Assembly (NCBI GenBank): GCA_009781425.1
Contig: WQYC01000009.1
Location: 1-64,000 of the forward strand
Direction: 5' to 3'
Source of the DNA: Oscillospiraceae bacterium
GTDB lineage: Bacteria; Bacillota; Clostridia; Oscillospirales; Ruminococcaceae
DNA length: 64,000 nt
Numbering within the stretch: position 1 is the stretch's first letter; each line of letters opens with the position of its first letter. The notes below the pieces were generated by a model. It was not told the origin of the DNA, ran no database searches, and saw nothing but the letters and a program-made list of their open reading frames with translations. The position numbers and the translations under genes were made by a program. Positions 1-64,000 of the stretch are shown piece by piece.

Positions 1-1
1 A

Positions 2-631
2 GGCGTTGACGCCGATAACACGGCGCACAAAGCTGCTGTATTATTTCTGCATAAAAGCGGTATAAAAAAGCATATCGAAATTAATATTGACAAGAAAATC
101 CCGTTTATGGCGGGGCTCGGCGGCTCAAGCGCGGACGCGGCGGCGGTTTTGCTCGCGCTGAATAAGCTTTTCGGCGGGCTTTTTACTCTTGCCGAGCTTA
201 TGAAGCTCGGCGCGGAAATAGGCTCGGACGTGCCTTTTTGCATACACGGCGGCTTCGCGCTGTGCAAAGGGCGCGGAACAGAAATCGCAGAGGTTTTACC
301 CCTCCCCGACTGCGTTTTTGTGATAATCAAGCCGGACTTCAGCTGCTCGTCAAAGGAAGCCTACGCGCTTTACGCGGCGAATCCGATTCCACCCACTGAC
401 ATAAGCGTTCGCCCGTATTATAATATTTTTGAAAAATTATACAAAAATCCCGAAATCGACAGGATTAAACAGGAATTAATTACCTTAGGTGCGTCGGCGG
501 CGAGCTTAACAGGCAGCGGAAGCGCGGTTTTCGGCGTGTTTGCAGACATGAAAGCGGCGCAGAGCGCGTTTTCGCGATTAAATTACACAAAAAAATTTAT
601 AGCACTACCTGTACTTGACAAACCATATTAG
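2..631 (+). CDS. ispE: 4-diphosphocytidyl-2-C-methyl-D-erythritol kinase, 3' part (5' end outside window)
   Basis: This kinase phosphorylates CDP-methylerythritol in the cytoplasmic MEP isoprenoid pathway. The reading frame is open from the first bases of the window, so the start lies upstream. About 209 codons are visible, roughly the last two thirds of a normal ~290-aa IspE. The GHMP-kinase ATP loop is clear (MAGLGGSSADAAA, from position 107), preceded by IDKKIP as in IspE. The late GHMP motif LTGSGSAVFGVF is also present near 507-545. A methionine at 107 lies inside the ATP-binding motif and cannot be the true start. A consensus promoter for the next operon lies over the last codons. The assignment is secure. 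Confidence 0.95.
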   Translation, partial: GVDADNTAHKAAVLFLHKSGIKKHIEINIDKKIPFMAGLGGSSADAAAVLLALNKLFGGLFTLAELMKLGAEIGSDVPFCIHGGFALCKGRGTEIAEVLPLPDCVFVIIKPDFSCSSKEAYALYAANPIPPTDISVRPYYNIFEKLYKNPEIDRIKQELITLGASAASLTGSGSAVFGVFADMKAAQSAFSRLNYTKKFIALPVLDKPY

Positions 632-643
632 TTATAGTATAAT
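615..643 (+). promoter_or_regulatory. Sigma-A type promoter for the Asp23/fakA operon
   Basis: TTGACA (615-620), a 17-bp spacer and TATAAT (638-643) match the consensus perfectly. The promoter overlaps the ispE stop codon and lies about 33 bp upstream of the Asp23-like gene. Confidence 0.8.
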
Positions 644-675
644 TATTAGACGGATTAATTAACGAAAGCAGGGAC

Positions 676-1038
676 ATGATGATTGTTATCAATAACCATC
701 TCGGAAGCGTGAGCATTACGCGCGGGTTTTTCACCTCGCTCATCAGCAATGCGGCAATCGGCTGTTACGGCGTTGCAGGCATGAATGCAGGAGGATTTTT
801 GCAAAATGTGACGGAAGCTCTGCCGTTTCTGAAAAAGAAAAAAACGCCCGACAAGGGCGTGAATATAAGCTTTACGGACGGTAAAATTTACATTGATTTG
901 CACATTACGGTGGTTTACGGGGTTAACGTTGCTTCAATCGTGAAGAGTATTCAGCACAAGGTAACCTACGTAACCGAGGAGCAGACGGGGATAAAGGTCG
1001 GGCGCGTTAACGTTTATGTAGACGCGATAAAATCGTAG
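676..1038 (+). CDS. Asp23/Gls24 family (DUF322) protein, YloU-like
   Basis: This is a small cytoplasmic protein of the Asp23/Gls24 (alkaline shock, YloU) family, 120 aa, the usual length. The family pattern is visible: a start like ..NHLGSVSITRGFF, a central hydrophobic GCYGVAGM, and the end GIKVGRVNVYVDAI, where V-x-V-x-V-x-G is typical. The neighbour fakA (YloV) is the classic partner in Firmicutes (yloU-yloV), which supports the call. Its exact role is not established; Asp23 relatives are tied to cell-envelope stress. The TAG stop codon (1036-1038) is supplied by a GTAGGG-type palindromic repeat, so the natural C-terminus may have been trimmed or replaced by insertion of the repeat. Confidence 0.88.
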   Translation: MMIVINNHLGSVSITRGFFTSLISNAAIGCYGVAGMNAGGFLQNVTEALPFLKKKKTPDKGVNISFTDGKIYIDLHITVVYGVNVASIVKSIQHKVTYVTEEQTGIKVGRVNVYVDAIKS

Positions 1039-1060
1039 GGAACGGATTAATCCGTTCCGA
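1035..1060. repeat. GTAGGG-type palindromic repeat (hairpin form)
   Basis: GTAG is followed by the arm GGAACGGAT, a 2-nt loop TA, and the complementary arm ATCCGTTCC. The repeat provides the stop codon of the Asp23-like gene. It belongs to a family scattered through the window outside the integrated element. Confidence 0.75.
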
Positions 1061-1089
1061 ATCATAAATTTTTTCGGAGGAAGCAAGTT

Positions 1090-2730
1090 TTGACAATTAG
1101 CGGAAAAATGCTTAAAAGCGCGATTATATCAGGCGCGAATAATATTATCAACAACAAAGTCATGGTTGACGAAATGAACGTCTTCCCTGTTCCGGACGGC
1201 GATACAGGCACGAATATGTCGGCGACAATCAAAGCGGCATTAACCGAGCTGAGCCTACAGCCCGACGACGCGCATATCAGCGTAATAGCTGACACAGCGG
1301 CTTCGGCGATGCTGCGCGGCGCGAGAGGAAACTCGGGTGTTATATTATCACTGCTTTTCAGAGGGCTTTCAAAAGGGCTCGCAGGCAAAAGCGACGCTGA
1401 CACAAAAGAGCTTATAAGCTCAATGAAAATGGGTGTTGACGCGGCTTACAAGTCGGTCATGAAGCCCACAGAGGGCACGATTCTGACTGTTGCGCGGGAA
1501 GCAATCGACGCCGCGCTTGCCAAAGCCGACAAAAAAGGCAGTCTTGAAGAGGTTCTTGAGGTTCTTCTCGCGGAAGCCGAAGCCTCGCTCGAGCGCACGC
1601 CCGAGCTTTTAGAAGTGCTCAAAAAAGCAGGCGTCGTAGACGCGGGCGGCATGGGCTACGTGGTTATTTTAAAAGGCATGAAGCAGGCTTTGACAGGCGG
1701 CGGAATCATCGAGCAGGCGGCGGCTTCCGCTGTTGAACAGGCTTCTGCGAACAAAGCAGGCTCGTTCGACATGGACATTGAATTTACTTACTGTACAGAA
1801 TATTTGGTACTTAAAAAGCCCGACGTGACGGACGCGCTTCTTCTGCGCGCGCACCTTGAAACCATCGGCGACAGCGTGGTTGTTGTAGACGACGACGAGA
1901 TTATCAAGGTTCACGTTCACACGGAAAACCCCGGAAACGCGCTTGAATCGGGACTTAAATTCGGCGCGCTTACGAACATAAAAATCGAAAACATGAAAGA
2001 ACAGCATAAACAGGAAGCTATAAAAGCGGGTATTCACACGCCGCGCAAGCTTGCTCCCGAACGCCCCGAAAAGAAATACGGCTTCGTGGCTGTCGCGAAC
2101 GGCGCAGGGATTGAAGGGCTGTTCAGCGACCTCGGCGTAGACAGAATCGTCCGTGGCGGGCAGACGCAGAACCCGTCAACGGAGGATATTCTCGAAGCTG
2201 TTTTGGCGACACCTGCGCATAATGTCTTCATTTTGCCTAATAACAAGAATATAATTATGGCGGCTGAACAAGTCACGAAGCTCGCCGACAGAAACGTCAT
2301 AGTTCTGCAGTCGCGGACGATTCCGCAGGGGCTCGCGGCTATGCTCTGCTTTGATGAAGATATAGGTATAAGCGAAAACAGCGTGGCTATGACTAAGGCT
2401 CTTGACAACGTGGGAACTGGCTCGGTGACTTACGCGGCGCGCGATTCTCACTTCGAGGGTAAGAAGATTAAATCGGGTGAAATTTTAGCACTTGAAAACG
2501 GCAAGCTTGCCTTCACGGAAAAAGATGTTTCAAAGGCGTTAGTTAAGCTTACGCGCAAAATGATTAAGGGCGACACGAGTTATATTACCGTTATGTACGG
2601 CTCTGATGTCACTGACGAAGAAGCGGAAAAGGCTTTCGGCGTGCTCCGCGATAAAATCAGCGACGATATTGAAATCGGCTTAGTGAGCGGCGGACAGCCT
2701 GTGTATTATTATATTATTTCGGTTGAATAG
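1090..2730 (+). CDS. fakA: DAK2-domain fatty acid kinase subunit (FakA/YloV-like)
   Basis: This is the likely ATP-binding subunit of fatty acid kinase, which phosphorylates exogenous fatty acids held by a FakB (DegV) protein for phospholipid synthesis. It has 546 aa, normal for YloV. The N-terminal DAK2 kinase domain (about 1-200) shows the phosphate/metal motif FPVPDGDTGTNM and RGARGNSGVILS. A middle domain and a C-terminal DegV-like/YloV domain follow, ending in YYYIISVE. The start is TTG at 1090, chosen because CGGAGG lies 9 nt upstream and the protein then begins just before the first DAK2 helix. It follows the Asp23-like gene, as in most Firmicutes. No FakB gene is in the window. Confidence 0.92.
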   Translation: MTISGKMLKSAIISGANNIINNKVMVDEMNVFPVPDGDTGTNMSATIKAALTELSLQPDDAHISVIADTAASAMLRGARGNSGVILSLLFRGLSKGLAGKSDADTKELISSMKMGVDAAYKSVMKPTEGTILTVAREAIDAALAKADKKGSLEEVLEVLLAEAEASLERTPELLEVLKKAGVVDAGGMGYVVILKGMKQALTGGGIIEQAAASAVEQASANKAGSFDMDIEFTYCTEYLVLKKPDVTDALLLRAHLETIGDSVVVVDDDEIIKVHVHTENPGNALESGLKFGALTNIKIENMKEQHKQEAIKAGIHTPRKLAPERPEKKYGFVAVANGAGIEGLFSDLGVDRIVRGGQTQNPSTEDILEAVLATPAHNVFILPNNKNIIMAAEQVTKLADRNVIVLQSRTIPQGLAAMLCFDEDIGISENSVAMTKALDNVGTGSVTYAARDSHFEGKKIKSGEILALENGKLAFTEKDVSKALVKLTRKMIKGDTSYITVMYGSDVTDEEAEKAFGVLRDKISDDIEIGLVSGGQPVYYYIISVE

Positions 2731-2739
2731 GACAAAAAC

Positions 2740-3456
2740 ATGAAAAAAATACTTGTTTGCGAGGACGAAGCCGCTATACGCGACTTTGTTGTAATAAATC
2801 TGAAACGCGCCGACTACGAGGTGGTTGACGTGGATTCGGGCGAGGCAGGCTTTGATGAATTCAAAAAAGCCCTTGACGAAGACCGTCCGTTTGACGTTGC
2901 GCTGCTTGACATAATGATGCCGGGAATGGACGGCACGGAGCTTTGCAAGCTGATTCGCGAGGAAAGCCGCGAAATAGGCATTATCATGCTTTCCGCAAAG
3001 TCGCAGGAAATGGATAAAATCACCTGCCTTACAATAGGCGCAGACGACTACGTAACAAAGCCGTTTTCACCGTCAGAATTAGTTGCACGAGTAGACGCGA
3101 TTTACCGCCGCGTGAGCCTTAACGCAGGCGCGGGCGCGAACTCAAAGGAGCTTGTTTCGGGGCCCTTCGCGGTTAATACTAAGAGCAGGGTAATCACAAA
3201 AGACGGCGAAGCGATTGACCTGACGCAGGTTGAATATCAAATCATGGAATATTTTATCAAGAACAGCGGCGTTGCGCTTGACAGAAAGAGCATTTTAGTG
3301 CATATTTGGGGTGAAGCGTATTTCGGCGACGACAAAATCGTTGACGTTAATATAAGAAGACTGCGCATGAAGGTGGAAAGCGACCCGTCGAACCCGGTTT
3401 TTATTCAGACTGTGTGGGGCTTCGGATACAAATGGCAGAGCGGCAATGGCTCGTAA
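2740..3456 (+). CDS. OmpR/PhoB-family response regulator
   Basis: This DNA-binding response regulator of 238 aa has a receiver domain (about 1-122) with the acidic pair in CEDEAA, phospho-acceptor Asp in LLDIMMPG, the switch region MLSAKS and the Lys in VTKPFSP. The C-terminal winged-helix domain (about 135-232) shows LTQVEYQIMEYF and the VDVNIRRLRMKV recognition region. It starts 9 nt after fakA and overlaps the histidine kinase gene by 11 nt, so the two form one translationally linked pair. The genes it controls cannot be told from the sequence. Confidence 0.93.
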   Translation: MKKILVCEDEAAIRDFVVINLKRADYEVVDVDSGEAGFDEFKKALDEDRPFDVALLDIMMPGMDGTELCKLIREESREIGIIMLSAKSQEMDKITCLTIGADDYVTKPFSPSELVARVDAIYRRVSLNAGAGANSKELVSGPFAVNTKSRVITKDGEAIDLTQVEYQIMEYFIKNSGVALDRKSILVHIWGEAYFGDDKIVDVNIRRLRMKVESDPSNPVFIQTVWGFGYKWQSGNGS

Positions 3457-4855
3457 AAGTATAGCGGCAAGATGGTTTATTAACAGCTTCAGCGTCGTCG
3501 CGGTTTTCCTTTTAATCGTGAACGTGAGCGTTTATTTCGCGCTTCGGAGCTATCATTACGGCGCAGTGCGGCAGTATCTCGGCACGCAGGCGAACATAGT
3601 CTACGGAATTCTGTCCTATATGGACGACTACGAGCCCGCAATCCGCCGTTCTATAGAGGAGTTCGACAGAAAGCACCACATGGAGCTCATGGCAATCACT
3701 GCCGACGGAAGAATTGACCTGACCTCAAGCGGGTTTTCGCCCGCACCTGAGGAGAATCACGAAATGCCCGACTATGAAAAGGCGCGCTCTGCCGAAAGCA
3801 GAATCGCCGATTATGTAGGATTCCTGCCTAATTCGCAGCGGTATATGGCGGTCACGGTTATGCTTTCGGGCGAGGCTTATGACGCAATCAGAGTCGTCAC
3901 TTCACTCGACAGAATTGATAGGCAAATCTATACAACCACGCTTGTAATCGCTGTTTTAAGTATCGCAATCATGCTTTTCGTTTTGTTTCTCGGAATGTAT
4001 TTCATACAATCAATTGTTTCACCCCTGCGCCGTGTTGGGGATTCCGCTAAAAAATTAGCGGCGGGGGATTTTTCCGACCGTGTAATCTTAGCTAAAAACG
4101 ATGACGAAATCGGCGAGCTTTGCAGAATTTTTAACTCGATGGCAGACGATTTGGAGAACTCGGAGAAAATCAAGAACGACTTTATTTCCTCAGTCTCACA
4201 TGAGCTTCGCACGCCGCTGACCGCAATTCGCGGCTGGAGTGAAACAGTGCTTGAAACAGGCAAAGAAGACGATTCTTTTGAAAAAGGCATGAAGGTAATC
4301 ACCTCGGAAACCTCGCGGCTTTCGGACATGGTTGAAGATTTATTGGACTTCTCAAAAATGCAGAGCGGACGCTTAAAGTTGCAAAAGTCTGACATGAATC
4401 CGCTTGAAGAGCTTTCGGACGCTGTTTCGGTTTACGCCGAGAAAGCGAAAAAAGAAAAAGTAAATTTAGTTTATAACGAACCCGAATTCGCGGTTTTAAT
4501 TTACGGCGACAAAAACAGAATCCGCCAGGTGTTCATAAATATTATCGACAACGCAATTAAATACAGCGGCGGCGGCGAAGTAATTGTAAACGCAAAACTC
4601 GCGGAAAACCAGCTTATAATCAGCGTCAGCGACAACGGATGCGGGATTTCTGCCCGCGATTTACCAAAGGTGAAAACGCGCTTTTTCAAAGCGAATAATG
4701 TAGTGCGCGGCTCGGGAATCGGGCTCGCGGTTGCGGACGAAATAATCATGCGGCACGAGGGAACGCTTGAAATAGAAAGCGAACAGGGCAAAGGAACAAC
4801 GGCGAAAATAATTTTACCAAGTAGGGGCGCGCAGCGCGCGTCCGAAATGGAGTAA
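3446..4855 (+). CDS. Membrane sensor histidine kinase
   Basis: This 469-aa kinase is the partner of the upstream regulator. TM1 is at about 12-33 and TM2 at about 165-190. Between them lies an extracellular sensor of about 130 aa without a recognised fold. A HAMP linker (about 190-242) is followed by HisKA with the phospho-His in SSVSHELRTPLTAIRG. The HATPase domain shows the N box (IIDNAIKYSG), the G1 box (SDNGCGI) and the G2 box (GSGIGLAVADEI). The last residues (SRGAQRASEME) are encoded by a GTAGGG-type repeat at 4821-4844, so the native C-terminus has been altered by the repeat. The stop is 2 nt before the next gene. Confidence 0.93.
   Translation: MARKSIAARWFINSFSVVAVFLLIVNVSVYFALRSYHYGAVRQYLGTQANIVYGILSYMDDYEPAIRRSIEEFDRKHHMELMAITADGRIDLTSSGFSPAPEENHEMPDYEKARSAESRIADYVGFLPNSQRYMAVTVMLSGEAYDAIRVVTSLDRIDRQIYTTTLVIAVLSIAIMLFVLFLGMYFIQSIVSPLRRVGDSAKKLAAGDFSDRVILAKNDDEIGELCRIFNSMADDLENSEKIKNDFISSVSHELRTPLTAIRGWSETVLETGKEDDSFEKGMKVITSETSRLSDMVEDLLDFSKMQSGRLKLQKSDMNPLEELSDAVSVYAEKAKKEKVNLVYNEPEFAVLIYGDKNRIRQVFINIIDNAIKYSGGGEVIVNAKLAENQLIISVSDNGCGISARDLPKVKTRFFKANNVVRGSGIGLAVADEIIMRHEGTLEIESEQGKGTTAKIILPSRGAQRASEME
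4821..4844. repeat. GTAGGG-type palindromic repeat inside a kinase gene
   Basis: GTAGGGGCGCGCAGCGCGCG plus TCCG is a near-perfect hairpin. It is translated (AGT AGG GGC frame) as the C-terminal tail of the sensor kinase. Near-identical copies lie at 12696 and 42899. Confidence 0.75.
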
Positions 4856-4857
4856 TA

Positions 4858-6534
4858 ATGAGTAAGCAAGCAAAGATAGGCGGACAGGCACTTTTCGAGG
4901 GAATCATGATGCGCGGCGAGAAAAAAGCGGCGATGGCTGTGCGTAAAAAAGACGGCTCAATTCACCTTGAGGAATGGGATTTACCGGAGAGAAAATGGTA
5001 TCAGAAAGCGTTTTTTATCCGCGGTATTTTCAACTTTATTCTGCAAATGCGCGACGGCTATAAATATATGATGAAGTCGGCTGAAATCTCGGGTTATCTC
5101 GACGAAGAGGAAGAGGCGACAGGCAAGTTCGAGAAGTGGCTGACGGAGACGCTCGGCGATAAATTAATGTCTGCGGTTATGGTTGTCGGTGTGGTTCTCG
5201 GAATCGCATTAGCAATGCTTTTGTTCATGTTTGTGCCCGGCTGGATTTACGCAGGAATCGCGCATTTAATGTCAGAAACAGTAGACTTACAGCCGTATCA
5301 GTCGCTTTTTGAGGGCTTATTAAGAATTATAATTTTCATCGTTTACTTGTTCTTAACTTCGCTGATGAAGGATATTCACAAGACCTTTCAGTATCACGGC
5401 GCGGAGCACAAAACGATTTTCGCGAATGAATCAGGTGCAGAATTAAACGTTGAAAACGTGAAAAAATACAAGCGTTTTCACCCGCGTTGCGGCACGAGCT
5501 TTATCTTTTTAATGCTTGCAATCAGCATAGTTTTTTACACGCTTCTGCCGCTTAACAACAGTATAATCAGCGAAGCGCTCGGAATAAATATGTTCGCGGC
5601 GAGCGCGATTTGGACTTCAATCAGACTTGCGCTTCTGCCTGTTTTAGTCGGGATTTCCTACGAGCTTTTGAAGCTCGCAGGCAGGTACGACAGGAACATT
5701 ATCATGCGGATTATTTCCGCGCCCGGAATGGGGATTCAGCGGCTGACGACAAAAGACCCGACTGACGACCAAATCGAGGTAGCTTTAGCGGCGTTTATTC
5801 CTGTGCTTAATACCTCTGCGCCGACTAACAGCCGTAACGAAGAAAAATGGCTGCGCGAGTTTGCAGAGAAGAGCGGCGAAAGCTTGGAATCGCTGTTAAA
5901 ACGCCGCGAAAACGGCGAGCCGTTGCAGTATATTTTAGGCGAGTGGGAGTTTTACGGCTATAGCTTTAAAGTCGGAAAAGGCGTGCTGATTCCCCGCCCC
6001 GAAACGGAATTTCTTGTAGACTTAGCGAAAGAGCGCAAGCCTAAAACAATCTATGATTTATGCGCGGGGAGCGGCTGTGTCGGGATTGCGCTTGCGAAGG
6101 AAATAGGCTGCGAAGTAATCGCAGTTGAAATTTCAGAAGAAGCGATTAATTATTTAAAACAAAACGCAGAGCTGAATAAAACCGATATAAAAATAATCAA
6201 AGACGATGTTTTGAAGCCTGAATTTGATTATGAGGAAGCTGATTGTATTCTTGTAAATCCACCTTATTTAACGAAAAACGAGATGCAGGAATTGCAAACC
6301 GAGGTCACGCACGAGCCGGAATTAGCTTTATTTGGCGGCGAGGACGGATTGGATTTTTACAGAGAAATTTTCCGCTTATGGGACGGGAAGCTGAGACATG
6401 GCGGACTGTTCGCGGTTGAAGTCGGACACGAGCAGGCGGAGCAGGTTGCAGAGCTTATGAAAGGTGCGGGATTTACGCCGCAAATCAAGAAGGATTATTC
6501 GGGAATAGACAGAATAGTTTACGCGGTAAAATAA
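4858..6534 (+). CDS. prmC: Fusion of DUF1385 membrane protein (YqhQ-like) with PrmC release-factor glutamine methyltransferase
   Basis: A single uninterrupted frame of 558 aa joins two proteins that are normally separate neighbours. Residues about 1-315 are DUF1385: the start AKIGGQALFEGIMMRG, the central FQYHGAEHKTIFANE and FHPRCGTSF, and several membrane segments (about 100-125, 145-170, 208-228, 255-275). Residues about 325-558 are PrmC, which methylates the Gln of the GGQ motif in release factors. Here RENGEPLQYILGEWEFYG, the SAM motif LCAGSGCVGIAL and the catalytic NPPY (ILVNPPYLT) are all present. The usual ~75-residue helical N-domain of PrmC is cut to about 35 residues. The fusion would tether PrmC to the membrane. 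No prfA follows. Confidence 0.9.
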   Translation: MSKQAKIGGQALFEGIMMRGEKKAAMAVRKKDGSIHLEEWDLPERKWYQKAFFIRGIFNFILQMRDGYKYMMKSAEISGYLDEEEEATGKFEKWLTETLGDKLMSAVMVVGVVLGIALAMLLFMFVPGWIYAGIAHLMSETVDLQPYQSLFEGLLRIIIFIVYLFLTSLMKDIHKTFQYHGAEHKTIFANESGAELNVENVKKYKRFHPRCGTSFIFLMLAISIVFYTLLPLNNSIISEALGINMFAASAIWTSIRLALLPVLVGISYELLKLAGRYDRNIIMRIISAPGMGIQRLTTKDPTDDQIEVALAAFIPVLNTSAPTNSRNEEKWLREFAEKSGESLESLLKRRENGEPLQYILGEWEFYGYSFKVGKGVLIPRPETEFLVDLAKERKPKTIYDLCAGSGCVGIALAKEIGCEVIAVEISEEAINYLKQNAELNKTDIKIIKDDVLKPEFDYEEADCILVNPPYLTKNEMQELQTEVTHEPELALFGGEDGLDFYREIFRLWDGKLRHGGLFAVEVGHEQAEQVAELMKGAGFTPQIKKDYSGIDRIVYAVK

Positions 6535-6542
6535 AGGAAGTT

Positions 6543-7073
6543 ATGACTTACAAGACACGAAAAGAGCCGATATTTTCCGCGTGCGGACTCAACTGCGGAC
6601 TCTGCCCGCGCTTCTATACAAAAGGCTCGTCAAGGTGCCCGGGGTGCGGCGGCGAAGGCTTCACGCAGGCGCATTGCGGGTGCGGAACTTTATCCTGCTG
6701 TGAGCGCAAGAATGTTGAATATTGTTGCTTCTGCGATGAATTCCCTTGCAAAAAATATATCGGCGCAGACGAATCCGATTCTTTCATCACGCATATAAAT
6801 CAGTTTAAAGACTTTGAAAAGGCGGGACGAATCGGCATAGACGCATATATATCAGAGTTAAAAGAAAAAATAAAGCTGCTTGAAATTCTGCTCGAAAATT
6901 ATGACAACGGCAGACGCAAAAGCTTCTTCTGCTTGGCTGTCAACTTATTAGACTTACAAGACATAAAGGCTGTCATGGAGCGGATAAATCCCGATAACGC
7001 CGTCAGCCTGTTTGAAGAAATCGCGGGACAAAAAAATATTACATTAAAACTGAGGAGAAACAAAAATGCCTAA
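6543..7073 (+). CDS. Cys-rich DUF3795-family protein
   Basis: This 176-aa protein has many cysteines in its first ~75 residues ([41 protein letters not shown]), which suggests bound zinc or an iron-sulfur cluster. The pattern CGLNCGxCP followed by a cysteine cluster and F-P-C is that of DUF3795. The rest is helical and polar, with no membrane segment. No biochemical function is known for the family. The gene begins 8 nt after the DUF1385-prmC fusion and overlaps recA by 8 nt, so it is co-transcribed with both. Confidence 0.75.
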
Positions 7074-8277
7074 AAAAGAAGCCGCAAAGAAAACCATCAA
7101 CACAAATACAAGCGCGGACGAAAAGCAGAAAGCCCTGCAAACCGCGATTGCTCATATTGAGAAGCAATTCGGCGCAGGCGCGGTCATGTACATGAGCGGC
7201 GAGCACAGCAAGATGAACGTGGAATCGCTGCCTACAGGCTCGCTTACGCTTGATATTGCGCTCGGAATTGGCGGCTTACCCAAAGGCAGAATCACCGAAA
7301 TATACGGCCCTGAGAGCGGCGGCAAAACTACGGTTTCTCTGCACGCTGTTGCAGAGGCGCAGAAGGGCGGCGGCATCGCGGCGTTCATCGACGTTGAGCA
7401 CGCGCTCGACCCGATTTATGCAAAGGCGCTCGGCGTTGACGTTGACCAGCTTATAGTTTCTCAGCCCGACACGGGCGAGCAGGCACTTGAAATAATCGAA
7501 GCACTTACGCGCTCGGGCGCGGTTGATATAATCGTTCTCGACAGCGTGGCGGCGATGACCACGAAAGCCGAGATTGAGGGCGAAATGGGCAGTACTACCG
7601 TCGGTATGCAGGCGCGGCTGATGTCCTCGTCACTGCGGAAGCTGACGAGCGTAATTTCAAAAACTAACACGGTTGCAATTTTTATCAACCAAATCCGCGA
7701 GAAAATCGGCGGCTACGGTAACCCCGAAACGACACCCGGCGGACGTGCGCTGAAGTTCTACGCTTCTGTCAGAATCGAAGTGCGCAAAGGCGAGCCGATT
7801 AAAGAAGGTACTGATATAATAGGCGCGCGAACAAAGTGCAAGGTGCAGAAAAACAAGGTTGCACCGCCGTTTAAGTCCTGCGAGTTCGATATGATTTTCG
7901 GTAAAGGGATTTCAAAGGACGGCGAAATTCTTGACATTGCAACCGAAATCGGCGTGACCCGAAAGAGCGGCGCGTGGTTCTATTACGGCGATGAACGCTT
8001 GGGGCAGGGGCGCGAAAACTCGAAGGAATTTCTCTCACAAAACCCCGAAATAATGAGCGAGATTGAACAAAAAGTCCGCGACGCGGCACAGAATACTAAA
8101 ATAGAAATCAGTTCTTCGTCTGAAGAAGCAGTTCTTAGCACCCCGTCAGATTCCGCAGAAACCGACGTAGGGGACGACGTCCCCGGCGTCCCGCCCGAAC
8201 CCAAGAAAAAAGCCAAAAAAACCGTCATTGTTGAAGCCGAGGATAACTTTGAAGAATTCTCGCCTGACGAATTATAA
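7066..8277 (+). CDS. recA: Recombinase RecA
   Basis: This is the DNA strand-exchange and SOS co-protease ATPase. Walker A is GPESGGKTT (about residue 82), followed by the Walker B region [10 protein letters not shown] and loop L2 near [19 protein letters not shown]. At 403 aa it is about 50 longer than usual. The excess is an acidic/Ser-rich tail after residue ~348, inside which a 27-nt GTAG-type repeat (8167-8193) is translated as VGDDVPGVP. The stretch KKKAKK precedes the normal acidic end. The start codon overlaps the DUF3795 gene. recX follows one gene later, as is common. No LexA-type operator was recognised upstream. Confidence 0.98.
8167..8193. repeat. 27-nt GTAG repeat translated in recA tail
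   Basis: GTAG, arm GGGACG, a 10-nt loop ACGTCCCCGG, complementary arm CGTCCC, then G. It is read in frame as VGDDVPGVP (RecA residues 368-376). The same type occurs in ymfF, lgt, leuS and the large kinase. Confidence 0.8.
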
Positions 8278-8306
8278 AATTATTTTTATCAAGGGAGGTG
8301 ACATAA

Positions 8307-9518
8307 ATGGAAGCAGCATTGGAAAAAATTAAAACAGCAATCGCGTCCTTAGAGGAGCGTGTTGCGGCGGCGCGGAAGTTCGCGGAAAACGCCGAGGCGC
8401 AGGGCATGACCGATACGCCCGATTATGAACGAATCAAAAAGCAGATTCCTTTAGCGGAGGAGAAGCTTCGCGGGCTGTATGCCGAGCTTGAGGGCTTGCA
8501 GGGCGCGCAGGAAGAGCCTGCGGCTGTCGAGCAAGTCCCCGAATGGACTGAGGCAGAGGCTTCTGAAGTCACGGAGGAATATGAGCCTGAACCGGAACCC
8601 GAGCCCGAACCGGAGCCCGAGCCCGAACCGGAGCCCGAGCCCGAGCCGGAGCCCGAGCAGGAGCCTGAACCCGAACCGGATATGTCGCCGTATAAGCTTC
8701 CCGATATGCCGCAGCATCTTGCGCCGGCTGTGCCTTCTTATCCCGTGCACACGGGAATCACTCCCGAGTCGCTGACTAAGCGCGGCTTCGGGCTGTTGGA
8801 AGACGGCAACTGGGACAAGGCGAGCGAGAAGTTCGACAGCGCGCTTGACATTGACAGCGAGTATGCAAAAGCGTACATCGGATTGCTTTGCGTGGAATTA
8901 AAAGTCACGAGCGAGGTGGGGCTGACTACGCAGAATTCTCCGCTCAAAGCTAAATCGAATTACAAAAAAGCACTGCGCTACGCCGCGCCCGAATACCGCG
9001 CGGTTTTGGAAACATATAATCAGATTATAGAGCACCGCTTGGAGAGCAGTAACGACGAAGAAGAGCTGCAACGCCAAAAACAAGAAGAAGAAAAAAAGCG
9101 CAAGCTCGCGGAAGAAAAACGCAGACGTGAAGCGGAAGAACAGCGCAAGCTTGAAGCAGAGCAGTTCGAGGGAATGGAAGACTTGTTAGTTTCCGACGAC
9201 GCGCCCGAGCCTGCTCCGAAGCCTGCACCCGCTCCGAAACCCGCTCCGCCGCCCGCACCTGCTCCCGAAGAAAAGCCTGCACCTAAGGCAGAACCTGCGC
9301 CGCCTGCCGCGGCAAGCGCGGACGACGAAAAACTTCGCGCGGCGGAAGAGCGCAGAGAAAAAGCAAGGCTCAAGCAAGAGGAAGAAGACCGCTTAATTGA
9401 AGAAGAGCAGGAATACAGAAAAAACCAAAGGCAGTGGGTGAAGCAGGGCTTATGCTTCTACTGCGGCGGCAAGCTTTCGCTGCTCAAAAAATGCGCCGAA
9501 TGTGGGAAGAAGAGCTGA
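8307..9518 (+). CDS. Uncharacterised repeat-rich protein with TPR-like region and C-terminal zinc ribbon
   Basis: I do not recognise a named family for this 403-aa protein. In order it has a charged helical N-terminus (1-75), a strict Glu-Pro dipeptide tract (about 92-123, encoded by GAGCCCGAACCG-like units at about 8581-8680), and a TPR-like pair of helices (about 155-240; GNWDKASEKFDSALDIDSEYA). A Lys/Arg/Glu coiled coil (about 245-290), a Pro/Ala/Lys tract (about 300-335), a second charged coiled coil and a C-terminal four-cysteine ribbon (CFYCGGK...CAECGKK) follow. The ribosome site is excellent (GGGAGGTGA). Lying between recA and recX, it is probably co-expressed with them, but nothing in it shows a repair role. 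It has no signal peptide or membrane segment. Confidence 0.7.
   Translation: MEAALEKIKTAIASLEERVAAARKFAENAEAQGMTDTPDYERIKKQIPLAEEKLRGLYAELEGLQGAQEEPAAVEQVPEWTEAEASEVTEEYEPEPEPEPEPEPEPEPEPEPEPEPEQEPEPEPDMSPYKLPDMPQHLAPAVPSYPVHTGITPESLTKRGFGLLEDGNWDKASEKFDSALDIDSEYAKAYIGLLCVELKVTSEVGLTTQNSPLKAKSNYKKALRYAAPEYRAVLETYNQIIEHRLESSNDEEELQRQKQEEEKKRKLAEEKRRREAEEQRKLEAEQFEGMEDLLVSDDAPEPAPKPAPAPKPAPPPAPAPEEKPAPKAEPAPPAAASADDEKLRAAEERREKARLKQEEEDRLIEEEQEYRKNQRQWVKQGLCFYCGGKLSLLKKCAECGKKS
8581..8682. repeat. Glu-Pro coding tandem repeat
   Basis: Repeats of 6-12 nt made of GAGCCC/GAACCG units encode a long Glu-Pro run. Such tracts can change length by slippage, and steps of 6 nt keep the frame. Confidence 0.8.
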
Positions 9519-9521
9519 TAA

Positions 9522-10001
9522 ATGGAGCTTAGCAACGACTTCGACAAAGCCAAAACCCGCGCGCTGAAAATCCTCTCTTTCCGCGACCACAGCGGCGGTG
9601 AGCTTACTCAAAAGCTCGGCAAGCATTTCGATGAAAAAACCTGCAAAAAAGCTTTAGCGTGGATTCGCGAAATAGGTTATCAGGACGACGAAAAGTACGC
9701 GGAAAAGCTTGCTTCTGTTTTAATCGAAACTAAGCATTACGGCGTGCGTAAAGCACGCTGGGAGATGAAACAAAAGGGTCTTTCCGAGGAGGTAATTAAC
9801 GCCGCGCTTGAGGCTTATGACGGCGACGAAATCGTCGGAATTATCGCAAGAATTATCGAGCGGAAGTACACGGATTTTCTTGACGACCGCGCAGGAATTA
9901 AAAAAACCACAGACGCACTTATGCGCCGCGGATACGACTACAGCGATATAAAAACGGCGATGACGCAGGTGCGGGAGAGTGTTGAATTGGAGTATGAATA
10001 A
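9522..10001 (+). CDS. recX: RecX-family regulator of RecA
   Basis: This 159-aa all-helical protein is built of three-helix RecX repeats (KARALKILSFRDHSGGELTQKL; GYQDDEKYAEKLASVL; KARWEMKQKGLSEEVI). The pattern Y-x-D-D-x-x-Y-A matches GYQDDEKYAE. RecX binds RecA filaments and modulates strand exchange. It lies one gene downstream of recA with a 3-nt gap to the gene before it. The final helix pair (RGYDYSDIKTAM) is also typical. Confidence 0.85.
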   Translation: MELSNDFDKAKTRALKILSFRDHSGGELTQKLGKHFDEKTCKKALAWIREIGYQDDEKYAEKLASVLIETKHYGVRKARWEMKQKGLSEEVINAALEAYDGDEIVGIIARIIERKYTDFLDDRAGIKKTTDALMRRGYDYSDIKTAMTQVRESVELEYE

Positions 10002-10002
10002 C

Positions 10003-10764
10003 ATGAAAAAAGCAGTTTCAATAGTTTTAATTATGTGCGTTTTTCTAAGTGCTGCTGTTGTTAGCGTTTACGCTGATGAGCCACCGCCGCCTCCGCAATC
10101 TTATATAATTGAAATAGAAAACGGAAATAAAGTTTTTGTTATGCTTGCAAGAGACGACACATTCAAAGGTATTGAAAAGTCGGGCTTGTATTATAATTTC
10201 GAGCCGTATGAAGTTATTTATACTGTTGATGAACATTTTTATGCTAACGAAATTTATTTATCAAATGACGGACTTTATTTTATCCATATTCCTTGGTGGG
10301 TTGGAATCGGACGGTACGAACCGCTACCAATCGCTCCGGCTATCAGTTTTTTCGCTAACGGTGAAATAATAAAGAGTTATGAAGTTTCAGATTTAATAAA
10401 GCTTTCAAGCGGTTTAATATCGGTTTCACATATTCAATGGGATTATCAACGCGAGCGTACTTTTTATGAAAACAATGTTTTTTCCGTTATCACACGCGGG
10501 GGAACGACAATGTTTTTTGACATCACTACGGGTGAAATTGTTAGCGGTGGAAATTTAACTGTTACAGAAAGGCATACGGCAAGACTCGTTTTTCCTTTAA
10601 GGGGTTTAACAACAGAACACGTTTTATTTATTTTATACTATTTAGCAGGACATATGGAATTTTCACAAGCAACTTTAACGCGGTATGACGTGAACGGCGA
10701 CGGCGTGGTTGATACTGCTGACGCGCTGATGATTCTGCGGTTTATTGCGGGGTTAGAAGATTAA
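10003..10764 (+). CDS. Exported protein with one C-terminal dockerin-like calcium loop
   Basis: The protein has about 253 aa. The start at 10003 is preferred because GGAG lies 10 nt upstream and the product then begins with a classic signal peptide (MKKAVSIVLIMCVFLSAAVV...YADE). Longer starts at 9979 or 9994 have poor sites and overlap recX. A Pro-rich stretch follows cleavage, then about 180 residues of beta-like sequence with aromatic repeats and no recognised catalytic motif. The end is a single dockerin-type repeat (YDVNGDGVVDTADALMILRF), with the calcium loop D-x-N-G-D-G-x-x-D and a following helix. True dockerins carry two such repeats, so this is a half-dockerin. Function unknown; probably secreted or surface-bound. 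Confidence 0.75.
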   Translation: MKKAVSIVLIMCVFLSAAVVSVYADEPPPPPQSYIIEIENGNKVFVMLARDDTFKGIEKSGLYYNFEPYEVIYTVDEHFYANEIYLSNDGLYFIHIPWWVGIGRYEPLPIAPAISFFANGEIIKSYEVSDLIKLSSGLISVSHIQWDYQRERTFYENNVFSVITRGGTTMFFDITTGEIVSGGNLTVTERHTARLVFPLRGLTTEHVLFILYYLAGHMEFSQATLTRYDVNGDGVVDTADALMILRFIAGLED

Positions 10765-10788
10765 TTTTAACAAGCCGAAAGGAGCGAA

Positions 10789-12123
10789 ATGCATATTACA
10801 GAAAACACCGCAAAAGTAGGCATAGTCTCGCTCGGCTGCCCTAAGAACCAGTGCGACGCGGAATTAATGCTCGACAAAATAGCAAAGGCAGGCTTCGCGC
10901 TTGTGAGCGAGCCGGGGCTTGCAGATGTAGTTATAATCAACACCTGCGGATTTATTCAAAGCGCGAAGGAAGAAGCAATCGCTGAAATTTTAGAAGCGGT
11001 TGCCCGCAAGAACGACGGCTTCAATAAGAAAATAATTGTTACAGGCTGCCTTCCGCAACGCTACAAGGAGCAGATGGAAAGCGAGTTTCCCGAGGTTGAC
11101 GCAATTCTCGGAATCGGTAAAAATGACGACATTGTCGAAGCGATTAATTCTGTTTTGCTTGACAAAAAGCTCAGCGCGTTTACTGCGCCTGAAGAGTTGA
11201 ACATGGAGGGCGAACGACTGCTTTCGACCCTGCCGCATTACGCATATTTGCGCATTGCAGACGGCTGTGACAATCGCTGTTCTTACTGTGCGATACCTTT
11301 AATTAGAGGGAAATACCGCTCACGCAAGCTCGAAAATATAGTCGCAGAAGCGCGGGAATTAGTGGCGAACGGCGTGCGCGAGCTCGTGATAATCTCGCAA
11401 GATACCACGAACTACGGTGCGGATTTATACGGCGAATTGAAGCTTCCCGCGCTGTTGAATCAGCTCTGCGAAATTAAAGAAATCAAGTGGCTTCGTCTGC
11501 TTTACTGCTACCCCGACAAGGTCACGGACGAGCTGATTTCCGTCATGAAAAACCAAGAAAAAATCGTAAAATATATAGAAATGCCAATTCAGCATTGTAA
11601 CGGCGAGATTCTCCGCGCTATGAACCGAAGCGGAAACGAGCAGTCTTTGTGGGACTTAATCGCGAAGCTGAGAACCGAAATGCGCGATATAATTATCCGC
11701 ACAACCGTAATCGCGGGCTTCCCCGGCGAGAGCGAAGAGCAGTTCACAGAGCTTGCGGAATTCCTCAACAGCGTGCGTTTTGAGCGGCTGGGGTGCTTCG
11801 CGTATTCGGAGGAAGAGGACACGGCGGCGGCGGAAATGGAGCAGGTTGATGCAAAGGAACGGCTTTACCGCGCCGAAATCATCAACGAACAGCAGGAAAT
11901 CCGCATGGGCGAGTTTTACGCGGAGCAGGTCGGGAAGACGTTTGAGGTAGTGGTTGAGGGGTTTGACAAGTATTTTGACGTGTATTTCGGGCGCAGCTAT
12001 ATGTACGCACCTGAAATCGACGGCATGATTTATTTTGAGGGCAAGGACTTGCAAATTTCCGACTTCGTAAACGTGAAAATCAAAGACGTAATCGACAATA
12101 ATCTGATTGGAGAAGTGGTATGA
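10789..12123 (+). CDS. rimO: Ribosomal protein S12 Asp methylthiotransferase
   Basis: This radical-SAM methylthiotransferase modifies Asp89 of ribosomal protein S12. The N-terminal MTTase domain begins GIVSLGCPKNQCDAE, with iron-sulfur cysteines in that motif, in NTCGF and in VTGCLPQR. The radical-SAM motif is DGCDNRCSYCAIP (C-x3-C-x2-C). A TRAM domain fills the last ~65 residues. The length of 444 aa and the SLGCPKNxxD signature separate RimO from MiaB. The ribosome site GAAAGGAG is 4 nt upstream of the ATG. It overlaps pgsA by 4 nt, as in many Firmicutes. Confidence 0.96.
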   Translation: MHITENTAKVGIVSLGCPKNQCDAELMLDKIAKAGFALVSEPGLADVVIINTCGFIQSAKEEAIAEILEAVARKNDGFNKKIIVTGCLPQRYKEQMESEFPEVDAILGIGKNDDIVEAINSVLLDKKLSAFTAPEELNMEGERLLSTLPHYAYLRIADGCDNRCSYCAIPLIRGKYRSRKLENIVAEARELVANGVRELVIISQDTTNYGADLYGELKLPALLNQLCEIKEIKWLRLLYCYPDKVTDELISVMKNQEKIVKYIEMPIQHCNGEILRAMNRSGNEQSLWDLIAKLRTEMRDIIIRTTVIAGFPGESEEQFTELAEFLNSVRFERLGCFAYSEEEDTAAAEMEQVDAKERLYRAEIINEQQEIRMGEFYAEQVGKTFEVVVEGFDKYFDVYFGRSYMYAPEIDGMIYFEGKDLQISDFVNVKIKDVIDNNLIGEVV

Positions 12124-12692
12124 ATTTAGCAAATAAATTAACATTTCTGCGTGTCCTAATGATACCGCTGTTTGTGTTCTTTTTATTAAATAATTTTTAT
12201 CTTATAGCTCTAATTCTTTTTATCTTAGCAAGCATAACCGATGCTCTTGACGGATATATTGCGCGCAAGCATAACATGGTGACAGACCTTGGAAAACTAT
12301 TAGACCCGCTTGCAGACAAGGTTTTAGTCATAAGCGCACTCGTTTGTTTTATAGATGTTTTTCGGATTCCTGCGTGGGCTGTTGTTATAATAATAGCGAG
12401 AGAATTTGTAGTTACGGGCTTTAGGCTTGCAGTGGTTCAAAAGGATAATAAAGCCGTCATCGCCGCTGACGTTTGGGGGAAAATAAAAACCGCATTTACG
12501 ATGGGTGCAATTATTGCAATTATGGTATTTCATATAGCTTGGTATTTTGTTTTTGTTGTGTTTTCTAAACTTTATGTGAGCTCCCAAATACTCTATTTAA
12601 TTTGCAATATTCTAATTTACATCTGTGTTGCTTTAACAGTAATCAGCGGCATAACTATGATTTATAAGAACAGAAAATTATTTACACAATAA
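12120..12692 (+). CDS. pgsA: CDP-diacylglycerol-glycerol-3-phosphate 3-phosphatidyltransferase
   Basis: This integral membrane enzyme makes phosphatidylglycerol phosphate from CDP-diacylglycerol and glycerol-3-phosphate. It has 190 aa. The CDP-alcohol phosphotransferase motif D-x2-D-G-x2-A-R-x8-G-x3-D-x3-D is intact ([13 protein letters not shown], then [12 protein letters not shown]). About five to six membrane segments are present (near 5-25, 25-45, 72-110, 118-140, 150-180). Its start overlaps the rimO stop as ATGA. A GTAGGG palindrome follows 3 nt after its stop. Confidence 0.93.
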
Positions 12693-12695
12693 AAT

Positions 12696-12719
12696 GTAGG
12701 GGCGCGCAGTGCGCGTCCG
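12696..12719. repeat. GTAGGG-type palindromic repeat between pgsA and leuS
   Basis: GTAGGGGCGCGCAGTGCGCG plus TCCG is a hairpin, nearly identical to the copy at 4821. It sits right before the leuS ribosome site (GGAGGGAG). Confidence 0.75.
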
Positions 12720-12730
12720 GAGGGAGAACA

Positions 12731-15163
12731 ATGGACAAATACGATTTTAACGGAATTGAGAAGAAGTGGCAGAAATATTGGGAGGAAAATAAAACCTTTC
12801 ATGCAGAAATCGACAAAAGCAAGCCGAAGTTTTACGCGTTAGTTGAGTTCCCATATCCTTCGGGGCAGGGGCTTCACGCGGGGCACCCGCGACCGTATAC
12901 CGCGATGGATATTATCGCGCGCAAACGCCGTATGCAGGGCTATAACGTGCTGTTCCCGATGGGTTGGGACGCGTTCGGGCTGCCGACAGAAAACTTCGCG
13001 ATTAAAAATAAAATTCACCCTAAAAAAGTTACCGAAGACAACGTGAGAAAATTCACCGAGCAGTGCAAAAGCTTCGGCTGGTCGTTCGACTGGGAGCGCG
13101 AAATAGACACCACTGACCCGAATTATTACAAGTGGACGCAGTGGCTGTTTTTGCAATTTTTCAAGCGTGGCTTGGCTTATAAAAAAGAAATGGCGGTCAA
13201 CTGGTGCATGGAGTGCAAGGTTGTGCTGGCGAATGAAGAAGTCGTGAACGGCACCTGCGAACGCTGTAACGGTGAGGTTGTGCGCAAGGTTAAAAGCCAG
13301 TGGATGCTGAAGATTACGGAGTTTGCGCAGGAGCTCATCGACGGGCTTGAGGACGTGGATTATCCCGACAGAATAGTCTATTCGCAAATCAACTGGATAG
13401 GAAAATCGACAGGCGCAGAGGTGGACTTTAAAACAAATGCGGGCGAAACTCTGCGCGTTTATACAACGCGCCCTGATACCCTTTTCGGCTCGACTTACAT
13501 GGTAATCGCGCCCGAGCATTCCTACGTTGAGAAGTGGGCTTCTCAGCTCAAAAACATAGACGAAATCCGCGAATACGCGGCTAAAGCCGCGCGTAAATCC
13601 GACTTTGAAAGAAGCGAAATCGCGAAAGAAAAATCGGGCGTTAAGCTCGACGGCGTGAGTGCAATTAACCCCACAACAAGCAAGGAAATACCTATTTTCG
13701 TTTCGGACTACGTACTGACAGGCTACGGCACCGGCGCGATTATGGCTGTGCCGGGGCATGACCAGCGCGACTGGGAGTTTGCGAAAAAGTTTGACCTGCC
13801 GATTATCGAAGTTGTTGTAGGGCACGACGCCCACGGCGTGCCGTCCGATATTACAAAAGAAGCCTTCGTGCTTGACACCGATGAAGGCACTATGGTGAAT
13901 TCCGGCTTCCTTGACGGGCTCGGCGTTCCCGAAGCAAAAGCGAAGATTTCGCAGTGGCTTGCAGAAAATAAGCTGGGCGAAAAGAAAACGAATTACAAGC
14001 TTCGCGACTGGGTTTTCTCACGGCAGAGATACTGGGGCGAGCCGATACCTGTTGTCTGGTGTGACAGCTGTAATAAGTGGGTTGCTGTTCCCGAAAGCGA
14101 ACTGCCGCTGATGCTTCCCGAGGTTGAAAATTATATGCCGACCGATACGGGTGAATCGCCGCTTTCAACGCTTGAAAGCTTTATTAATACAACCTGTCCC
14201 GATTGCGGCGCGCCTGCGAAGCGCGAAACGGATACTATGCCTCAGTGGGCGGGCTCGTCGTGGTATTATCTGCGGTACGCAGACCCGCATAACGACAAGG
14301 AATTCGTGTCGAACGAGGCGTTAGAATACTGGCTTCCCGTTGACTGGTACAACGGCGGCATGGAGCATACTACTTTGCACCTTTTATACTCGCGCTTCTG
14401 GCATAAATTCCTGTTCGGAATCGACAAGGTCAACACGCCCGAGCCGTATCTCAAGCGCACAGCGCACGGCATGATTCTCGGCGAGGACGGCGAGAAGATG
14501 AGCAAGTCCCGCGGGAACACCGTTGACCCGAATATTTTAGTGGCTGACACAGGCGCGGACAGCGTCCGTCTTTATGAAATGTTCATCGGCGACTTTGAAA
14601 AAACTGCAACCTGGAACACGCAGGGAATCAAAGGCTGTAAGCGGTTCTTAGACCGTGTTTGGGCTTTATCGGAAATGTTAAAGGACGGCGATGAATATAG
14701 CGAAAAGCTTGCAGGCTCCCTGCATCGTACTATCAAAAAAGTCGGCGAGGACATTGAAGAATTAAAATTCAACACCGCGATTGCCGCTATGATGGCGTTC
14801 GTGAACGAGGTTTATTCCGCGGGTGAAATCAACCGCGCAGAGCTGAAAACATTATTAGTTTTACTGTCGCCGTTCGCGCCGCACCTTGCTTCCGAAATGT
14901 TCGAGGCTTTCGGCTTCGGCTTGGTTCACGAGCAGGAGTGGGCAGACTTTGACCCCGAGCTTTGCACATTTGACGAGGTTGAAATCGTGCTTCAGGTCAA
15001 CGGTAAAATCAAAGACAGAATAACAGTTGAAAGCGGCGCGGATAAGAACACGCTGCTCGCCGCCGCAAAGGCAAACGAAGCTATAAGCGGCGCAATAAGC
15101 GGAAAAGAAATTGTAAAGGAAATAGTAGTGACGGATAAGCTTGTGAACATTGTGGTGAAATAA
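12731..15163 (+). CDS. leuS: Leucyl-tRNA synthetase
   Basis: This is the class I aminoacyl-tRNA synthetase for leucine, with 810 aa. The HIGH-type motif is in [17 protein letters not shown] (about residues 41-57), the KMSKS loop is EKMSKSRGN (about 590), and zinc-type cysteines occur in [21 protein letters not shown]. The CP1 editing domain (about 220-430) carries an in-frame 27-nt GTAG repeat at 13817-13843, translated as VGHDAHGVP (residues 363-371), in a loop that is shorter in other LeuS proteins. No T-box leader fits in the 38-bp gap upstream. An unusual feature is that an essential enzyme carries the repeat yet keeps its frame. Confidence 0.98.
13817..13843. repeat. 27-nt GTAG repeat inside leuS editing domain
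   Basis: GTAG, arm GGCACG, loop ACGCCCACGG, arm CGTGCC, G. It is in frame and adds nine residues to LeuS. The arm pair differs from those in recA and lgt but is still complementary. Confidence 0.78.
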
Positions 15164-16213
15164 ATGAAAAAAGCTGTTGCTTTATTATTAGTTTTAATTT
15201 TAACGGCGGGTTGTGTTGCGATTGAATCGCCGGATATGCCGACGATTCTGTGGCAACAGGGAAACGTAGGGGACGACTCTGTCCACCCGAACAACAACGA
15301 CACCGACGGGGCGACAGAGTCGTCGCCCCCTACATTGATTCCGAACCCCGCAGAAGCAATTCCGCCTGCAGAAACGCTTCACAGCGGCGGAATTTATATG
15401 TACAATTTCGAGTTCGATACCGTGATTTACGCAAGAAACGAGCATGAACGCTTCCCGCCCGCTTCAATCGCAAAGATTCTGACGTTGTTAGTTGTTTTGG
15501 AAAACGTCAGCGATTTAAACGCGATTGTCGCTGTTACGGAAGAAGCCTTCGCGCCGTTTGACAGCGGCGACCCGAACATGGAGGACGCGGCGATTGCGCG
15601 CATTGAAGTAGGTCAAACAAACGTGTCTTACCTTGACTGCCTTTACGGTTTAATGCTTCCGTCGGGCTGTGAAGCGGCGAATATTTTAGCCTATAACGTC
15701 GGCGGCAGAAGCATGGAAAATTTCGTGCAGATTATGAACGAAAAGGCGCGGGAAATCGGCGCACTGAACTCAAACTTCACGAACGCGAGCGGTTTATACG
15801 AGGACGATTATTACTCAACAGCTTACGATATGTTTTTGATTACGAAATACACTTATGAAAAGTATCCGCTGTTCATGGAAATCGCGGCGAGCCCTGCATG
15901 GCAAATGCCGCCGAATAAAGATTATCCCGACGGCTACAGCATACGCAACACGAGCGCGGGACTGCTGCTTATACATGAATTAGACTATGCAATCGGCATC
16001 AAAATCGGCAGTATTTTTGAGTATTTTGTAGGTGGCATAAGGCTTGACGGCTTCGCGACTCTTGTTTCAATGGCGAGCAAGAACGGCTTGACTTTCATGA
16101 CGGTTTCGCTTGACGCGGACTATTATGATGAAGAGAAAAAATGGAGCGGCTGGCATTACGAAGACCACGCGACGCTTTATGAATGGGCGTATGGGCAGTT
16201 TACAATTGAATAA
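15164..16213 (+). CDS. D-alanyl-D-alanine carboxypeptidase-like lipoprotein (S11/DacF type)
   Basis: This 349-aa exported protein has a lipoprotein signal (LLLVLILTAGC, Cys18). The S11 penicillin-binding fold follows: motif 1 S-x-x-K in PASIAKILT. Motif 2 reads PSGCEAAN, where S-G-N is usual. Motif 3 reads IKIGS, where K-T-G is usual. The altered second and third motifs mean catalysis is plausible but not certain. The linker between the lipid anchor and the domain (about residues 35-57) is almost wholly encoded by two opposed GTAG-type repeats (15266-15333). It begins at the base after the leuS stop. It probably acts on peptidoglycan peptides at the outer membrane face. Confidence 0.85.
   Translation: MKKAVALLLVLILTAGCVAIESPDMPTILWQQGNVGDDSVHPNNNDTDGATESSPPTLIPNPAEAIPPAETLHSGGIYMYNFEFDTVIYARNEHERFPPASIAKILTLLVVLENVSDLNAIVAVTEEAFAPFDSGDPNMEDAAIARIEVGQTNVSYLDCLYGLMLPSGCEAANILAYNVGGRSMENFVQIMNEKAREIGALNSNFTNASGLYEDDYYSTAYDMFLITKYTYEKYPLFMEIAASPAWQMPPNKDYPDGYSIRNTSAGLLLIHELDYAIGIKIGSIFEYFVGGIRLDGFATLVSMASKNGLTFMTVSLDADYYDEEKKWSGWHYEDHATLYEWAYGQFTIE
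15266..15333. repeat. Two opposed GTAG-type repeats inside a DacF-like gene
   Basis: A forward copy beginning GTAGGGGACGACTCTGTCC is followed about 20 nt later by a reverse copy ending GTCGCCCCCTAC. The pair can form one long cruciform. The forward copy is translated in the GTA-GGG frame (VGDDSVHP). Confidence 0.75.
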
Positions 16214-16236
16214 AAATGTTTTGGAAAGATAATATT

Positions 16237-16716
16237 ATGATTAAAAAATTATTTTTATTTTCCATTCCTCTTCTGATATTTGGCGGGTGTTATGAAAACA
16301 CAAAAAAAACACAAGATATTTATGGTGATGAAAAAGAGGAACAAACGGAAATAATCGTTGTTATTGAAAAAGAAACTATCACCCTTGAAGACTTTTTAAA
16401 CTCTGAACCTTTTGAAGTATATGTTATAAACTTATCAGAAGAAACATTTTTTGGGGGTAAGCAACATCGGTTAGAATATTATAATGATAACACATTAAAT
16501 TGGGTTTCGCTTTCGCTTGGTTATATATTTCATGATGACCTTACAGAATTTCCCCCCGGCGAAGCTGTTCAGATTTTAAATCTTCCATTATCAAAGTATG
16601 TAGATTTCGATTTTATTCCCGGCAGATATAGAATTGTATATCTTAAAAATGCAATTAGCACACCGAATGGTTATATCGTTGATGATGAATTGTACGGCGA
16701 ATTCACTATTTCATAA
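16237..16716 (+). CDS. Small lipoprotein with bacterial Ig-like fold
   Basis: About 159 aa. The start at 16237 is chosen over 16216 because GGAAAG lies 8 nt upstream and gives a clean lipoprotein signal (MIKKLFLFSIPLLIFGGC). The mature part shows beta-sandwich-like sequence ending in PGRYRIVYLKNAI...ELYGEFTIS, which resembles the small bacterial Ig-like (Big_14-type) domains found in DacF-neighbouring lipoproteins. It has no catalytic motif. It is more AT-rich than leuS and the DacF-like gene upstream. A strong bidirectional terminator follows at once. Function unknown. Confidence 0.7.
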   Translation: MIKKLFLFSIPLLIFGGCYENTKKTQDIYGDEKEEQTEIIVVIEKETITLEDFLNSEPFEVYVINLSEETFFGGKQHRLEYYNDNTLNWVSLSLGYIFHDDLTEFPPGEAVQILNLPLSKYVDFDFIPGRYRIVYLKNAISTPNGYIVDDELYGEFTIS

Positions 16717-16720
16717 ACAA

Positions 16721-16760
16721 AGCAAAAATCCGCGCAATGCGCGGATTTTTGCTTTTTCTT
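16721..16760. terminator. Bidirectional terminator
   Basis: A perfect 15-bp stem (AGCAAAAATCCGCGC, loop AAT, and its complement ending 16753) is followed by TTTTTCTT. It separates the plus-strand lipoprotein gene from the convergent small minus-strand gene. Confidence 0.85.
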
Positions 16761-16956
16761 AAACTTCCCAATTCTTCGCCAAATTTTCCACAAAGCCGCG
16801 CATTTCTTTCTTTGAATTTATGCTGTGCGTGCGTTCGATTATTGCTTGTCTTTCTGCAAGCGGCAAGCCCGCGAAGCGGCTGAGTGCGCCGCTGTTCTGT
16901 GCTAAAGCCAAGCCGAGCCCTAAGGGTACGCCTCTGTCCGCGTCATTTATAAACAT
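16759..16956 (-). CDS. Small conserved protein (65 aa), unknown function
   Basis: The sequence begins MFINDADRGVPLGLGLALAQN and continues with helices ending SKKEMRGFVENLAKNWEV. The form D-R-G-x-P-L-G-L-G-x-A-L-A-Q-N, then E-R-x-x-x-I-x-x-x-x-x-I-x-S-K-x-E-M, matches a small protein that I know from many Clostridia and Bacilli genomes without a known function. The ribosome site GAGGA lies 6 nt upstream of its ATG, and it has its own terminator. It is cytoplasmic by sequence. It stands alone, convergent with the lipoprotein gene. Confidence 0.75.
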   Translation of the reverse strand: MFINDADRGVPLGLGLALAQNSGALSRFAGLPLAERQAIIERTHSINSKKEMRGFVENLAKNWEV

Positions 16957-17113
16957 AAAATTTCCTCGCTTTAACTAATTCTCTGTTTTTAGTTTTTGCC
17001 GCGGAAAATTTTTTATGTTAATTAAAATTTTACGAGTTAAATTGTATAATCAGCCAAATCCTGTTAAAACTAAGCTTGTGAAATTACATCAATAGCTTGA
17101 AAGGAATGAACTT

Positions 17114-17839
17114 ATGAAAAAGGTTAAATTTGGCGGCGTTCAGCGCGCGCTTAAAGGCAAAGGCTTCGTGATTGCGCTCAGTCTGTCAGTCACGGCTGTC
17201 GGAGTTTCGACTTATATAGCGTACAATCAGGCAGTCAGCAGAATCGGCGGGATTCCCGAGGGTATCGGCGGAAGCGAATTCGTTTTTGAAGCCCCTGTAA
17301 ACAATCCACAGAGAGGCGTTCCGATTGACGAAGCTCCGCCTGAGGTCGTTATTGATTCAAATGCGCCTACTGTTCCTATTGAATCCGCGCCCATGCCCGA
17401 AATAGCGGAGGAAACGAATAATCCTATGCGTTCCCGCGTGCCTGTGGTTATGCCGGTCGAGGGTGAAATCGGCGAGCCCTTCTCAAACGGCGAGCTTGTC
17501 AAGTCGAGGACGCTCGGCGTTTGGAAAACGCACGACGGCGTGGATATAAAAGCGCCGCTCGGAACGCCTGTCGTATCCATGACGAACGGCACGGTAAACG
17601 AGGTTTACTCTGACCCGCTTTGGGGGATTTGCGTAGTTATTGACCACGGGGACGGAATCCTGGGCAGCTACTTCGGCTTGGACAAGAACGTAACAGTTTC
17701 GGTCGGGCAGGAAGTAAGCTCCGGTGATGTTATCGGCGCGGTGGGAAATACTGCGGAGGTTGAGATTACCGAAAGCCCGCACCTTCACTTCGGGGTCAGA
17801 AAAAACGGCGAGTGGATAGACCCGCTCAGCTTATTTTAA
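17114..17839 (+). CDS. M23/LytM peptidase-domain protein, SpoIIQ-like
   Basis: This 241-aa protein has one N-terminal membrane anchor (about 17-37), a Pro/Glu-rich stalk (about 50-115), and a C-terminal LytM domain (about 125-240). Zinc ligands are present: H and D in THDGVDIKAPLGTP, and HLHFG near the end. The segment TLGVWKTHDGVDIKA closely resembles clostridial SpoIIQ, the forespore membrane protein that joins SpoIIIAH in the engulfment channel. SpoIIQ of Clostridia keeps an intact zinc site, as here. It is monocistronic: AT-rich DNA with a TATAAT upstream and a hairpin downstream. A general cell-wall endopeptidase is the alternative reading. Confidence 0.75.
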   Translation: MKKVKFGGVQRALKGKGFVIALSLSVTAVGVSTYIAYNQAVSRIGGIPEGIGGSEFVFEAPVNNPQRGVPIDEAPPEVVIDSNAPTVPIESAPMPEIAEETNNPMRSRVPVVMPVEGEIGEPFSNGELVKSRTLGVWKTHDGVDIKAPLGTPVVSMTNGTVNEVYSDPLWGICVVIDHGDGILGSYFGLDKNVTVSVGQEVSSGDVIGAVGNTAEVEITESPHLHFGVRKNGEWIDPLSLF

Positions 17840-17872
17840 AAAACATCTAAAGATTTACGGTTTTGCAAATTA

Positions 17873-17909
17873 GCGAAGAACGCCCGTCAAAAGGCGTTCT
17901 TCGCGCTTT
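17873..17909 (+). terminator. Terminator hairpin after the SpoIIQ-like gene
   Basis: GCGAAGAACGCC pairs with GGCGTTCTTCGC (12 bp) around an 8-nt loop. The following T run is short (GCTTTG). Confidence 0.6.
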
Positions 17910-17921
17910 GTAATAAAAAGC

Positions 17922-17950
17922 TTGCTTTTTAACAAAGAATATGTTATACT
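17922..17950 (+). promoter_or_regulatory. Promoter for the receiver-domain protein
   Basis: TTGCTT (17922-17927), 17-bp spacer, TATACT (17945-17950), about 55 nt before the start codon. Confidence 0.6.
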
Positions 17951-18003
17951 TTAAATTAGGTGAAGTCTGACTTTAAAAATACATTACAAATGAGGTATTA
18001 ACA

Positions 18004-18816
18004 ATGTTTAAAAAAGAAAATCTGCTCTCTATTTCCGATTTAAAGGGCCCCGCAAAGATTACCGCAATGTCCGACGGGCAATTCGCGACCTACAACAGAA
18101 GCCTGAACACTTTTATTGACAACTTCCCCGGACAAGCGGACAGAATGCGCGCCGCTGTCAGCAAGCAGTCCTTTGAGGATTTAAAGAAGACGCTTTTGGA
18201 AGTGAGCAATTTATTGGAAGTGATTTTTGCGCACGGTCTTGCACAGGACGCAAAAAGGCAAGTTGATGTACTTAACAAAGGCAGCGTTGACTCGTCCGCA
18301 GCTGAAGCGTTCATAGAAAAGTTTATACTGAACGTTTCCTCTTTGTCGATTGACATTCAGATGTCCTCGCACAAGGCGGCGACCGCTTCCTCGGCTCGCG
18401 CGGCAACAGCAGAGCCTACAACAAAACAATTCTTTTCAGCCGGCTCGCAAGGCGGTGGAGGCCCGACAATTTTGGCGGTTGACAACGCGGTTATGTTCCT
18501 CAACACGCTGAAAAGCCTCTTAAAAGGCTCGCCCTATGACCTGCACTGTGTTACCTCAGGTAGCGACGCGCTCGATTTCGTCGGCAAGGGCACGCGTATA
18601 GATTTATTCCTGTTAGATATTGAAATGCCCGGAATGGACGGCTACGAGCTCGCCGCCGCACTCAAGAGAAACGGACAAAGAGCCCCCGTCATCTTCGTAA
18701 CAGCGAACTCCGCGAGAGAATACGTTGACAAGGCGATTTCTGTTCAAGCTGCCGGACTTCTCATGAAGCCGCTCCGCTCACAGCAGTTGCTTTCCAAAAT
18801 CAAAGAATGTATTTAA
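18004..18816 (+). CDS. Receiver-domain protein with a degenerate HPt-like N-domain
   Basis: The protein has 270 aa. The C-terminal half (about 152-270) is a receiver: acidic residue in LAVDNA, phospho-Asp in LFLLDIEMPGMDG, VFVTANS and the Lys in LMKPLRS. The N-terminal half (about 15-120) is helical. It is laid out like an HPt domain, but where HPt has H-x-L-K-G it reads TLLEVSNLLEV, so the phospho-His seems lost; this is my inference. A Ser/Ala linker joins the parts. There is no DNA-binding output. It lies convergent with the giant hybrid kinase gene, with which it may form a phosphorelay. It is monocistronic, with its own promoter and terminator. Confidence 0.8.
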   Translation: MFKKENLLSISDLKGPAKITAMSDGQFATYNRSLNTFIDNFPGQADRMRAAVSKQSFEDLKKTLLEVSNLLEVIFAHGLAQDAKRQVDVLNKGSVDSSAAEAFIEKFILNVSSLSIDIQMSSHKAATASSARAATAEPTTKQFFSAGSQGGGGPTILAVDNAVMFLNTLKSLLKGSPYDLHCVTSGSDALDFVGKGTRIDLFLLDIEMPGMDGYELAAALKRNGQRAPVIFVTANSAREYVDKAISVQAAGLLMKPLRSQQLLSKIKECI

Positions 18817-18828
18817 TTTCATAAAGCT

Positions 18829-18860
18829 AAAATCCCGCCGATTTAATCGGCGGGATTTTT
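18829..18860. terminator. Bidirectional terminator
   Basis: AAAATCCCGCCGATT faces AATCGGCGGGATTTT with almost no loop, with T or A runs on both sides. It lies between two convergent genes. Confidence 0.85.
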
Positions 18861-18869
18861 GTTGTTGTT

Positions 18870-21800
18870 TTATTTATCAGCGAGCCATACGTTCATAGCT
18901 TCTACGAGCACCTTCGCGTCTTTAATGAATTCCTCGTTTACCGCTTGAACTCCCGCTAAATCTCCGTCCTTCGCCATCATTTCCATGTCCTTAGCTCTCA
19001 GCGAAAGGTCTTTCGCGCCAATCCCTGCGAACGCGCCTTTAATAGTATGAATGTCAATTGCATAATCGCGCAGGGTTTCTTCAGCGACGCCGTGCAGCTT
19101 TTCAAGCTCGCCAGGAATATTTTCTGCATAGGATTTCATTATATCTGTGTACATTTCCATGTCGTCCTCATACAGCGACAAGCCGAGGGTCATGTTTATG
19201 CCGGGAATACTGTCAGTTGGTTTATCTGTAGGGCGTGTCGCCCCCGGCACGCCGTTTTGCGGAACAGAGACAACATCTTGCGGAACACCGGCGGATTGCG
19301 CGAAGGGCGTGTCGTTCCCTACATCATCGCCTTTCATTATCCACTTGCGTATAACTGCATCTAACTTTGTTACGTTAATCGGCTTTGACAGGAACGCCTG
19401 GAAGCCTTTCGATATGAACATTTCTTCATTTCCGACTGCGGCGTTCGCGGTCAGCGCGATTACAGGAACATTTTGTGCGTAGTCTGATTCAAGAGCCTTT
19501 ATACGCTCTGTAGCTTCAATGCCGTCCATTCCGGGCATCATGTGGTCCATGAAAACCGCGTCGTAAACAGGGTCAGCGGCTTTGATTACATTAATAGCTT
19601 CCTGCCCGCTCATCACGGTGTCTACCTTCATTTTATACTTGCCGAGCATACCCTTGGCTACATCTAAGTTAGTCGGGAAGTCGTCTACAACTAAAACGCG
19701 CGCGTAGCTGAGGTCCGGGCGGGAAATCGCGCCTGCTGTTTTAGTTTTCTTGTCTTCGTAGCGGAACTCGCGCAGGTTTTCTATCGTTTCCGCGCTTACA
19801 AGCTCCTCGCTGACGTATTTCTGCCGAATAACAACGCGGAAAATCGAGCCTAAGCCATGCACGCTTTCAACGGAAATTTCGCCGTCCATGAGCTCCGTTA
19901 ATTTCTTGGTAATCGAAAGTCCGAGACCTGTTCCTTCGATTTTACGGTTCGCCTGCATATCTACCTGATGATAGTCCTTGAAGAGCTTTTCAGCGTCCTC
20001 CTTGCGGATTCCCATTCCTGTGTCGCTGACGGAAATCATAAGCTTAATGTCGGTTTCGTTCTCGCGCTCACAGCTTACGCGCAGAGTCACCGCGCCTTTT
20101 TTAGTGTACTTAAATGCATTACTTAGCAGGTTGTTGAGGATTTGCCGTACTCTTAAATCATCGCCATGCAGATAAGCGAACAGGCTGTTGTCTATTTCCA
20201 AGCTGAAGGTAATCGGCTTTTCGTCAATGCGGATTACGTTGAAGGTAGCAATGTCGTTAAGCATACTCGCGAGCTGATAATCAACAGGTGTCAGCGTAAA
20301 CTTGCCCGATTCCATCTTAGAAATATCTAAGATGTCGTTGATAATGCTGGTCAGCGTACTGCCCGAAACATGGATTTTTTCAAGGTAGTCTTTTGCACTA
20401 TCGGGTATATCGTCCTCGTCCATCATGAGCTCGGTGAGCCCCATGATTACGTTCATGGGCGTGCGGATTTCATGGCTTATATTAGCTATGAACGCGGATT
20501 TACTCTGATTTGCTATTTCTGCCGCGTCGCGGGCTTTGCGCCGCTCGTGACCGGAAATAGCGAGTGCCATTAAGTCAGCGAGCGAAGCCGCGAAGTTCTG
20601 TTCTTCAATCAGCCATTCTCTGCCGTCGGGGTATTCGTCGCACTTTTCCTGCTCTATGCAGACTACGCCGATAATCTTCCCGTCAACGCGAATCGGCGCG
20701 TCAAGCGCGGCGCACATATTAGTAGGCTCATAAACGCCGAAGCCGTCGAAAACCAACTTGCAGTCTTCAAGATTTGACATGGTGATTAGGCGTTCTGTTT
20801 CGAGCAGGTTCTTATATTTTTGGCGTCTTTCAAGAGTAAGGTCGTAGAAAGGCTGAACCGAATGTTCCCCTAACGCGGCGTTATAATAAGTAATGCTTTC
20901 AAGCGCGTTGCCGTTTTCGAGTATTCTCCAGATGCCTACGAAGTTAACCCCTAAGACGCCCGCGCTCTTCTTGGTAATCAGCTCAGCGGCGGTTTTAAGG
21001 TTGCCTCCGGAAATAGCGCGCGATTCCGTAATAGACGAGAGCGTGCTTTGCAGGTTGCCTGCGTATTCGTAGTTGTCTGTTAAGAGCTGTTCCATCTTTT
21101 TGCGCTCGGTTATATCGCGTCCGATGCCTACAATGCCGATAGTTTCTTCTTCAAGTATAAGCGGGATAATCGTAGTTTCGTAAAGCGGCAGTGTTCCGTC
21201 AGCGAGCGGGAGAGGTTCTTCAACCGTGACCGACTTGCCCTTGCTTAGAACCTTGCGTTCCTTCGTAGCATAATACTCCATTAAATCAGCGGGGACTCCG
21301 ATAGCTTCAGCGTCGTTTCTGCCGATGACGTCTTTTAAGCTTTTGCCGAAGTTCTCTAAGAAAGCCTTGTTGCACTGCGTAAATTTTAAGTCGGCGTCCT
21401 TAGTAAATATCATGTCGGGCAGCGAGTCGAACAGCGTATAAAGCGTAACTGTCTGCTCTGCGAGCGCGCGCGTTCTGCGCTCGACGAGGGCATGACGGTT
21501 GATTGTGCTCGCCATCATTAAGGTTACTGAGCGGAGGATTGCAATTTCTTCATCTGTATAGACGCGCTCATCTTCACAATCGCCGACACACAAAACACCC
21601 CAAAGCTGATTATCCAAAAACATAGGAATAACAGCTACTGATTTTAATCCGAACATACTTACAAACGTTTGCTCTTTTTCAGAGAAGGTCGAGAGCGTTC
21701 CGTTTATACAATCACCGCGCAGGAAATAGTCGTCCCAGTCAAGCCCGCCGCTTAGCTCAAAGGAAGTCCGCGTTCCTATAGGAACAGGTATTTTTTCCTT

Positions 21801-23606
21801 TGCAACATCGCTGTTCCACGAGAACAGAACCTCATGATAAAGGTTGTCGTCTTCAGTGCTGCTCTTCCAAATATAAATACGGTCGGTTTCCATTGAAAGC
21901 CCGATAAGCTCTAAGCTCGCAGTAACCAAGGATTCAATATTTTCATCATCGTGAGTAACTAACAGCAGAGTCGATGCCTTGTTAACCGCTTTCATTAGGT
22001 TATCTTGTTTTTGGAGCTGTTCAGAGGTTTCGCGTATGCCGTGAATCATGTCGTTGTGGATAAAAGAGCTCGCAACAAGCAGGCTCGCAGAGTTCAGAAT
22101 CGAAACCTCTTCTTCTATGAACGTCCGCTCTTCCCTGTTATCGTCGAAGCCGACAAAGCCCCAAAATTCATCTTTTATGAAGATAGGAACAACCAAAATC
22201 GAAAGGATTCCCGCCGGCGCAAGGAACCTGCGCACTTCCTCGGACATTAAACTGACGGGTCCGTTTATGTATTCGCCGTTCGCTAATTTTTCCTCCCAGC
22301 CCGGGAAGGTTTCGTCATAGCTGTAGACTTTTTTACTCTGAGTATAAACGGTTTCGTCCTTTGACCATTCGTACAGCTGCGAGCAGCAGAGCTTACCGTC
22401 TGCCACTTGGTTCTTCCAGATATACAGGCAGTCTACCTTTACAGCCTCGGCAATAGTCACCATACTGCGGTAGAGCGCGTTTTCAAAGTAATCCACGTCG
22501 TAGTCAAGCAGGAGAACCGCCGATTTATTCACCGCCATCATCAAGCTGTCGCGGTATTTTATAGCTTCCATCATCTTGTAATGCTCACGCAGGTCACGGG
22601 TGTAGCCGATTACAACGTCGTGGTCTTTATATGTAGCGCGCACAAGCGTGACCTCTGCCGGGAAAAGCAAGTCCTCGTCGGGGATACGATGCATCCATTC
22701 AAAGCGGCAGTAGCCGTCCTCAAACGCCTGATGAACGAGAGCGGCGGCTTTTTCATCTGCGCGCTGTCCGTCGGGCTGAATCGCCGCAGAACATTCCTCC
22801 AAAAATCTTCTGAGATATTCCGATTTATCCTTAAAGCCGTACAGCCGTACAGCCGCCTCGTTGCAGTCGATTGTTTTGAGGTCGCGCGTCCAAATCTGCG
22901 CGCAAAGGGGCGAGGTATCGAGCATGACTGTGAGGCGTTCCTGTGCCTGCGCCATTCTTCTTGAGAACGTCCGCGCCATCGCCCATGTAATCAACAGGAA
23001 AATCAAATAAACAAAGAGCAGAATGTACTGCATTTGATTGAGGTATGTATCGAAGTATTCACCGCTGATGTCTACCCCGAGCACGCTTATAATCTCGCCG
23101 TCAGCGTTAAGAATCGGCGCGTAAGCCACAATGAGCTGACCCCAGTCCTCATCATAAATTAAGCCCGCGGAATAAACAGACGCGCCCGCGTAAATCACTT
23201 CCTTGCCTGCGTCCCATGTGTCCGGGTCTCCCGGCACTGACCAGTCCTCTGAGCCTATTACTTCCCCGTCTAATATAAACTCATGCGAGCCGTCGGGCAG
23301 CAGTCTTGAGGTGTAGACATAGGCAAGCTCGCCGGCTTCCTTGATGTCGGCGAAGTATTTATTCATTCTGATATAATATTCAGAGGTTATGTCGCGGGTT
23401 TCCATAAACTCTAAATATTTCTCAATATGGTTTTCAATGACGTGCGCCGTTGCCACAGCCGTGCCTTTAACGCTGTTCATCATGTTTTGCTCTATTACAC
23501 CTCTCACGAAGTAATACAAGGTCAGGTGCAAAAAGACGAGCGCAATCATTACCGCCGCCATTATAATTACAATAGTGCGGTTCTTTTTCAAAAGCGATTT
23601 TATCAT
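18870..23606 (-). CDS. Very large membrane hybrid sensor histidine kinase (PAS/GAF/HisKA/HATPase/REC/HPt)
   Basis: About 1,578 aa. The start at 23606 is preferred over 23624 because CGGAG lies 7 nt before it. TM1 (about 10-32), an extracellular Cache-like sensor (about 35-190), TM2 (about 192-213), PAS (about 225-345), two GAF domains (about 365-520, 545-715), PAS (about 740-865), a third GAF (about 885-1060). Then HisKA (FIANISHEIRTPMN), HATPase (LLSNAFKYT; SDTGMGI; GTGLGLSI), receiver (ARVLVVDD; VFMDHMMPGMDG; LSKPI) and C-terminal HPt (IDIHTIKGAFAGIGA). It can thus run a full phosphorelay alone. The REC-HPt linker is largely encoded by GTAG-type repeats (19228-19322). Ligand and output are unknown. 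Confidence 0.93.
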   Translation of the reverse strand: MIKSLLKKNRTIVIIMAAVMIALVFLHLTLYYFVRGVIEQNMMNSVKGTAVATAHVIENHIEKYLEFMETRDITSEYYIRMNKYFADIKEAGELAYVYTSRLLPDGSHEFILDGEVIGSEDWSVPGDPDTWDAGKEVIYAGASVYSAGLIYDEDWGQLIVAYAPILNADGEIISVLGVDISGEYFDTYLNQMQYILLFVYLIFLLITWAMARTFSRRMAQAQERLTVMLDTSPLCAQIWTRDLKTIDCNEAAVRLYGFKDKSEYLRRFLEECSAAIQPDGQRADEKAAALVHQAFEDGYCRFEWMHRIPDEDLLFPAEVTLVRATYKDHDVVIGYTRDLREHYKMMEAIKYRDSLMMAVNKSAVLLLDYDVDYFENALYRSMVTIAEAVKVDCLYIWKNQVADGKLCCSQLYEWSKDETVYTQSKKVYSYDETFPGWEEKLANGEYINGPVSLMSEEVRRFLAPAGILSILVVPIFIKDEFWGFVGFDDNREERTFIEEEVSILNSASLLVASSFIHNDMIHGIRETSEQLQKQDNLMKAVNKASTLLLVTHDDENIESLVTASLELIGLSMETDRIYIWKSSTEDDNLYHEVLFSWNSDVAKEKIPVPIGTRTSFELSGGLDWDDYFLRGDCINGTLSTFSEKEQTFVSMFGLKSVAVIPMFLDNQLWGVLCVGDCEDERVYTDEEIAILRSVTLMMASTINRHALVERRTRALAEQTVTLYTLFDSLPDMIFTKDADLKFTQCNKAFLENFGKSLKDVIGRNDAEAIGVPADLMEYYATKERKVLSKGKSVTVEEPLPLADGTLPLYETTIIPLILEEETIGIVGIGRDITERKKMEQLLTDNYEYAGNLQSTLSSITESRAISGGNLKTAAELITKKSAGVLGVNFVGIWRILENGNALESITYYNAALGEHSVQPFYDLTLERRQKYKNLLETERLITMSNLEDCKLVFDGFGVYEPTNMCAALDAPIRVDGKIIGVVCIEQEKCDEYPDGREWLIEEQNFAASLADLMALAISGHERRKARDAAEIANQSKSAFIANISHEIRTPMNVIMGLTELMMDEDDIPDSAKDYLEKIHVSGSTLTSIINDILDISKMESGKFTLTPVDYQLASMLNDIATFNVIRIDEKPITFSLEIDNSLFAYLHGDDLRVRQILNNLLSNAFKYTKKGAVTLRVSCERENETDIKLMISVSDTGMGIRKEDAEKLFKDYHQVDMQANRKIEGTGLGLSITKKLTELMDGEISVESVHGLGSIFRVVIRQKYVSEELVSAETIENLREFRYEDKKTKTAGAISRPDLSYARVLVVDDFPTNLDVAKGMLGKYKMKVDTVMSGQEAINVIKAADPVYDAVFMDHMMPGMDGIEATERIKALESDYAQNVPVIALTANAAVGNEEMFISKGFQAFLSKPINVTKLDAVIRKWIMKGDDVGNDTPFAQSAGVPQDVVSVPQNGVPGATRPTDKPTDSIPGINMTLGLSLYEDDMEMYTDIMKSYAENIPGELEKLHGVAEETLRDYAIDIHTIKGAFAGIGAKDLSLRAKDMEMMAKDGDLAGVQAVNEEFIKDAKVLVEAMNVWLADK
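19228..19322. repeat. GTAG-type repeat cluster inside the large kinase gene
   Basis: A 27-nt copy at 19228-19254 (arms GGCGTG/CACGCC) is read antisense by the gene. An opposed degenerate copy ends at 19322 and is read in sense as VGNDTPF...GVPQ. Together they encode the linker between the receiver and HPt domains. Confidence 0.7.
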
Positions 23607-23645
23607 AAGCTTACTCCGTGTCATATTTAATCGTTTAATACTTTG

Positions 23646-23674
23646 ATTATAGCACGGATATGGGACAAATGCAA
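23646..23674 (-). promoter_or_regulatory. Promoter of the large hybrid kinase
   Basis: On the minus strand TTGCAT, a 17-bp spacer and TATAAT, about 40 nt before the preferred start. Confidence 0.7.
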
Positions 23675-23682
23675 GAGCTTTT

Positions 23683-24069
23683 TTAAGCCGCTCTAACTCC
23701 TTCGATATGAATCAGCCGAAGCTCTTCAAATGAGTAAGTATCAACCGCCCTGTTAATCGAATCATAAGTATGCGCCGCAATAAGAATATTATCGGGCGTC
23801 GGGAGCTCGCCTGTTTCGAGCACAACTAAATTATGCTGAAAGGTAAGTCCGTCGAAGCTGATTTGAATAAAATCGCCGGGCATTGCCCTGTAGAGCGGCT
23901 GAAAGCTGCCGTAAGGTCCCGCGCCTTTATTCGTTGTAAGAAAGCGCGCGAAGTATTCAACGCCTGTCCACGCAGGCGCGCGGTCGTTCAGCGAGTTGTA
24001 GTACCAGCCATAGTGCGGGGTGAAGTTCATGACGCCCGCGCCCGCGTAGAGGACTTGGGAGGCGAAGTT
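23683..24069 (-). pseudogene. C-terminal half of an amidase-domain gene (Amidase_6 type), split by the integrated element
   Basis: Read from NFASQVLYAGAGVMNF onward, the frame is a typical putative amidase domain: GWYYNSLNDRAPAWTGVEYF, GPYG, then GDFIQIS and QHNLVVLE. The only ATG in the fragment (24030) falls inside the conserved VMNF block, so it is not a natural start. The part carrying the catalytic Cys (GGDCT) is missing here and lies at 34764-34865, 10.7 kb away on the same strand. Joined, the halves give about 162 aa, the normal size. Upstream of 24069 the frame runs into the element and meets a stop within 20 codons. The fragment is probably not expressed. It lies downstream of no visible promoter. 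Confidence 0.85.
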
Positions 24070-24092
24070 GAAGAGCTCCCGAATAAACCCAT
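24068..24092. other. Left attachment site of the integrated element
   Basis: Core TT at 24068-24069, then 12 nt, then AATAAACCCAT (24082-24092). The 11-bp arm is the exact inverted match of the arm at the other end (34739-34749), also 12 nt from its core. Confidence 0.8.
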
Positions 24093-24112
24093 GAAACCCG
24101 CAATATTAAGAA

Positions 24113-24140
24113 AATCGGCGGGGATTACTCCTCGCCGATT
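24113..24140 (-). terminator. Terminator overlapping the stop of the HhH protein gene
   Basis: AATCGGCG (24113-24120) pairs with CGCCGATT (24133-24140). On the minus strand it is followed by TTTTCTTAAT. The stop codon lies in the loop. Confidence 0.7.
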
Positions 24141-24535
24141 GCTTGTTTTAATACTCTTAAAAACTCATTGCGTGACCCTGCGCCCATGTTTCTGATTCCG
24201 ATTAAATCCTTTATAGAGTCACTCTTGAAAACGAAATCCCTTAGATATTCAACCCCCGGCGACCTGCCGAGCGCGTTCGTAATCCGCGTCGCCATTTTGT
24301 CGGTGCTGAAGCTTAAATCAGCGATTTTCACATCATAAAATTCACGCGGAACATCTACGCCCATGATTTTGAGCGGCGGCATAGTCCTTGCTTTTTTGCT
24401 TGCTTCATCGTTTTGCACCTTCTTTTCTATGCGGCGCATAATCGCGAAAATGTCGCGGCGCTTGTAACCCATTTCGTCGAGGGTTGCGTGAAGATGTTTT
24501 AAAATCGGATTTTTATATAAGCTTGTAGTTTCCAT
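24125..24535 (-). CDS. Small protein with RNA-polymerase-alpha-CTD-like helix-hairpin-helix end
   Basis: The protein has 136 aa and no signal or membrane segment. The C-terminal ~45 residues (LRDFVFKSDSIKDLIG, IRNMGAGSRNEFLRVL) look like the helix-hairpin-helix of the RNA polymerase alpha C-terminal domain, where S-x-x-D-L-x-x-I-x-N-x-G-x-x-S is typical. The N-terminal part is basic and helical (YKRRDIFAIMRRIEKKV). It could bind DNA or RNA polymerase; this is inference. It is the gene nearest the left att site, driven by a perfect promoter with operator palindromes, and ended by its own terminator. Similar small proteins occur in clostridial accessory regions. Confidence 0.65.
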   Translation of the reverse strand: METTSLYKNPILKHLHATLDEMGYKRRDIFAIMRRIEKKVQNDEASKKARTMPPLKIMGVDVPREFYDVKIADLSFSTDKMATRITNALGRSPGVEYLRDFVFKSDSIKDLIGIRNMGAGSRNEFLRVLKQAIGEE

Positions 24536-24577
24536 ATTTTTACCCGCCTTACTTTCTGAATGATAATATTATATTCT

Positions 24578-24628
24578 ATTATATACGGCGTAGCCGTATA
24601 TGTCAAGTCCAAATACGGCTGAGCCGTA
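24578..24628 (-). promoter_or_regulatory. Consensus promoter with two operator palindromes
   Basis: On the minus strand TTGACA, exactly 17 bp, then TATAAT (24606 down to 24578). The whole spacer is the palindrome TACGGC-N3-GCCGTA. A second copy, TACGGC-TGA-GCCGTA, lies just upstream (24614-24628). Binding there would block RNA polymerase. Confidence 0.8.
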
Positions 24629-24636
24629 ATATAATT

Positions 24637-24672
24637 AAATGAGCAGGGCTTCAAAAACCCCGCTCATTAATT
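24637..24672 (-). terminator. Terminator of the sigma/anti-sigma operon
   Basis: On the minus strand AATGAGCGGGG faces CCCTGCTCATT with one mismatch and a 9-nt loop, followed by TAATT. Confidence 0.6.
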
Positions 24673-24687
24673 ATAAAAGCTACTTTC

Positions 24688-25065
24688 TTATGTACAGCAG
24701 AATATTGCTTTTTGACCTATTAAAGTCATAATGGTATGGTTGCAACCCGAACGAGTACAATAATCTACTCTGTATGACGTTTGTCTGCACCTCGGAGTAG
24801 TCGGGAAAACGCGGTGTTCTATCGTTATCGCTCCTGTTACTGCCATAGTATGATTACAAGATGAAGCGGGAGTAATGCTGATAAATCCGTTAGCTTCTGC
24901 GATAAGCATATCGGTTATTAACTGCGCTTTTTGACTGCCAACAGCACAATCAATAATAACCTCAACAGTGACCTCATCACTGACCGCAAAGGACGCGCCG
25001 CCCAACTGAATGAACATTAACATTGCCATTAAAACCGCTAAGGGTCTGCGAAATACTTTTTTCAT
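24688..25065 (-). CDS. Exported Cys/His-containing small protein
   Basis: I do not recognise this 125-aa protein. It has a clear signal peptide (LAVLMAMLMFIQLGGASFA). The mature part (about 95 aa) holds two CNHT motifs (SSCNHTMAV and SGCNHTIMT) and further cysteines (RCRQTSY, DYCTR, IFCCT), so it may bind metal or form disulfides. It is the last gene of the sigma factor/anti-sigma operon; its ribosome site (AAAGGAG) overlaps the anti-sigma stop region. By position it could be a target or ligand of that system; this is inference. Confidence 0.65.
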   Translation of the reverse strand: MKKVFRRPLAVLMAMLMFIQLGGASFAVSDEVTVEVIIDCAVGSQKAQLITDMLIAEANGFISITPASSCNHTMAVTGAITIEHRVFPTTPRCRQTSYRVDYCTRSGCNHTIMTLIGQKAIFCCT

Positions 25066-25071
25066 TGCTTT

Positions 25072-25860
25072 TTAATTCTCCTTTAAATTTCTTATTATTT
25101 CCGATATTACAGCTTTGTCGCTGACAATTATCGTATAATAATCTGTATCGCTAACCCAAAATGCTTGATATGTGCCGTCACCCATATCTGAAATATTATA
25201 CCAAATCCCGTTTTCTTCATAAGTATAATCAATAGAATGAATCTCTGCACCTATATTAATTGAAAAAGTAATATTCGGTTCTAACGAGCTTGCCCATACA
25301 TCTATATAATCGCCAATATCCATAACCGTAAAGCTTGTGAAGTTATATCCTACGGGGAATAGAATATTCAAACCTTCCGTTTCAAGCAATTCATTCATAG
25401 AATTATAGAATCGTATTTCATCTTTTATAAACATTTCAGTGCCACTAAAATCTGTAGTCGTTTTATCGGGTGCGTTCAAAGCATTTCTGAAAAAATCAAC
25501 AAGATTAAATCCAAGAGCAAGTGAAATACCCTGTGCGAATAATGCTGTAACTATCGTGATAATTAAGACTGCCGCGATTCTTCGCATTGTTTTAATTGAT
25601 TTGCTTCTTCGTTTTTTTTGCTCGCGCTTTTTTATGATTGCTTCAAACGGAGGCTTCTGAATATCTCTGCTGTATTTCTCGTTGCGGCTCATGCCCGCTG
25701 TGCAGAACATAAGGACATCTGCGCTCGGCTCGTCAAGCGTCAGCTCGTGACCGAACAGCATTTCGTATTCCTTTATGCTCATTAAATCCGCGTCAAGCGC
25801 GCTGTTCAAGAACATTTCGCGGAGCTCCTGCGCTGAAAGATTTTCGTATCTGCCTTGCAT
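25072..25860 (-). CDS. Membrane anti-sigma factor-like protein with DUF4367-type outer domain
   Basis: The protein has 262 aa. The N-terminal cytoplasmic part (about 1-88) is acidic then strongly basic (KKREQKKRRSKSIKTMRR). One membrane segment follows (about 92-115). The outer part (about 120-262) is beta-rich with aromatic residues and resembles DUF4367 domains seen in anti-sigma proteins. It starts 36 nt after the sigma factor stop, with a perfect ribosome site (GGAGGTGA, 8 nt). The order sigma, then a single-TM protein, is the classic arrangement for a sigma/anti-sigma pair. Confidence 0.75.
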   Translation of the reverse strand: MQGRYENLSAQELREMFLNSALDADLMSIKEYEMLFGHELTLDEPSADVLMFCTAGMSRNEKYSRDIQKPPFEAIIKKREQKKRRSKSIKTMRRIAAVLIITIVTALFAQGISLALGFNLVDFFRNALNAPDKTTTDFSGTEMFIKDEIRFYNSMNELLETEGLNILFPVGYNFTSFTVMDIGDYIDVWASSLEPNITFSINIGAEIHSIDYTYEENGIWYNISDMGDGTYQAFWVSDTDYYTIIVSDKAVISEIIRNLKEN

Positions 25861-25896
25861 TGATATTCACCTCCTTTGTCTGAATTTTTATGCTTA

Positions 25897-26394
25897 TTAT
25901 ACCTCTAAAACGTTTTTGACTTTTTCTTTTAAGCGGGTAATGCGTACTTCTGCCGAGTGCTTCTTTATGCCGATTTCATCGGCGATTTCTTCCATTGAGC
26001 GATGTTCAACAAATCTTAATTTAAACAGCCTGTAGTCAGCCCTTTTTAACTTTTTCTCTAATATTTTCAGCAGCTCGTTGCACTGCTCATCGTATTCTCT
26101 TTTTTTGTTTTCATTCTCCGGTTTGAGAGAATCGATGTCTTCTTCGGAGAACCGCGCGCCCTCAAGGAATTGATTTTGTTTGTAGCGTTTGGCGATATTC
26201 TTGGCTGTCACGGCAAGCCAACCGTGTATATTAGGGTGCTTTTCAAGGTTTTCAAATTCCAAAGCAGTTTTATAAACTTCGCTGATACAGTCGTCAAGGT
26301 CGAAATCGTTGATTTGAACAGCGACATAAATGATTGTGTTCCTTACAAGATTGTAATACTCTTGTTCATCATAAAGTTTTTTGATAAATTCCAC
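25897..26394 (-). CDS. ECF-type sigma factor
   Basis: The protein has 165 aa with a GTG start, and AAAGGGGGC lies 7 nt upstream. Region 2 is at about 10-75 (LVRNTIIYVAVQINDFDLDDCISEVYKTA, shortened here as the D-x-D-D-C-I-S-E-V-Y motif). Region 4 is at about 105-160, with a helix-turn-helix RLFKLRFVEHRSMEEIADEI. It would direct RNA polymerase to an extracytoplasmic-stress-type promoter set. First gene of a three-gene operon with the anti-sigma-like protein and the exported Cys/His protein. An operator-like palindrome lies 60-75 nt upstream, so the element's XRE repressor may control it. Confidence 0.88.
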   Translation of the reverse strand: MEFIKKLYDEQEYYNLVRNTIIYVAVQINDFDLDDCISEVYKTALEFENLEKHPNIHGWLAVTAKNIAKRYKQNQFLEGARFSEEDIDSLKPENENKKREYDEQCNELLKILEKKLKRADYRLFKLRFVEHRSMEEIADEIGIKKHSAEVRITRLKEKVKNVLEV

Positions 26395-26453
26395 TTAAAA
26401 AGCCCCCTTTCTTTGATAGTTTTAAAAATTCTGCCGTAAATTTACTGCTGGGT

Positions 26454-26468
26454 TACGGTGTCGCCGTA
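26454..26468. promoter_or_regulatory. Degenerate operator upstream of the sigma factor gene
   Basis: TACGGT-GTC-GCCGTA is one mismatch from the TACGGC-N3-GCCGTA palindrome found at 24584, 24614 and 27149. Confidence 0.55.
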
Positions 26469-26525
26469 TATATATCAAATTAGAACGACAAAATTCTACA
26501 TTTCGTTATAAACTGGTACGCGCCG

Positions 26526-26867
26526 TCAGCAAAGCACGACGCTTTTCTTCCCTGTCCGCCTTTTGTATAAAGAGCCGACAAAGTCCTTCACAAGCTCGCA
26601 ATCCTCGTCGGTCAGCTCGTCCGGTATGAAAACATGGCGTTTATTCTTGTCGCGCGACAAGGTCACGTAATTCTCCCGACCGAGGAGGTAGTCCGCCGAA
26701 ACACCGAAATATTCCGCCAAAGCAAGAAAAGTCATGATGTTGGGCGTGGCGTCGCCGCTCTCGTAAGCCGCGATTTGCTGTCGGGTGGTGTTTATTGCCT
26801 TTGCTAACTTGGTTTTAGATAAAAACTTATCTTCTCTCAGTTCGTATAGGATTCTGTTGAATTTCAT
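26526..26867 (-). CDS. XRE-family transcriptional regulator
   Basis: The protein has 113 aa from the ATG at 26867, which has AAGGAG 8 nt upstream. The longer open frame to 27071 has no such site and adds no domain. The Cro/CI helix-turn-helix covers about 5-62 (SKTKLAKAINTTRQQIAAYESG, then FLALAEYFGVSADYLLG). A charged tail follows (DELTDEDCELVKDFVGSLY), like many element-borne repressors. It is a good candidate to bind the TACGGC-N3-GCCGTA sites near it and at 24.6 kb; that is inference. It has its own promoter at 26914-26942. Confidence 0.85.
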   Translation of the reverse strand: MKFNRILYELREDKFLSKTKLAKAINTTRQQIAAYESGDATPNIMTFLALAEYFGVSADYLLGRENYVTLSRDKNKRHVFIPDELTDEDCELVKDFVGSLYKRRTGKKSVVLC

Positions 26868-26913
26868 TTCTGCCGCTCCTTGAAGTAAAAAATCGTTTGA
26901 TGTTCTACTAACT

Positions 26914-26942
26914 ATTATAGCGTATCGGAAATGAGAGGACAA
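26914..26942 (-). promoter_or_regulatory. Promoter of the XRE regulator
   Basis: On the minus strand TTGTCC, 17-bp spacer, TATAAT, about 47 nt before the start codon. Confidence 0.65.
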
Positions 26943-26953
26943 GTAAACCGTTA

Positions 26954-27130
26954 TTATTTCATACGGCGCGTCGGAATTTGTAACACTTTGTCGAAAAAGC
27001 ACCCGTAAAAATGATATATGATAAGGGAATTTAAGGCAAGTTCCCACACCGGACTGCCCGATATAGCGCAAAAGTGTATAAATTCAATCATAATCCCGCC
27101 TCTTTTCGGTTCTTCCTTCGTTTTCGACAT
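26954..27130 (-). CDS. Possible 58-aa ORF behind an operator-bearing promoter
   Basis: The frame from 27130 (ATGTCGAAAACG) encodes 58 aa with a hydrophobic middle (FIHFCAISGSPVWELAL, then IIYHFYGCFF). A shorter start at an internal ATG has GAGGCGGG before it. Its only strong support is the consensus promoter and operator directly upstream (27142-27171). It may instead be a leader RNA for the XRE gene or simply untranslated. Low confidence. Confidence 0.25.
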   Translation of the reverse strand: MSKTKEEPKRGGIMIEFIHFCAISGSPVWELALNSLIIYHFYGCFFDKVLQIPTRRMK

Positions 27131-27141
27131 CTCGTATACTC

Positions 27142-27171
27142 ATTATAATACGGCGTAGCCGTATATGTCAA
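27142..27171 (-). promoter_or_regulatory. Consensus promoter with operator palindrome in the spacer
   Basis: On the minus strand TTGACA, 18 bp, TATAAT. The spacer holds TACGGC-N3-GCCGTA (27149-27163), as in the promoter at 24.6 kb, and the DNA from the operator to -35 is identical in both. A half site (TATACGGC) lies upstream at 27177-27184. Confidence 0.75.
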
Positions 27172-27238
27172 GACGATATACGGCGATAAACTACGGATTT
27201 TCGCCATTATTCAACATATTTCGGGAAATGGGGTTAAA

Positions 27239-27544
27239 ATGAGCTTAGGGGAAAGAATCCAACAAACGCTTGATTTAAAGAAAATATCGCAGACGGAGCT
27301 CGCGAGAAGGTTGAAAATTCCTCTTTCGACATTAAACGGCTATGTGCAGGAGCGTTATATGCCGGATTGCTTCAAATTAAAAGAAATCGCGAACGCTCTT
27401 GACGTTTCGGCGGATTTTCTGCTTGAAATTAGTTCGAGCGAGGTTTTGAATGAAGAGGAAGTTGCGCTCGTTGTGAAGTATAGAGGGCTGAGCGAGGAGA
27501 AGAAGAAGGTTGGGTTGGAGTATTTTAGGTTTCTTGGGGGGTAG
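27239..27544 (+). CDS. XRE-family transcriptional regulator (101 aa)
   Basis: The helix-turn-helix covers residues about 4-60 (GERIQQTLDLKKISQTELAR, then STLNGYVQERYMP), followed by LKEIANALDVSADFLL. A short acidic tail with ALVVKYRGLSEEKKKVG is typical of Firmicute phage and island repressors. It is divergent from the other XRE gene across a 370-bp control region with operators. It is less AT-rich than the kinase gene that follows, so it may belong to the regulatory core of the element rather than to the kinase module. Confidence 0.85.
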   Translation: MSLGERIQQTLDLKKISQTELARRLKIPLSTLNGYVQERYMPDCFKLKEIANALDVSADFLLEISSSEVLNEEEVALVVKYRGLSEEKKKVGLEYFRFLGG

Positions 27545-27616
27545 AAATTAGATGAGATGATTGTTGGTTGTGTTTTGATTCTTTGTGGGATTGTGTATGA
27601 GCTTGGCGCACCGTCC

Positions 27617-27653
27617 ATGAACACATTAGTGTTCATTACATTTTGGATATAAT
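27617..27653 (+). promoter_or_regulatory. Palindrome and -10 element before the PocR-like kinase
   Basis: ATGAACAC-ATTA-GTGTTCAT (27617-27636) is a perfect inverted repeat. TATAAT follows at 27648-27653, but no good -35 exists, so the palindrome may be an activator or repressor site. Confidence 0.5.
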
Positions 27654-27703
27654 GCAGGATTATAAATATACCTAATAAAAAATTATAACAAGGAGTAAAT
27701 AAA

Positions 27704-30154
27704 ATGTCTTCTACAATTAACAAAATAGGTTTATTTGAAAAACCAACACACTTAATTAAAAGTGAAAATAACGAGAATGATGTTAAATATGTGACTTCGC
27801 GAGACGATTTGCAAATGCATGTTGAAAAATTATGCATGAGCTTAAAGCATCCCGTTGTTATGTTTTCTTTATACAACGGCGAAAATAATGATAAGATTGT
27901 GCGATTAGTTTCATGTGTATCTTCCTTTTTTAATCATTATTGTTGCGAATCATTTCGTATTTGCGGTGGAAAAGAGCATTGTGAGAAGTGTGATGAAGAC
28001 CATGCTAAATTGTTTAGAAGCAAGGATGGTATACCTATAAAAGTATCGGAAATAGAAAATCGAGTAAATGATAATATTAGGGAATACATGGAAAATTATA
28101 GTGAAGAAAAAAAACCTATATATTATAATGATTATTATGATGTTAATATGTTTAAACCTGTTTTTCATCTAGCTAATAATTCAAGTGAAGGTGGATATTT
28201 GGAATATTATTGTCCTATATTAGGATATAAGGAACTAGTTTTCCCTATTATTGTTTCGGATAGAGTTTTAGGAGTGGTTTTTCGCGGGCAAGTGCAAATT
28301 AAAGGCGATAAAAAACCAAGTATAATAAGAAATAATTTTTTAAATAAGAAATGTAATTTATTCGATGATTATTTTAAACGTAATTCTAAATCAGGAACAA
28401 AATCAAGAAATATAATAGGAACAAAAGAAGAATTAATAAAAGATTTACGCACAGGAGAAGATAAGTATAAATCAAACATCCCCAAATACCCAATTGATAA
28501 AGATAAATTATCTGAATTTTTTGATGAGGGTTGGGCAAGATATAAATTTGATGATATATGGGGGAAAAAATTTTTTAATGCCGAGATTAAAAAGATTAAT
28601 ATAGAAATAAATAAAATTAATAAAGAATTAAGTGAAAGAATGAGGGAAAATAAAAAAAGATATATAACCAATGTTTTTAAAAGTACTACTAAAGAGTTTT
28701 ATGAAAAGGTTATGAACTCACAGGTAACTCCTGCAAAAAAAAGCAACATTAAACCTTATTGGAAATTTGTAAAAAAATCATTTGAAAAAATAGTGGAAAA
28801 ATTAGACCTTCATAATATTCAAATTTATGGAGCTTCAATTCCTCATGCAGATACTGAAAAAAATAACGCTCTTGAAATAGAAGTTTTTGCAGGCAATGAA
28901 AAACATGCAAAACCAAAGCATTTTGATTTATATGAAAGCGACAAAGATAGTAAATCGCCTTTTTTAAGTAATGTTTCTTTAGAAATTGGGAATGTTAAAT
29001 CTAATGAAGATTTAAAAAACAGAATAAAGGATAGTGAGAAAAGGACATATAAAGGAAACAGCGATATTATTTATTATCTAGTAAAAAACAATTTACCTCA
29101 TTCATCAGTTCTTGCTATTGAATATTTTGAAGATGGAGAAGAGGATATTGAAATTTCTGAAATTCAAATTATAAAACGTGATATTATATCAGAAATCCAT
29201 CTTTTTTCCATTATTGTGTTTTATATCAGTTCTTATCAATTAAATCATTTGCTTCAATTGAATACTGTAAAAATATTACGTTTCTTCAACCATGAAATAT
29301 CTCATGTGCTTTTGGGTTTTAACTTTTTAAATGAAATGTATATAAAAAATAAGTTAGAGAATTTAATAAATTTAAAACCAAAAGAGCTTGAAGATGTACA
29401 AATGAATTTTAAAAGTACTGAAGATTTAATGAAATCTATATCAAACAATATCAAATTACTGACAAAACCTATAGACGAGATAAAAGAAAAATTAGGAATT
29501 GAAGAAATAAGAATATTTAAAGATATTTTATATAAATGGGAACATTTATATCATTATCAAATTGAAGAAAAAAATCTAAAAATCCATGTTCCACCAATAT
29601 ACGAAAATAAAGATTTACCATTAATCAAAAGTGATAGACGTTTATTAGAGCAAATTATTATAAATATTATTCATAATGCAATTAAATATTCTTACTGGGG
29701 AACGAGAATAATAATTGATTGTAAACCTTTTGATAAAAATCCTTTAAAGCAAATACTTTCTGTGGCAGATTATGGTGCGGACATTGACAGTGGAGCTCTC
29801 CCCTATAAACTATATTACAGAAAAACTAATATTTCATTAAACATAGAAGGAAGCGGTATAGGTCTTTTTGTAGTTAAAAGAATTGCTGATATTCTTGATA
29901 TTCAAATAAGACATACAAGAAAAAAGATTTCTGACTATAATATTGGTTTAATTGAAGAATTTCTTAACAGAAATATTAGCAACGGCTTACAAGACATTTT
30001 GTTAAATGAAAAATCAAAAATTGAAAAAAAATATAAACTGAGCGATATTTTATCTGATGCTAAGCCGACAGAAGATAATTGTCTAAGTAATAACGAAATA
30101 AATGAAATGATAAAAATGCCTACATATAAAGTAACATTTGAGGTGATAATATGA
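27704..30154 (+). CDS. PocR-like sensor domain histidine kinase
   Basis: This 816-aa protein is very AT-rich and has no membrane segment. The N-terminal ~220 residues resemble a PocR sensory domain: a Cys cluster (HYCCESFRICGG, EHCEKCDED) and the later FPIIVSDRVLGVVFRGQVQ. A coiled-coil middle (about 290-345) follows. The dimerisation helix near 525 has FFNHEISHVLLGF with a candidate phospho-His. The HATPase end shows an N box (IINIIHNAIKYS), a weakened G1 box (VADYGADIDSG) and a good G2 box (EGSGIGLFVVKRIAD). The stop overlaps the next gene by 4 nt. It is a cytoplasmic sensor kinase, perhaps of a metabolite or redox state; the ligand is unknown. Confidence 0.78.
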   Translation: MSSTINKIGLFEKPTHLIKSENNENDVKYVTSRDDLQMHVEKLCMSLKHPVVMFSLYNGENNDKIVRLVSCVSSFFNHYCCESFRICGGKEHCEKCDEDHAKLFRSKDGIPIKVSEIENRVNDNIREYMENYSEEKKPIYYNDYYDVNMFKPVFHLANNSSEGGYLEYYCPILGYKELVFPIIVSDRVLGVVFRGQVQIKGDKKPSIIRNNFLNKKCNLFDDYFKRNSKSGTKSRNIIGTKEELIKDLRTGEDKYKSNIPKYPIDKDKLSEFFDEGWARYKFDDIWGKKFFNAEIKKINIEINKINKELSERMRENKKRYITNVFKSTTKEFYEKVMNSQVTPAKKSNIKPYWKFVKKSFEKIVEKLDLHNIQIYGASIPHADTEKNNALEIEVFAGNEKHAKPKHFDLYESDKDSKSPFLSNVSLEIGNVKSNEDLKNRIKDSEKRTYKGNSDIIYYLVKNNLPHSSVLAIEYFEDGEEDIEISEIQIIKRDIISEIHLFSIIVFYISSYQLNHLLQLNTVKILRFFNHEISHVLLGFNFLNEMYIKNKLENLINLKPKELEDVQMNFKSTEDLMKSISNNIKLLTKPIDEIKEKLGIEEIRIFKDILYKWEHLYHYQIEEKNLKIHVPPIYENKDLPLIKSDRRLLEQIIINIIHNAIKYSYWGTRIIIDCKPFDKNPLKQILSVADYGADIDSGALPYKLYYRKTNISLNIEGSGIGLFVVKRIADILDIQIRHTRKKISDYNIGLIEEFLNRNISNGLQDILLNEKSKIEKKYKLSDILSDAKPTEDNCLSNNEINEMIKMPTYKVTFEVII

Positions 30155-30621
30155 AAATATTAATACTTGAAGATAGAAGCCCTGCTTACAAGAATATAAA
30201 ATCGTATATGGAATCATTAAATTTTGAACCGAAAATATTTCGTAAAACGAGTCAGTTATTAGAAGAAATAAATAAGGGAACATTTAATGAAAATTCTTAT
30301 GATTATTATATTCTCGATTTAAGCTGTCCCATTGGAAAGATGGAAGAAGATTATGCCGAAAAAACAAAAGACGGTCTGCTTACTGGTTGGATTATATTAA
30401 TATATTACATATTAAAAAAAGATTTACATGCTTTAGACAAATGCATTATATTTTCCGATTATAAAAAGGATTTAAATTCGTATATTGATAATGCACCGCA
30501 CGAAGAAAAAATATTATATAATAAAATTAATAAAAATGCATTTATAAATAAAGTTGACGGATATATGAAAATAAAAAAATTCTTTATTAATGAAAATAAA
30601 TATAAGGAAGACACATCATAA
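30151..30621 (+). CDS. Atypical stand-alone receiver protein
   Basis: The 156-aa protein overlaps the kinase stop by 4 nt, so it is translationally coupled to it. Receiver hallmarks: ILILEDRS (acidic pair Glu-Asp), YYILDLSC (phospho-Asp) and IIFSDYK, with a Lys in NKINKNAF. Between the phospho-Asp and the switch Ser it has an unusual insert ending DGLLTGWIILIYYILKKD, which its neighbour shares. It has no DNA-binding or enzymatic output. It presumably receives phosphate from the kinase next door; the target is unknown. Confidence 0.7.
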   Translation: MKILILEDRSPAYKNIKSYMESLNFEPKIFRKTSQLLEEINKGTFNENSYDYYILDLSCPIGKMEEDYAEKTKDGLLTGWIILIYYILKKDLHALDKCIIFSDYKKDLNSYIDNAPHEEKILYNKINKNAFINKVDGYMKIKKFFINENKYKEDTS

Positions 30622-30689
30622 TTAATTAAAAATGTATTAAATATATCAATTAATATTATTAATATTGTTTATACAAAGAGGAGAAAATC

Positions 30690-31265
30690 ATGAAAGATTT
30701 TAAAAAACCTATGAGAATATTTGTATTTGATGATAATCCCGCAACCAGAAAATATATTAAATCATATTGGGAGAATAAAGGTCATGCTGTAACATCTTGT
30801 CATTCATGTGAAAAAGCTGTAAAAATAATAAATAATAATGTATTCGATTTATACATTATTGATTTGAGTGCGTCTCCGAAAGGGTTAGAAAATGAAGACT
30901 TCATTAGTGAGAATGGTTTTTTTCTTACAGGGTGGTTTTTATTTAAAGACCACATTCTTGTAAACGATGAAGAAGCAATATGTAAAACTGTTTTTTATTC
31001 AGAACATATAAGCGAGTTAAAAAGTTTTATCAAAAAATCACCGTATGCATATGAATATCGAAAAAAACTTCATAAATATTTTCAATTATTGGGGGCTTTT
31101 GTTTATAAATCTGAAACTTTGGAAAGCTTGGAAGACTTTATAGAAGACAAAAATGTAATAATTGATAAATTGAGAGAATTGGCAGATGATAAAATGATTG
31201 GAGAGTTAAAAGGTTTGGAAGATGAAATTAAACAAATGAGGAAAGATAGATTCATATTGAATTAA
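30690..31265 (+). CDS. Second atypical receiver protein of the same type
   Basis: The protein has 191 aa. It begins MRIFVFDDNPATRKYIKSYW after a short lead, with the Asp-Asp pair, then YIIDLSAS (phospho-Asp), the shared insert NGFFLTGWFLFKDHILVND, and VFYSEHIS for the switch Ser. The last ~60 residues form a charged coiled coil (about 135-190) that the first receiver lacks. A separate strong ribosome site (AGAGGAG) and a 68-nt AT-rich gap suggest independent tuning. Related to the gene at 30151; the pair probably arose by duplication. Confidence 0.68.
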   Translation: MKDFKKPMRIFVFDDNPATRKYIKSYWENKGHAVTSCHSCEKAVKIINNNVFDLYIIDLSASPKGLENEDFISENGFFLTGWFLFKDHILVNDEEAICKTVFYSEHISELKSFIKKSPYAYEYRKKLHKYFQLLGAFVYKSETLESLEDFIEDKNVIIDKLRELADDKMIGELKGLEDEIKQMRKDRFILN

Positions 31266-31704
31266 TACTTAACATTTTAAATGCCAATTCAATATTTTCT
31301 TCGCTCAGTCTCTTTTTGCAATCAACATTGATAAAATGGTTTTCATGCCCGATGAATTGCGATTTAGGGTAATCATCTAAAATAACATAATTGATTTTTT
31401 CACTGTTGTCTTGAATTGAAAACCAAGCCGATATTTCTTCGCCGCGAGTTGTTTCGCCTTGATAATCGGGTGTGCAATTCCGATATGTTAAGCCGAATTT
31501 TTCAAAAACCTTGCCGATGTCTTCACGGCATTTGCGATGACTACGCCATGATGAAGACAGCACAGTTTCCGCTCCGGTAGAATCGACAAGCCGCTTCAAT
31601 AAAAATAATTTTGACGGGTCAATACCTATATCTTTCATCAAGCGTTGATATTTTGTGGATAAAGGATTAAGAACGCCGTCAATATCAAGGAAAATATATT
31701 TCAT
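31252..31704 (-). CDS. HAD-family protein of the RNA-repair-associated type (HAD_SAK_2-like)
   Basis: The protein has 150 aa from the ATG at 31704 (AAAGGACG upstream). The longer frame to 31818 is not supported. HAD motif I is IFLDIDGVLNP, motif II is TVLSSSWRSH and the late acidic motif is YVILDDYPKS. This compact HAD type is known as the HAD domain of Swiss-army-knife RNA-repair proteins and also stands alone in many bacteria. The substrate is unknown. It overlaps the receiver gene tail-to-tail by 14 nt and lies divergent from a DUF2828-like pseudogene. Confidence 0.72.
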   Translation of the reverse strand: MKYIFLDIDGVLNPLSTKYQRLMKDIGIDPSKLFLLKRLVDSTGAETVLSSSWRSHRKCREDIGKVFEKFGLTYRNCTPDYQGETTRGEEISAWFSIQDNSEKINYVILDDYPKSQFIGHENHFINVDCKKRLSEENIELAFKMLSINSI

Positions 31705-31946
31705 TTCAATCGTCCTTTTATCTGTGTATAATGTATTTATAATATAACAAAGAAATTTTGAAATGTCAATGGATTCCCGCGTACAACAAATTGTACAAAT
31801 GCGAAAATCCATTGACATAATTATTTTTATGGAGTTGAATATAAAGCAGACCGAAAAGCACTAACAGCAATCATAAAACGCTAATGAGAAACAATCGGAG
31901 TTAAAATCAATTTTATAGTGCTTTGTTATTAGAAAAGGAGAAAGTT

Positions 31947-32862
31947 ATGTTACAAGCTTTAAAGAATCAAGCGAATATTACGCGTACTGAAAACAACGCA
32001 ATTACAAACTTCTCCACGGGTTCGGACTGCCTCAATTTATTCGCAACAATCGGCGCGTTACGTGACGCCCCGAACGCAGAAATTATTAAACGCTTCACCC
32101 GCCGCATGGGCTGAAGACCCCGACCTTACCTTGAAGACATTATTCTTTGCAAGGGATATTCGCGGCGGTTTGGGTGAGCGGAAGATTTTCCGCTCAATTT
32201 TATGCCATATGGCAAGTGACGCGCCTTCATCGGTTCAAAAGAATCTGTGGGCTATGCCGGAATTTGGGCGTTATGATGATTTGCTGACCCTGCTTGACAG
32301 CCCGATGAAGCAGGAAATAGTCGCATTAATAAAAGCACAGCTTGACGCAGATTTAAAGGCTCTCGCGGCAGACAAAAGCATTTCTCTGCTCGGCAAGTGG
32401 CTTCCCTCTGTCAACGCCCACAACGCAGATACAGTGCGTTTAGCGAAGCTTCTCGCAAAGTCTCTCGGCATGAACGAAGCCGATTACCGCCGCACATTGT
32501 CAAAGCTCCGCGCAAAGATTGCTATAATTGAAAATTATCTGCGCGAGCGGAATTATACTTTCGATTATGAAAAGCAACCGTCTAAAGCGATGTTCCAATA
32601 TCGCGGCGCATTTATGCGTAACGACGGAGAACGATATGCAAAGTTCCTCAAAAGTGTTACAAAGGGCGAAGCTAAATTGCACACAGAGACGTTATATCCG
32701 TATGAAATAATTCGTCCGATTCTGCACGGCTCTATGACTGACGATAAGCGCAAAAGCGTTGATGTAACATGGAACGCGCAGGAGGATTTCACTTGCGATG
32801 AAAATGCGCTCGTTGTAACATTAGATAGCGATGTCATTTTCACGAAATTTGTCATTTTTTAA
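31947..32862 (+). pseudogene. Frameshifted and truncated DUF2828/TROVE-vWA-like gene
   Basis: The ribosome site AAAGGAG precedes ATG at 31947. The first frame (TENNAITNFSTGSDCLNLF...EIIKRF) stops at 32114. The second frame continues with AAWAEDPDLTLKTLFFARD, IRGGLGERKIF and GRYDDLLTLL. Removing a single C at about 32097-32101 restores one frame (RFTAAWAEDP). These motifs fit DUF2828, which couples a TROVE-like helical domain to a von Willebrand A domain. The frame ends at ALVVTLDSD, where the vWA metal site should begin, so that domain is gone. TROVE proteins bind small RNAs. The frameshift could be a sequencing error; the truncation would remain. Confidence 0.7.
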
Positions 32863-32908
32863 TTCCCTTTCTATTTTTTAATAGCAGTTTTTTAACGCCG
32901 CCAATTAT

Positions 32909-34369
32909 TTATGAAGAGTTAAACTCAATGCTTTCAATCACAACTTCATTCACTCGTTTATACTTCCCCTTTTCTTTCGTCACGATAATTTTGTTAATGA
33001 ATAAAAGCAGAAACTGCCGCTTTTCTTTATCATCTAACAGCTCCCAATTCTCCCTTAAACTTAAAATAATATCGCTTTCAGTAATAATCATTTCATCTTC
33101 AAGCGAAGCATTTATTTTTTCGATTTCTGAATTAATAAATTTCTTATCTTTATTAATTTTTCGCTTCATGTTTTCATAGCTTTCAAAATCAATGCGATTT
33201 TCAATAAACAGATTTTCAATTTGACTGCTTTTTGAAAATAATTCATTCAGCTTTTTATTGAAATTTGCAATTGCTTTTGAACGGTCAGTTTTGATTCTTT
33301 CTTCTTCATTAAATACTATTTTATCTGCCGCAGAAAACCTTGAAATATAGCTTATAAAATCTACAAAAGCGGCTTCTATCTTCTTGTGATTTATGTCGCC
33401 GGAATCACAGCGTCCTTCCGACTTATAACCGCAACGATATGAAACGTAAATTTTTTCGGTTTGATTTTTCAGTCTTATTTTTCGGTGATGTGTCATAAGC
33501 TTTTTATCGCAGGAATTACAAAAAAGGATTCCCACAAAATAATTATTCTCACTCGGCTTTTTAGTCGAGGTTGTTTTTTTGTTTTTATTCAAAAGCCTCT
33601 GCGCTGTTTCAAAAAGCTCGCTTGATATAATAGGCTCATGCAAGCCGTCATACTCGTTGCAGTTGTAGCGGATTTTTCCGATAAGATTACAATTCGTCAA
33701 AACATCTTTCGCCGAGCCTCTGTCCCACAAAGCATTTTCTTTCGTCGGAATATTCCGCATATTTAAAGATTTCGTAATACCGAGAATCGTCATATTTTGA
33801 TTTACATACATATCAAATATTTCTCTTACAATCTCTGCTTCTTCATCGTTTACGGTTTGGATTTTCTGTCCGCACGGACGGTCATAACCGTAGCTCGCAT
33901 GAGTTGAGGACAGACTATAACCTTCCTTGGCTTTCTTTTCGCGTCCGAGCTTGACCCGCTCGATTATATTCTCGCGTTCAAATTCAGCAAAAGAGCCGAG
34001 CATATTTAACTGCAACCGCCCCGCGGGAGTTTGCGTGTCGATGTTTTCTGAAATTGAATTTATAACGCAATTGTGCTCGTAAAATAATTCAACCAAAGCT
34101 TGCAAGTCAGATATTTTCCTTGACAAGCGGTCTATTTTGAAAACAAGAATATTCTTTAAGCTCCCGCTCTTTACATCTTCAATCAAGCGCAAAAGAGCAA
34201 GGCGGTCTTTAATATTTTTACCGCTTATACCCTCATCTTTATAAACAGAATACACGTTCCAGTCTTTAATGCGCGCGTAATCAGCGAGCTTCTGCTCCTG
34301 CGCCCGAATCGAGAAGCCCTCCTGCGCCTGTTCGTCTGTTGATACTCTTATGTAAATTCCGGTTTCCAT
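32909..34369 (-). CDS. Large serine recombinase (site-specific integrase)
   Basis: The protein has 486 aa. The resolvase domain (about 1-150) begins GIYIRVSTDEQAQEGFSI with the nucleophilic Ser, and has VFKIDRLSRKISD and FAEFERENIIERV. The recombinase domain (about 155-260) includes YGYDRP and IVREIFDMYVNQNMTILGI. A zinc ribbon (about 280-335; FCNSCDKKL, YRCGY, GRCDSG) and a coiled coil (about 350-415) follow. It is directly upstream of the right att site, as usual for integrases of this family, and very likely inserted the element into the amidase gene. The ribosome site is GAGGAGC, and a 43-aa ORF precedes it in the same operon. Confidence 0.93.
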   Translation of the reverse strand: METGIYIRVSTDEQAQEGFSIRAQEQKLADYARIKDWNVYSVYKDEGISGKNIKDRLALLRLIEDVKSGSLKNILVFKIDRLSRKISDLQALVELFYEHNCVINSISENIDTQTPAGRLQLNMLGSFAEFERENIIERVKLGREKKAKEGYSLSSTHASYGYDRPCGQKIQTVNDEEAEIVREIFDMYVNQNMTILGITKSLNMRNIPTKENALWDRGSAKDVLTNCNLIGKIRYNCNEYDGLHEPIISSELFETAQRLLNKNKKTTSTKKPSENNYFVGILFCNSCDKKLMTHHRKIRLKNQTEKIYVSYRCGYKSEGRCDSGDINHKKIEAAFVDFISYISRFSAADKIVFNEEERIKTDRSKAIANFNKKLNELFSKSSQIENLFIENRIDFESYENMKRKINKDKKFINSEIEKINASLEDEMIITESDIILSLRENWELLDDKEKRQFLLLFINKIIVTKEKGKYKRVNEVVIESIEFNSS

Positions 34370-34382
34370 AAAAAGCTCCTCA

Positions 34383-34514
34383 TTATACAGCGGCTTCTGC
34401 TCTTTTCTTGCGCGGAATTGAAGTCTTCAGAAAGAATTTGAGCATTTCCACTTGGAGAGCATCGGGGAGGGATTTCTGTTTATCATTCTTGTAAATAGTA
34501 ATGTTTTTTGTCAT
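34383..34514 (-). CDS. Small basic 43-aa protein upstream of the recombinase
   Basis: MTKNITIYKNDKQKSLPDAL, then a helical basic end (KKRAEAAV). GAGG lies 6 nt upstream of its ATG, and it ends 13 nt before the recombinase start, so the two are co-transcribed from the palindromic promoter at 34610-34641. It is too short for a domain call; a recombination accessory factor is a guess by position only. Confidence 0.5.
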   Translation of the reverse strand: MTKNITIYKNDKQKSLPDALQVEMLKFFLKTSIPRKKRAEAAV

Positions 34515-34608
34515 GATTACCTCGAAAATATTGTAGAGCCGTGTCTGTTTATGTTTATGAAGCGAACAGACAACATATACTAAAGTACCGGCACTGATAC
34601 TTTTTTAC

Positions 34609-34642
34609 TTGACATTATAACGTATATACGTTATAATGTCAG
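34609..34642. promoter_or_regulatory. Perfectly palindromic bidirectional promoter
   Basis: A 32-bp perfect palindrome (half site TGACATTATAACGTAT, 34610-34641). On the plus strand TTGACA (34609-34614), 17 bp, TATAAT (34632-34637). On the minus strand CTGACA, 17 bp, TATAAT in the same DNA. It can fire only one way at a time and drives the recombinase operon (minus) and a 32-aa ORF (plus). Confidence 0.8.
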
Positions 34643-34653
34643 AGGTGATAAAA

Positions 34654-34752
34654 ATGAACCTAAACGAACGTGAGGGTGATTTGCATTTTATAATAAACGT
34701 GCTTGAATCGGGTGAAATTAGGGAGCTATACGAGCGAAATGGGTTTATTTAA
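34654..34752 (+). CDS. 32-aa ORF between the palindromic promoter and the right att site
   Basis: ATG at 34654 with GAGGTG 6 nt upstream, about 10 nt after the predicted transcription start. The product is acidic (MNLNEREGDLHFIINVLESG, then EIRELYERNGFI). Its last codons and stop form the right att arm. In the excised circle the att arms would join next to this ORF. The strong promoter and ribosome site suggest real expression; the function is unknown. Confidence 0.5.
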   Translation: MNLNEREGDLHFIINVLESGEIRELYERNGFI

Positions 34753-34763
34753 GCTCCCGGTTT
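34739..34763. other. Right attachment site of the integrated element
   Basis: ATGGGTTTATT (34739-34749), 12 nt, then the core TT (34762-34763). Mirror image of the left site at 24068-24092. Confidence 0.8.
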
Positions 34764-34865
34764 TGTGCAATCCCCCCCAATCATCTCAAAATTATAATAA
34801 TCGGGACTGCGCGACAGCGCCCATTCCCGCGCATAAGCGACCGCCTCTTCTCTGTTGTATTCCAT
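34749..34865 (-). pseudogene. N-terminal piece of the split amidase-domain gene
   Basis: From ATG at 34865 the frame reads MEYNREEAVAYAREWAL, then YYNFEMIGGDCT, the typical start of Amidase_6-type proteins with the catalytic Cys in GGDCT. After ACAAA (34762) the sequence becomes element DNA and ends KPGA-stop. The missing part resumes as NFASQ at 24069 on the same strand. AAGGCGG lies 7 nt before the start. The truncated product lacks the rest of the papain-like domain and is surely inactive. Confidence 0.82.
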
Positions 34866-34868
34866 AAT

Positions 34869-34960
34869 AAAACCGCCTTTTCATTAATTGAGATTATATA
34901 TCAATATATGAAAAGACGGTTTTTGTTGACATAACATGAAATTAGTGGTAAAATTAAAGC
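34869..34960. repeat. 92-bp direct repeat, copy 1 (hairpin plus promoter)
   Basis: About 92% identical to 37608-37699. It holds a long hairpin (AAAACCGCCTTTTCAT paired with ATGAAAAGACGGTTTT, one mismatch) and a promoter TTGACA (34926-34931), 17 bp, TAAAAT (34949-34954). Here the promoter drives the hybrid kinase gene at 35010. Confidence 0.85.
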
Positions 34961-35009
34961 AGAAGATTTAACAATAAAGACATTGTGCAGAAGGAGCATA
35001 GGCGAAATT

Positions 35010-37601
35010 ATGAAAAATATGTCGTTTTGGGTTATTTTACTAATTATTATTTTTACCATAGCCTTATGCTTTATGAGCTTTCAGCTCGGGAGGGTAAACA
35101 CAGACGACCCGCTATACACTGATTTAAACTCATTCCCTGCTTATGTGAAAAATGGATTTGATGAAGCTTATAAATACATAACAGCCCCCGAACAGACCGA
35201 ATGGGAGTTAGAACTGCCGCCAAGCCATAACCGTGTTGTTTTGATGAGCGATTTACCTGCTTACGATTATGAGGAAGCCTACCCTATGTTTTCAACAGCT
35301 GACCGTGCTATCGGAGAGTTCACAATTTTAATCCCGTTTGAAATAACCAAGGAGCAATATGACGGCTTGTGGGAGGAATTTGTTCTTCCCGGAATGTACT
35401 TAGAAGGAATCGGCGAAAACTGGGAAATATTTTTAAACGGAACAACAGTAGCGTCTGAGGTTCATCTAAGCGAAAATAATGAAATTACTTCGTTTAGGAG
35501 CATGAGAAACGTAAAGTTCTCCTTTGACAGACAGTTTATAAATGAAGGCTCAAATATGCTGCTGATTCGTGTAATAGGCGCGCGGTCAAGCTATTGGACA
35601 GGCTTGGTATATACCTCGCCCTACTATATCGGCAATTATAAATATTTTGAAAATGATTATAATAATATTTTTACTATAATATTATTTTCAATTTGCTGTG
35701 TTTTAGCGTTTCATCATGTGCTTCTGTATTTATTCCGCAGAAAAGAGCATTATAGCTTAATCTTCGGATTGTTCAGCCTGTTGCTGGGATTATTTTTGAT
35801 AACCCGAGTTCCCGCGGTCAACTGGCTGTTCCCGAATACCAACTATTCGCAGCACTTAGAGCACCTTTCGCTTTTTCTGTTAGTCCCTTCGGTTGCAGCG
35901 TTTTTAGAAAATCTTAACTTCGGAAAAATAAGCCGCCCTACCTTAATATTCGCTTTTATGTGCATTATTGTTTCCGTTGTTCCTTTTTTCTTTCCTATTT
36001 GGTTCGCTTATGATTTGCTTACTGTTTGGTATGTTCCTATGGCAATCTACATTATAAGCGTGATTTTATTTAGAAATATTATTTGGGCATTAATAAAGCA
36101 TACACGTTCTAAAATGTCTGCCGAAAATTCAACAAAAGGCTTTGGGAGTTGTTTTTTTGACACTATCGCCAATACAGAGCTGGGTAATATATGTCTCTTG
36201 ATGACGTTATGTGTTATTTCCGGTATCTTAGACATGATAGATGCGACTGTATTTTATACGGGGATTCAGCTTGCCAAGTATTCATTCACGGGCTTTACAT
36301 TGTGTATGACTTATATAATGGCAAAGAAATACGCCAACGCTTTTAATGTATCGGTTAAAATGAACGAAGAGTTAAACAGCCTTGTAAAACAGCGCACGGC
36401 AAAGCTTGAGGAACAGATGCTTATTGCCGAAACTGCATCACAAGCCAAGTCGCAGTTTCTCGCTAATATGAGCCATGAAATCCGCACGCCGTTAAATGCA
36501 ATAATAGGTATTACGCAAATCGAGCTGCAAAAGAGCAAGCTTGACGAAGAGGATTTAACAGGGCTGAGCGCAATATATAATTCGGGTGTAAATCTACTCG
36601 GAATTATCAACGATATTTTAGATATGTCGAAAATTGAAAACGGAAAGTTTGAACTTAGTCCTGTTCAATACGATATTCCGAGCTTAATAAACGATGCAGT
36701 TCAATTTAATATAATAAAAATAGAAAGCAAGCCGATTGAATTCGTGGTGACAGTTTCGGAAAATCTGCCGATTGAATTGTTCGGCGACGATTTGCGAATT
36801 AAACAAATCTTGAATAATCTGTTAAGTAACGCTATTAAATATACCGACGAGGGCACAGTTACACTTGATGTTGACTTTAAAGAAAAAAGCGATGATGAAA
36901 TCATATTGGTCTTCACTGTAAGCGACACAGGTCAAGGTATAGCCGAGAGCGAGCTTTCAAATCTTTTTAACGCTTATTCACAGTTTAACAGAGAAAATAA
37001 CCGAAGCATTGAGGGGACGGGGCTCGGTCTGGGTATAACAAACAGCCTTGCTTCTATGATGGAAGGGGAAATAACGGTTGAAAGTGAGGTAGGGCGCGGC
37101 TCGGTATTCAAGGTTAATTTAACGCAAAAGGTTGTCAGCGGAAGTGGCAGAGTTGGCAAAGAATTGTCAGAACAGCTGCAAAGCTTTAATTACTCTTATA
37201 AAACAAAGCTCTTGGAAAAAGGACTCACTCACAAGCGTATGTCGCACGGTAAGGTTTTGATTGTTGATGATGTCAGGACAAATTTGTTTGTAGCCGAGGG
37301 CTTGATAAAGCCCTACGACATATCAATTGAGACAGCCGCAAGCGGATTTGAAGCTCTCGACAAAATTAAAGCGGGAGAGACTTATGACATAATATTTATG
37401 GACCACATGATGCCGAAAATGGACGGCATTGAAACCGTGAAATTAATTCGTGACATCGGTTACAAAGGAATTATAGTCGCACTTACCGCCAACGCAATTA
37501 TCGGACAGGCAGAGGTTTTCCTCGAAAGCGGGTTTGACGATTTTATTTCAAAGCCGATAGATATTCAACAGCTTGATATAGTTTTGAAAAAATATATATA
37601 A
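35010..37601 (+). CDS. Membrane hybrid sensor histidine kinase with 7TM-type input
   Basis: About 863 aa from the ATG at 35010; the longer frame from TTG 34984 is less likely because AAGGAG lies inside it. TM1 (about 4-22) and an extracellular beta-rich domain (about 25-205; WEIFLNGTTVASEVH resembles a 7TMR-DISM outer domain). About seven membrane segments (about 215-430), a coiled coil, HisKA (FLANMSHEIRTPLNAIIG), HATPase (LLSNAIKYT; SDTGQGI; GTGLGLGI) and a C-terminal receiver (VLIVDDVRTN; IIFMDHMMPKMDG; ISKPIDI). The kinase core is similar in order and sequence to that of the large kinase at 18870. It lacks HPt and DNA-binding parts, so a further partner is needed. It is bounded by the two 92-bp repeats. 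Confidence 0.9.
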   Translation: MKNMSFWVILLIIIFTIALCFMSFQLGRVNTDDPLYTDLNSFPAYVKNGFDEAYKYITAPEQTEWELELPPSHNRVVLMSDLPAYDYEEAYPMFSTADRAIGEFTILIPFEITKEQYDGLWEEFVLPGMYLEGIGENWEIFLNGTTVASEVHLSENNEITSFRSMRNVKFSFDRQFINEGSNMLLIRVIGARSSYWTGLVYTSPYYIGNYKYFENDYNNIFTIILFSICCVLAFHHVLLYLFRRKEHYSLIFGLFSLLLGLFLITRVPAVNWLFPNTNYSQHLEHLSLFLLVPSVAAFLENLNFGKISRPTLIFAFMCIIVSVVPFFFPIWFAYDLLTVWYVPMAIYIISVILFRNIIWALIKHTRSKMSAENSTKGFGSCFFDTIANTELGNICLLMTLCVISGILDMIDATVFYTGIQLAKYSFTGFTLCMTYIMAKKYANAFNVSVKMNEELNSLVKQRTAKLEEQMLIAETASQAKSQFLANMSHEIRTPLNAIIGITQIELQKSKLDEEDLTGLSAIYNSGVNLLGIINDILDMSKIENGKFELSPVQYDIPSLINDAVQFNIIKIESKPIEFVVTVSENLPIELFGDDLRIKQILNNLLSNAIKYTDEGTVTLDVDFKEKSDDEIILVFTVSDTGQGIAESELSNLFNAYSQFNRENNRSIEGTGLGLGITNSLASMMEGEITVESEVGRGSVFKVNLTQKVVSGSGRVGKELSEQLQSFNYSYKTKLLEKGLTHKRMSHGKVLIVDDVRTNLFVAEGLIKPYDISIETAASGFEALDKIKAGETYDIIFMDHMMPKMDGIETVKLIRDIGYKGIIVALTANAIIGQAEVFLESGFDDFISKPIDIQQLDIVLKKYI

Positions 37602-37607
37602 GCTTTA

Positions 37608-37699
37608 AAAACCGCTCTTTCATTAATTGGGATTATATACCAATATATGAAAAGACGGTTTTTGTTGACATAACATGGAATCGGTGGTAAAATTAAAGC
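37608..37699. repeat. 92-bp direct repeat, copy 2 (hairpin plus promoter)
   Basis: Same structure as copy 1. The hairpin and T run can end the kinase transcript, and TTGACA (37665-37670), 17 bp, TAAAAT (37688-37693) drives the DUF3810 gene. An inner stem pair changes from A-T in copy 1 to G-C in copy 2. Confidence 0.85.
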
Positions 37700-38788
37700 A
37701 TGAAAAAAGCTTTAATTTTCCTTGGGACGACATTGTTTTTAAACATAGCCTTTACAATAATAAGCCGCCTTTCCCCTACTTTCTCAGAATGGTACGCGAC
37801 AAGCGTTTACCCGCTGATTGTCGGTGCTTGGGGGAGAATGAACGGCTTGCTTCCTTTTGCCGCGGTTGAAATCCTGCTGTATTTATTAATCACGGCGGCA
37901 ATCGCAGGTGTTGTGTTTTTAATTATAAAATTAATAAAAGTCAAAGGACGGCGAAAAAAATATCTTCTGCGCGCCGTTCTTGCGCTGTCCTGCACAGCTT
38001 CGACAATACTGCTGACGTTTACGCTCGGCGGCGGCATTAATTATCAGCGTAAGCCTTTTTCACAGCACAGTGGGCTTGCACCCGAAATGTACAGCGCGGA
38101 AGATTTAAGAGCAGTTATAATTGAAGTTATCGGCGAGCTTGAACGGCTTGCGCCGCTAATTATTACCTGCGAGGACGGCATCTTCACTCTTGACAAAAGC
38201 GAATTTAACCAAACAGCACGAAGCGCGATGCGCGCGCTCGGCGAAGCTTATCCCGTTCTAAATACATATTATCCGAGCCCGAAGCCTGTGCTGTTTTCAA
38301 GGCAGATTCTCTCCCCGCTTATGATTGGCGGCGTATTTTCGCCGTTCACGGCGGAAGCCTTGTACAACCGCGATATGCCTGATTTGTCGAAGCCGTTCAC
38401 AGCATTGCACGAGCTCAGCCACCTCAGCGGCTTCATGCGGGAGGACGAAGCGAACTTTATAGCGTTTTTAGCCTGCCGTGAAAGCGATAACGTCAACTTT
38501 CAATTCAGCGGGTATTCGCGGGTGTTATGGAGCTTGCTTGGCGTTTATGACGGCGAAGACTTCTTTGATTTGTACATGATGATTCCCGAGCAGGTGCATA
38601 TTCAGGACGACTTCGCAAGCGATTACTGGTGGTCGTTTTACAGCGCGCCCGGCGGCGCGGCGATTGCGGCGGTTTCAAACGCGGTTAATGACACCTACCT
38701 GCAGATTCAAGGGCAGGAGGACGGAGGTAAAAGCTACGGGCGGGTGGTGGACTTGCTTATTGCGGAGTATTTAGCGCGGAATAGTTAA
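37700..38788 (+). CDS. DUF3810-family membrane protein with metallopeptidase-like HELSH motif
   Basis: The protein has 362 aa. Three N-terminal membrane segments (about 5-22, 50-78, 90-112) precede a soluble part. The motif LHELSHLSGFMREDEANFIA gives H-E-x-x-H with a downstream Glu, as in gluzincin-type peptidases. The DUF3810 family has this motif, but no substrate is known. It has no ribosome site. The -10 element ends 6 nt before the ATG, so the mRNA is probably leaderless. A hairpin follows the stop. Confidence 0.85.
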   Translation: MKKALIFLGTTLFLNIAFTIISRLSPTFSEWYATSVYPLIVGAWGRMNGLLPFAAVEILLYLLITAAIAGVVFLIIKLIKVKGRRKKYLLRAVLALSCTASTILLTFTLGGGINYQRKPFSQHSGLAPEMYSAEDLRAVIIEVIGELERLAPLIITCEDGIFTLDKSEFNQTARSAMRALGEAYPVLNTYYPSPKPVLFSRQILSPLMIGGVFSPFTAEALYNRDMPDLSKPFTALHELSHLSGFMREDEANFIAFLACRESDNVNFQFSGYSRVLWSLLGVYDGEDFFDLYMMIPEQVHIQDDFASDYWWSFYSAPGGAAIAAVSNAVNDTYLQIQGQEDGGKSYGRVVDLLIAEYLARNS

Positions 38789-38802
38789 TAATTATACGAG
38801 TA

Positions 38803-38824
38803 ACCCCCGCTGTGAAGCGGGGGT
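38803..38824. terminator. Hairpin after the DUF3810 gene
   Basis: ACCCCCGCT pairs with AGCGGGGGT around GTGA. The T run is poor, so it may be a weak or bidirectional terminator shared with the convergent XRE gene. Confidence 0.5.
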
Positions 38825-38830
38825 ATCATA

Positions 38831-39076
38831 TTAATTACTTTTATCTAAGCCTATAAAAAAATCATTATATTGACACTTAAAGATTTTCGTTAATGCAATC
38901 AGTTCGCTAACTTTAATATTTAATTCACCTGTTTCATATCGAGAATAGTAAGAACGAGTAATATCACAACCTAACAATTGTAATTTTGTTGCAACTTGTT
39001 CTTGTGTTAGTTTTTGAGAATTTCTTAAATTGCGTAAATTCCTTCCGATTGATATATCTTGTTTAATTCTTCCCAT
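38831..39076 (-). CDS. XRE-family regulator (81 aa)
   Basis: A single Cro/CI-type domain: IGRNLRNLRNSQKLTQEQVA, ITRSYYSRYETGELN, then LIALTKIFKCQYNDFFIG. It is divergent from the SLOG-domain gene, with a GCTCAA-TTAT-TTGAGC palindrome between them, so it probably represses that gene and itself; inference from layout. It is AT-rich compared with the rpsI/rplM genes nearby and may be part of a small acquired cassette with the SLOG gene. Confidence 0.85.
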   Translation of the reverse strand: MGRIKQDISIGRNLRNLRNSQKLTQEQVATKLQLLGCDITRSYYSRYETGELNIKVSELIALTKIFKCQYNDFFIGLDKSN

Positions 39077-39102
39077 TTATTTCACCACTTGCTCAAAATA
39101 TG

Positions 39103-39159
39103 TTGCATTTTCTTTAATTATAGGTTATAATACAAAGAAGACGGCTCAATTATTTGAGC
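39103..39159 (+). promoter_or_regulatory. Promoter and operator of the SLOG-domain gene
   Basis: TTGCAT (39103-39108), 17 bp, TATAAT (39126-39131). Just downstream is the palindrome GCTCAA-TTAT-TTGAGC (39144-39159), placed to block elongation. A half site (GCTCAAA) lies near 39091. Confidence 0.7.
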
Positions 39160-39172
39160 AAAGGGGGAAATT

Positions 39173-39658
39173 ATGAAAGAACATACTGCTTGTTTTACAG
39201 GACATAGAGAAGTTGAAAACATATCCGAAACTCGTAAAAGGCTTATAGAAGCAAGTTTTAGTTTAATTAACCGAGGTGTAAGACATTTTCTTGTCGGTGG
39301 AGCAATGGGCTTCGATATAACCGCAGGGGAGGATATTTTTTTTATTCGCGAAGCAATACATCATATGGTAGGCGAAATAAAGCTTACGATTGTTTTGCCA
39401 TGCAGTTTTGATATTTTTACGAAGAAATGGAAAGAAAAGGATAAAAAAAGGCTCGATTATTTAATGACGCTCACCAATGAAAATATTATTTTACAGGAAG
39501 AATATTCAGCTGATTGCTATAAAATGCGAAATACATATCTTGTGGATAATAGTCAATATTGTATTTGTTATTATGATAAAAATAAATTTAGGTCGGGAAC
39601 GGGGCAGACTGTTCGTATGGCGGAAAAGCAAGGATTAGAATTAATAAACATATTTTAA
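39173..39658 (+). CDS. SLOG-family (YpsA/DUF1273-like) nucleotide-sensing protein
   Basis: The protein has 161 aa. It begins TACFTGHREV and has the glycine-rich HFLVGGAMGFD, then LPCSFD, YLVDNSQYCICYYD and GTGQTVRMAEKQG. These are the hallmarks of the SLOG Rossmann-like family, which binds nucleotides or their derivatives. Members include YpsA of Bacillus and nucleotide-signal sensors of some defence systems. Here it pairs with a divergent XRE regulator and no effector gene, so the role is open. Confidence 0.8.
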   Translation: MKEHTACFTGHREVENISETRKRLIEASFSLINRGVRHFLVGGAMGFDITAGEDIFFIREAIHHMVGEIKLTIVLPCSFDIFTKKWKEKDKKRLDYLMTLTNENIILQEEYSADCYKMRNTYLVDNSQYCICYYDKNKFRSGTGQTVRMAEKQGLELINIF

Positions 39659-39683
39659 AGCGGGCTTTACGCCCGCTTTTCTT
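39657..39683. terminator. Terminator between SLOG gene and smpB
   Basis: AAAGCGGGC pairs with GCCCGCTTT around TTTAC, followed by TCTT. It serves both convergent genes. Confidence 0.8.
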
Positions 39684-40153
39684 CACCCCAAATTCTTCCC
39701 CATTTCCCGCCGCGTCCGTCTTTCAGCGTCCCGCTTGGCTATGCTCTCGCGCTTGTCGTAGAGCTTTTTCCCCTTACACAAGCCGACCTGAACCTTCACG
39801 CGGCTGCCTTTCAAGTAGAGCGACAGCGGAATCAGCGTCAGCCCGCCCTGCTTCACCTCGGCGAAGAGCTTGTTGATTTCGCGCTTGTGCAAAAGCAGAC
39901 GGCGGCGGCGGAGCGGGTCACGGTTGAAGATGTTGCCTTTTTCGTATGCAGAAACGTGCATAGCGACGACGAAAGCCTCGCCGTCTTTGATTTCAACCCA
40001 CGCTTCTTTTAAATTTACATTTCCTGCACGAATCGATTTTACTTCCGTGCCATACAGCTCTATCCCCGCCTCATGGCTCTCGAGTATGAAATACTCGTGG
40101 CGAGCGGCGCGGTTGTCGGCTATTTTTTTTATACTTTTAATATTTTCACTCAT
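39683..40153 (-). CDS. smpB: SsrA (tmRNA)-binding protein SmpB
   Basis: This protein binds tmRNA and rescues stalled ribosomes. It has 156 aa from the ATG at 40153. Family motifs: NRAARHEYFILESHEAGIEL, GTEVKSIRAG, LKEAWVEIKDGEAFV, the basic region LRRRRLLLHKREI and the C-terminal KRDAERRTRREMGK. The longer frame to 40330 adds unrelated sequence. No ribosome site precedes the ATG, and the predicted transcription start falls on its first base, so the mRNA may be leaderless. No ssrA (tmRNA) gene was recognised nearby. Confidence 0.95.
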   Translation of the reverse strand: MSENIKSIKKIADNRAARHEYFILESHEAGIELYGTEVKSIRAGNVNLKEAWVEIKDGEAFVVAMHVSAYEKGNIFNRDPLRRRRLLLHKREINKLFAEVKQGGLTLIPLSLYLKGSRVKVQVGLCKGKKLYDKRESIAKRDAERRTRREMGKNLG

Positions 40154-40159
40154 AATAAG

Positions 40160-40188
40160 AGTATAACACAACCCGAAAAAAATTGCAA
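40160..40188 (-). promoter_or_regulatory. smpB promoter
   Basis: On the minus strand TTGCAA, 17 bp, TATACT, which ends 6 nt before the smpB ATG. Confidence 0.6.
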
Positions 40189-40248
40189 TGCATAAAAAAG
40201 TCAGATTTTGCAAATAATATTTCCAAATCAATGAAAGGAACGGTAAAA

Positions 40249-40422
40249 ATGACACCAAAAGAACTTTTATATCTTGAAGACTCGCTCGGAATGGAGCGTC
40301 AGCTTCAAACGAAATGCACGGATTATTCAAGCAAGGTGCAGAATCCGCAGCTCAAAAATATGCTGTCGGGGCTTGCCCAACAGCATCAAACGCAGTTCAA
40401 CAATTTAATCAATCATCTGTAA
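40249..40422 (+). CDS. Small spore-coat-like protein (57 aa)
   Basis: MTPKELLYLEDSLGMERQLQ, then YSSKVQNPQLKNMLSGLAQQ. This helical pattern (K-E-L-x-Y-L-E-D-x-L-x-x-E) is that of small proteins that lie before CotF-type coat genes in clostridia. The start at 40249 is chosen for AAAGGA 9 nt upstream. It is followed after 14 nt by the CotF-like gene, so the pair is an operon. A sporulation role is inferred from the family. It reads like a ferritin-type helical hairpin. Confidence 0.7.
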   Translation: MTPKELLYLEDSLGMERQLQTKCTDYSSKVQNPQLKNMLSGLAQQHQTQFNNLINHL

Positions 40423-40436
40423 ATAAGGAGGAGCTT

Positions 40437-40703
40437 ATGCCCGCACCAACACCAAAAGCCATGACCGATAAGGAATATGTCGAGGACGTTCTGCTCACAG
40501 CGAAAACGCTGTCCGCGATGTATCATTATGCAACGCAGGAGTCTTCAACTGAAGGTCTGCACTGCCAGTTCAAGCACAACCTCAACGACTCGCTCGCAAT
40601 GCAACACAGGATTTTCGGAGCAATGCAGCAAAACGGCTGGTATCCGACGCAGGCGGCGGACGCACAGCAGATTAACCAGGTCAGAAGTAAGTATAGTCAT
40701 TAA
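40437..40703 (+). CDS. CotF-family spore coat protein
   Basis: The protein has 88 aa with a perfect ribosome site (AAGGAGGAGC, 40437). It contains TDKEYVEDVLLTAKTLSAMY and ATQESSTEGLHCQF, then AMQHRIFGAMQQNGWYPTQA, all typical of CotF-like coat proteins with a ferritin-like four-helix pattern. The ending Y-P-T-Q-A matches the family. It belongs to the outer layers of the spore by homology. No sporulation-sigma promoter was firmly identified. Confidence 0.85.
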   Translation: MPAPTPKAMTDKEYVEDVLLTAKTLSAMYHYATQESSTEGLHCQFKHNLNDSLAMQHRIFGAMQQNGWYPTQAADAQQINQVRSKYSH

Positions 40704-40712
40704 AGAAAATGA

Positions 40713-40735
40713 GAGCGGTCAATTACTGACCGCTC
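40713..40735. terminator. Hairpin between coat operon and exported-protein gene
   Basis: GAGCGGTCA pairs with TGACCGCTC around ATTAC. It overlaps the last codon of the minus-strand gene and is followed on that strand by TCATTTTCTTT. Confidence 0.6.
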
Positions 40736-41348
40736 CTGCATTTCCCGCAAATAATCTTACATCTGATAATTCAATTAAGAATTGTTCAATTGCTTCAGAA
40801 TAATGCACGAATATTCCATCTTTATGCACTAAGAGGTCGTCATAACTTCCAAGTGCAATTATATACCCGATAATATCTATAGTTGTCATACTGTTCATGC
40901 TTTCAAAGTGTTCTTTTGTGTAAATCACCACAACTTCATATCCGTTATCAAATGGTCCGTAATGGTCAAAAACCAATAAATCATCAACTGTAATTTGGCT
41001 TTGTTGCCATTCATGCGACTTATATGCTATATAGTTTTCTCGCAGTATTAAATTTCTTTCGGGTGATAAATGCGATAAATCTCGTTGATATGAAGCCAGC
41101 ATTGGTTTAGATTCCTCTGTTGGCATATCAATGATTTCTTCGCTTTCAATTTCGGGTGCAAAACAATACATACAATCACAATCTTCGACAACACCGCAAA
41201 GAATTTGCGGATAATCTCCTTCTACGCCTCTTTCGTGTGACACGTAAGTAACAGGCGGTGCGTCAGGTTCAAAAGTTCCTTCCGCACAACCGCCGGCAAA
41301 AACGCACAACATTGCGACAAGAATCGCTATAATTATACTCTTTGTCAT
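40719..41348 (-). CDS. Lipoprotein, paralogue of the neighbouring dockerin-like protein
   Basis: The protein has 209 aa. The lipoprotein signal is IIIAILVAMLCVFAGGC (Cys21). The middle holds a CDCMYC cluster (about residue 58). The last ~120 residues (LRENYIAYKSHEWQQSQITV, EVVVIYTKEHFES, IIGYIIALGSYDDLLVHKDG) match in order those of the protein encoded next to it, so the two are tandem paralogues of an unnamed domain. Function unknown; surface-anchored. It is 3 nt downstream of its paralogue, so they form one operon. Confidence 0.7.
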   Translation of the reverse strand: MTKSIIIAILVAMLCVFAGGCAEGTFEPDAPPVTYVSHERGVEGDYPQILCGVVEDCDCMYCFAPEIESEEIIDMPTEESKPMLASYQRDLSHLSPERNLILRENYIAYKSHEWQQSQITVDDLLVFDHYGPFDNGYEVVVIYTKEHFESMNSMTTIDIIGYIIALGSYDDLLVHKDGIFVHYSEAIEQFLIELSDVRLFAGNAGAVSN

Positions 41349-41351
41349 ATA

Positions 41352-41918
41352 TTATTCTCCCGCAATAATCCTAATATCCTCCGCCGTCAGCAAGCCCTGT
41401 TCATAAGCTTCCCTTATAGGAACAAACTTGCCATTGTCATGCACTACAAGCTGCAGACTGCCGCTTCCAAGCGCGATTGTGTACCCCGCGATTTCAATAT
41501 ACTGCATATCCGCGGTCATCGCGTATTGCTTCGGGAAAATCACCACCGCTTCGCGCCCTCCGAAGGTCCCGAAATAGTACATAATTTCTAAATCCTCAGC
41601 CGTCATCGCTGTCCCGCGCCAAGTGCCGCCATTAAAGGCTAAGTAATTCTCGCGAATTTTCAAATCCGCTTCGGCTGTCAATTCTTCACTGTCAACTGTC
41701 AACTCTCCACTGTCAACTATCATCGCCGCTTTACGCAGAATCAACAGCACGTCAGCGGTAGTGACTTTTCCGTCGCCGTCCATGTCGTACTTTGCAATTT
41801 GCTCTGCTGTCAGTGAAGTCAGCCCTGCCGAGGCTCTGAGCGCGGTTAAAGCGTCGGCAGTGGTGAACGAAGCCGTTAACGTTGCGGCGATTATCGCCAT
41901 AATTATACATTTAGTCAT
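41352..41918 (-). CDS. Exported protein with dockerin-like calcium loop and paralogous C-domain
   Basis: About 188 aa from ATG 41918, which has a perfect AAAGGAGGA site; the longer frame is unsupported. Signal peptide MTKCIIMAIIAATLTASF, then a dockerin-like region at once: TTADALTALRASAG, and a full calcium loop with helix in YDMDGDGKVTTADVLLILRK. The first of the two expected calcium loops is missing. A short duplicated linker (VDSGELTVDSEELT) follows, then the domain shared with the lipoprotein downstream (IRENYLAFNGGTW, EAVVIFPKQY, IAGYTIALGS). Function unknown. Confidence 0.72.
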   Translation of the reverse strand: MTKCIIMAIIAATLTASFTTADALTALRASAGLTSLTAEQIAKYDMDGDGKVTTADVLLILRKAAMIVDSGELTVDSEELTAEADLKIRENYLAFNGGTWRGTAMTAEDLEIMYYFGTFGGREAVVIFPKQYAMTADMQYIEIAGYTIALGSGSLQLVVHDNGKFVPIREAYEQGLLTAEDIRIIAGE

Positions 41919-41987
41919 ATTAATTTCCTCCTTTTGCGTTTTTGTTATTCTAAAATTAACACTATCGAAAAACGCAAAAGGTTGCAA

Positions 41988-42776
41988 TTATTTTCTGAAC
42001 ATATTAACAACCCAGTTTTTAATCCAATTCCATAAATTCGGAAACTCGGATTCAATAAGAGCGCGCACTTGTTCCCTGCTTACAGCCCTAAAAATACTGT
42101 TCGCGCTTTCAACTTCAATTGTCTGCGTACCCTCTGCGATTCTGCCGATTGCGATATGTCCGTAGGCGTGCTCGCCGATAGCCATATGGCTCGCAATAGA
42201 CAATGCACCGAGTGAGAACATACCGAGCGAGAACGCGCCCAGTGTGAAAACGCCGATGGCTACTGCGCCGCAGGCGAACGTCCCGATAGCAAGCGAGCCG
42301 AGCGCGCCGATAAGACCGAGCGAAAGAACAGCAGTGCTGAAGATTCCCAATCCGACAAGCCCGATAGAAACCACACCTGTCGAAACTAAGCCGATAGATA
42401 CAATCCCTTTTGCGAAATTCCCGATAGCGACGACCCCTTTTGCTTTTTTATTTCCTATTCCTATGTTGATATGAACAAGCGGCAGCCCGCGCCACGTCTG
42501 CTTGCTTTTATATTCATAGAAGCTGCCTCGGTGCATCCAATACGGCTCGCTGACGGTGTTTTGACTGTCTTTGTTAATCTCGCCGCCTTTAATCAAGCTG
42601 TCAAGCGTCACCCCGAACATTTCAGATAACGCAATCATCTTTTCGGTTTCGGGATAGCTCCCGCCCGACTCCCACTTTGAAATCGACTGCCGCGAAACGT
42701 CAAGCAGCTCTGCCAAAGCCTCCTGTGATAAGCCTTTTTCTTTTCTGAGTGCTTGCAATTTTTCATTGAATTTCAT
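41988..42776 (-). CDS. XRE regulator fused to a Gly-rich repeat membrane domain
   Basis: The protein has 262 aa. An N-terminal Cro/CI domain (about 1-65; LRKEKGLSQEALAELLDVSR) is followed by a region (about 105-215) of near-regular repeats of the type hydrophobic-x-x-G (GVVAIGNFAKGIVSIGLVST and so on), which may be membrane-embedded or form a beta-helix-like stack. The C-terminal ~45 residues are helical (LIESEFPNLWNWIKNWVV). Such XRE-plus-repeat proteins are frequent in Clostridia, with no known signal. GGTTGC/GCAACC repeats upstream (42849, 42871, 42889) may be its operator. Confidence 0.75.
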   Translation of the reverse strand: MKFNEKLQALRKEKGLSQEALAELLDVSRQSISKWESGGSYPETEKMIALSEMFGVTLDSLIKGGEINKDSQNTVSEPYWMHRGSFYEYKSKQTWRGLPLVHINIGIGNKKAKGVVAIGNFAKGIVSIGLVSTGVVSIGLVGLGIFSTAVLSLGLIGALGSLAIGTFACGAVAIGVFTLGAFSLGMFSLGALSIASHMAIGEHAYGHIAIGRIAEGTQTIEVESANSIFRAVSREQVRALIESEFPNLWNWIKNWVVNMFRK

Positions 42777-42898
42777 ATTGCTCTCCTTTATGAATGAATT
42801 TTATATTTCAATTTTAACGTGATTTCATGCAAATAACTACCAGTTTTCGGTTGCTTTTATGTAAACTTGCGGTTGCATTTCAAGTTTTGCAACCAAAA

Positions 42899-42958
42899 GT
42901 AGGGGTGCGCAGTGCGCGCCCGTAAAAACAACGGGACGCCCAATGGGCGTCCCCTACA
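42899..42958. repeat. Two opposed GTAGGG-type repeats
   Basis: A forward copy (GTAGGGGTGCGCAGTGCGCG) and a reverse copy ending GGGCGTCCCCTAC, 9 nt apart. The pair lies between the rpsI stop and the XRE gene promoter and may end the rplM-rpsI transcript. Confidence 0.75.
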
Positions 42959-42968
42959 TTCATAAAAA

Positions 42969-43367
42969 TTAACGCTTGGAGAACTGCGGAGCTCTTCTCG
43001 CTGCCTTGAGTCCGTACTTTTTGCGTTCCTTCATTCTCGGGTCACGGGTGAGGAAGCCTGCCTTTTTAAGTACAGGACGAAGCTCCTCGCTGTACTGTAA
43101 CAGCGCGCGGGACAAACCGTGACGAATCGCGCCTGCCTGCCCTGTAACGCCGCCGCCGCGAACTGTGCAAACGATGTCGAACTTCTCGACTGTGCCGGTA
43201 AGTGCTAAGGGCTGACGTGTGATTAATTTCAGTGTATCAAGTCCGAAATAGTCGTCTATATCGCGGTTGTTAACAGTAATGTTACCGCTCCCGATATAAA
43301 CTCTTACACGAGCTACGGAGTGCTTTCTTCTGCCTGTTCCGTAATAATATGGTTTAGATTCGTACAT
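42969..43367 (-). CDS. rpsI: 30S ribosomal protein S9
   Basis: The protein has 132 aa. Typical segments: [52 protein letters not shown] and the conserved basic end [14 protein letters not shown], whose final Lys-Arg reaches the decoding site. It follows rplM with a 1-nt overlap, the universal rplM-rpsI order. Confidence 0.98.
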
Positions 43368-43807
43368 TAGTCAGCACCTCCTACTTTGTATTCAACGGGC
43401 TTCTGAGCTTTATTTTTATGCTCTGCACCGCGATAAACGCGGAGCCTTGTGAGAGCCTTGCGCCCGATAGTAGTATCGGGAATCATTCCTTTAACAGCGA
43501 GCGTCATTGCTTTCTCGGGCTTCTCAGCCATGAGCTTTTCGTAGCTGATTTCCTTGAGGTTGCCTATCCAGCCTGTGTGCCATCTGTGGAACTTTTTCTT
43601 GAGCTTGTCGCCGGTGAGAACCGCGTCAGCGCAGTTGATAATGATTACATGGTCGCCGCAATCGCAGTGCGGAGCGAAAATCGGCTTATGTTTGCCGCGC
43701 AGTATTGTCGCCGCCTGTGTTGCAACGCGTCCGAGCGGAATCCCCGCGGCGTCGATGATAAACCATTTGCGTTCAATGGTTTCGACTTTTGGCATAGTGG
43801 TTGACAT
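43367..43807 (-). CDS. rplM: 50S ribosomal protein L13
   Basis: The protein has 146 aa. Typical segments: [55 protein letters not shown], and VKGMIP...[17 protein letters not shown]. First gene of the rplM-rpsI operon, preceded by a perfect promoter and the site AAGGAG. Confidence 0.98.
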
Positions 43808-43857
43808 TTTGCTTTCTCCTTATTTTATATACAATTATTGTAAACGTGACAAATTAC

Positions 43858-43886
43858 ATTATACATAACCGCCGCCCCCCTGTCAA
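43858..43886 (-). promoter_or_regulatory. rplM-rpsI promoter
   Basis: On the minus strand TTGACA, 17 bp (very G-rich), TATAAT, about 50 nt before rplM. Confidence 0.85.
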
Positions 43887-44119
43887 TAGTTTTTTATATG
43901 ATTTTTGATATATACTGCCTTATCTCTCTTATTCGCGCCGTTTATCTCTTATTCTCTCTTTATCTCGCGCGCCGTTTCACTTTTATATTTAACCGAATAT
44001 TCTTTAAAACATACGAAATATTTCATACAATCTACATAATCGTCATATATAATAAAATCATAAAAAAAAGAAAGCGAACCCGCTTTTAACCATAAAACTT
44101 TGTTGCTACTCCAAAAGAG
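43887..44119. other. Gene-free stretch upstream of the rplM promoter
   Basis: No gene is supported here. The stretch is AT-rich. On the minus strand it has two purine-rich blocks, each with ACGGCGCG followed or preceded by GAGATAA/GAATAAGAGA, between about 43915 and 43975. These could act as an upstream activating sequence for rplM, but nothing further can be shown. A 63-codon plus-strand frame inside it has no ribosome site and looks like chance. Confidence 0.5.
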
Positions 44120-44155
44120 GAAAACGGCTGTTCAAGGACAGCCGTTTTCTTTTTT
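44120..44155. terminator. Strong terminator
   Basis: GAAAACGGCTGT pairs with ACAGCCGTTTTC around TCAAGG, with TTTTTT on the plus side. On the minus side CCTC follows, with AAAAG, so it works best on the plus strand, yet it overlaps the end of the minus-strand RHH gene. Confidence 0.7.
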
Positions 44156-44305
44156 ATAGAATTTTCGCAGATGCTTTAAAACTATCATCTTGGCGGCACT
44201 TGAAATTTTCCTCTCTTCGCTGTCTGCAAACCGAGCGAGAGTGTCGTATTCATAAGAATTTAATGTAAATGAAACCCTCTTTCTTGCTGTGTTGAATTTA
44301 GACAT
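44132..44305 (-). CDS. Ribbon-helix-helix protein (57 aa)
   Basis: From ATG 44305 with the excellent site AAAAGGAGG. The product begins MSKFNTARKRVSFTLNSYEY, then TLARFADSEERKISSAAKM and ends in a basic tail. A beta strand (R-V-S-F-T-L) followed by two helices is the ribbon-helix-helix (CopG/Arc) pattern. Its promoter spacer is a 16-bp palindrome, so it probably represses itself. It is divergent from a second RHH gene. The stop lies inside a terminator hairpin. Confidence 0.7.
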   Translation of the reverse strand: MSKFNTARKRVSFTLNSYEYDTLARFADSEERKISSAAKMIVLKHLRKFYKKENGCP

Positions 44306-44332
44306 TACTGCCTCCTTTTAATATTTATTCTA

Positions 44333-44361
44333 ATTATAACATAGATGTACATCTATTTCAA
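44333..44361 (-). promoter_or_regulatory. Promoter with palindromic operator for the RHH gene
   Basis: On the minus strand TTGAAA, 17 bp, TATAAT. The spacer is the perfect palindrome ATAGATGTACATCTAT (44341-44356). A related half site (ATAGATGTAGCTAT) lies at about 44658-44672 before the hypothetical gene at 44692. Confidence 0.75.
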
Positions 44362-44393
44362 TTGGCTAAGTATCCAAAGATTGGAGATAATAC

Positions 44394-44422
44394 TTGTACA
44401 GGTATGTTAAGTATGATAAAAT
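44394..44422 (+). promoter_or_regulatory. Promoter of the second RHH gene
   Basis: TTGTAC (44394-44399), 17 bp, TAAAAT (44417-44422), 22 nt before the start codon. Confidence 0.6.
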
Positions 44423-44443
44423 ATCTATAAAAGGCGGTGCGTA

Positions 44444-44635
44444 ATGGGGAAAACATCAGCGGCGGCAACTAATAAATACGCCAAAAAGGCATACGACCGC
44501 ATAATTGTGCTCGTTCCAAAAGGTCAAAAACCAATTTTACAAGAGTACGCTAAAAGCAGAGCGGAAAGCTTAAATGCTTTTGTAAAAAGAGCTATTAATA
44601 ACCAACTCGAAAACGACAAAAAAACTAAAGTTTAA
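44444..44635 (+). CDS. Arc-type ribbon-helix-helix protein (63 aa)
   Basis: After a basic lead, RIIVLVPKGQKPILQEYAKS then SLNAFVKRAINNQLEN fits the Arc/CopG-like family (V-x-V-P-K-G-x-K, helix, S-x-N-x-F-x-x-R-A-I). These are small DNA-binding proteins, often antitoxins or plasmid/element regulators. No toxin partner is obvious; the next gene (44692) is unrelated to known toxins. Ribosome site AAGGCGG. It forms a divergent pair with the RHH gene at 44132. Confidence 0.78.
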   Translation: MGKTSAAATNKYAKKAYDRIIVLVPKGQKPILQEYAKSRAESLNAFVKRAINNQLENDKKTKV

Positions 44636-44691
44636 AAACTTTCTGCCGATATTAACTATAGATGTAGCTATAACATGAGGAGTAAAAATTT

Positions 44692-45414
44692 ATGAACGTA
44701 TCACTTGAAAGATTTTTGAAGTCGGAACGTATGCCGATGGCGCGCGGTACAGGCGGGTTAAACCCCGACTGGAGCAATATCCCTACAAAAAACATGACCA
44801 AGCTTACAAAGGACGACATTCGCGCGCAAATCCGCGACATCGCGAAGCAGGAAGCGAGCGCGACCGACGACAAGGAACGGGACGACTTAGCCAAGAAAAG
44901 ACAAGGTCTTTTCACGGCTTATGAGTCCTTCGGCTCGCCCGACCGCAAAACGCTGTTCGACGACGCTTTGGATATAATCAGACGCAATGCGGGCAATCTT
45001 CTTAAAAAAGGCGGCGAAACGCCCGAGCAGAAGGACGTCTTCGACTTTATAAACGAGCGCGACTTCAAGAAAGCCGGCTTCGCACCCGGCAGCGAGGAAA
45101 CTCACGTTCCCACGCTCCGCGCGCTTGGCATGAGGTTTGACGAGAGCTTTGACCTTGCGAACAACGGCTCTGTCAGAGCGACCTCTACGGCACAGCGCGG
45201 CGTTAGCTTCGAGATTTTCAGCGGCAGAGAGCAGGTTTTAAACATAAAAAGAGACGGCTCGGTCAGCCATAAGTCTACTGATGAAGAAAAAGCACTGAAA
45301 AAAGAAATCACCGATTTTTATAACAGCGTCCGCAACGAGTTCCGCGGAACCCCCGCGACACCGCCGCCCGTGCTTTCCGGCGACAGCGGAGATACAATGG
45401 ATTTCAAGGTATAG
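44692..45414 (+). CDS. Uncharacterised hydrophilic protein (240 aa)
   Basis: I recognise no family. It has no signal peptide or membrane segment. The N-terminal ~30 residues (ERFLKSERMPMARGTGGLNP) are basic, then a charged helical region (about 35-125; LTKDDIRAQIRDIAKQEASA), then a mixed part with SVRATSTAQRGVSFEIFSG and a Pro-rich end. The helical middle and the last beta-rich part may be two domains. It has GAGGAG upstream, and a strong terminator follows. It lies just downstream of the RHH pair and has an ATAGATGTA half site in its leader, so it may be controlled by it. Confidence 0.6.
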   Translation: MNVSLERFLKSERMPMARGTGGLNPDWSNIPTKNMTKLTKDDIRAQIRDIAKQEASATDDKERDDLAKKRQGLFTAYESFGSPDRKTLFDDALDIIRRNAGNLLKKGGETPEQKDVFDFINERDFKKAGFAPGSEETHVPTLRALGMRFDESFDLANNGSVRATSTAQRGVSFEIFSGREQVLNIKRDGSVSHKSTDEEKALKKEITDFYNSVRNEFRGTPATPPPVLSGDSGDTMDFKV

Positions 45415-45422
45415 AATAAAAT

Positions 45423-45453
45423 AATAATCGGCTTTAAACAGCCGATTATTTTT
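45423..45453 (+). terminator. Terminator after the hypothetical gene
   Basis: AATAATCGGCT pairs with AGCCGATTATT around TTAAAC, followed by TTT. Confidence 0.8.
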
Positions 45454-45481
45454 ATGCTTCGATACTTAAATATAGTAATGG

Positions 45482-45510
45482 TTGACGTTTCACGAAAACT
45501 ATGTTATAAT
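45482..45510 (+). promoter_or_regulatory. Promoter of the ymfF-ymfH operon
   Basis: TTGACG (45482-45487), 17 bp, TATAAT (45505-45510), about 70 nt before ymfF. Confidence 0.75.
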
Positions 45511-45581
45511 TCTTTGAGTGCTAAGCGCGATAATGTAACATACTAAACCTATAATACAATTACAAGGAAAGGCAAAAACAA

Positions 45582-46895
45582 ATGACAAACTCTTTAAGAC
45601 GAGAAAAAATAGCTGACGGCGCGCATTTTAACGCGGTCAGCGACCCCCGCTTCAAGTTCAACCGTATCACCTTTGGGTTTTTAACCCCGCTCTGTAAGGA
45701 AAAAGCGTCGCTCTATGCGCTAATCCCGCGCGTTTTGCACGATACTAACGCAAATTTCCCGAGTATGAAGGATTTATCAAACTTTCTCGCCTCGCTTTAC
45801 AATGCCCAAACCTACTTTGAAGCCTGTGCGCTGGGCGACACGCAGTTTTTAAGCATTTCCATGAACTTCATGGACGATAGCTACGCGCTCCACGGTGAAA
45901 GCATTGCCGTCACAGCTGTTAACACCCTTTTCGACTGCCTTTTTCACCCTGTTGTTGAGAATGGCGGCTTCTCTCCCGCTACAGTGGAAAACTGCAAGCG
46001 TTTGCAAATCGAAGCGATTGAATCCGAGCTCAACGACAAGCGTGTTTACGCCTCAAATCAAGCCAAGCGCATAATTTGCGAAGGCGAGCCCGCTGCGGTT
46101 AATCCGCTCGGCGACGCCGAAAACACCCGCGCGGTTACGCCCGAGGCTCTCTATGAGGCTTACTGCGGGCTACTGAAAAACGCTGAAATTGAAATAATCT
46201 GCGTGGGCTGCAATGATTTTACCGACGCGCTCGCAATAGCAAAGAAAGAGTTCACATCTATCGAAAGAGTGAACATAATTCCATCGGAGTCGGCGTACAG
46301 CCCGCTTAAATCCGCCATCGCCGAAAAAACAGAGCTTCTCCCCCTGCTCAACCAAAGCAAGATGGTGCTCGGCTTTAAAACAAGCAGTACTTCTAAAAAC
46401 AGCCACCCCGCGCTTTATTTAATGAGCCTGCTTTACGGCGGCACGATTTCATCGAAGCTGTTTCTTAACGTCCGCGAGCGGCTCTCGCTTTGCTACTACT
46501 GCTGGTCACAAATACAGACAACTAAAGGCTTTATGTCCGTCTCCTGCGGCGTTGAGGAAGCTAATATCGAAAAAGCAAAGGCGGAAATCATAGCACAGCT
46601 CGAAAGCGTGAAAAAAGGCGACTTCACAGACGACGACCTCACCGCCGCCTTGCTTTATGAACAGAACTTCATAAAAACCTCAAGCGACAGCTTGACCTCA
46701 CTGACCGCATTTTATCTCAAGCGGATTTACATGAAGGATATAAAATCGCTCGAAGAATACCTTAAAAGCTACGACAGCGTAACCCGCGAGGATATTATCG
46801 AAGCCGCGAATTCCATGACACTCGATACTATTTATATTTTATCGGGTGTAGGGGACGACGTCCTCGGCGTCCCGCAGGAAGAAGGTGATGAATAA
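45582..46895 (+). CDS. ymfF: M16-family peptidase-like protein, inactive subunit (YmfF-like)
   Basis: The protein has 437 aa in the two-lobe M16 (pitrilysin) fold. The zinc motif H-x-x-E-H is absent where it should lie (LIPRVLHDTNANFPS), so this is the non-catalytic partner, as YmfF is of YmfH. Segments VREDRLSLCYY-like (VRERLSLCYYCWS) and GFMSVSCGVEEANIEKAKAE are typical for the second lobe. A 27-nt GTAG repeat (46848-46874) is translated as VGDDVLGVP near the C-terminus (423-431). Its stop overlaps ymfH by 1 nt. The pair probably acts in peptide processing. Confidence 0.88.
   Translation: MTNSLRREKIADGAHFNAVSDPRFKFNRITFGFLTPLCKEKASLYALIPRVLHDTNANFPSMKDLSNFLASLYNAQTYFEACALGDTQFLSISMNFMDDSYALHGESIAVTAVNTLFDCLFHPVVENGGFSPATVENCKRLQIEAIESELNDKRVYASNQAKRIICEGEPAAVNPLGDAENTRAVTPEALYEAYCGLLKNAEIEIICVGCNDFTDALAIAKKEFTSIERVNIIPSESAYSPLKSAIAEKTELLPLLNQSKMVLGFKTSSTSKNSHPALYLMSLLYGGTISSKLFLNVRERLSLCYYCWSQIQTTKGFMSVSCGVEEANIEKAKAEIIAQLESVKKGDFTDDDLTAALLYEQNFIKTSSDSLTSLTAFYLKRIYMKDIKSLEEYLKSYDSVTREDIIEAANSMTLDTIYILSGVGDDVLGVPQEEGDE
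46848..46874. repeat. 27-nt GTAG repeat translated at the YmfF C-terminus
   Basis: GTAG, arm GGGACG, loop ACGTCCTCGG, arm CGTCCC, G. Same arm pair as the recA copy; read in frame as VGDDVLGVP. Confidence 0.8.
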
Positions 46896-48166
46896 TGCAG
46901 AAGAATACAATCAGAAACGAACGCGTCCGCGAGGAATATCAGGTAATCAAGCACCCCAGTGGACTTACAATCTGCCTGTATCCGATGAAAGGCTATTCCA
47001 GCACCTACGCGCTTTTCGCGGCGAAATACGGCTCGGTGGACACTACTTTCAAAACTAACGAAGACAGCGATTACGTCACTGTCCCCGAGGGAATCGCGCA
47101 TTATTTAGAGCATAAGCTTTTCGAGAACGAGGACTGCGACGCTTTTCAACTTTTCGCCAAAACAGGCGCGAACGCCAACGCTTTCACCAGCTTCGACAAG
47201 ACCGCGTATTTATTTTCCTGCTCACAAAAGTTCGAGGAGAACTTAGAAATTCTGCTCAGCTTCGTTCAGGAGCCCTGCTTCACGGACGAGAGCGTAGCAA
47301 AGGAGCAAGGCATAATAGCCCAGGAAATAAAAATGTATGAGGACGACCCGGGCTATCGCGTGTTTTTTAACGGCTTGCAGGCACTTTATCACAAAAACCC
47401 CGTCAGAATCGACATCGGCGGCACTGTCGAAAGCATAGCCAAAATCGACAAGGAGCTGCTTTATCGTTGTTATAAAACGTTTTATAATCTTAATAACATG
47501 GTACTTTCAATCGCAGGGAGCTTCGATATAGAAAAAACTCTCGAAATATGCGACAGGCTCTTAAAGCCCACGCCCGACTTAGGACTCGAAGCCGTCTTCC
47601 CTGACGAGCCCGCAGAAATTAAAACGCGCGAGGTTGTGCAAAAGCTTACCTGCTCACAGCCGCTTTTCAATATATTTTTCAAGCTTCCTGCTTTCTCGGG
47701 CTACGAAGCCTTGGAAAAATATATACTTTATAATATTGTCACAGAAACCATACTTGGGAAAACCTCAGCTTTCTTTGATAAAATGCTCAATGACGGCTTT
47801 ATTAGTAATAATTTCAACGTCGGAGTTTTTGACGGACGCGGATTCTTTTCGCTTTACGCCGACGGCGAATCAAGCGACCCGCGCAAGGTTTTCGGGGAAA
47901 TAAAAGCGGCGTTTAAATCCGCTAAACAAAACAGCTTCTCCGAAACAGAGTTCGAGAACGTCCGCAAAAAGATTTACGGCGAGCTAATGAGTATGCTAAG
48001 CTCGGTAAGCACGGCGGCGACAAGCGTTATGGACGCTTATTTCCACGGGAATAATTTATTCGACACGATTGAAATTACGGCGAAAATAACTTATAATGAT
48101 GCTGTAAAGGCGTTAACGGAGTTAGACGAAGAAAACGCGTGTATTTCGATAATAGAACCGGCATAA
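46895..48166 (+). CDS. ymfH: M16-family zinc peptidase (YmfH-like)
   Basis: The protein has 423 aa. The inverted zinc motif H-x-x-E-H is intact in VPEGIAHYLEHKLFE, with the distal acidic ligand in the helix near 110-125 (GIIAQEIKMYEDDPGYR). The second lobe is at about 235-420. With YmfF it makes the usual M16 pair. It is followed by a palindromic repeat and lgt. Confidence 0.9.
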   Translation: MQKNTIRNERVREEYQVIKHPSGLTICLYPMKGYSSTYALFAAKYGSVDTTFKTNEDSDYVTVPEGIAHYLEHKLFENEDCDAFQLFAKTGANANAFTSFDKTAYLFSCSQKFEENLEILLSFVQEPCFTDESVAKEQGIIAQEIKMYEDDPGYRVFFNGLQALYHKNPVRIDIGGTVESIAKIDKELLYRCYKTFYNLNNMVLSIAGSFDIEKTLEICDRLLKPTPDLGLEAVFPDEPAEIKTREVVQKLTCSQPLFNIFFKLPAFSGYEALEKYILYNIVTETILGKTSAFFDKMLNDGFISNNFNVGVFDGRGFFSLYADGESSDPRKVFGEIKAAFKSAKQNSFSETEFENVRKKIYGELMSMLSSVSTAATSVMDAYFHGNNLFDTIEITAKITYNDAVKALTELDEENACISIIEPA

Positions 48167-48167
48167 T

Positions 48168-48220
48168 GTAGGGAACGCATTTATGCGTTCCGTTGCGGAA
48201 CGGATTAGTCCGTTCCCTAC
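48168..48220. repeat. Two opposed GTAGGG-type repeats between ymfH and lgt
   Basis: GTAGGGAACGCATTTATGCG plus TTCC, then a reverse copy GGAACGGATTAGTCCGTTCC plus CTAC. Both are hairpins with complementary arms, and the pair also forms one larger palindrome. Confidence 0.8.
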
Positions 48221-48241
48221 AAATAAGAAAGGATTTTTCAC

Positions 48242-49279
48242 ATGATTGCATTTCCCAACTTAGGGCTTGAATTCAGCAACATCAGCAGAACAGCGTTCCG
48301 CATATTCGGGCTTGACATTTACTGGTACGGCGTAATCGCCGCAGTCGCGGTAATAATTTTAGGTTTTTCTTACGCGCTGAAACGCTCGAAGGAATTCGGC
48401 ATGATTACCGACAAGGTTTTCGACTGTGCGGTGGTCGGATTCCTCGGCGGCGGGCTCGGCGCGCGGCTTTATTACGTGATTTTTTACAACCTCAACCCCG
48501 CAAACGAAACCAAATATACTTTCGTAACCTTCTTCACAGGATTCCGTGAGGGCGGGCTCGCGCTTTACGGCGGTATAATCGGCGCGATTCTTTTCGGGTT
48601 CATCGCCATGAGGCTCAAAAAAATGCGCGTTCTTCCCGTGCTTGACCTCGCGGGTATGAGCTTTCTGCTTGGTATCGGAGTCGGCAGATGGGCTAATTTC
48701 TTCAATCAGGAGGCTTACGGCTCGGTGACATCGCCCGATTTCCTTTTCGGAATGACCGGCGACAGAATCGGAGAAATCCCCGTCCACCCCTGCTTCCTCT
48801 ACGAAAGCGTCTGGTGCTTGCTCGGTTTTGCACTTCTGCACTTTTATTCAAAAAAACTGCGTACTTTCAACGGCGAGATTTTCCTGCTGTTTGCGGCGTG
48901 GTACGGCTTCGGGCGGGTGTTCATCGAGCAGCTACGAAGCGACAGCCTTATGTTCGGCGAGTTTAAGATTTCACAGCTTTTAGCGGCGGCGTCCTTCGGC
49001 GCGGCAATCGGCGCATTTATATATTTCAAGCAGAAAACCCGCAAAGCCCCGAATCTTTACAGCGACAGCGAAGAAAGCATAAGCTCAATCGCGGCTTATG
49101 AACTTAAATTAAAGCTTGACAAAGAAAAAATCGCGGCGAAAAAAGCACTTAAAAACGCGGAACAAACCGCACCGAGTATTTTAAGCGGAAATGTAGGGCG
49201 TGACGCCCTCGGCACGCCGCAAGAACCCGGCGTCCCGCAAAACGAAACGGAGGAAAACGAAAATGGCACAAATTCTTGA
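48242..49279 (+). CDS. lgt: Prolipoprotein diacylglyceryl transferase
   Basis: This membrane enzyme adds diacylglycerol to the lipobox Cys of exported lipoproteins such as those at 15164, 16237 and 40719. It has 345 aa with about seven membrane segments. The signature GVGRWANFFNQEAYG is present with IPVHPCFLYESVW. After residue ~285 an extra charged tail begins; a 27-nt GTAG repeat (49193-49219) is translated as VGRDALGTP (318-326), followed by QEPGVPQ. The tail lies outside the membrane core. It overlaps folD by 17 nt. Confidence 0.95.
   Translation: MIAFPNLGLEFSNISRTAFRIFGLDIYWYGVIAAVAVIILGFSYALKRSKEFGMITDKVFDCAVVGFLGGGLGARLYYVIFYNLNPANETKYTFVTFFTGFREGGLALYGGIIGAILFGFIAMRLKKMRVLPVLDLAGMSFLLGIGVGRWANFFNQEAYGSVTSPDFLFGMTGDRIGEIPVHPCFLYESVWCLLGFALLHFYSKKLRTFNGEIFLLFAAWYGFGRVFIEQLRSDSLMFGEFKISQLLAAASFGAAIGAFIYFKQKTRKAPNLYSDSEESISSIAAYELKLKLDKEKIAAKKALKNAEQTAPSILSGNVGRDALGTPQEPGVPQNETEENENGTNS
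49193..49219. repeat. 27-nt GTAG repeat translated in the Lgt tail
   Basis: GTAG, arm GGCGTG, loop ACGCCCTCGG, arm CACGCC, G. Read in frame as VGRDALGTP. Confidence 0.8.
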
Positions 49280-50099
49280 CGGAAAAATAATGAGCGCGGA
49301 GATTAAAGCCGAAATCAAGGCAGAAATCGAGCGCGGAAACTTGAAAGTAGGGTTAGCTGTGGTTTTAGTCGGGGGCGACCCCGCCAGCCGCATCTACGTT
49401 GACTGGAAGAAAAAAGACTGCGCCGAGTGCGGCATTGAGTCTTTTGAATATGTTCTGCCCGAAAACGTGGAGCAGAGCGAGCTTCTCTCGCTTATAGACA
49501 AGCTCAACGCTGATAAAAATATCCACGGCATACTTATTCAGCAGCCGCTCCCGAAGCAGATTGACGTGCTTGCGGCGAACGAACGCATAAATCCGCTCAA
49601 GGACGTAGACGCGTTCCACGCCGAGAACACAGGCAGAATCATGACAGGCGATTATCGCCTGACCGCCTGCACGCCCGCAGGAGTCATGGAAATGCTGAAG
49701 CGTGCGGATATTTCTGTCGCCGGCAAGGACTGCGTGGTAGTCGGGCGCAGTAACATCGTCGGCAAGCCTATGGCGATGATGCTTCTGCATGAGCACGGCA
49801 CGGTGACGATTTGCCACAGCAGAACGCAGAACCTCAGCGAAATTTGCAAGCGCGCGGATATTCTTGTCGCGGCAATAGGCAAAGCAAATTTCATAACAGC
49901 CGATTTTGTGAAAAATGGTGCAGTTGTAATCGATGTAGGCATGAATCGCGGCGAGGGCAAGAAGGTCTACGGCGACGTTGACTACGAAGCTGTCGAGCCG
50001 CTCGCAAGCTACATTACGCCTGTTCCGGGCGGCGTAGGACCGATGACCCGCGCTATGCTAATGCTCAACACGCTGACCGCGAAAAAGCTTCAATCATGA
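49263..50099 (+). CDS. folD: Methylene-THF dehydrogenase / methenyl-THF cyclohydrolase
   Basis: The bifunctional cytoplasmic enzyme has 278 aa. The start at 49263 has GGAGGAAAAC upstream; the longer frame from 49200 is a shadow of lgt. The catalytic Lys lies in YVDWKKKDCAECGI, the substrate loop is HGILIQQPLPKQID, and the NADP-binding motif is VVGRSNIVGKPMAM. The end PVPGGVGPMTRAML is the family signature. It works with formate-THF ligase (fhs at 61544) in one-carbon metabolism. Confidence 0.97.
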   Translation: MAQILDGKIMSAEIKAEIKAEIERGNLKVGLAVVLVGGDPASRIYVDWKKKDCAECGIESFEYVLPENVEQSELLSLIDKLNADKNIHGILIQQPLPKQIDVLAANERINPLKDVDAFHAENTGRIMTGDYRLTACTPAGVMEMLKRADISVAGKDCVVVGRSNIVGKPMAMMLLHEHGTVTICHSRTQNLSEICKRADILVAAIGKANFITADFVKNGAVVIDVGMNRGEGKKVYGDVDYEAVEPLASYITPVPGGVGPMTRAMLMLNTLTAKKLQS

Positions 50100-50281
50100 G
50101 AAAAGGTCGTACTTTTCTGACTAACGGCGCGCTTTTGGCGATTGCTTTCGTTATATTCATAGTATATATTTCGTCAAATTATACGTGGAGTATAGGTTTA
50201 ATTGTCGTAGCTGTTCTCATTGCGGTTATGAGCCTGTTTCAGTTTTGGCTTTATTTTCACTTTTTTAAGAAAAAGCCTTGA
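50096..50281 (+). CDS. Small two-span membrane protein (61 aa)
   Basis: Overlaps the folD stop as ATGA, so it is translationally coupled. Two membrane segments (about 9-27 and 31-52: LAIAFVIFIVYISS; SIGLIVVAVLIAVMSLF) end in a basic tail (FHFFKKKP). I do not recognise it; the coupling and clean topology make it a likely real gene. Confidence 0.6.
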   Translation: MRKGRTFLTNGALLAIAFVIFIVYISSNYTWSIGLIVVAVLIAVMSLFQFWLYFHFFKKKP

Positions 50282-50331
50282 CAAGCGCAAAATAATATGA
50301 TAAAATATTTAAGCCGCGTGTAAAAGGCTTT

Positions 50332-50356
50332 GTAGGGAACGCATTAATGCGTTCCG
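50332..50356. repeat. GTAGGG-type palindromic repeat before rplU
   Basis: GTAG, arm GGAACGCAT, loop TA, arm ATGCGTTCC. It sits in the leader or promoter region of the rplU operon. Confidence 0.78.
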
Positions 50357-50415
50357 CAAATTAAGCGCAGAAATGCCGCCTTTCAACAGCGAGACTACAA
50401 TAAAAGAGGTTCAAA

Positions 50416-50724
50416 ATGTACGCAATTATCGAAACTGGCGGTAAGCAGTACCGCGTGAAAGAAAACGACGAGCTTTATATCGAAAAGCTTGACAAAGAGG
50501 GCGAAATCACGTTTGAAAACGTTGTGCTCGTCGGAAAAGAAGACGAAATCGTCGTCGGAACACCTTACGTAAAAGGCGCGAGCGTAAAAGCCGCAATAAT
50601 CAAAAACGGCAAAGCGAAGAAAATCACTGTCTTCACCTACAAGCCGCAAAAAGGACAAAAGCGCAAATTAGGTCACAGACAGCCGTACACAAAAGTAAAA
50701 ATCGAACAGATTAATATAGCTTAG
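50416..50724 (+). CDS. rplU: 50S ribosomal protein L21
   Basis: The protein has 102 aa: [38 protein letters not shown], and [20 protein letters not shown] are all hallmark segments. It has AAAGAGG upstream and is followed 12 nt later by rpmA. The gene for the L27-processing protease Prp, which often lies between them in Firmicutes, is absent. Confidence 0.97.
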
Positions 50725-50736
50725 GGGGGAAATGTA

Positions 50737-50997
50737 ATGGCTCATAAAAAGGGAGTAGGTTCGACCAAGAACGGTCGCGACAGTAAGTCTAAGCGTCTCG
50801 GCTCTAAGCGCGCAGACGGTCAGTTTGTATTAGCTGGTAATATTTTAGTGCGTCAGCGCGGGACGAAAATCCACCCCGGCAATAATGTCGGACGCGGAAA
50901 AGACGATACATTATTCGCAGTGGTTGACGGAAACGTTAAGTTTGAGCGCGTCGGCAAAGACCGCAAGCGCGTCAGCGTTTACGCGGAAGCAGAATAA
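50737..50997 (+). CDS. rpmA: 50S ribosomal protein L27
   Basis: The protein has 86 aa. It starts directly as [20 protein letters not shown], without the N-terminal extension (ending FFA) that the protease Prp removes in Bacilli and many Clostridia. The glycine-rich body ([20 protein letters not shown]) is normal. A strong site (AGGGGGGAAA) precedes it. Confidence 0.98.
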
Positions 50998-51006
50998 TAA
51001 ACACAT

Positions 51007-51031
51007 GGGCGGAATTATTTCCGCCCCTACG
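51007..51031. repeat. GTAGGG-type repeat, reverse orientation
   Basis: GGGCGGAATTATTTCCGCCC plus CTACG: the reverse complement begins GTAGGGGCGGAA. It lies just downstream of rpmA and may end transcription in part. Confidence 0.75.
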
Positions 51032-51057
51032 TTTAATTTAATTCGGAGGTTAATAAA

Positions 51058-51333
51058 ATGACATTAAAATCAAAATCGACTCTTTGGTTTGCGATTTCAT
51101 TATTTCTTACTGCGGGCTTTTTCGCACTGCTCGCCATCGCGTATATCAACAACTTTACAATTTTATACTCGCTTTCGCTCTTAGCGGGCGCAATAGGCAT
51201 GATGGTTTGCTGGGTTTGCTACTATTTGGCTTCAACCAAGCTTAAAGAATCGCTCAACCCGAAATCCAAGTCAAAATACCTCAAAAAGGGCAACCGCAAG
51301 GAAAGCAGAAAGAAAGTTAACAGAATAAAGTAG
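51058..51333 (+). CDS. Small two-span membrane protein (91 aa)
   Basis: Two membrane segments (about 10-33 and 38-62: FAISLFLTAGFFALLAIAYI; SLSLLAGAIGMMVCWVCYYL) are followed by a strongly basic tail (KSKSKYLKKGNRKESRKKVN). Ribosome site TCGGAGG. It is placed between rpmA and obg, a position where small unnamed membrane proteins are common in Clostridia. No function is known. The stop TAG is formed by the GTAGGG repeat that follows, so its C-terminus may be altered. Confidence 0.65.
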   Translation: MTLKSKSTLWFAISLFLTAGFFALLAIAYINNFTILYSLSLLAGAIGMMVCWVCYYLASTKLKESLNPKSKSKYLKKGNRKESRKKVNRIK

Positions 51334-51356
51334 GGTACGCAGTCCTCTGCGTACCG
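51330..51356. repeat. GTAGGG-type palindromic repeat before obg
   Basis: GTAG, arm GGTACGCAG, loop TC, arm CTCTGCGTACC region. It supplies the stop codon of the upstream gene and lies 17 nt before the obg start. Confidence 0.7.
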
Positions 51357-51372
51357 GATGTAGGTTTATTTC

Positions 51373-52647
51373 ATGTTTGCAGATATTGTGAAAATCTCGG
51401 TAAAAGCAGGCAGCGGCGGCAACGGCGCGGTTTCTTTTCATCGTGAGAAGTACGTGGCTTCGGGCGGGCCCGACGGCGGCGACGGCGGCAAGGGCGGCGA
51501 TATAATTTTCATCGCAGATGATAATTTATCGACGCTGATTGACTTCCGCTACAAGCGCAAATACGTCGCGGAGGACGGCAAAAAGGGCGACCAGAAGAAA
51601 AGCAGCGGTAAATCCGCACCCAACACCGTCATAAAAGTCCCGCGCGGAACGCTCGTAAAAGATAGTGAAACAGGCAGGCTCATCGCCGATATTTCGGGCA
51701 GTGAGCCTGTTATAATCGCGCGCGGCGGTAAAGGCGGCAAAGGTAATATGAACTTTGCGACGCCGAGACGGCAGGCTCCGCGCTTCGCGAAGCCCGGCTT
51801 CCCGGGGGAAAAATTCGAGCTTACGCTCGAATTAAAGCTGCTTGCCGATGTAGGACTCGTTGGCTTCCCGAACGTGGGTAAATCGAGCCTCATCAGCGCG
51901 GTGAGCGCAGCAAAGCCCGAAATCGCGAACTACCATTTCACCACGCTTACACCCGTGCTCGGCGTGATTCGCGTTGACGAAAAAAGCTTCGTCATGGCGG
52001 ATATTCCGGGGCTGATTGAAGGCGCGAGCGGCGGCGCGGGGCTGGGGCATAATTTCCTGCGCCATGTTGAGCGGTGCAGGCTGATTGTTCATGTCGTGGA
52101 CGTTTCGGGAATAGAAGCCCGCGACCCTAAAGAGGACTTCGAGAAAATCAACTACGAATTAGCGCAGTTCTCGCAGGAAATCGCGAACCTGCCGCAAATC
52201 GTTGCGGCGAATAAATCTGACATCGCGACTGACGAGCAAATTGAGGAATTCCGCGCGTTTATCGGCGAAAAATATCCTTTGTTCATAATTTCGGCTGCTA
52301 CGAAAGCCGGCACACAGGAGCTCGTAAATCACGTAGCCGCGCGGCTTGACGACCTGCCGCCCGTGAAGCTGTACGAAGCCGAGCCTGTGTCGCTCGAAGA
52401 GCTTGACAAGAAGAGCGCGGAGAAGCGCGTCTTCGCTGTAAACAAGCTTGAGGACGACCTTTACGAGGTCAAGGCTGAGTGGTTAGCGCCGATTTTGTCG
52501 ATGGTGAACATGGAAGACTACGAGAGCTTGCAATATTTTCAGCGGGTTTTGCGTTCGTCGGGGATTATCGATGCGCTTGAAGCGGCAGGGATTCAAGAGG
52601 GCGACACGGTGAGCGTGTTTGATTTTGAGTTTGAGTTTATAAATTAA
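51373..52647 (+). CDS. obg: GTPase Obg/CgtA
   Basis: This essential ribosome-assembly and stress GTPase has 424 aa. The glycine-rich Obg domain (1-158; KAGSGGNGAVSFHREKYV, GGDGGKGGDI) precedes the G domain: G1 GFPNVGKSS, G3 DIPGLIEGAS, G4 NKSD. The C-terminal OCT domain is at about 345-424. The ribosome site is weak (TAGG), perhaps because the palindromic repeat displaced it. rplU-rpmA-obg is the standard order. Confidence 0.97.
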   Translation: MFADIVKISVKAGSGGNGAVSFHREKYVASGGPDGGDGGKGGDIIFIADDNLSTLIDFRYKRKYVAEDGKKGDQKKSSGKSAPNTVIKVPRGTLVKDSETGRLIADISGSEPVIIARGGKGGKGNMNFATPRRQAPRFAKPGFPGEKFELTLELKLLADVGLVGFPNVGKSSLISAVSAAKPEIANYHFTTLTPVLGVIRVDEKSFVMADIPGLIEGASGGAGLGHNFLRHVERCRLIVHVVDVSGIEARDPKEDFEKINYELAQFSQEIANLPQIVAANKSDIATDEQIEEFRAFIGEKYPLFIISAATKAGTQELVNHVAARLDDLPPVKLYEAEPVSLEELDKKSAEKRVFAVNKLEDDLYEVKAEWLAPILSMVNMEDYESLQYFQRVLRSSGIIDALEAAGIQEGDTVSVFDFEFEFIN

Positions 52648-52649
52648 TT

Positions 52650-53075
52650 ATGGTTGAAAAAATGGACATACTAACATCAGTAACACTCCCAAAAGAACAA
52701 GCCCGCAACTACAGCCCGCTGACGCTCGCCTTCCTCGGCGACGGCTACTACGAGCTGTTAGTTCGGCAGAAAATAACCCTTGAACATAACATGAGCGCGC
52801 ATAAGCTGCACCTTGCCGCCGTGAAAAAAGTACGCGCTTCTTTTCAGGCGAAAGCTTTTGAAAAAATATCGGAGCTTTTGACAGAGGAGGAAACGGAGAT
52901 TTTCCGCAGGGGCAGAAACGCAAACGGAACAGTTCCGCGCTCGGCAAATCCCGCCGAATACCGCAAAGCCACCGGGCTTGAGGCGCTTTTCGGCTGGCTG
53001 TTACTTATCGGCGAAAACAAAAGAGCCGAGGAACTGTTTGAGGTAATTTATAATTTCAAGGAAGAAAAAAAATAA
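52650..53075 (+). CDS. mrnC: Mini-ribonuclease III
   Basis: This 141-aa RNase III catalytic-domain protein without a dsRNA-binding domain matures 23S rRNA ends. The active-site helix is TLAFLGDGYYELLVR (usual LAYIGDAVYE), with KLHLAAVKKVRA and the second acidic helix YRKATGLEALFGWLLL. Start at 52650, 2 nt after obg; 52662 is an alternative. Its stop TAA (53073-53075) is just before a palindromic repeat. Confidence 0.9.
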   Translation: MVEKMDILTSVTLPKEQARNYSPLTLAFLGDGYYELLVRQKITLEHNMSAHKLHLAAVKKVRASFQAKAFEKISELLTEEETEIFRRGRNANGTVPRSANPAEYRKATGLEALFGWLLLIGENKRAEELFEVIYNFKEEKK

Positions 53076-53076
53076 C

Positions 53077-53103
53077 GTAGGGGCGGACGCCTCTGTCCGC
53101 CCG
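53077..53103. repeat. GTAGGG-type palindromic repeat at the 5' end of yitT-like gene
   Basis: GTAG, arm GGGCGGAC, loop GCCTCT, arm GTCCGCCC, G. It is open in the frame of the yitT-like gene (VGADASVRP), which has no standard start codon nearby. Confidence 0.78.
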
Positions 53104-53961
53104 AAAAACGCGCTTCGCCGGTGGACATTCGACCTACTCATCATAATCTTCGCGTCAGCGATTTTTTCGCTCGGTCTGCACTGCTTCATCGCGCCCGCAA
53201 GCATCGCGCCCGGCGGCGTGACAGGCATTGCAACGATTATTAACCGTCTTGCCGGCTTCCCTGTCGGCTTATTATACGGGCTGTTTAATCTGCCGCTAAT
53301 TATACTTGGCTTTATTTTTCTCGGCAAGCGCATGATGGTGAAAACTATTGTCGCAGTCGCGGTAATTACTGTCGCGACGGACTACGTTTTCGCGGCTATT
53401 CCTGTTTATGACGGCGAGAAAATTTTAGCCGCGCTTTTCGGCGGCGTAGTCCTCGGAACGGCGCAGGGACTGATTTATCTGCGCGAAGGGACATCAGGCG
53501 GCATAGATATTACCAACAGAATTATTTACAAAAAAATCCCGCATTTGAGCCTCGGAAAAATCACATTAGCTGTTGACGCAGTGATAATTTCGGCTTCCAT
53601 GATTGCCTTCAAAAGCGTGGAAGCGGGGCTTTTCGCGATTGTCGCGATTTTCGTCAGCGGGCGGGTTTTGGATATGCTGATTTACGGCGGACTTCAGGGC
53701 AAAATTCTGCTTATTTTCTCGGACGAATACGAGGAAATCTCCCGCAAAATCATAGACGAGCATCACCGCGGCGTGACGCTTTTATCGGGAATCGGCGCGT
53801 ATTCGGGGCAGGAGCGCAAGGTAATCTGCTGCGCCGTGCAGAAGAATCAGTACGTGAAAATTAAACACATCGTCGCAGAAACCGACCCGAGCGCGTTTAT
53901 AATTATCGCGAACGCGGGCGAAGTGCTCGGCGAGGGGTTCAGTCAGAATAGGATTTCGTAA
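53101..53961 (+). CDS. YitT-family (DUF161/DUF2179) membrane protein with lost or non-standard start
   Basis: Homology runs from about 53107 (RRWTFDLLIIIFASAIFSL) through GGVTGIATIINRLAG, LREGTSGGIDITNRI and the C-terminal cytoplasmic DUF2179 domain (RGVTLLSGIGAYSGQERKVI). About five membrane segments cover residues 5-165. No ATG, GTG or TTG occurs in this frame before GTG at 53218, which lies inside the first conserved block. The frame is open back to a TAA near 53050, through the palindromic repeat. Thus the start was either overwritten by the repeat or is a rare codon. The role of the family is unknown. Confidence 0.85.
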   Translation, partial: PKNALRRWTFDLLIIIFASAIFSLGLHCFIAPASIAPGGVTGIATIINRLAGFPVGLLYGLFNLPLIILGFIFLGKRMMVKTIVAVAVITVATDYVFAAIPVYDGEKILAALFGGVVLGTAQGLIYLREGTSGGIDITNRIIYKKIPHLSLGKITLAVDAVIISASMIAFKSVEAGLFAIVAIFVSGRVLDMLIYGGLQGKILLIFSDEYEEISRKIIDEHHRGVTLLSGIGAYSGQERKVICCAVQKNQYVKIKHIVAETDPSAFIIIANAGEVLGEGFSQNRIS

Positions 53962-53981
53962 TTAAAAAGGAGACATTTATT

Positions 53982-54287
53982 ATGCAAAACGCTGTATATT
54001 ACGTTTCTTACAAGCTCAAAAAGGGCGCGTCTGCGGCGGATTTTTTACAGGCGGCTGAGGAATTAAACAACGGGCATATTTCAAAGCAAAAGGGCTATAT
54101 TTCATGGCAACAGCTCGCCGAAGGCGACACGTGGTTGGATTTGGTGACCTTTGAAGCAATGGAAGATGTAAAAAGCTTTATAGCGAACTCAGAAAACCCG
54201 AACGAGCTTGCTCAAAAATTTTACTCTTTCATTAATCTCAACAGCTGTAAATCTCATTATTTTTCGGTTGAAAGAAGTTATAAATAA
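53982..54287 (+). CDS. Small ABM-like protein (dimeric alpha-beta barrel type)
   Basis: The protein has 101 aa: AVYYVSYKLKKGASAADFLQ, then ISKQKGYISWQQLAEGDTWL, then a DLVTFEAMEDVKSFI helix. The beta-alpha-beta-beta layout with K-K-G near the start and a conserved Trp-Leu-Asp resembles antibiotic-biosynthesis-monooxygenase-type domains. No catalytic residue can be assigned. Ribosome site AAAAGGAG. Confidence 0.65.
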   Translation: MQNAVYYVSYKLKKGASAADFLQAAEELNNGHISKQKGYISWQQLAEGDTWLDLVTFEAMEDVKSFIANSENPNELAQKFYSFINLNSCKSHYFSVERSYK

Positions 54288-54309
54288 GGGGAGTAATTGA
54301 GGTGTTTTT

Positions 54310-55638
54310 ATGAACAAATGGCTGACGGCATATGTTATCAATATATATCTTATAATGTTATTGTCACCATTAGTTTTAAGTTTATTTAACATGGTCGCTT
54401 TCTTTTGGGTGTTTGGGATATTAGTTGCTTTATCGCTTTTCGTGGGAATCAGAAGCATTATTTCTGCTTTTATGTACAGAGCGAGCAACAACGAAAACGC
54501 GCTTAAAATCGTTACAAGAGCCAAGCTCGCGCTTATTCCGTTCTTCGTTATAACTACATTGCTTTGGGCTTTATTATTTTTGGCTTCGGCTAATCCGTTT
54601 TTAATGTGGACATGGTTTACCATTATCCCTGCCGCGATTTTATTTAATTGCGGGGTTTTCAATATAATGTCGATTTGTTCGGTTATAACCATCACAAATT
54701 TGAAAAAGCAAGAGATAATAAAATCACCGATACATTACGTTTTACAATTTGTTTTTATTTTAGATGTACTTGATTGTGTCTATTTATACATAAAAAAGTA
54801 TAAGCCGCATTTTGGAACGAGAAAAAGACTACTGCTGACCTCACTGCCTGCGATAATTCCCGTAGTTACGATACTTATCATCGGCGGTGCGTTTTATACA
54901 AACAATCAATATAAATTAAATACAGAAATTGCGAAATACCCGCTTAATTACGCGGTTGAACAAGGCGATGTAAAAAGAGTTGAAAGGGTATTAAAAAACG
55001 GCGCAGACCCGAATGAAATCCACATAAGAACAGGGAGTTCCGCGTTGCTGACAGCATGCGACAAAGGCTCCTCTCAAAATAAATATGAGGCTAACGACGT
55101 AAAAATAATAGAGCTGCTACTTGAATACGGCGCAGACCCGAATTACATAAATTTTGAAGATGACAGATATTACAACCTGCTTTCCCCGCTCAACGTGGTT
55201 TTGCGTAATCGTCACGCGGATTATGTCCTTGAAATTGTAACCTTACTTATAGAATACGATGTAGATGTAAACCTTGAGGCGCGAGGGGGAACGCCGCTTC
55301 AAGTTTACTGTGACGGGCACAGCAAGCCTGCGGAAATATTGAAACTGCTTTTGGAAAACGGCGCCGACCCAAACAAACATAGCGATTATCATAAAGGTCT
55401 TAAAGCATCTACGGGTTATTTTGAAATAATAATGCAAACTCCGCTTATAGTTTTTTGCAACAATTACTATGCCGATAATTTAGATGTTGTCAGATTACTC
55501 TTAGAGTATGGAGCAGATGTAAACCACAGGGACAGCAACGAAAAAACTGCCCTGCATTATGCGATGCATGGTTATGGCTGGCACAGTTTTGGGAATAGGT
55601 TAGCCAATTTACTTGAAGAGCATGGCGCGGTTAAATAA
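54310..55638 (+). CDS. Membrane protein with C-terminal ankyrin repeats
   Basis: The protein has 442 aa. About five hydrophobic segments (near 10-35, 35-60, 78-100, 102-125, 180-200) are followed by ankyrin repeats (about 215-442): LNYAVEQGDVKRVERVLKNG, then VKIIELLLEYGADPNYI, ILKLLLENGADPNKH, VVRLLLEYGADVNHRD, TALHYAMHG. Four to five repeats are clear. Ankyrin stacks bind proteins; the partner is unknown. It is not coupled to its neighbours and has a weak ribosome site. Confidence 0.8.
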   Translation: MNKWLTAYVINIYLIMLLSPLVLSLFNMVAFFWVFGILVALSLFVGIRSIISAFMYRASNNENALKIVTRAKLALIPFFVITTLLWALLFLASANPFLMWTWFTIIPAAILFNCGVFNIMSICSVITITNLKKQEIIKSPIHYVLQFVFILDVLDCVYLYIKKYKPHFGTRKRLLLTSLPAIIPVVTILIIGGAFYTNNQYKLNTEIAKYPLNYAVEQGDVKRVERVLKNGADPNEIHIRTGSSALLTACDKGSSQNKYEANDVKIIELLLEYGADPNYINFEDDRYYNLLSPLNVVLRNRHADYVLEIVTLLIEYDVDVNLEARGGTPLQVYCDGHSKPAEILKLLLENGADPNKHSDYHKGLKASTGYFEIIMQTPLIVFCNNYYADNLDVVRLLLEYGADVNHRDSNEKTALHYAMHGYGWHSFGNRLANLLEEHGAVK

Positions 55639-55658
55639 ACTCACGGGAGGAAAATTCT

Positions 55659-56396
55659 ATGGCAGGACATTCAAAGTGGAGTAAAATTAAACGCAAGAAA
55701 GGCGAGAACGACGGTGCGCGCGCTAAGGTTTTCACCAAGATTTCGCGTGAGATTTTAGTTTGCATAAAAGAAACAGGCAACGCCGACCCCGCCAACAACG
55801 GGCGTCTGCGCGACCTGATAGCCAAGGCGAAGTCCAACAATATCCCGAACGACAACATTGACCGCCTACTGAAAAAAGCCGCAGGCGGAAGCGAGAAAAA
55901 CGACTACGAGGACTGCGTTTACGAGGGCTACGGACCGAACGGCGTCGCGGTTATGGTGGAATGTCTGACCGACAACCGCAACCGCACAGCCGGCGAAATC
56001 CGCTGTTATTTCGATAAATACGGCGGCAACATGGGCGCATCGGGGTGCGTGGCTTATATGTTCGAGCGGCGCGGCGTCGTGGTGCTTGACAACGAAGATG
56101 AAGAAATAAACCCCGATTTACTTATGGAGCACGTCCTCGAAGCAGGCGGCGATGATTTCGCGCTTGAAGACGGCAGTGCAATTGTTTACACTGCGCCCGA
56201 AGCGGCGGCGAGCGTCGGCGCAGAGCTCGCAAAACAAGGCTACACCGTGCTTTCGGCGGAAGCAGAACATCTCCCGTCAACGTACACGAAGCTCGCCGAA
56301 GACGAGCATATCAAGAAGATGTCGATATTGCTTGATGTGCTGGAGGACAACGACGATGTGCAGAATGTCTGGCATAATTGGCAGAATTGGGAATAA
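55659..56396 (+). CDS. yebC: YebC/PmpR-family protein
   Basis: The protein has 245 aa, with the signature start MAGHSKWSKIKRKKGENDGA, then KSNNIPNDNIDRLLKKA and YEGYGPNGVAVMVECLTDN, all typical. The family includes transcription regulators and, as more recent work shows, factors that help ribosomes at proline stretches. The very long Glu-Pro tract in the protein at 8307 would be a possible client here; that is speculation. Ribosome site GGGAGGA. Confidence 0.95.
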   Translation: MAGHSKWSKIKRKKGENDGARAKVFTKISREILVCIKETGNADPANNGRLRDLIAKAKSNNIPNDNIDRLLKKAAGGSEKNDYEDCVYEGYGPNGVAVMVECLTDNRNRTAGEIRCYFDKYGGNMGASGCVAYMFERRGVVVLDNEDEEINPDLLMEHVLEAGGDDFALEDGSAIVYTAPEAAASVGAELAKQGYTVLSAEAEHLPSTYTKLAEDEHIKKMSILLDVLEDNDDVQNVWHNWQNWE

Positions 56397-56410
56397 TAAG
56401 AACATTTGCT

Positions 56411-56450
56411 AAAATGTGGGGTTTACAAGCCCCACATTTTGTGGTATAAT
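56411..56450 (+). promoter_or_regulatory. Terminator of yebC overlapping the promoter of parE
   Basis: AAAATGTGGGG pairs with CCCCACATTTT (56411-56440). The loop carries the -35 TTTACA (56422-56427), followed after 17 bp by TATAAT (56445-56450). Hairpin and promoter share the same DNA. Confidence 0.75.
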
Positions 56451-56481
56451 AGTTAGGCATAACAAAAGAAGAAGGTGCAAA

Positions 56482-58488
56482 ATGAGCAAAACAACTAAAA
56501 ACAACTACGGCGACCACAGCCTTAAATCGTTGAAAGGCCCCGACCAGGTGCGCAAACGCCCTGCTGTTATCTTCGGCTCGGACGGAATCGAGGGCTGTCA
56601 GCACTCGGTTTTTGAAATTCTGTCGAACTCCATTGACGAAGCCCGCGAGGGCTACGGCAAGGAAATCATCATCACCCGCTTCAACGACGGCTCGATTGAA
56701 ATTATCGACCGCGGGCGCGGCGTGCCGATTGATTATAACAAAAACGAGGAAAAATACAACTGGGAGCTTGCTTTTATCACGCTTTACGCGGGCGGCAAGT
56801 ACGACAATAACACAGGCGAGAGCTATACTTACGCTTTAGGGCTCAACGGGCTCGGCTTATGCGCTACGCAGTTCTCGTCCGAGTACATGGAAGTCGAGAG
56901 CGACAACGGCACATGGTTGCACAAGCTTAACTTTGAAAAAGGCTTCAACGTCACGCTGGAAAAGGACGAGCGCGGCTTCACGAAAACAAAGTCCGCCGGC
57001 AAATCGGGAACGCGGATAAAATGGAAGCCTGACCTCGACGTTTTCACGGAAATTGACATTCCCGACGTTTACTTCGATGAAATTCTGAAAAAGCAAGCGG
57101 TGGTCAACGACGGACTACTGTTCAGGTTCCGCCGCGAAAACATGGACGGAAGCTTCAGCGAACAGGAATACCGCTACGAAAACGGAATCGACGATTATAT
57201 AAAGGAAATCGCAGGCACTGAAACGCTTTCCGAGCCGCAAAGCTGGAACGCCATGCGCGAGGGCAAAGACCGCGAGGACAAGGACGAGTACAAGCTTCGT
57301 CTGCGCTGTGCCTTGGTTTTCTCGAACAAGACGCGTCTCGTTCAGCATTTTCACAACTCCTCCTGGCTCGAGCATGGCGGAAGCCCGGACAAGGCTCTGC
57401 GTCAAGCGTTTGTGTCGCAGGCGGACGCGTATTTAAAAAACAACAACAAATACAACAAAGGCGAAAGCAAAATCAATTTCACTGACGTTGAGGATTGTTT
57501 AGTCTTCGTTTCAAACAACTTCTCTTCGCAGGTCAGCTTCGAGAATCAGACGAAAAAAGCAATTAATAACAAGTTCGTTTATGAAGCCATGACCGAGTGG
57601 CTCAAGTCTCAGCTCGAAATTTATTTCCTTGAGAATAAGGACGAAGCCGCGCGGATTTGCGAGCAGATTCTTGTTAATAAACGCTCGCGCGAAAACGCCG
57701 AGAAAACCCGCTTAAATCTAAAGAAAAAATTAGCGGGCAACATAGATATTTCCAACCGCGTGCAGAAATTCGTGGACTGCCGAAGCAAGGATTTAACCAA
57801 GCGCGAGCTTTATATAGTTGAGGGTGATTCTGCGCTCGGCGCGGTGAAATTAGCTCGTGACGCAGAATTCCAAGCGGTTATTCCTGTGCGCGGAAAGATT
57901 TTGAACTGCCTTAAATCTACTTACGACAAAATCTTTAAAAACGAGATTATCACTGATATAATCAAGGTTTTAGGGTGCGGCGTGGAGGTTACTGCAAAAG
58001 GCGCAAGCAAGGAAATTTCGCACTTTAACTTTGATAATTTACGCTGGAGCAAGGTTGTCATCTGCACTGACGCAGACGTGGACGGCTTTCAGATTCGGAC
58101 GCTGATTCTGACTATGCTGTACAGGCTTGTCCCGACGCTTATAAACGAGGGCTGTGTCTATATCGCAGAATCGCCGCTGTATGAAATTACAGCCAAGGAC
58201 GAAACCTTTTTCGCTTATACAGAAGTCGAGAAGAACCGCATTATTAAAGACTTAGGCAGTAAGAAATTCACGATTCAGCGGTCAAAAGGGCTCGGCGAAA
58301 ACGAGCCGGACATGATGAGCCTGACCACCATGAACCCCGATACGCGCAGGTTAATTAAGGTTATGCCGACTGATTCCGATGCTACGCGCGATATGTTTGA
58401 CCTTATGCTCGGCGATAATTTGCAAGGACGCAAGGACTTCATAAACGAGTTCGGGAGCAATTATATGGATAGTGTGGATGTGTCTTAA
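56482..58488 (+). CDS. parE: Type IIA topoisomerase subunit B (ParE/GyrB-like)
   Basis: The protein has 668 aa from ATG 56482 (AAGAAGGTG upstream); the longer frame lies in the promoter. GHKL ATPase motifs: EILSNSIDEARE, IDRGRGVPI and GLNGLG. The TOPRIM domain shows IVEGDSALGAVK and CTDADVDGFQIRTL. The end with MSLTTMNPDTRRLIKV is typical. It is paired with parC after one small gene. It is a divergent ParE-like form common in Clostridia, distinct from the main gyrase. The length is similar to that of normal ParE. Confidence 0.92.
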   Translation: MSKTTKNNYGDHSLKSLKGPDQVRKRPAVIFGSDGIEGCQHSVFEILSNSIDEAREGYGKEIIITRFNDGSIEIIDRGRGVPIDYNKNEEKYNWELAFITLYAGGKYDNNTGESYTYALGLNGLGLCATQFSSEYMEVESDNGTWLHKLNFEKGFNVTLEKDERGFTKTKSAGKSGTRIKWKPDLDVFTEIDIPDVYFDEILKKQAVVNDGLLFRFRRENMDGSFSEQEYRYENGIDDYIKEIAGTETLSEPQSWNAMREGKDREDKDEYKLRLRCALVFSNKTRLVQHFHNSSWLEHGGSPDKALRQAFVSQADAYLKNNNKYNKGESKINFTDVEDCLVFVSNNFSSQVSFENQTKKAINNKFVYEAMTEWLKSQLEIYFLENKDEAARICEQILVNKRSRENAEKTRLNLKKKLAGNIDISNRVQKFVDCRSKDLTKRELYIVEGDSALGAVKLARDAEFQAVIPVRGKILNCLKSTYDKIFKNEIITDIIKVLGCGVEVTAKGASKEISHFNFDNLRWSKVVICTDADVDGFQIRTLILTMLYRLVPTLINEGCVYIAESPLYEITAKDETFFAYTEVEKNRIIKDLGSKKFTIQRSKGLGENEPDMMSLTTMNPDTRRLIKVMPTDSDATRDMFDLMLGDNLQGRKDFINEFGSNYMDSVDVS

Positions 58489-58511
58489 ATTAAAATAAAG
58501 GAGCAAATAAA

Positions 58512-58763
58512 ATGCAACAAAACCAAATCCCCGAAATCAAAATCATGACAATTAAGACGTTAATCTTCGTTAAAAACCAAGCAGAGCTTGAAGAAACAAA
58601 GAAGCGCATCGGAAGCAATTTCGATGTGCTGTACGAAAACAACAACGAAAATATAGAAAAAGCCGTCACGCGGATTGTCGCTGAAACTAACCAGCCCGAA
58701 TGTCATCTGCACCGCTTTGAAACCACGGACTGGATTGGCTATCACATATTTATTTCAATTTAA
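58512..58763 (+). CDS. Small protein between parE and parC (83 aa)
   Basis: I do not recognise it. It has a perfect ribosome site (AAAGGAG). The sequence is mixed alpha-beta (IMTIKTLIFVKNQAELEETK, then IEKAVTRIVAETNQPECHLH) with a His/Cys-containing end and WIGYHIFISI. It has no signal or membrane segment. It is in one operon with the topoisomerase genes by spacing (23 and 12 nt), but any role with them is only a guess. Confidence 0.65.
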   Translation: MQQNQIPEIKIMTIKTLIFVKNQAELEETKKRIGSNFDVLYENNNENIEKAVTRIVAETNQPECHLHRFETTDWIGYHIFISI

Positions 58764-58775
58764 GGAGCTTATGTC

Positions 58776-60989
58776 TTGAAAAAGCAGAAATCTAAAAATT
58801 CAAAATCGCCCTTAGCCTACATAGAAGGCGCGGGTATTGTCGTGGAAAAGCCTGTCACAGACACGATTGAAGAGAATTATATGCCTTACGCCATGAGCGT
58901 AATTATCTCGCGCGCACTGCCCGAAATCGACGGCTTCAAGCCGTCGCACCGCAAGCTTTTATACACAATGTATAAAATGAGCCTGCTTTCGGGTTCGCGC
59001 ACAAAATCAGCAAATATAGTCGGGCAGACAATGCGGCTCAATCCGCACGGCGACGGACCTATTTACGAGACTATGGTGCGGCTCGCCCGCGGAAATGAAG
59101 CACTGCTCCACCCTTACGTTGACAGCAAGGGGAACTTCGGAAAAGCCTACTCGCGCGACATGGCTTACGCCGCTTCAAGGTACACAGAAGCGAAGCTCGA
59201 ACCGCTCTGCAAGGAGCTTTTCGATGAAATCGACCGCGATACAGTAGACTTCGTTCCCAACTACGACAACAGCACAACCGAGCCGGTATTACTCCCTGTA
59301 AAATATCCTTCGGTTTTGGTGAACAGTAACATCGGAATCGCCGTTTCTATGGCGAGCAATATCTGCTCGTTTAACCTCGCGGAGGTCTGCGAAACCGCGA
59401 TTTCACTGCTTAAAGACCCTGCGCATGATATTATAAGCACCCTCAAAGCCCCCGACTTTTCGGGCGGCGGATTTATTGTTTACGACGAAGCCGCACTGCG
59501 CGAGATTTACGAGACGGGGCGCGGCTCGTTTAAAGTCCGAGCGAAGTATAATTACGACAGCGGAAACAACGTCATCGAGGTCACGGAAATCCCGCCTACG
59601 ACTACGGTTGAGGCAATTATCGACAGAATCGTCGAACACGTAAAAGCCGGAAAAATAAAAGAAATAAGCGACGTGCGCGATGAAACTGACCTTTCGGGAC
59701 TCAAAATCGCGATTGACCTAAAACGCGGCACGGATTACGACGCGCTGATGAAAAAGCTGTTCAGACTTACGCCGCTTCAGGATACTTTCTCTTGCAACTT
59801 CAACGTGCTAATCGCAGGTACACCGCGGGTTCTCGGCGTTGGCGAAATCCTGCGCGAGTGGTCGGCGTTCCGCGAGGAATGTGTAAAAAGACGCATTTTC
59901 TTTGAGCTGAATAAGAAAAAAGAACGCCTGCATTTACTGCGCGGATTGCAGAAAATTCTGCTCGATATTGATAAAGCGATTAAGCTAATCCGCGAGACGC
60001 GCGAGGAAACCGAGGTCGTTCCGAACCTCATGATTGGCTTCGGAATCGACGAGCTGCAAGCCGAGTACGTCGCGGAAATAAAACTGCGGCATATTAACAG
60101 AGAGTATATTTTAAAGCGTACCGAGGAAATCGAAAATCTCGAGCGCGACATCGCTGAATTGCAAGAAACACTTGACAGCAAAAGCAAAATCAAGGCTATA
60201 ATCATCGCCGAGCTCAAGGACGCGGCGAAAAAATACGGACAGCCGAGGAAAACCCTGCTCGTTTTTGCAATAGAAGAGGAAGCCGCTCCGGAAGAGGAAA
60301 TTCCCGATTATCCCGTGAATATTTTCTTCACAAAAGAAGGTTACTTCAAGAAAATCACGCCGCTGTCGCTCCGAATGGGCGGCGAGCAAAAGCTGAAAGA
60401 ACAGGATAATATCACGCTTCACGAAGAGCTTACCAACCGCGCCGAGCTGATTTTCTTCACCGACAAGGGACAGGCGTACAAGAGCCGCGCGTCCTACTTC
60501 GAGGACGCGAAAGCCAGCGTCATGGGCGACTTTATCCCGTCGAAGCTTGACTTTGAAAGCGACGAAAAGCCGCTCGCGCTGATAACGACTCTCGATTATA
60601 CCGAGAGTATATTCATGTTCTTCGAGAATGGCAAGTGCGCGAAGGTTCCTTTATCCTCTTTTGAAACCAAGACGAAGCGCAAAAAACTGCAAAACGCGTT
60701 CAATACGAGTTCGCCGCTTGTCGCGATTTTCAAGGTTTCGGAGGACGTTGATTTCCTTCTGAACTCGTCAGCAGGCAAGTCGTTGATTTTCAACACGGCT
60801 TTGATTCTACCGAAAGACAAGCGCGACACGCAGGGCGTGCAGGTAATGCGGCTGACGAAGGCGTACCTGAAATCTGCCGCGCTTTACGCGCACGGTATGG
60901 TGAAAAAACCCGAAGAAATCGTCGCAAAAACCCTGCCGATGGCGGGGAAGGAAGTGAAAATCGTTGAGGTTGAGCAGTTGACGATTTAA
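58776..60989 (+). CDS. parC: Type IIA topoisomerase subunit A (ParC/GyrA-like)
   Basis: The protein has 737 aa. The TTG start at 58776 has AAGGAG 8 nt upstream; an ATG 5 nt earlier meets a stop after two codons. The catalytic Tyr lies in YAASRYTEAKL, the start of the breakage-reunion domain is ENYMPYAMSVIISRALPEID and the C-terminal beta-pinwheel-like part covers about 500-737. The motif SRDMAYAASRYTE differs from the usual G-D-P-P-A-A-M-R-Y-T-E, typical of this clostridial second topoisomerase. It works with ParE (56482). Confidence 0.92.
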   Translation: MKKQKSKNSKSPLAYIEGAGIVVEKPVTDTIEENYMPYAMSVIISRALPEIDGFKPSHRKLLYTMYKMSLLSGSRTKSANIVGQTMRLNPHGDGPIYETMVRLARGNEALLHPYVDSKGNFGKAYSRDMAYAASRYTEAKLEPLCKELFDEIDRDTVDFVPNYDNSTTEPVLLPVKYPSVLVNSNIGIAVSMASNICSFNLAEVCETAISLLKDPAHDIISTLKAPDFSGGGFIVYDEAALREIYETGRGSFKVRAKYNYDSGNNVIEVTEIPPTTTVEAIIDRIVEHVKAGKIKEISDVRDETDLSGLKIAIDLKRGTDYDALMKKLFRLTPLQDTFSCNFNVLIAGTPRVLGVGEILREWSAFREECVKRRIFFELNKKKERLHLLRGLQKILLDIDKAIKLIRETREETEVVPNLMIGFGIDELQAEYVAEIKLRHINREYILKRTEEIENLERDIAELQETLDSKSKIKAIIIAELKDAAKKYGQPRKTLLVFAIEEEAAPEEEIPDYPVNIFFTKEGYFKKITPLSLRMGGEQKLKEQDNITLHEELTNRAELIFFTDKGQAYKSRASYFEDAKASVMGDFIPSKLDFESDEKPLALITTLDYTESIFMFFENGKCAKVPLSSFETKTKRKKLQNAFNTSSPLVAIFKVSEDVDFLLNSSAGKSLIFNTALILPKDKRDTQGVQVMRLTKAYLKSAALYAHGMVKKPEEIVAKTLPMAGKEVKIVEVEQLTI

Positions 60990-61113
60990 AAACCACCCCG
61001 CTCCCTGTGGGAGCACCCCTCCAAGGAGGGGAATTGAGAACTGCGAAATTAAAACAAATTCCCCTCCTTGGAGGGGTGGCAACCAGTTCGCAAACTGGTT
61101 GACGGGGTGGTTT
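60990..61113. repeat. 124-bp palindromic MITE-like repeat
   Basis: Ends AAACCACCCCG (60990-61000) and CGGGGTGGTTT (61103-61113) are exact inverted repeats. Inside lie CACCCCTCCAAGGAGGGGAA and its mirror (about 61014-61080), and CCAGTTCGCAAACTGG at about 61083-61098. It follows the parC stop directly. No ORF is inside. Different from the GTAG family. Confidence 0.8.
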
Positions 61114-61131
61114 AAGAAAGCAGGTGAATTT

Positions 61132-61479
61132 ATGACAAATAAAAAGCAAGTTTTTATTGTGTACCTCGTTATTAACACATTATTTGTAATTAATATTCTC
61201 CTCATCACATCAAACGTGACGTTTTTAGCGGTAATGGCAGCAGTTTTTATATACATTTTTAGTTTTCTTGTTTTACCTTATTATCTCTTGTTGGGTGTGG
61301 GAGTTCATTGCGCGGCAATTATAGCAATAATGGCTTTAAGTGTTCGGGCTTACATTAAACATAAAAATGAAAACGATAAATTGTTTTTGAAAATATCTAT
61401 TCCGCTATCTATAATTAACGTTACCCTAAACACGCTTAGTATAAATCCGGGAATAGCCTTTTTGATGTCAACAAAATAA
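61132..61479 (+). CDS. Small membrane protein (115 aa)
   Basis: From ATG 61132 (AGGTG upstream). Three to four hydrophobic segments (about 6-25, 28-45, 48-70, 85-110), with short basic loops (VRAYIKHKNENDK). No family is recognised. The gene is AT-rich compared with its neighbours and follows the MITE-like repeat, so it may be a late arrival. Confidence 0.6.
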   Translation: MTNKKQVFIVYLVINTLFVINILLITSNVTFLAVMAAVFIYIFSFLVLPYYLLLGVGVHCAAIIAIMALSVRAYIKHKNENDKLFLKISIPLSIINVTLNTLSINPGIAFLMSTK

Positions 61480-61482
61480 TTC

Positions 61483-61511
61483 TTGAATTTCCCTCAAAAT
61501 TATGCTATAAT
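61483..61511 (+). promoter_or_regulatory. fhs promoter
   Basis: TTGAAT (61483-61488), 17 bp, TATAAT (61506-61511), 33 nt before fhs. Confidence 0.75.
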
Positions 61512-61543
61512 TAAAACCTAAATAAATTTACACGGAGAAAATT

Positions 61544-63223
61544 ATGCCTAAAATGCTCACAGATATTGAAATCGCGCGCAGTGCTGATATGAAAAGAATA
61601 AACGTCATCGCGCACTCGCTCGGCATAACTATGGACGAAATCGAGCCGCACGGGCATTATAAAGCCAAGCTCGCGGACTCGCTGTTCACGCGGGTTTCCG
61701 CGAAGCCAGACGGTAAATTAATCCTTGTCACTGCCATAAATCCCACGCCTGCAGGCGAGGGCAAAACCACGACTTCTGTCGGGCTCGCGCAGGGCATGGC
61801 GAAAATCGGCAAAAACGCAGTGCTTGCGCTTCGCGAGCCGTCGCTCGGTCCTGTTTTCGGCGTTAAGGGCGGCGCGGCGGGCGGCGGTTATGCGCAGGTG
61901 ATTCCGATGGAGGACATAAACCTGCATTTCACGGGCGATTTGCACGCGATTACCAGCGCGAATAATCTTCTTTGCGCGCTGCTTGATAACTCAATTCAGC
62001 AGGGCAACACGCTCGGCATCGACCCGCGCCGCGTGCAGCTTAAACGCTGCTTAGATATGAACGACCGCGCGCTCCGAAACGTCATAATCGGGCTCGGCGG
62101 GCGGCTTGACGGGACTCCGCGGCAGGATAATTTTATTATCACCGTGGCGAGCGAGGTCATGGCGATTCTGTGTCTTGCGGACGATTTGGCGGATTTAAAA
62201 GCACGGCTCGGGAACATTTTAGTCGCGTATACTTACGATGAAAAGCCTGTGTTCGCGCGGGATTTAAAGGCTGTCGGCGCGATGGCTTCCCTGCTGAAAG
62301 ACGCAATTAAACCCAATTTAGTGCAGACCTTAGAGGGGACTCCCGCGATTATTCACGGCGGGCCGTTCGCGAATATCGCGCATGGGTGCAATTCTGTACG
62401 GGCGACGAAATTAGCTCTCAAGCTCGGCGATTACGCGATTACGGAAGCGGGCTTCGGCTCGGATTTGGGCGCGGAGAAGTTCTTTGATATTAAGTGCCGC
62501 GCCGCAGGCTTAACGCCCGATTGCGCAGTTTTAGTCGCAACAGTCCGCGCGCTTAAATACAACGCAAACGTAGAGCGCGCCGCCCTCGGCACGCCGAATA
62601 CAGAAGCACTGAAGCGCGGCGTAATTAATCTAAAAACTCACATCGAAAACATAAAAAAATTCGGCGTTCCTGTCGTGGTTGCTATTAATAAATTCGGCAC
62701 GGACAGCGAAGAAGAAATTGCATTTTTGAAAGATTACTGCGCAAGTCTCGGCGCGAAATGCGCGCTGTCCGAGGTCTTCGCGAAGGGCGGCGAGGGCGGC
62801 GCAGAGCTTGCGCGTGCAGTATGCGAAACGATTGAAAATAAACCGTCGAATTTCAATCCGCTTTACGATTTGAACCTTTCTATTAAAGAAAAATTAATGA
62901 CGATAGCGCGTGATATTTACCGCGCAGATGGCGTTAAAATCGAGCTTCCCGCCGAAAAAGCCATCGCGCAAATTGAGGCTCTCGGCTTCGGGAATCTGCC
63001 TGTCTGCGTCGCGAAAACGCAGTATTCTCTCTCCGACGACCCCGCAAAGCTCGGCAAACCCGAGGGCTTTATAATCACTGTCCGCGACGTAAAACTATCG
63101 GCAGGCGCAGGGTTCGCGGTCGCGCTCACGGGCGACATCATGACCATGCCGGGACTGCCTAAGGTGCCATCGTCCGAAAATATAGACATCAGCGAAAACA
63201 GCGAAATTACAGGTTTATTCTAA
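61544..63223 (+). CDS. fhs: Formate-tetrahydrofolate ligase
   Basis: This enzyme has 559 aa and forms 10-formyl-THF from formate and ATP. It is part of one-carbon metabolism and of the Wood-Ljungdahl methyl branch if the latter is present. The P-loop is [36 protein letters not shown] and [18 protein letters not shown] are family hallmarks. At 62570-62596 the DNA resembles the 27-nt GTAG repeat (24 of 27 bases match the lgt copy), but the protein has no extra length there and the arms do not pair. Overlaps tsaE by 1 nt. Confidence 0.97.
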
Positions 63224-63645
63224 TGGTTTATAAATCAAATTCAAGCGAGGAAACTATAAAAATCGGCGAGCAGTTCGCGCGGGAAATTGCGGATAATTGC
63301 ACAGGCTGCGCAGTTTTATTATACGGCGAAATGGGCGCGGGCAAGACGCATTTCGTGAAAGGCGTAGCGCAGGGGTTCGGCATTAATTCTCATGTTACAA
63401 GCCCGACATTCGCGATTGTAAACGAGTATGACGACAAGCTTTTTCACTTTGACCTGTTCAGAATTGCAAGCTTTGACGACCTTTATGCAATCGGTTTTTT
63501 TGATTATTTAAACAGGGGTGTAATCGTCTGCGAATGGAGCGAAAATATACCCGGACTTGAAAACGAATTCGAGAATTACTATAAAATTTCGCTCACTAAA
63601 ACAGGCGAAAATGAGAGGGAAATTCATGTTACTTCTGGGGCTTGA
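63223..63645 (+). CDS. tsaE: tRNA t6A biosynthesis ATPase TsaE
   Basis: The protein has 140 aa. The P-loop is LYGEMGAGKTHFVKGVAQG, with SPTFAIVNEYD and FHFDLFRI following, as in all TsaE. It drives the TsaB-TsaD complex that makes threonylcarbamoyl-adenosine at tRNA position 37. It overlaps both fhs (1 nt) and tsaB (20 nt), so the genes are coupled. Confidence 0.96.
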   Translation: MVYKSNSSEETIKIGEQFAREIADNCTGCAVLLYGEMGAGKTHFVKGVAQGFGINSHVTSPTFAIVNEYDDKLFHFDLFRIASFDDLYAIGFFDYLNRGVIVCEWSENIPGLENEFENYYKISLTKTGENEREIHVTSGA

Positions 63646-64000
63646 CTCAAGCACGAAAGCCGCTTCCTGTGCGGTTTTCTGCACAGACACTCAAAGCATA
63701 ATTTCATATGGCGGCGTGAATACAAAAATCACACATTCCGAGACGCTGCTGCCGCTCACCGAGAATATTTTGAAAGCGGCGAAGCTGACCTTAAACGATA
63801 TTGACGCTTTCGCAGTCACTGCAGGTCCGGGCTCGTTCACAGGCGTAAGAATCGCCGCAAGCGCAGTCAAAGGCATGGCTTTCGCACTGAACAAGCCTCT
63901 TTACGCGGTTTCGACTCTGCACGCACTTGCGTATAATTTACGCGGACAAAGCTGTATCGCTTGCTGCAATATGGACGCGCGCAGAGAGCAATTTTATAAC
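63626..64000 (+). CDS. tsaB: tRNA t6A biosynthesis protein TsaB, 5' part
   Basis: 125 codons are visible before the window ends. The start at 63626 is preceded by GAGAGGG. MLLLGLDSSTKAASCAVF and GPGSFTGVRIAASAVKG are the TsaB hallmarks, and CNMDARREQFYN continues the typical course. It partners TsaD and TsaE. The tsaE-tsaB order is normal for Firmicutes. Confidence 0.95.
   Translation, partial: MLLLGLDSSTKAASCAVFCTDTQSIISYGGVNTKITHSETLLPLTENILKAAKLTLNDIDAFAVTAGPGSFTGVRIAASAVKGMAFALNKPLYAVSTLHALAYNLRGQSCIACCNMDARREQFYN

Follow-up and report, generated by a model that had tools for sequence, protein, structure and literature searches.

A serine-recombinase island that splits a cell-wall amidase gene in an Oscillospiraceae genome and may act as a sporulation gene-intervening element

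A 10.7 kb island was found to interrupt a cell-wall amidase gene, at its active-site codons, in the window (the whole 64,000-nucleotide stretch of DNA that was analysed, from an Oscillospiraceae bacterium), and we are confident that positions 24070-34761 represent a non-phage integrative island lying, with its attachment sites, inside that gene. As comparable islands disrupt further spore genes, both here and in related genomes, cells may cut the island out to switch the amidase on, and the account that we favour overall, with some reserve, is of an integrative island working as a sporulation gene-intervening element of the skin and gin kind.

Attachment sites and the split amidase gene

The initial annotation had described a TT core at both junctions with inverted 11-bp arms 12 nt away, and these coordinates and sequences were confirmed. 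It had also predicted that rejoining at TT restores the amidase frame, and joining the minus-strand halves (34865-34762 to 24069-23683) indeed gave a clean, stop-free frame encoding a 162-aa protein. The parts of the split gene and its sites are as follows.

34764..34865, minus strand: Amidase_6 gene, 5' part (34 codons, MEYN...GGDCT); residues 1-36 of the joined protein matched
34762..34763: attR core, a TT that reads AA on the coding strand, the sole choice restoring the frame
34739..34749, plus strand: right arm of attP, ATGGGTTTATT, at 12 nt from its core
24082..24092, minus strand: left arm of attP, at 12 nt from its core
24068..24069: attL core dinucleotide TT, from the sequence and the joined frame
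23683..24069, minus strand: Amidase_6 gene, 3' part (NFASQ... to stop), from the joined frame, its Amidase_6 match and comparison with the same-genus genome G085

The left arm reads AATAAACCCAT at 24082-24092, at an exact 12-nt spacing to its core. At the right junction the sequence AAAA permits three core positions, a single one of which restores the frame and gives symmetrical arms, and attL and attR share a short common core with a symmetrical attP. When pairs of window positions were drawn at random (Monte Carlo), 4 of 200,000 pairs had an 11-base match lying inside 40 nt of both positions in equal register; with any register allowed, the figure was 14 of 20,000. Sequence and comparison show an attP laid out as 11-bp arm, 12 nt, AA, 12 nt, 11-bp arm, an attB that spans the conserved GGDCT/NFASQ codons of the amidase, and insertion by the island's own large serine recombinase, with a single crossover at the AA/TT dinucleotide. 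The G+C content of the island was 0.35, compared with 0.48 and 0.46 in the flanks.

The search for an uninterrupted amidase in relatives, called for by the initial annotation, yielded a whole gene in G085 (G085:C23) that matches the joined halves (82.5% amino acid identity over 160). Window segments 34762-34932 and 23735-24070 abut in the G085 DNA (L113 5795/5793), where the intact gene adjoins the same divergent neighbour as the window gene; an empty site equal to the joined flanks was found in G085 and also in G017. The 3' part alone matches Amidase_6 (E 3.8e-12), and an order-wide survey matched amidases in at least 146 of 394 genomes, own genome included. Among the matches listed, one more, in G123, begins at the split codon but is uninformative, as its contig stops 2 bp past that point. 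Outside the genus, in the Ruminococcus MAG UBA946, a different element of 11.8 kb splits the amidase at the codon that is interrupted in the window; it has the same core and arm layout and a recombinase 53% identical to that of the window. The proposal of one island with attL and attR in the amidase gene is supported by intact same-genus homologues, by this second element and by a recombinase subclade that tracks its target.

An assembly artefact, with halves from different molecules or a misjoined island, could be imagined in a genome assembled as 67 contigs, although both junctions lie well inside a single 69.7-kb contig, show the symmetry of large serine recombinase sites and recur in another genus, and we regard it as very improbable. 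Since the join is exact, excision would rebuild the amidase gene.

Gene content of the island

The island carries regulatory and signalling genes together with its recombinase operon.

24125..24535, minus strand: RNA polymerase alpha-CTD-like protein (E 9.1e-5, slightly below the Pfam cut-off)
24688..25065, minus strand: 125-aa protein, no family found in profile searches
25072..25860, minus strand: 262-aa protein without a convincing family in profile searches
25897..26394, minus strand: ECF-type sigma factor (E 2.3e-13, above cut-off)
26526..27071, minus strand: Cro/CI-type regulator, probable start 26867 (match for 26526-26867)
27239..27544, plus strand: Cro/CI-type regulator (domain match)
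27704..30154, plus strand: histidine-kinase-like protein, 816 aa (domain matches to HATPase_c and, weakly, PocR)
30151..30621, plus strand: receiver-like protein (matched only by PADLOC PDC-M60C, E 6.7e-5; no Pfam match)
30690..31265, plus strand: response-regulator receiver protein (E 1.3e-6, slightly below the Pfam cut-off)
31252..31818, minus strand: HAD_SAK_2 protein (E 3.4e-24 for the 31252-31704 form)
31923..32862, plus strand: DUF2828 gene, truncated and spread over two frames, decayed cargo (domain match, frames)
32909..34369, minus strand: large serine recombinase, 486 aa (Resolvase, Recombinase and zinc ribbon domains)
34383..34514, minus strand: 43-aa ORF directly upstream of the recombinase, candidate recombination directionality factor (conserved in the clade, 16/16)
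34610..34641: perfect palindrome of 32 bp covering a TTGACA-17-TATAAT promoter, in the gap that separates the recombinase operon from the 32-aa ORF
34654..34752, plus strand: 32-aa ORF whose end falls within the right att arm (Pfam and NCBIfam gave no match)

All three recombinase domains scored above cut-off (PF00239 1.2e-39, PF07508 5.8e-19, PF13408 1.6e-7). A prophage was rejected, with no structural or packaging gene found by Pfam among 13 island ORFs; a PHROGs search of four island ORFs returned an integrase as the only named structural or integration function, and no relaxase was found among the 13 ORFs. SCC cassettes insert in rlmH, and an SCC identity was discarded on the amidase target and a CcrB score of 180.9 bits against a cut-off of 900. 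A known defence system was likewise set aside, the PADLOC matches of the two receiver-like proteins being weak (best 6.7e-5); the 24688-25065 product gave one match to a PADLOC subtilase model (0.0036). A search of 70 other genomes of the genus at E 1e-20 turned up no relative of the histidine-kinase-like protein, nor did one of the genome contig collection. Matches to the window recombinase were all below 60% identity in phages (1003 records) and plasmids (up to 5000 records covered), where the small ORF matched nothing.

Recombinase clade, promoters and other split sporulation genes

The three amidase-linked recombinases formed one tree group (100/99). Among 16 clade recombinases examined (L045, cut at a contig edge, and L073, with no upstream sequence, were left out), 3 adjoin amidase genes, 3 adjoin sigK, dpaA or dpaB, 3 adjoin other split genes and 7 have no assigned neighbour; the small ORF precedes the recombinase in all 16. 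The relative in G040 adjoins the 5' part of sigK, another adjoins dpaA, and in G101 dpaB lies in two parts on one contig and strand with the recombinase between them.

We considered that the window holds an ordinary integrative island or defective mobilizable element which uses a conserved protein motif as attB, excises rarely and in step with transfer rather than sporulation, and costs its host a tolerated amidase loss. Large serine recombinases often target conserved sites inside genes, as the consulted portion of one report describes (PMC10083194), the UBA946 element encodes a MobA/MobL relaxase (E 1.9e-67) that fits plain mobility, and at least two clade relatives, from among the seven unassigned, adjoin a feoB-type and an APH-family gene, which are not sporulation genes as far as known. 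Against this, three of the 16 relatives adjoin sigK, dpaA or dpaB, and the 3' halves of the split amidase are under purifying selection (dN/dS 0.05-0.08).

Promoter motifs bear on the same choice. Sigma-factor motifs were scored with presumed consensus sequences. Upstream of the 16 clade operons, sigma-E-like motifs scored z 7.5 compared with z 3.4 for sigma-A, kinship inflating both, and none of 60 permuted motifs reached the sigma-E-like score; the window operon's own sigma-E match is weak (11, against a shuffle average of about 10.2) and a sigma-A-like palindromic promoter lies farther upstream, which favours an ordinary island. The motif CATANNNT was present upstream of 28 of 35 amidase genes (shuffle mean 3.65, maximum 7), a set comprising the window and 34 loci, several of them close relatives, after 9 of 43 loci gave no usable upstream sequence. 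These upstream regions look sigma-E/K dependent, which argues against an ordinary island; they also exceeded shuffles for sigma-A (z 5.7), and kinship among the sequences inflates all such scores. Together we judge an ordinary island to be the lesser possibility, though one of some weight.

The amidase is probably a mother-cell sporulation gene, judging from its family and promoter motifs; yhbB of B. subtilis is an Amidase_6 gene under sigma-E in the accessible text of PMC10653849. Further genes of this genome, namely sigK, sigG, dpaB and a SleB-like gene, likewise seem broken next to serine recombinases other than that of the island, and Spo0A-type domains are present. This assembly yielded no partner half for sigK or dpaB, the SleB-like gene also lacks a half, and the G012 and G026 assemblies gave no 5' half of the amidase, so that the host may be losing sporulation. 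A dead remnant, with an island past excising and amidase halves reduced to pseudogene pieces in such a host, would fit those lacking sigK and dpaB halves and the frameshifted, truncated DUF2828 cargo; the small ORF and the recombinase are nevertheless intact, as are the arms and the two halves of the amidase, the sigG parts both share about 97% identity with the uninterrupted sigG of G085, with no decay, and we hold this to be improbable.

For a sporulation gene-intervening element, the promoters, the relatives and the other split sporulation genes suggest that excision is somewhat more probably timed to sporulation than otherwise. The island would stay in place during vegetative growth; in the sporulating mother cell a sigma-E-type promoter would drive the small upstream protein, as directionality factor, and the recombinase, the island would then be cut out to rebuild the amidase gene, and the amidase would be expressed from its own sigma-E/K-type promoter. 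More tentatively, the genome might hold several developmentally excised elements, splitting the Amidase_6 gene, sigK, sigG, dpaB and the SleB-like gene beside distinct serine recombinases, and the window recombinase's clade might be an undescribed sporulation-controlled family with subclades fixed on their own target genes and the directionality factor in the same operon.

Relation to known elements and implications

Sporulation genes interrupted by such elements are known in a few Bacilli and Clostridia. In the sections consulted of PMC5595907, the gin element of Bacillus cereus ATCC10987, which lies in gerE and has a GirC recombinase and a 42-aa GirX factor, resembles the window island in being non-phage, in bringing a serine recombinase into a small sporulation gene and in its att sites, which contain an inverted repeat and are predicted to be cleaved at AA; its tiny directionality factor recalls the candidate small ORF. 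It differs in target gene and host, the window ORF stands directly before the recombinase, and the likeness is one of description. The skin element in sigK of Clostridioides difficile (CD1231, CD1234), with a 72-aa directionality factor under sigma-E in the excerpted account (PMC5025042), and that of Bacillus subtilis likewise have a serine recombinase splitting a mother-cell gene, whereas the window target is an amidase and its excision is a prediction. In the excerpts of PMC4191935 and PMC10747680, vfbin in spoVFB (dpaB), yin in yabG and SP-beta in spsM are called prophage-like, unlike the window island, in which no phage structural gene was seen; the vfbin target corresponds to the split dpaB of the G101 relative. 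Other large serine recombinase elements use a conserved coding site as attB, common to diverged recombinases, with no developmental control implied in the portion of PMC10083194 consulted. In open literature searched by title and abstract opening, no Amidase_6, dpaA or sigG intervening element was found.

One uncultured genus seems to hold several such elements with readable attachment sites, including an amidase target without precedent in the literature searched (as sampled above) and a conserved candidate directionality factor. This makes testable how mobile elements turn into developmental switches and provides pairs of recombinase and factor whose sites are predicted. The split sigG, if true, would be a forespore case, in which the spore should inherit the excised state; should sigG prove to be both split and restored, the view that these elements are restricted to the doomed mother cell would have to be revised.

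Split amidase gene and attachment sites

On the minus strand, read from right to left, 34 codons of the Amidase_6 gene ending GGDCT are followed by the 10.7-kb island (window 24070-34761) and then by the codons from NFASQ to the stop, and the reading frame was found to break and resume on the same strand as the initial annotation had described. TT (AA on the coding strand) is common to both junctions, and at each an 11-bp arm lies in inverted orientation 12 nt off the core, a same-register match equalled in 4 of 200,000 trials with random pairs of window positions. The further claim that joining at TT rebuilds the frame also held, as one of three possible core positions does so exactly, and the same choice centres the arms. 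The attP layout would thus read arm, 12 nt, AA, 12 nt, arm.

The uninterrupted gene that the initial annotation had proposed to look for in related genomes was present in G085, a member of the same genus, whose copy is 82.5% identical across 160 residues. By blastn, window 24070 corresponds to base 5793 and 34762 to base 5795 of the G085 locus L113, with the halves abutting. The divergent neighbour (window 37700-38788) lies directly upstream of the whole gene in G085, and G017 has the same gene order. A sensor-kinase-type gene (window 34983-37601) stands between amidase and neighbour in the window, there being no room for it at that place in either relative; this absence is a difference independent of the island. 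The joined protein was matched in 35 of 60 genomes and, order-wide, in 146 of 394 (own genome counted in both), and within its own genome matched its two halves only.

The B. subtilis Amidase_6 gene yhbB is listed with sigE regulation (PMC10653849) and appears in spore-coat lists (PMC3533761, PMC4433262). CATANNNT was found no more than 75 nt from the start in 28 of the 35 amidase upstream regions (60 shuffles: mean 3.65, maximum 7), and these regions gave z 11.0 for sigma-K-type pairs, 6.8 for sigma-E and 5.7 for sigma-A, scores of a kind that relatedness inflates. Amidase 3' halves of the window, G012 and G026 differ mostly silently (dN/dS 0.05-0.08).

Other elements at the same amidase codon

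Split amidase gene of UBA946, a Ruminococcus MAG (all three features share a contig and a strand)
L064 1275-1373: amidase 5' part
L064 1643-3115: recombinase, 53% identical to that of the window
13147-13512: amidase 3' part

Joined at the same AA as in the window, the UBA946 halves encode a protein with no interruption; the arm of this element, TGCAGGGAACTAAATAAACCCC, is laid out like the window arm ACCGGGAGCTTAAATAAACCCA. In G012 a 57-58%-identical recombinase, sitting at the opposite element end from the window's, adjoins an amidase 3' part beginning at the same codons; searches of G012 and G026 at E 1 turned up no amidase 5' part. A tree of 26 recombinases, unsure in several long branches outside a 17-row clade, places the three amidase-linked ones in one group (100/99) within that clade (100/99). 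At the level of sequence, the island, its sites, the exact in-frame join and the reuse of the site are established.

The UBA946 element carries a MobA_MobL gene, which fits the chief rival explanation, an ordinary mobilizable island using a conserved attB.

In G012 and G026 (L036 13230, L037 122) the nine bases beside the core are amidase-like (GACTGCACC), yet there is an arm-like motif in the window's register. The contigs of G026 (L037 start) and G123 (L114 end) stop about 118 and 2 bases past the split codon, which could reflect mixed excised and integrated copies, or repeats.

Recombinase clade and apparently split sporulation genes

Genes beside the recombinase operon (16 clade members with upstream sequence, window included)
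Amidase_6: 3/16, the window, UBA946 and G012 (other side)
sigK: G040 (TIGR02846, 2.3e-16)
dpaA: G003 (DpaA_N, 1.3e-20)
dpaB: G101, parts 125475-125921 and 134719-134841 on one contig and strand, recombinase 132893-134401
cupin gene: G096, probable 3' part 9.7 kb on
one unnamed gene: G085 and G227

The gene beside the operon was left unassigned in the remaining 7 of 16; among these, a feoB-type gene (G040:C9), an APH gene (G120) and a PG_binding gene (G036) adjoin, and the first two, like the MobA_MobL gene of UBA946, count against the sporulation reading of the island.

A 40-65-aa ORF (...LPKELQKEMLKFFLKTSIPRKK...) is present in 16/16, its end overlapping the recombinase or at most 26 nt from its gene, with a weak PHROG match and no convincing Pfam or NCBIfam family. 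It is like GirX of gin (42 aa; PMC5595907) and CD1234 of skin (72 aa, sigma-E; PMC5025042) in size and place. Upstream of it, z was 7.5 for sigma-E-like pairs and 3.4 for sigma-A; the highest score among 60 column-permuted motifs was 3.6, short of the true sigma-E-like one, and 14 was the best of 11 fixed spacings (4.7). The comparison set of 34 window genes gave 1.6 for sigma-E-like pairs and 6.2 for sigma-A. The window's own sigma-E-like site scores 11, not convincing alone.

Apparently split genes elsewhere in the window's genome (G000)
C3, L151 10376-10732: sigK 5' part with a serine recombinase next to it; residues 5-123 are 90% identical to G085
C11, L152 7255-7518: dpaB 3' part, beside a serine recombinase
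C5, L153 9635-9886, minus strand: sigG 5' part (residues 1-61), beside a serine recombinase
C57, L167 712-1197: sigG 3' part (residues 60-221)
C38, L154 7737-8633: SleB/SpoIID-like 3' part (SleB-type and SpoIID/LytB matches), directly after a serine recombinase gene

This genome holds 4 Spo0A-type domains and 19 recombinase matches, some being pieces of one gene. The sigG parts are about 97% identical to the whole G085 gene and in frame side by side. For sigK and dpaB, no partner half turned up in the assembly at the thresholds used, nor did a motif search of C38 reveal a SleB-like 5' part. Recombinases beside these parts are 25-34% identical to that of the window. Two-part sigK genes on different contigs also occur in G026 and G227, and two-part sigG in G012 and G036. 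In G017:C2, dpaB parts at 36775-37104 (plus) and 45858-46130 (minus), about 9 kb apart with a recombinase match nearby, look like an inversion.

Island cargo and interpretation

Features within the island
27704-31265 (within): kinase and two receiver-like proteins, very AT-rich
32909-34369, minus strand: large serine recombinase
34383-34514, minus strand: small ORF, 43 aa
34610-34641: near-consensus promoter covered by a perfect 32-bp palindrome; recombinase operon on one side, 32-aa ORF on the other
other cargo: HAD_SAK_2 protein, ECF-type sigma factor, alpha-CTD-like protein, two Cro/CI regulators, decayed DUF2828 gene

The kinase and receiver-like stretch (G+C 0.27 over 27700-31900) has weak PADLOC matches to PDC-M60B/C, and its three genes had no relative in 70 other genomes of the genus (kinase searched at E 1e-20). 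The 20-base centre of the palindrome had no second copy in 24000-35000 with up to 4 mismatches allowed, and the 32-aa ORF beyond it terminates within the right arm.

The most economical account makes the island a gene-intervening element of sporulation like gin and skin, a kind already known; no literature report was found of an Amidase_6 target, of this recombinase clade or of such crowding of these elements in one genome. The island would excise and rebuild the amidase gene, the small ORF may act in excision, and the timing would be tied to sporulation. As gin itself is thought to transfer (PMC5595907), the island may be a sporulation element and a mobilizable island at once.
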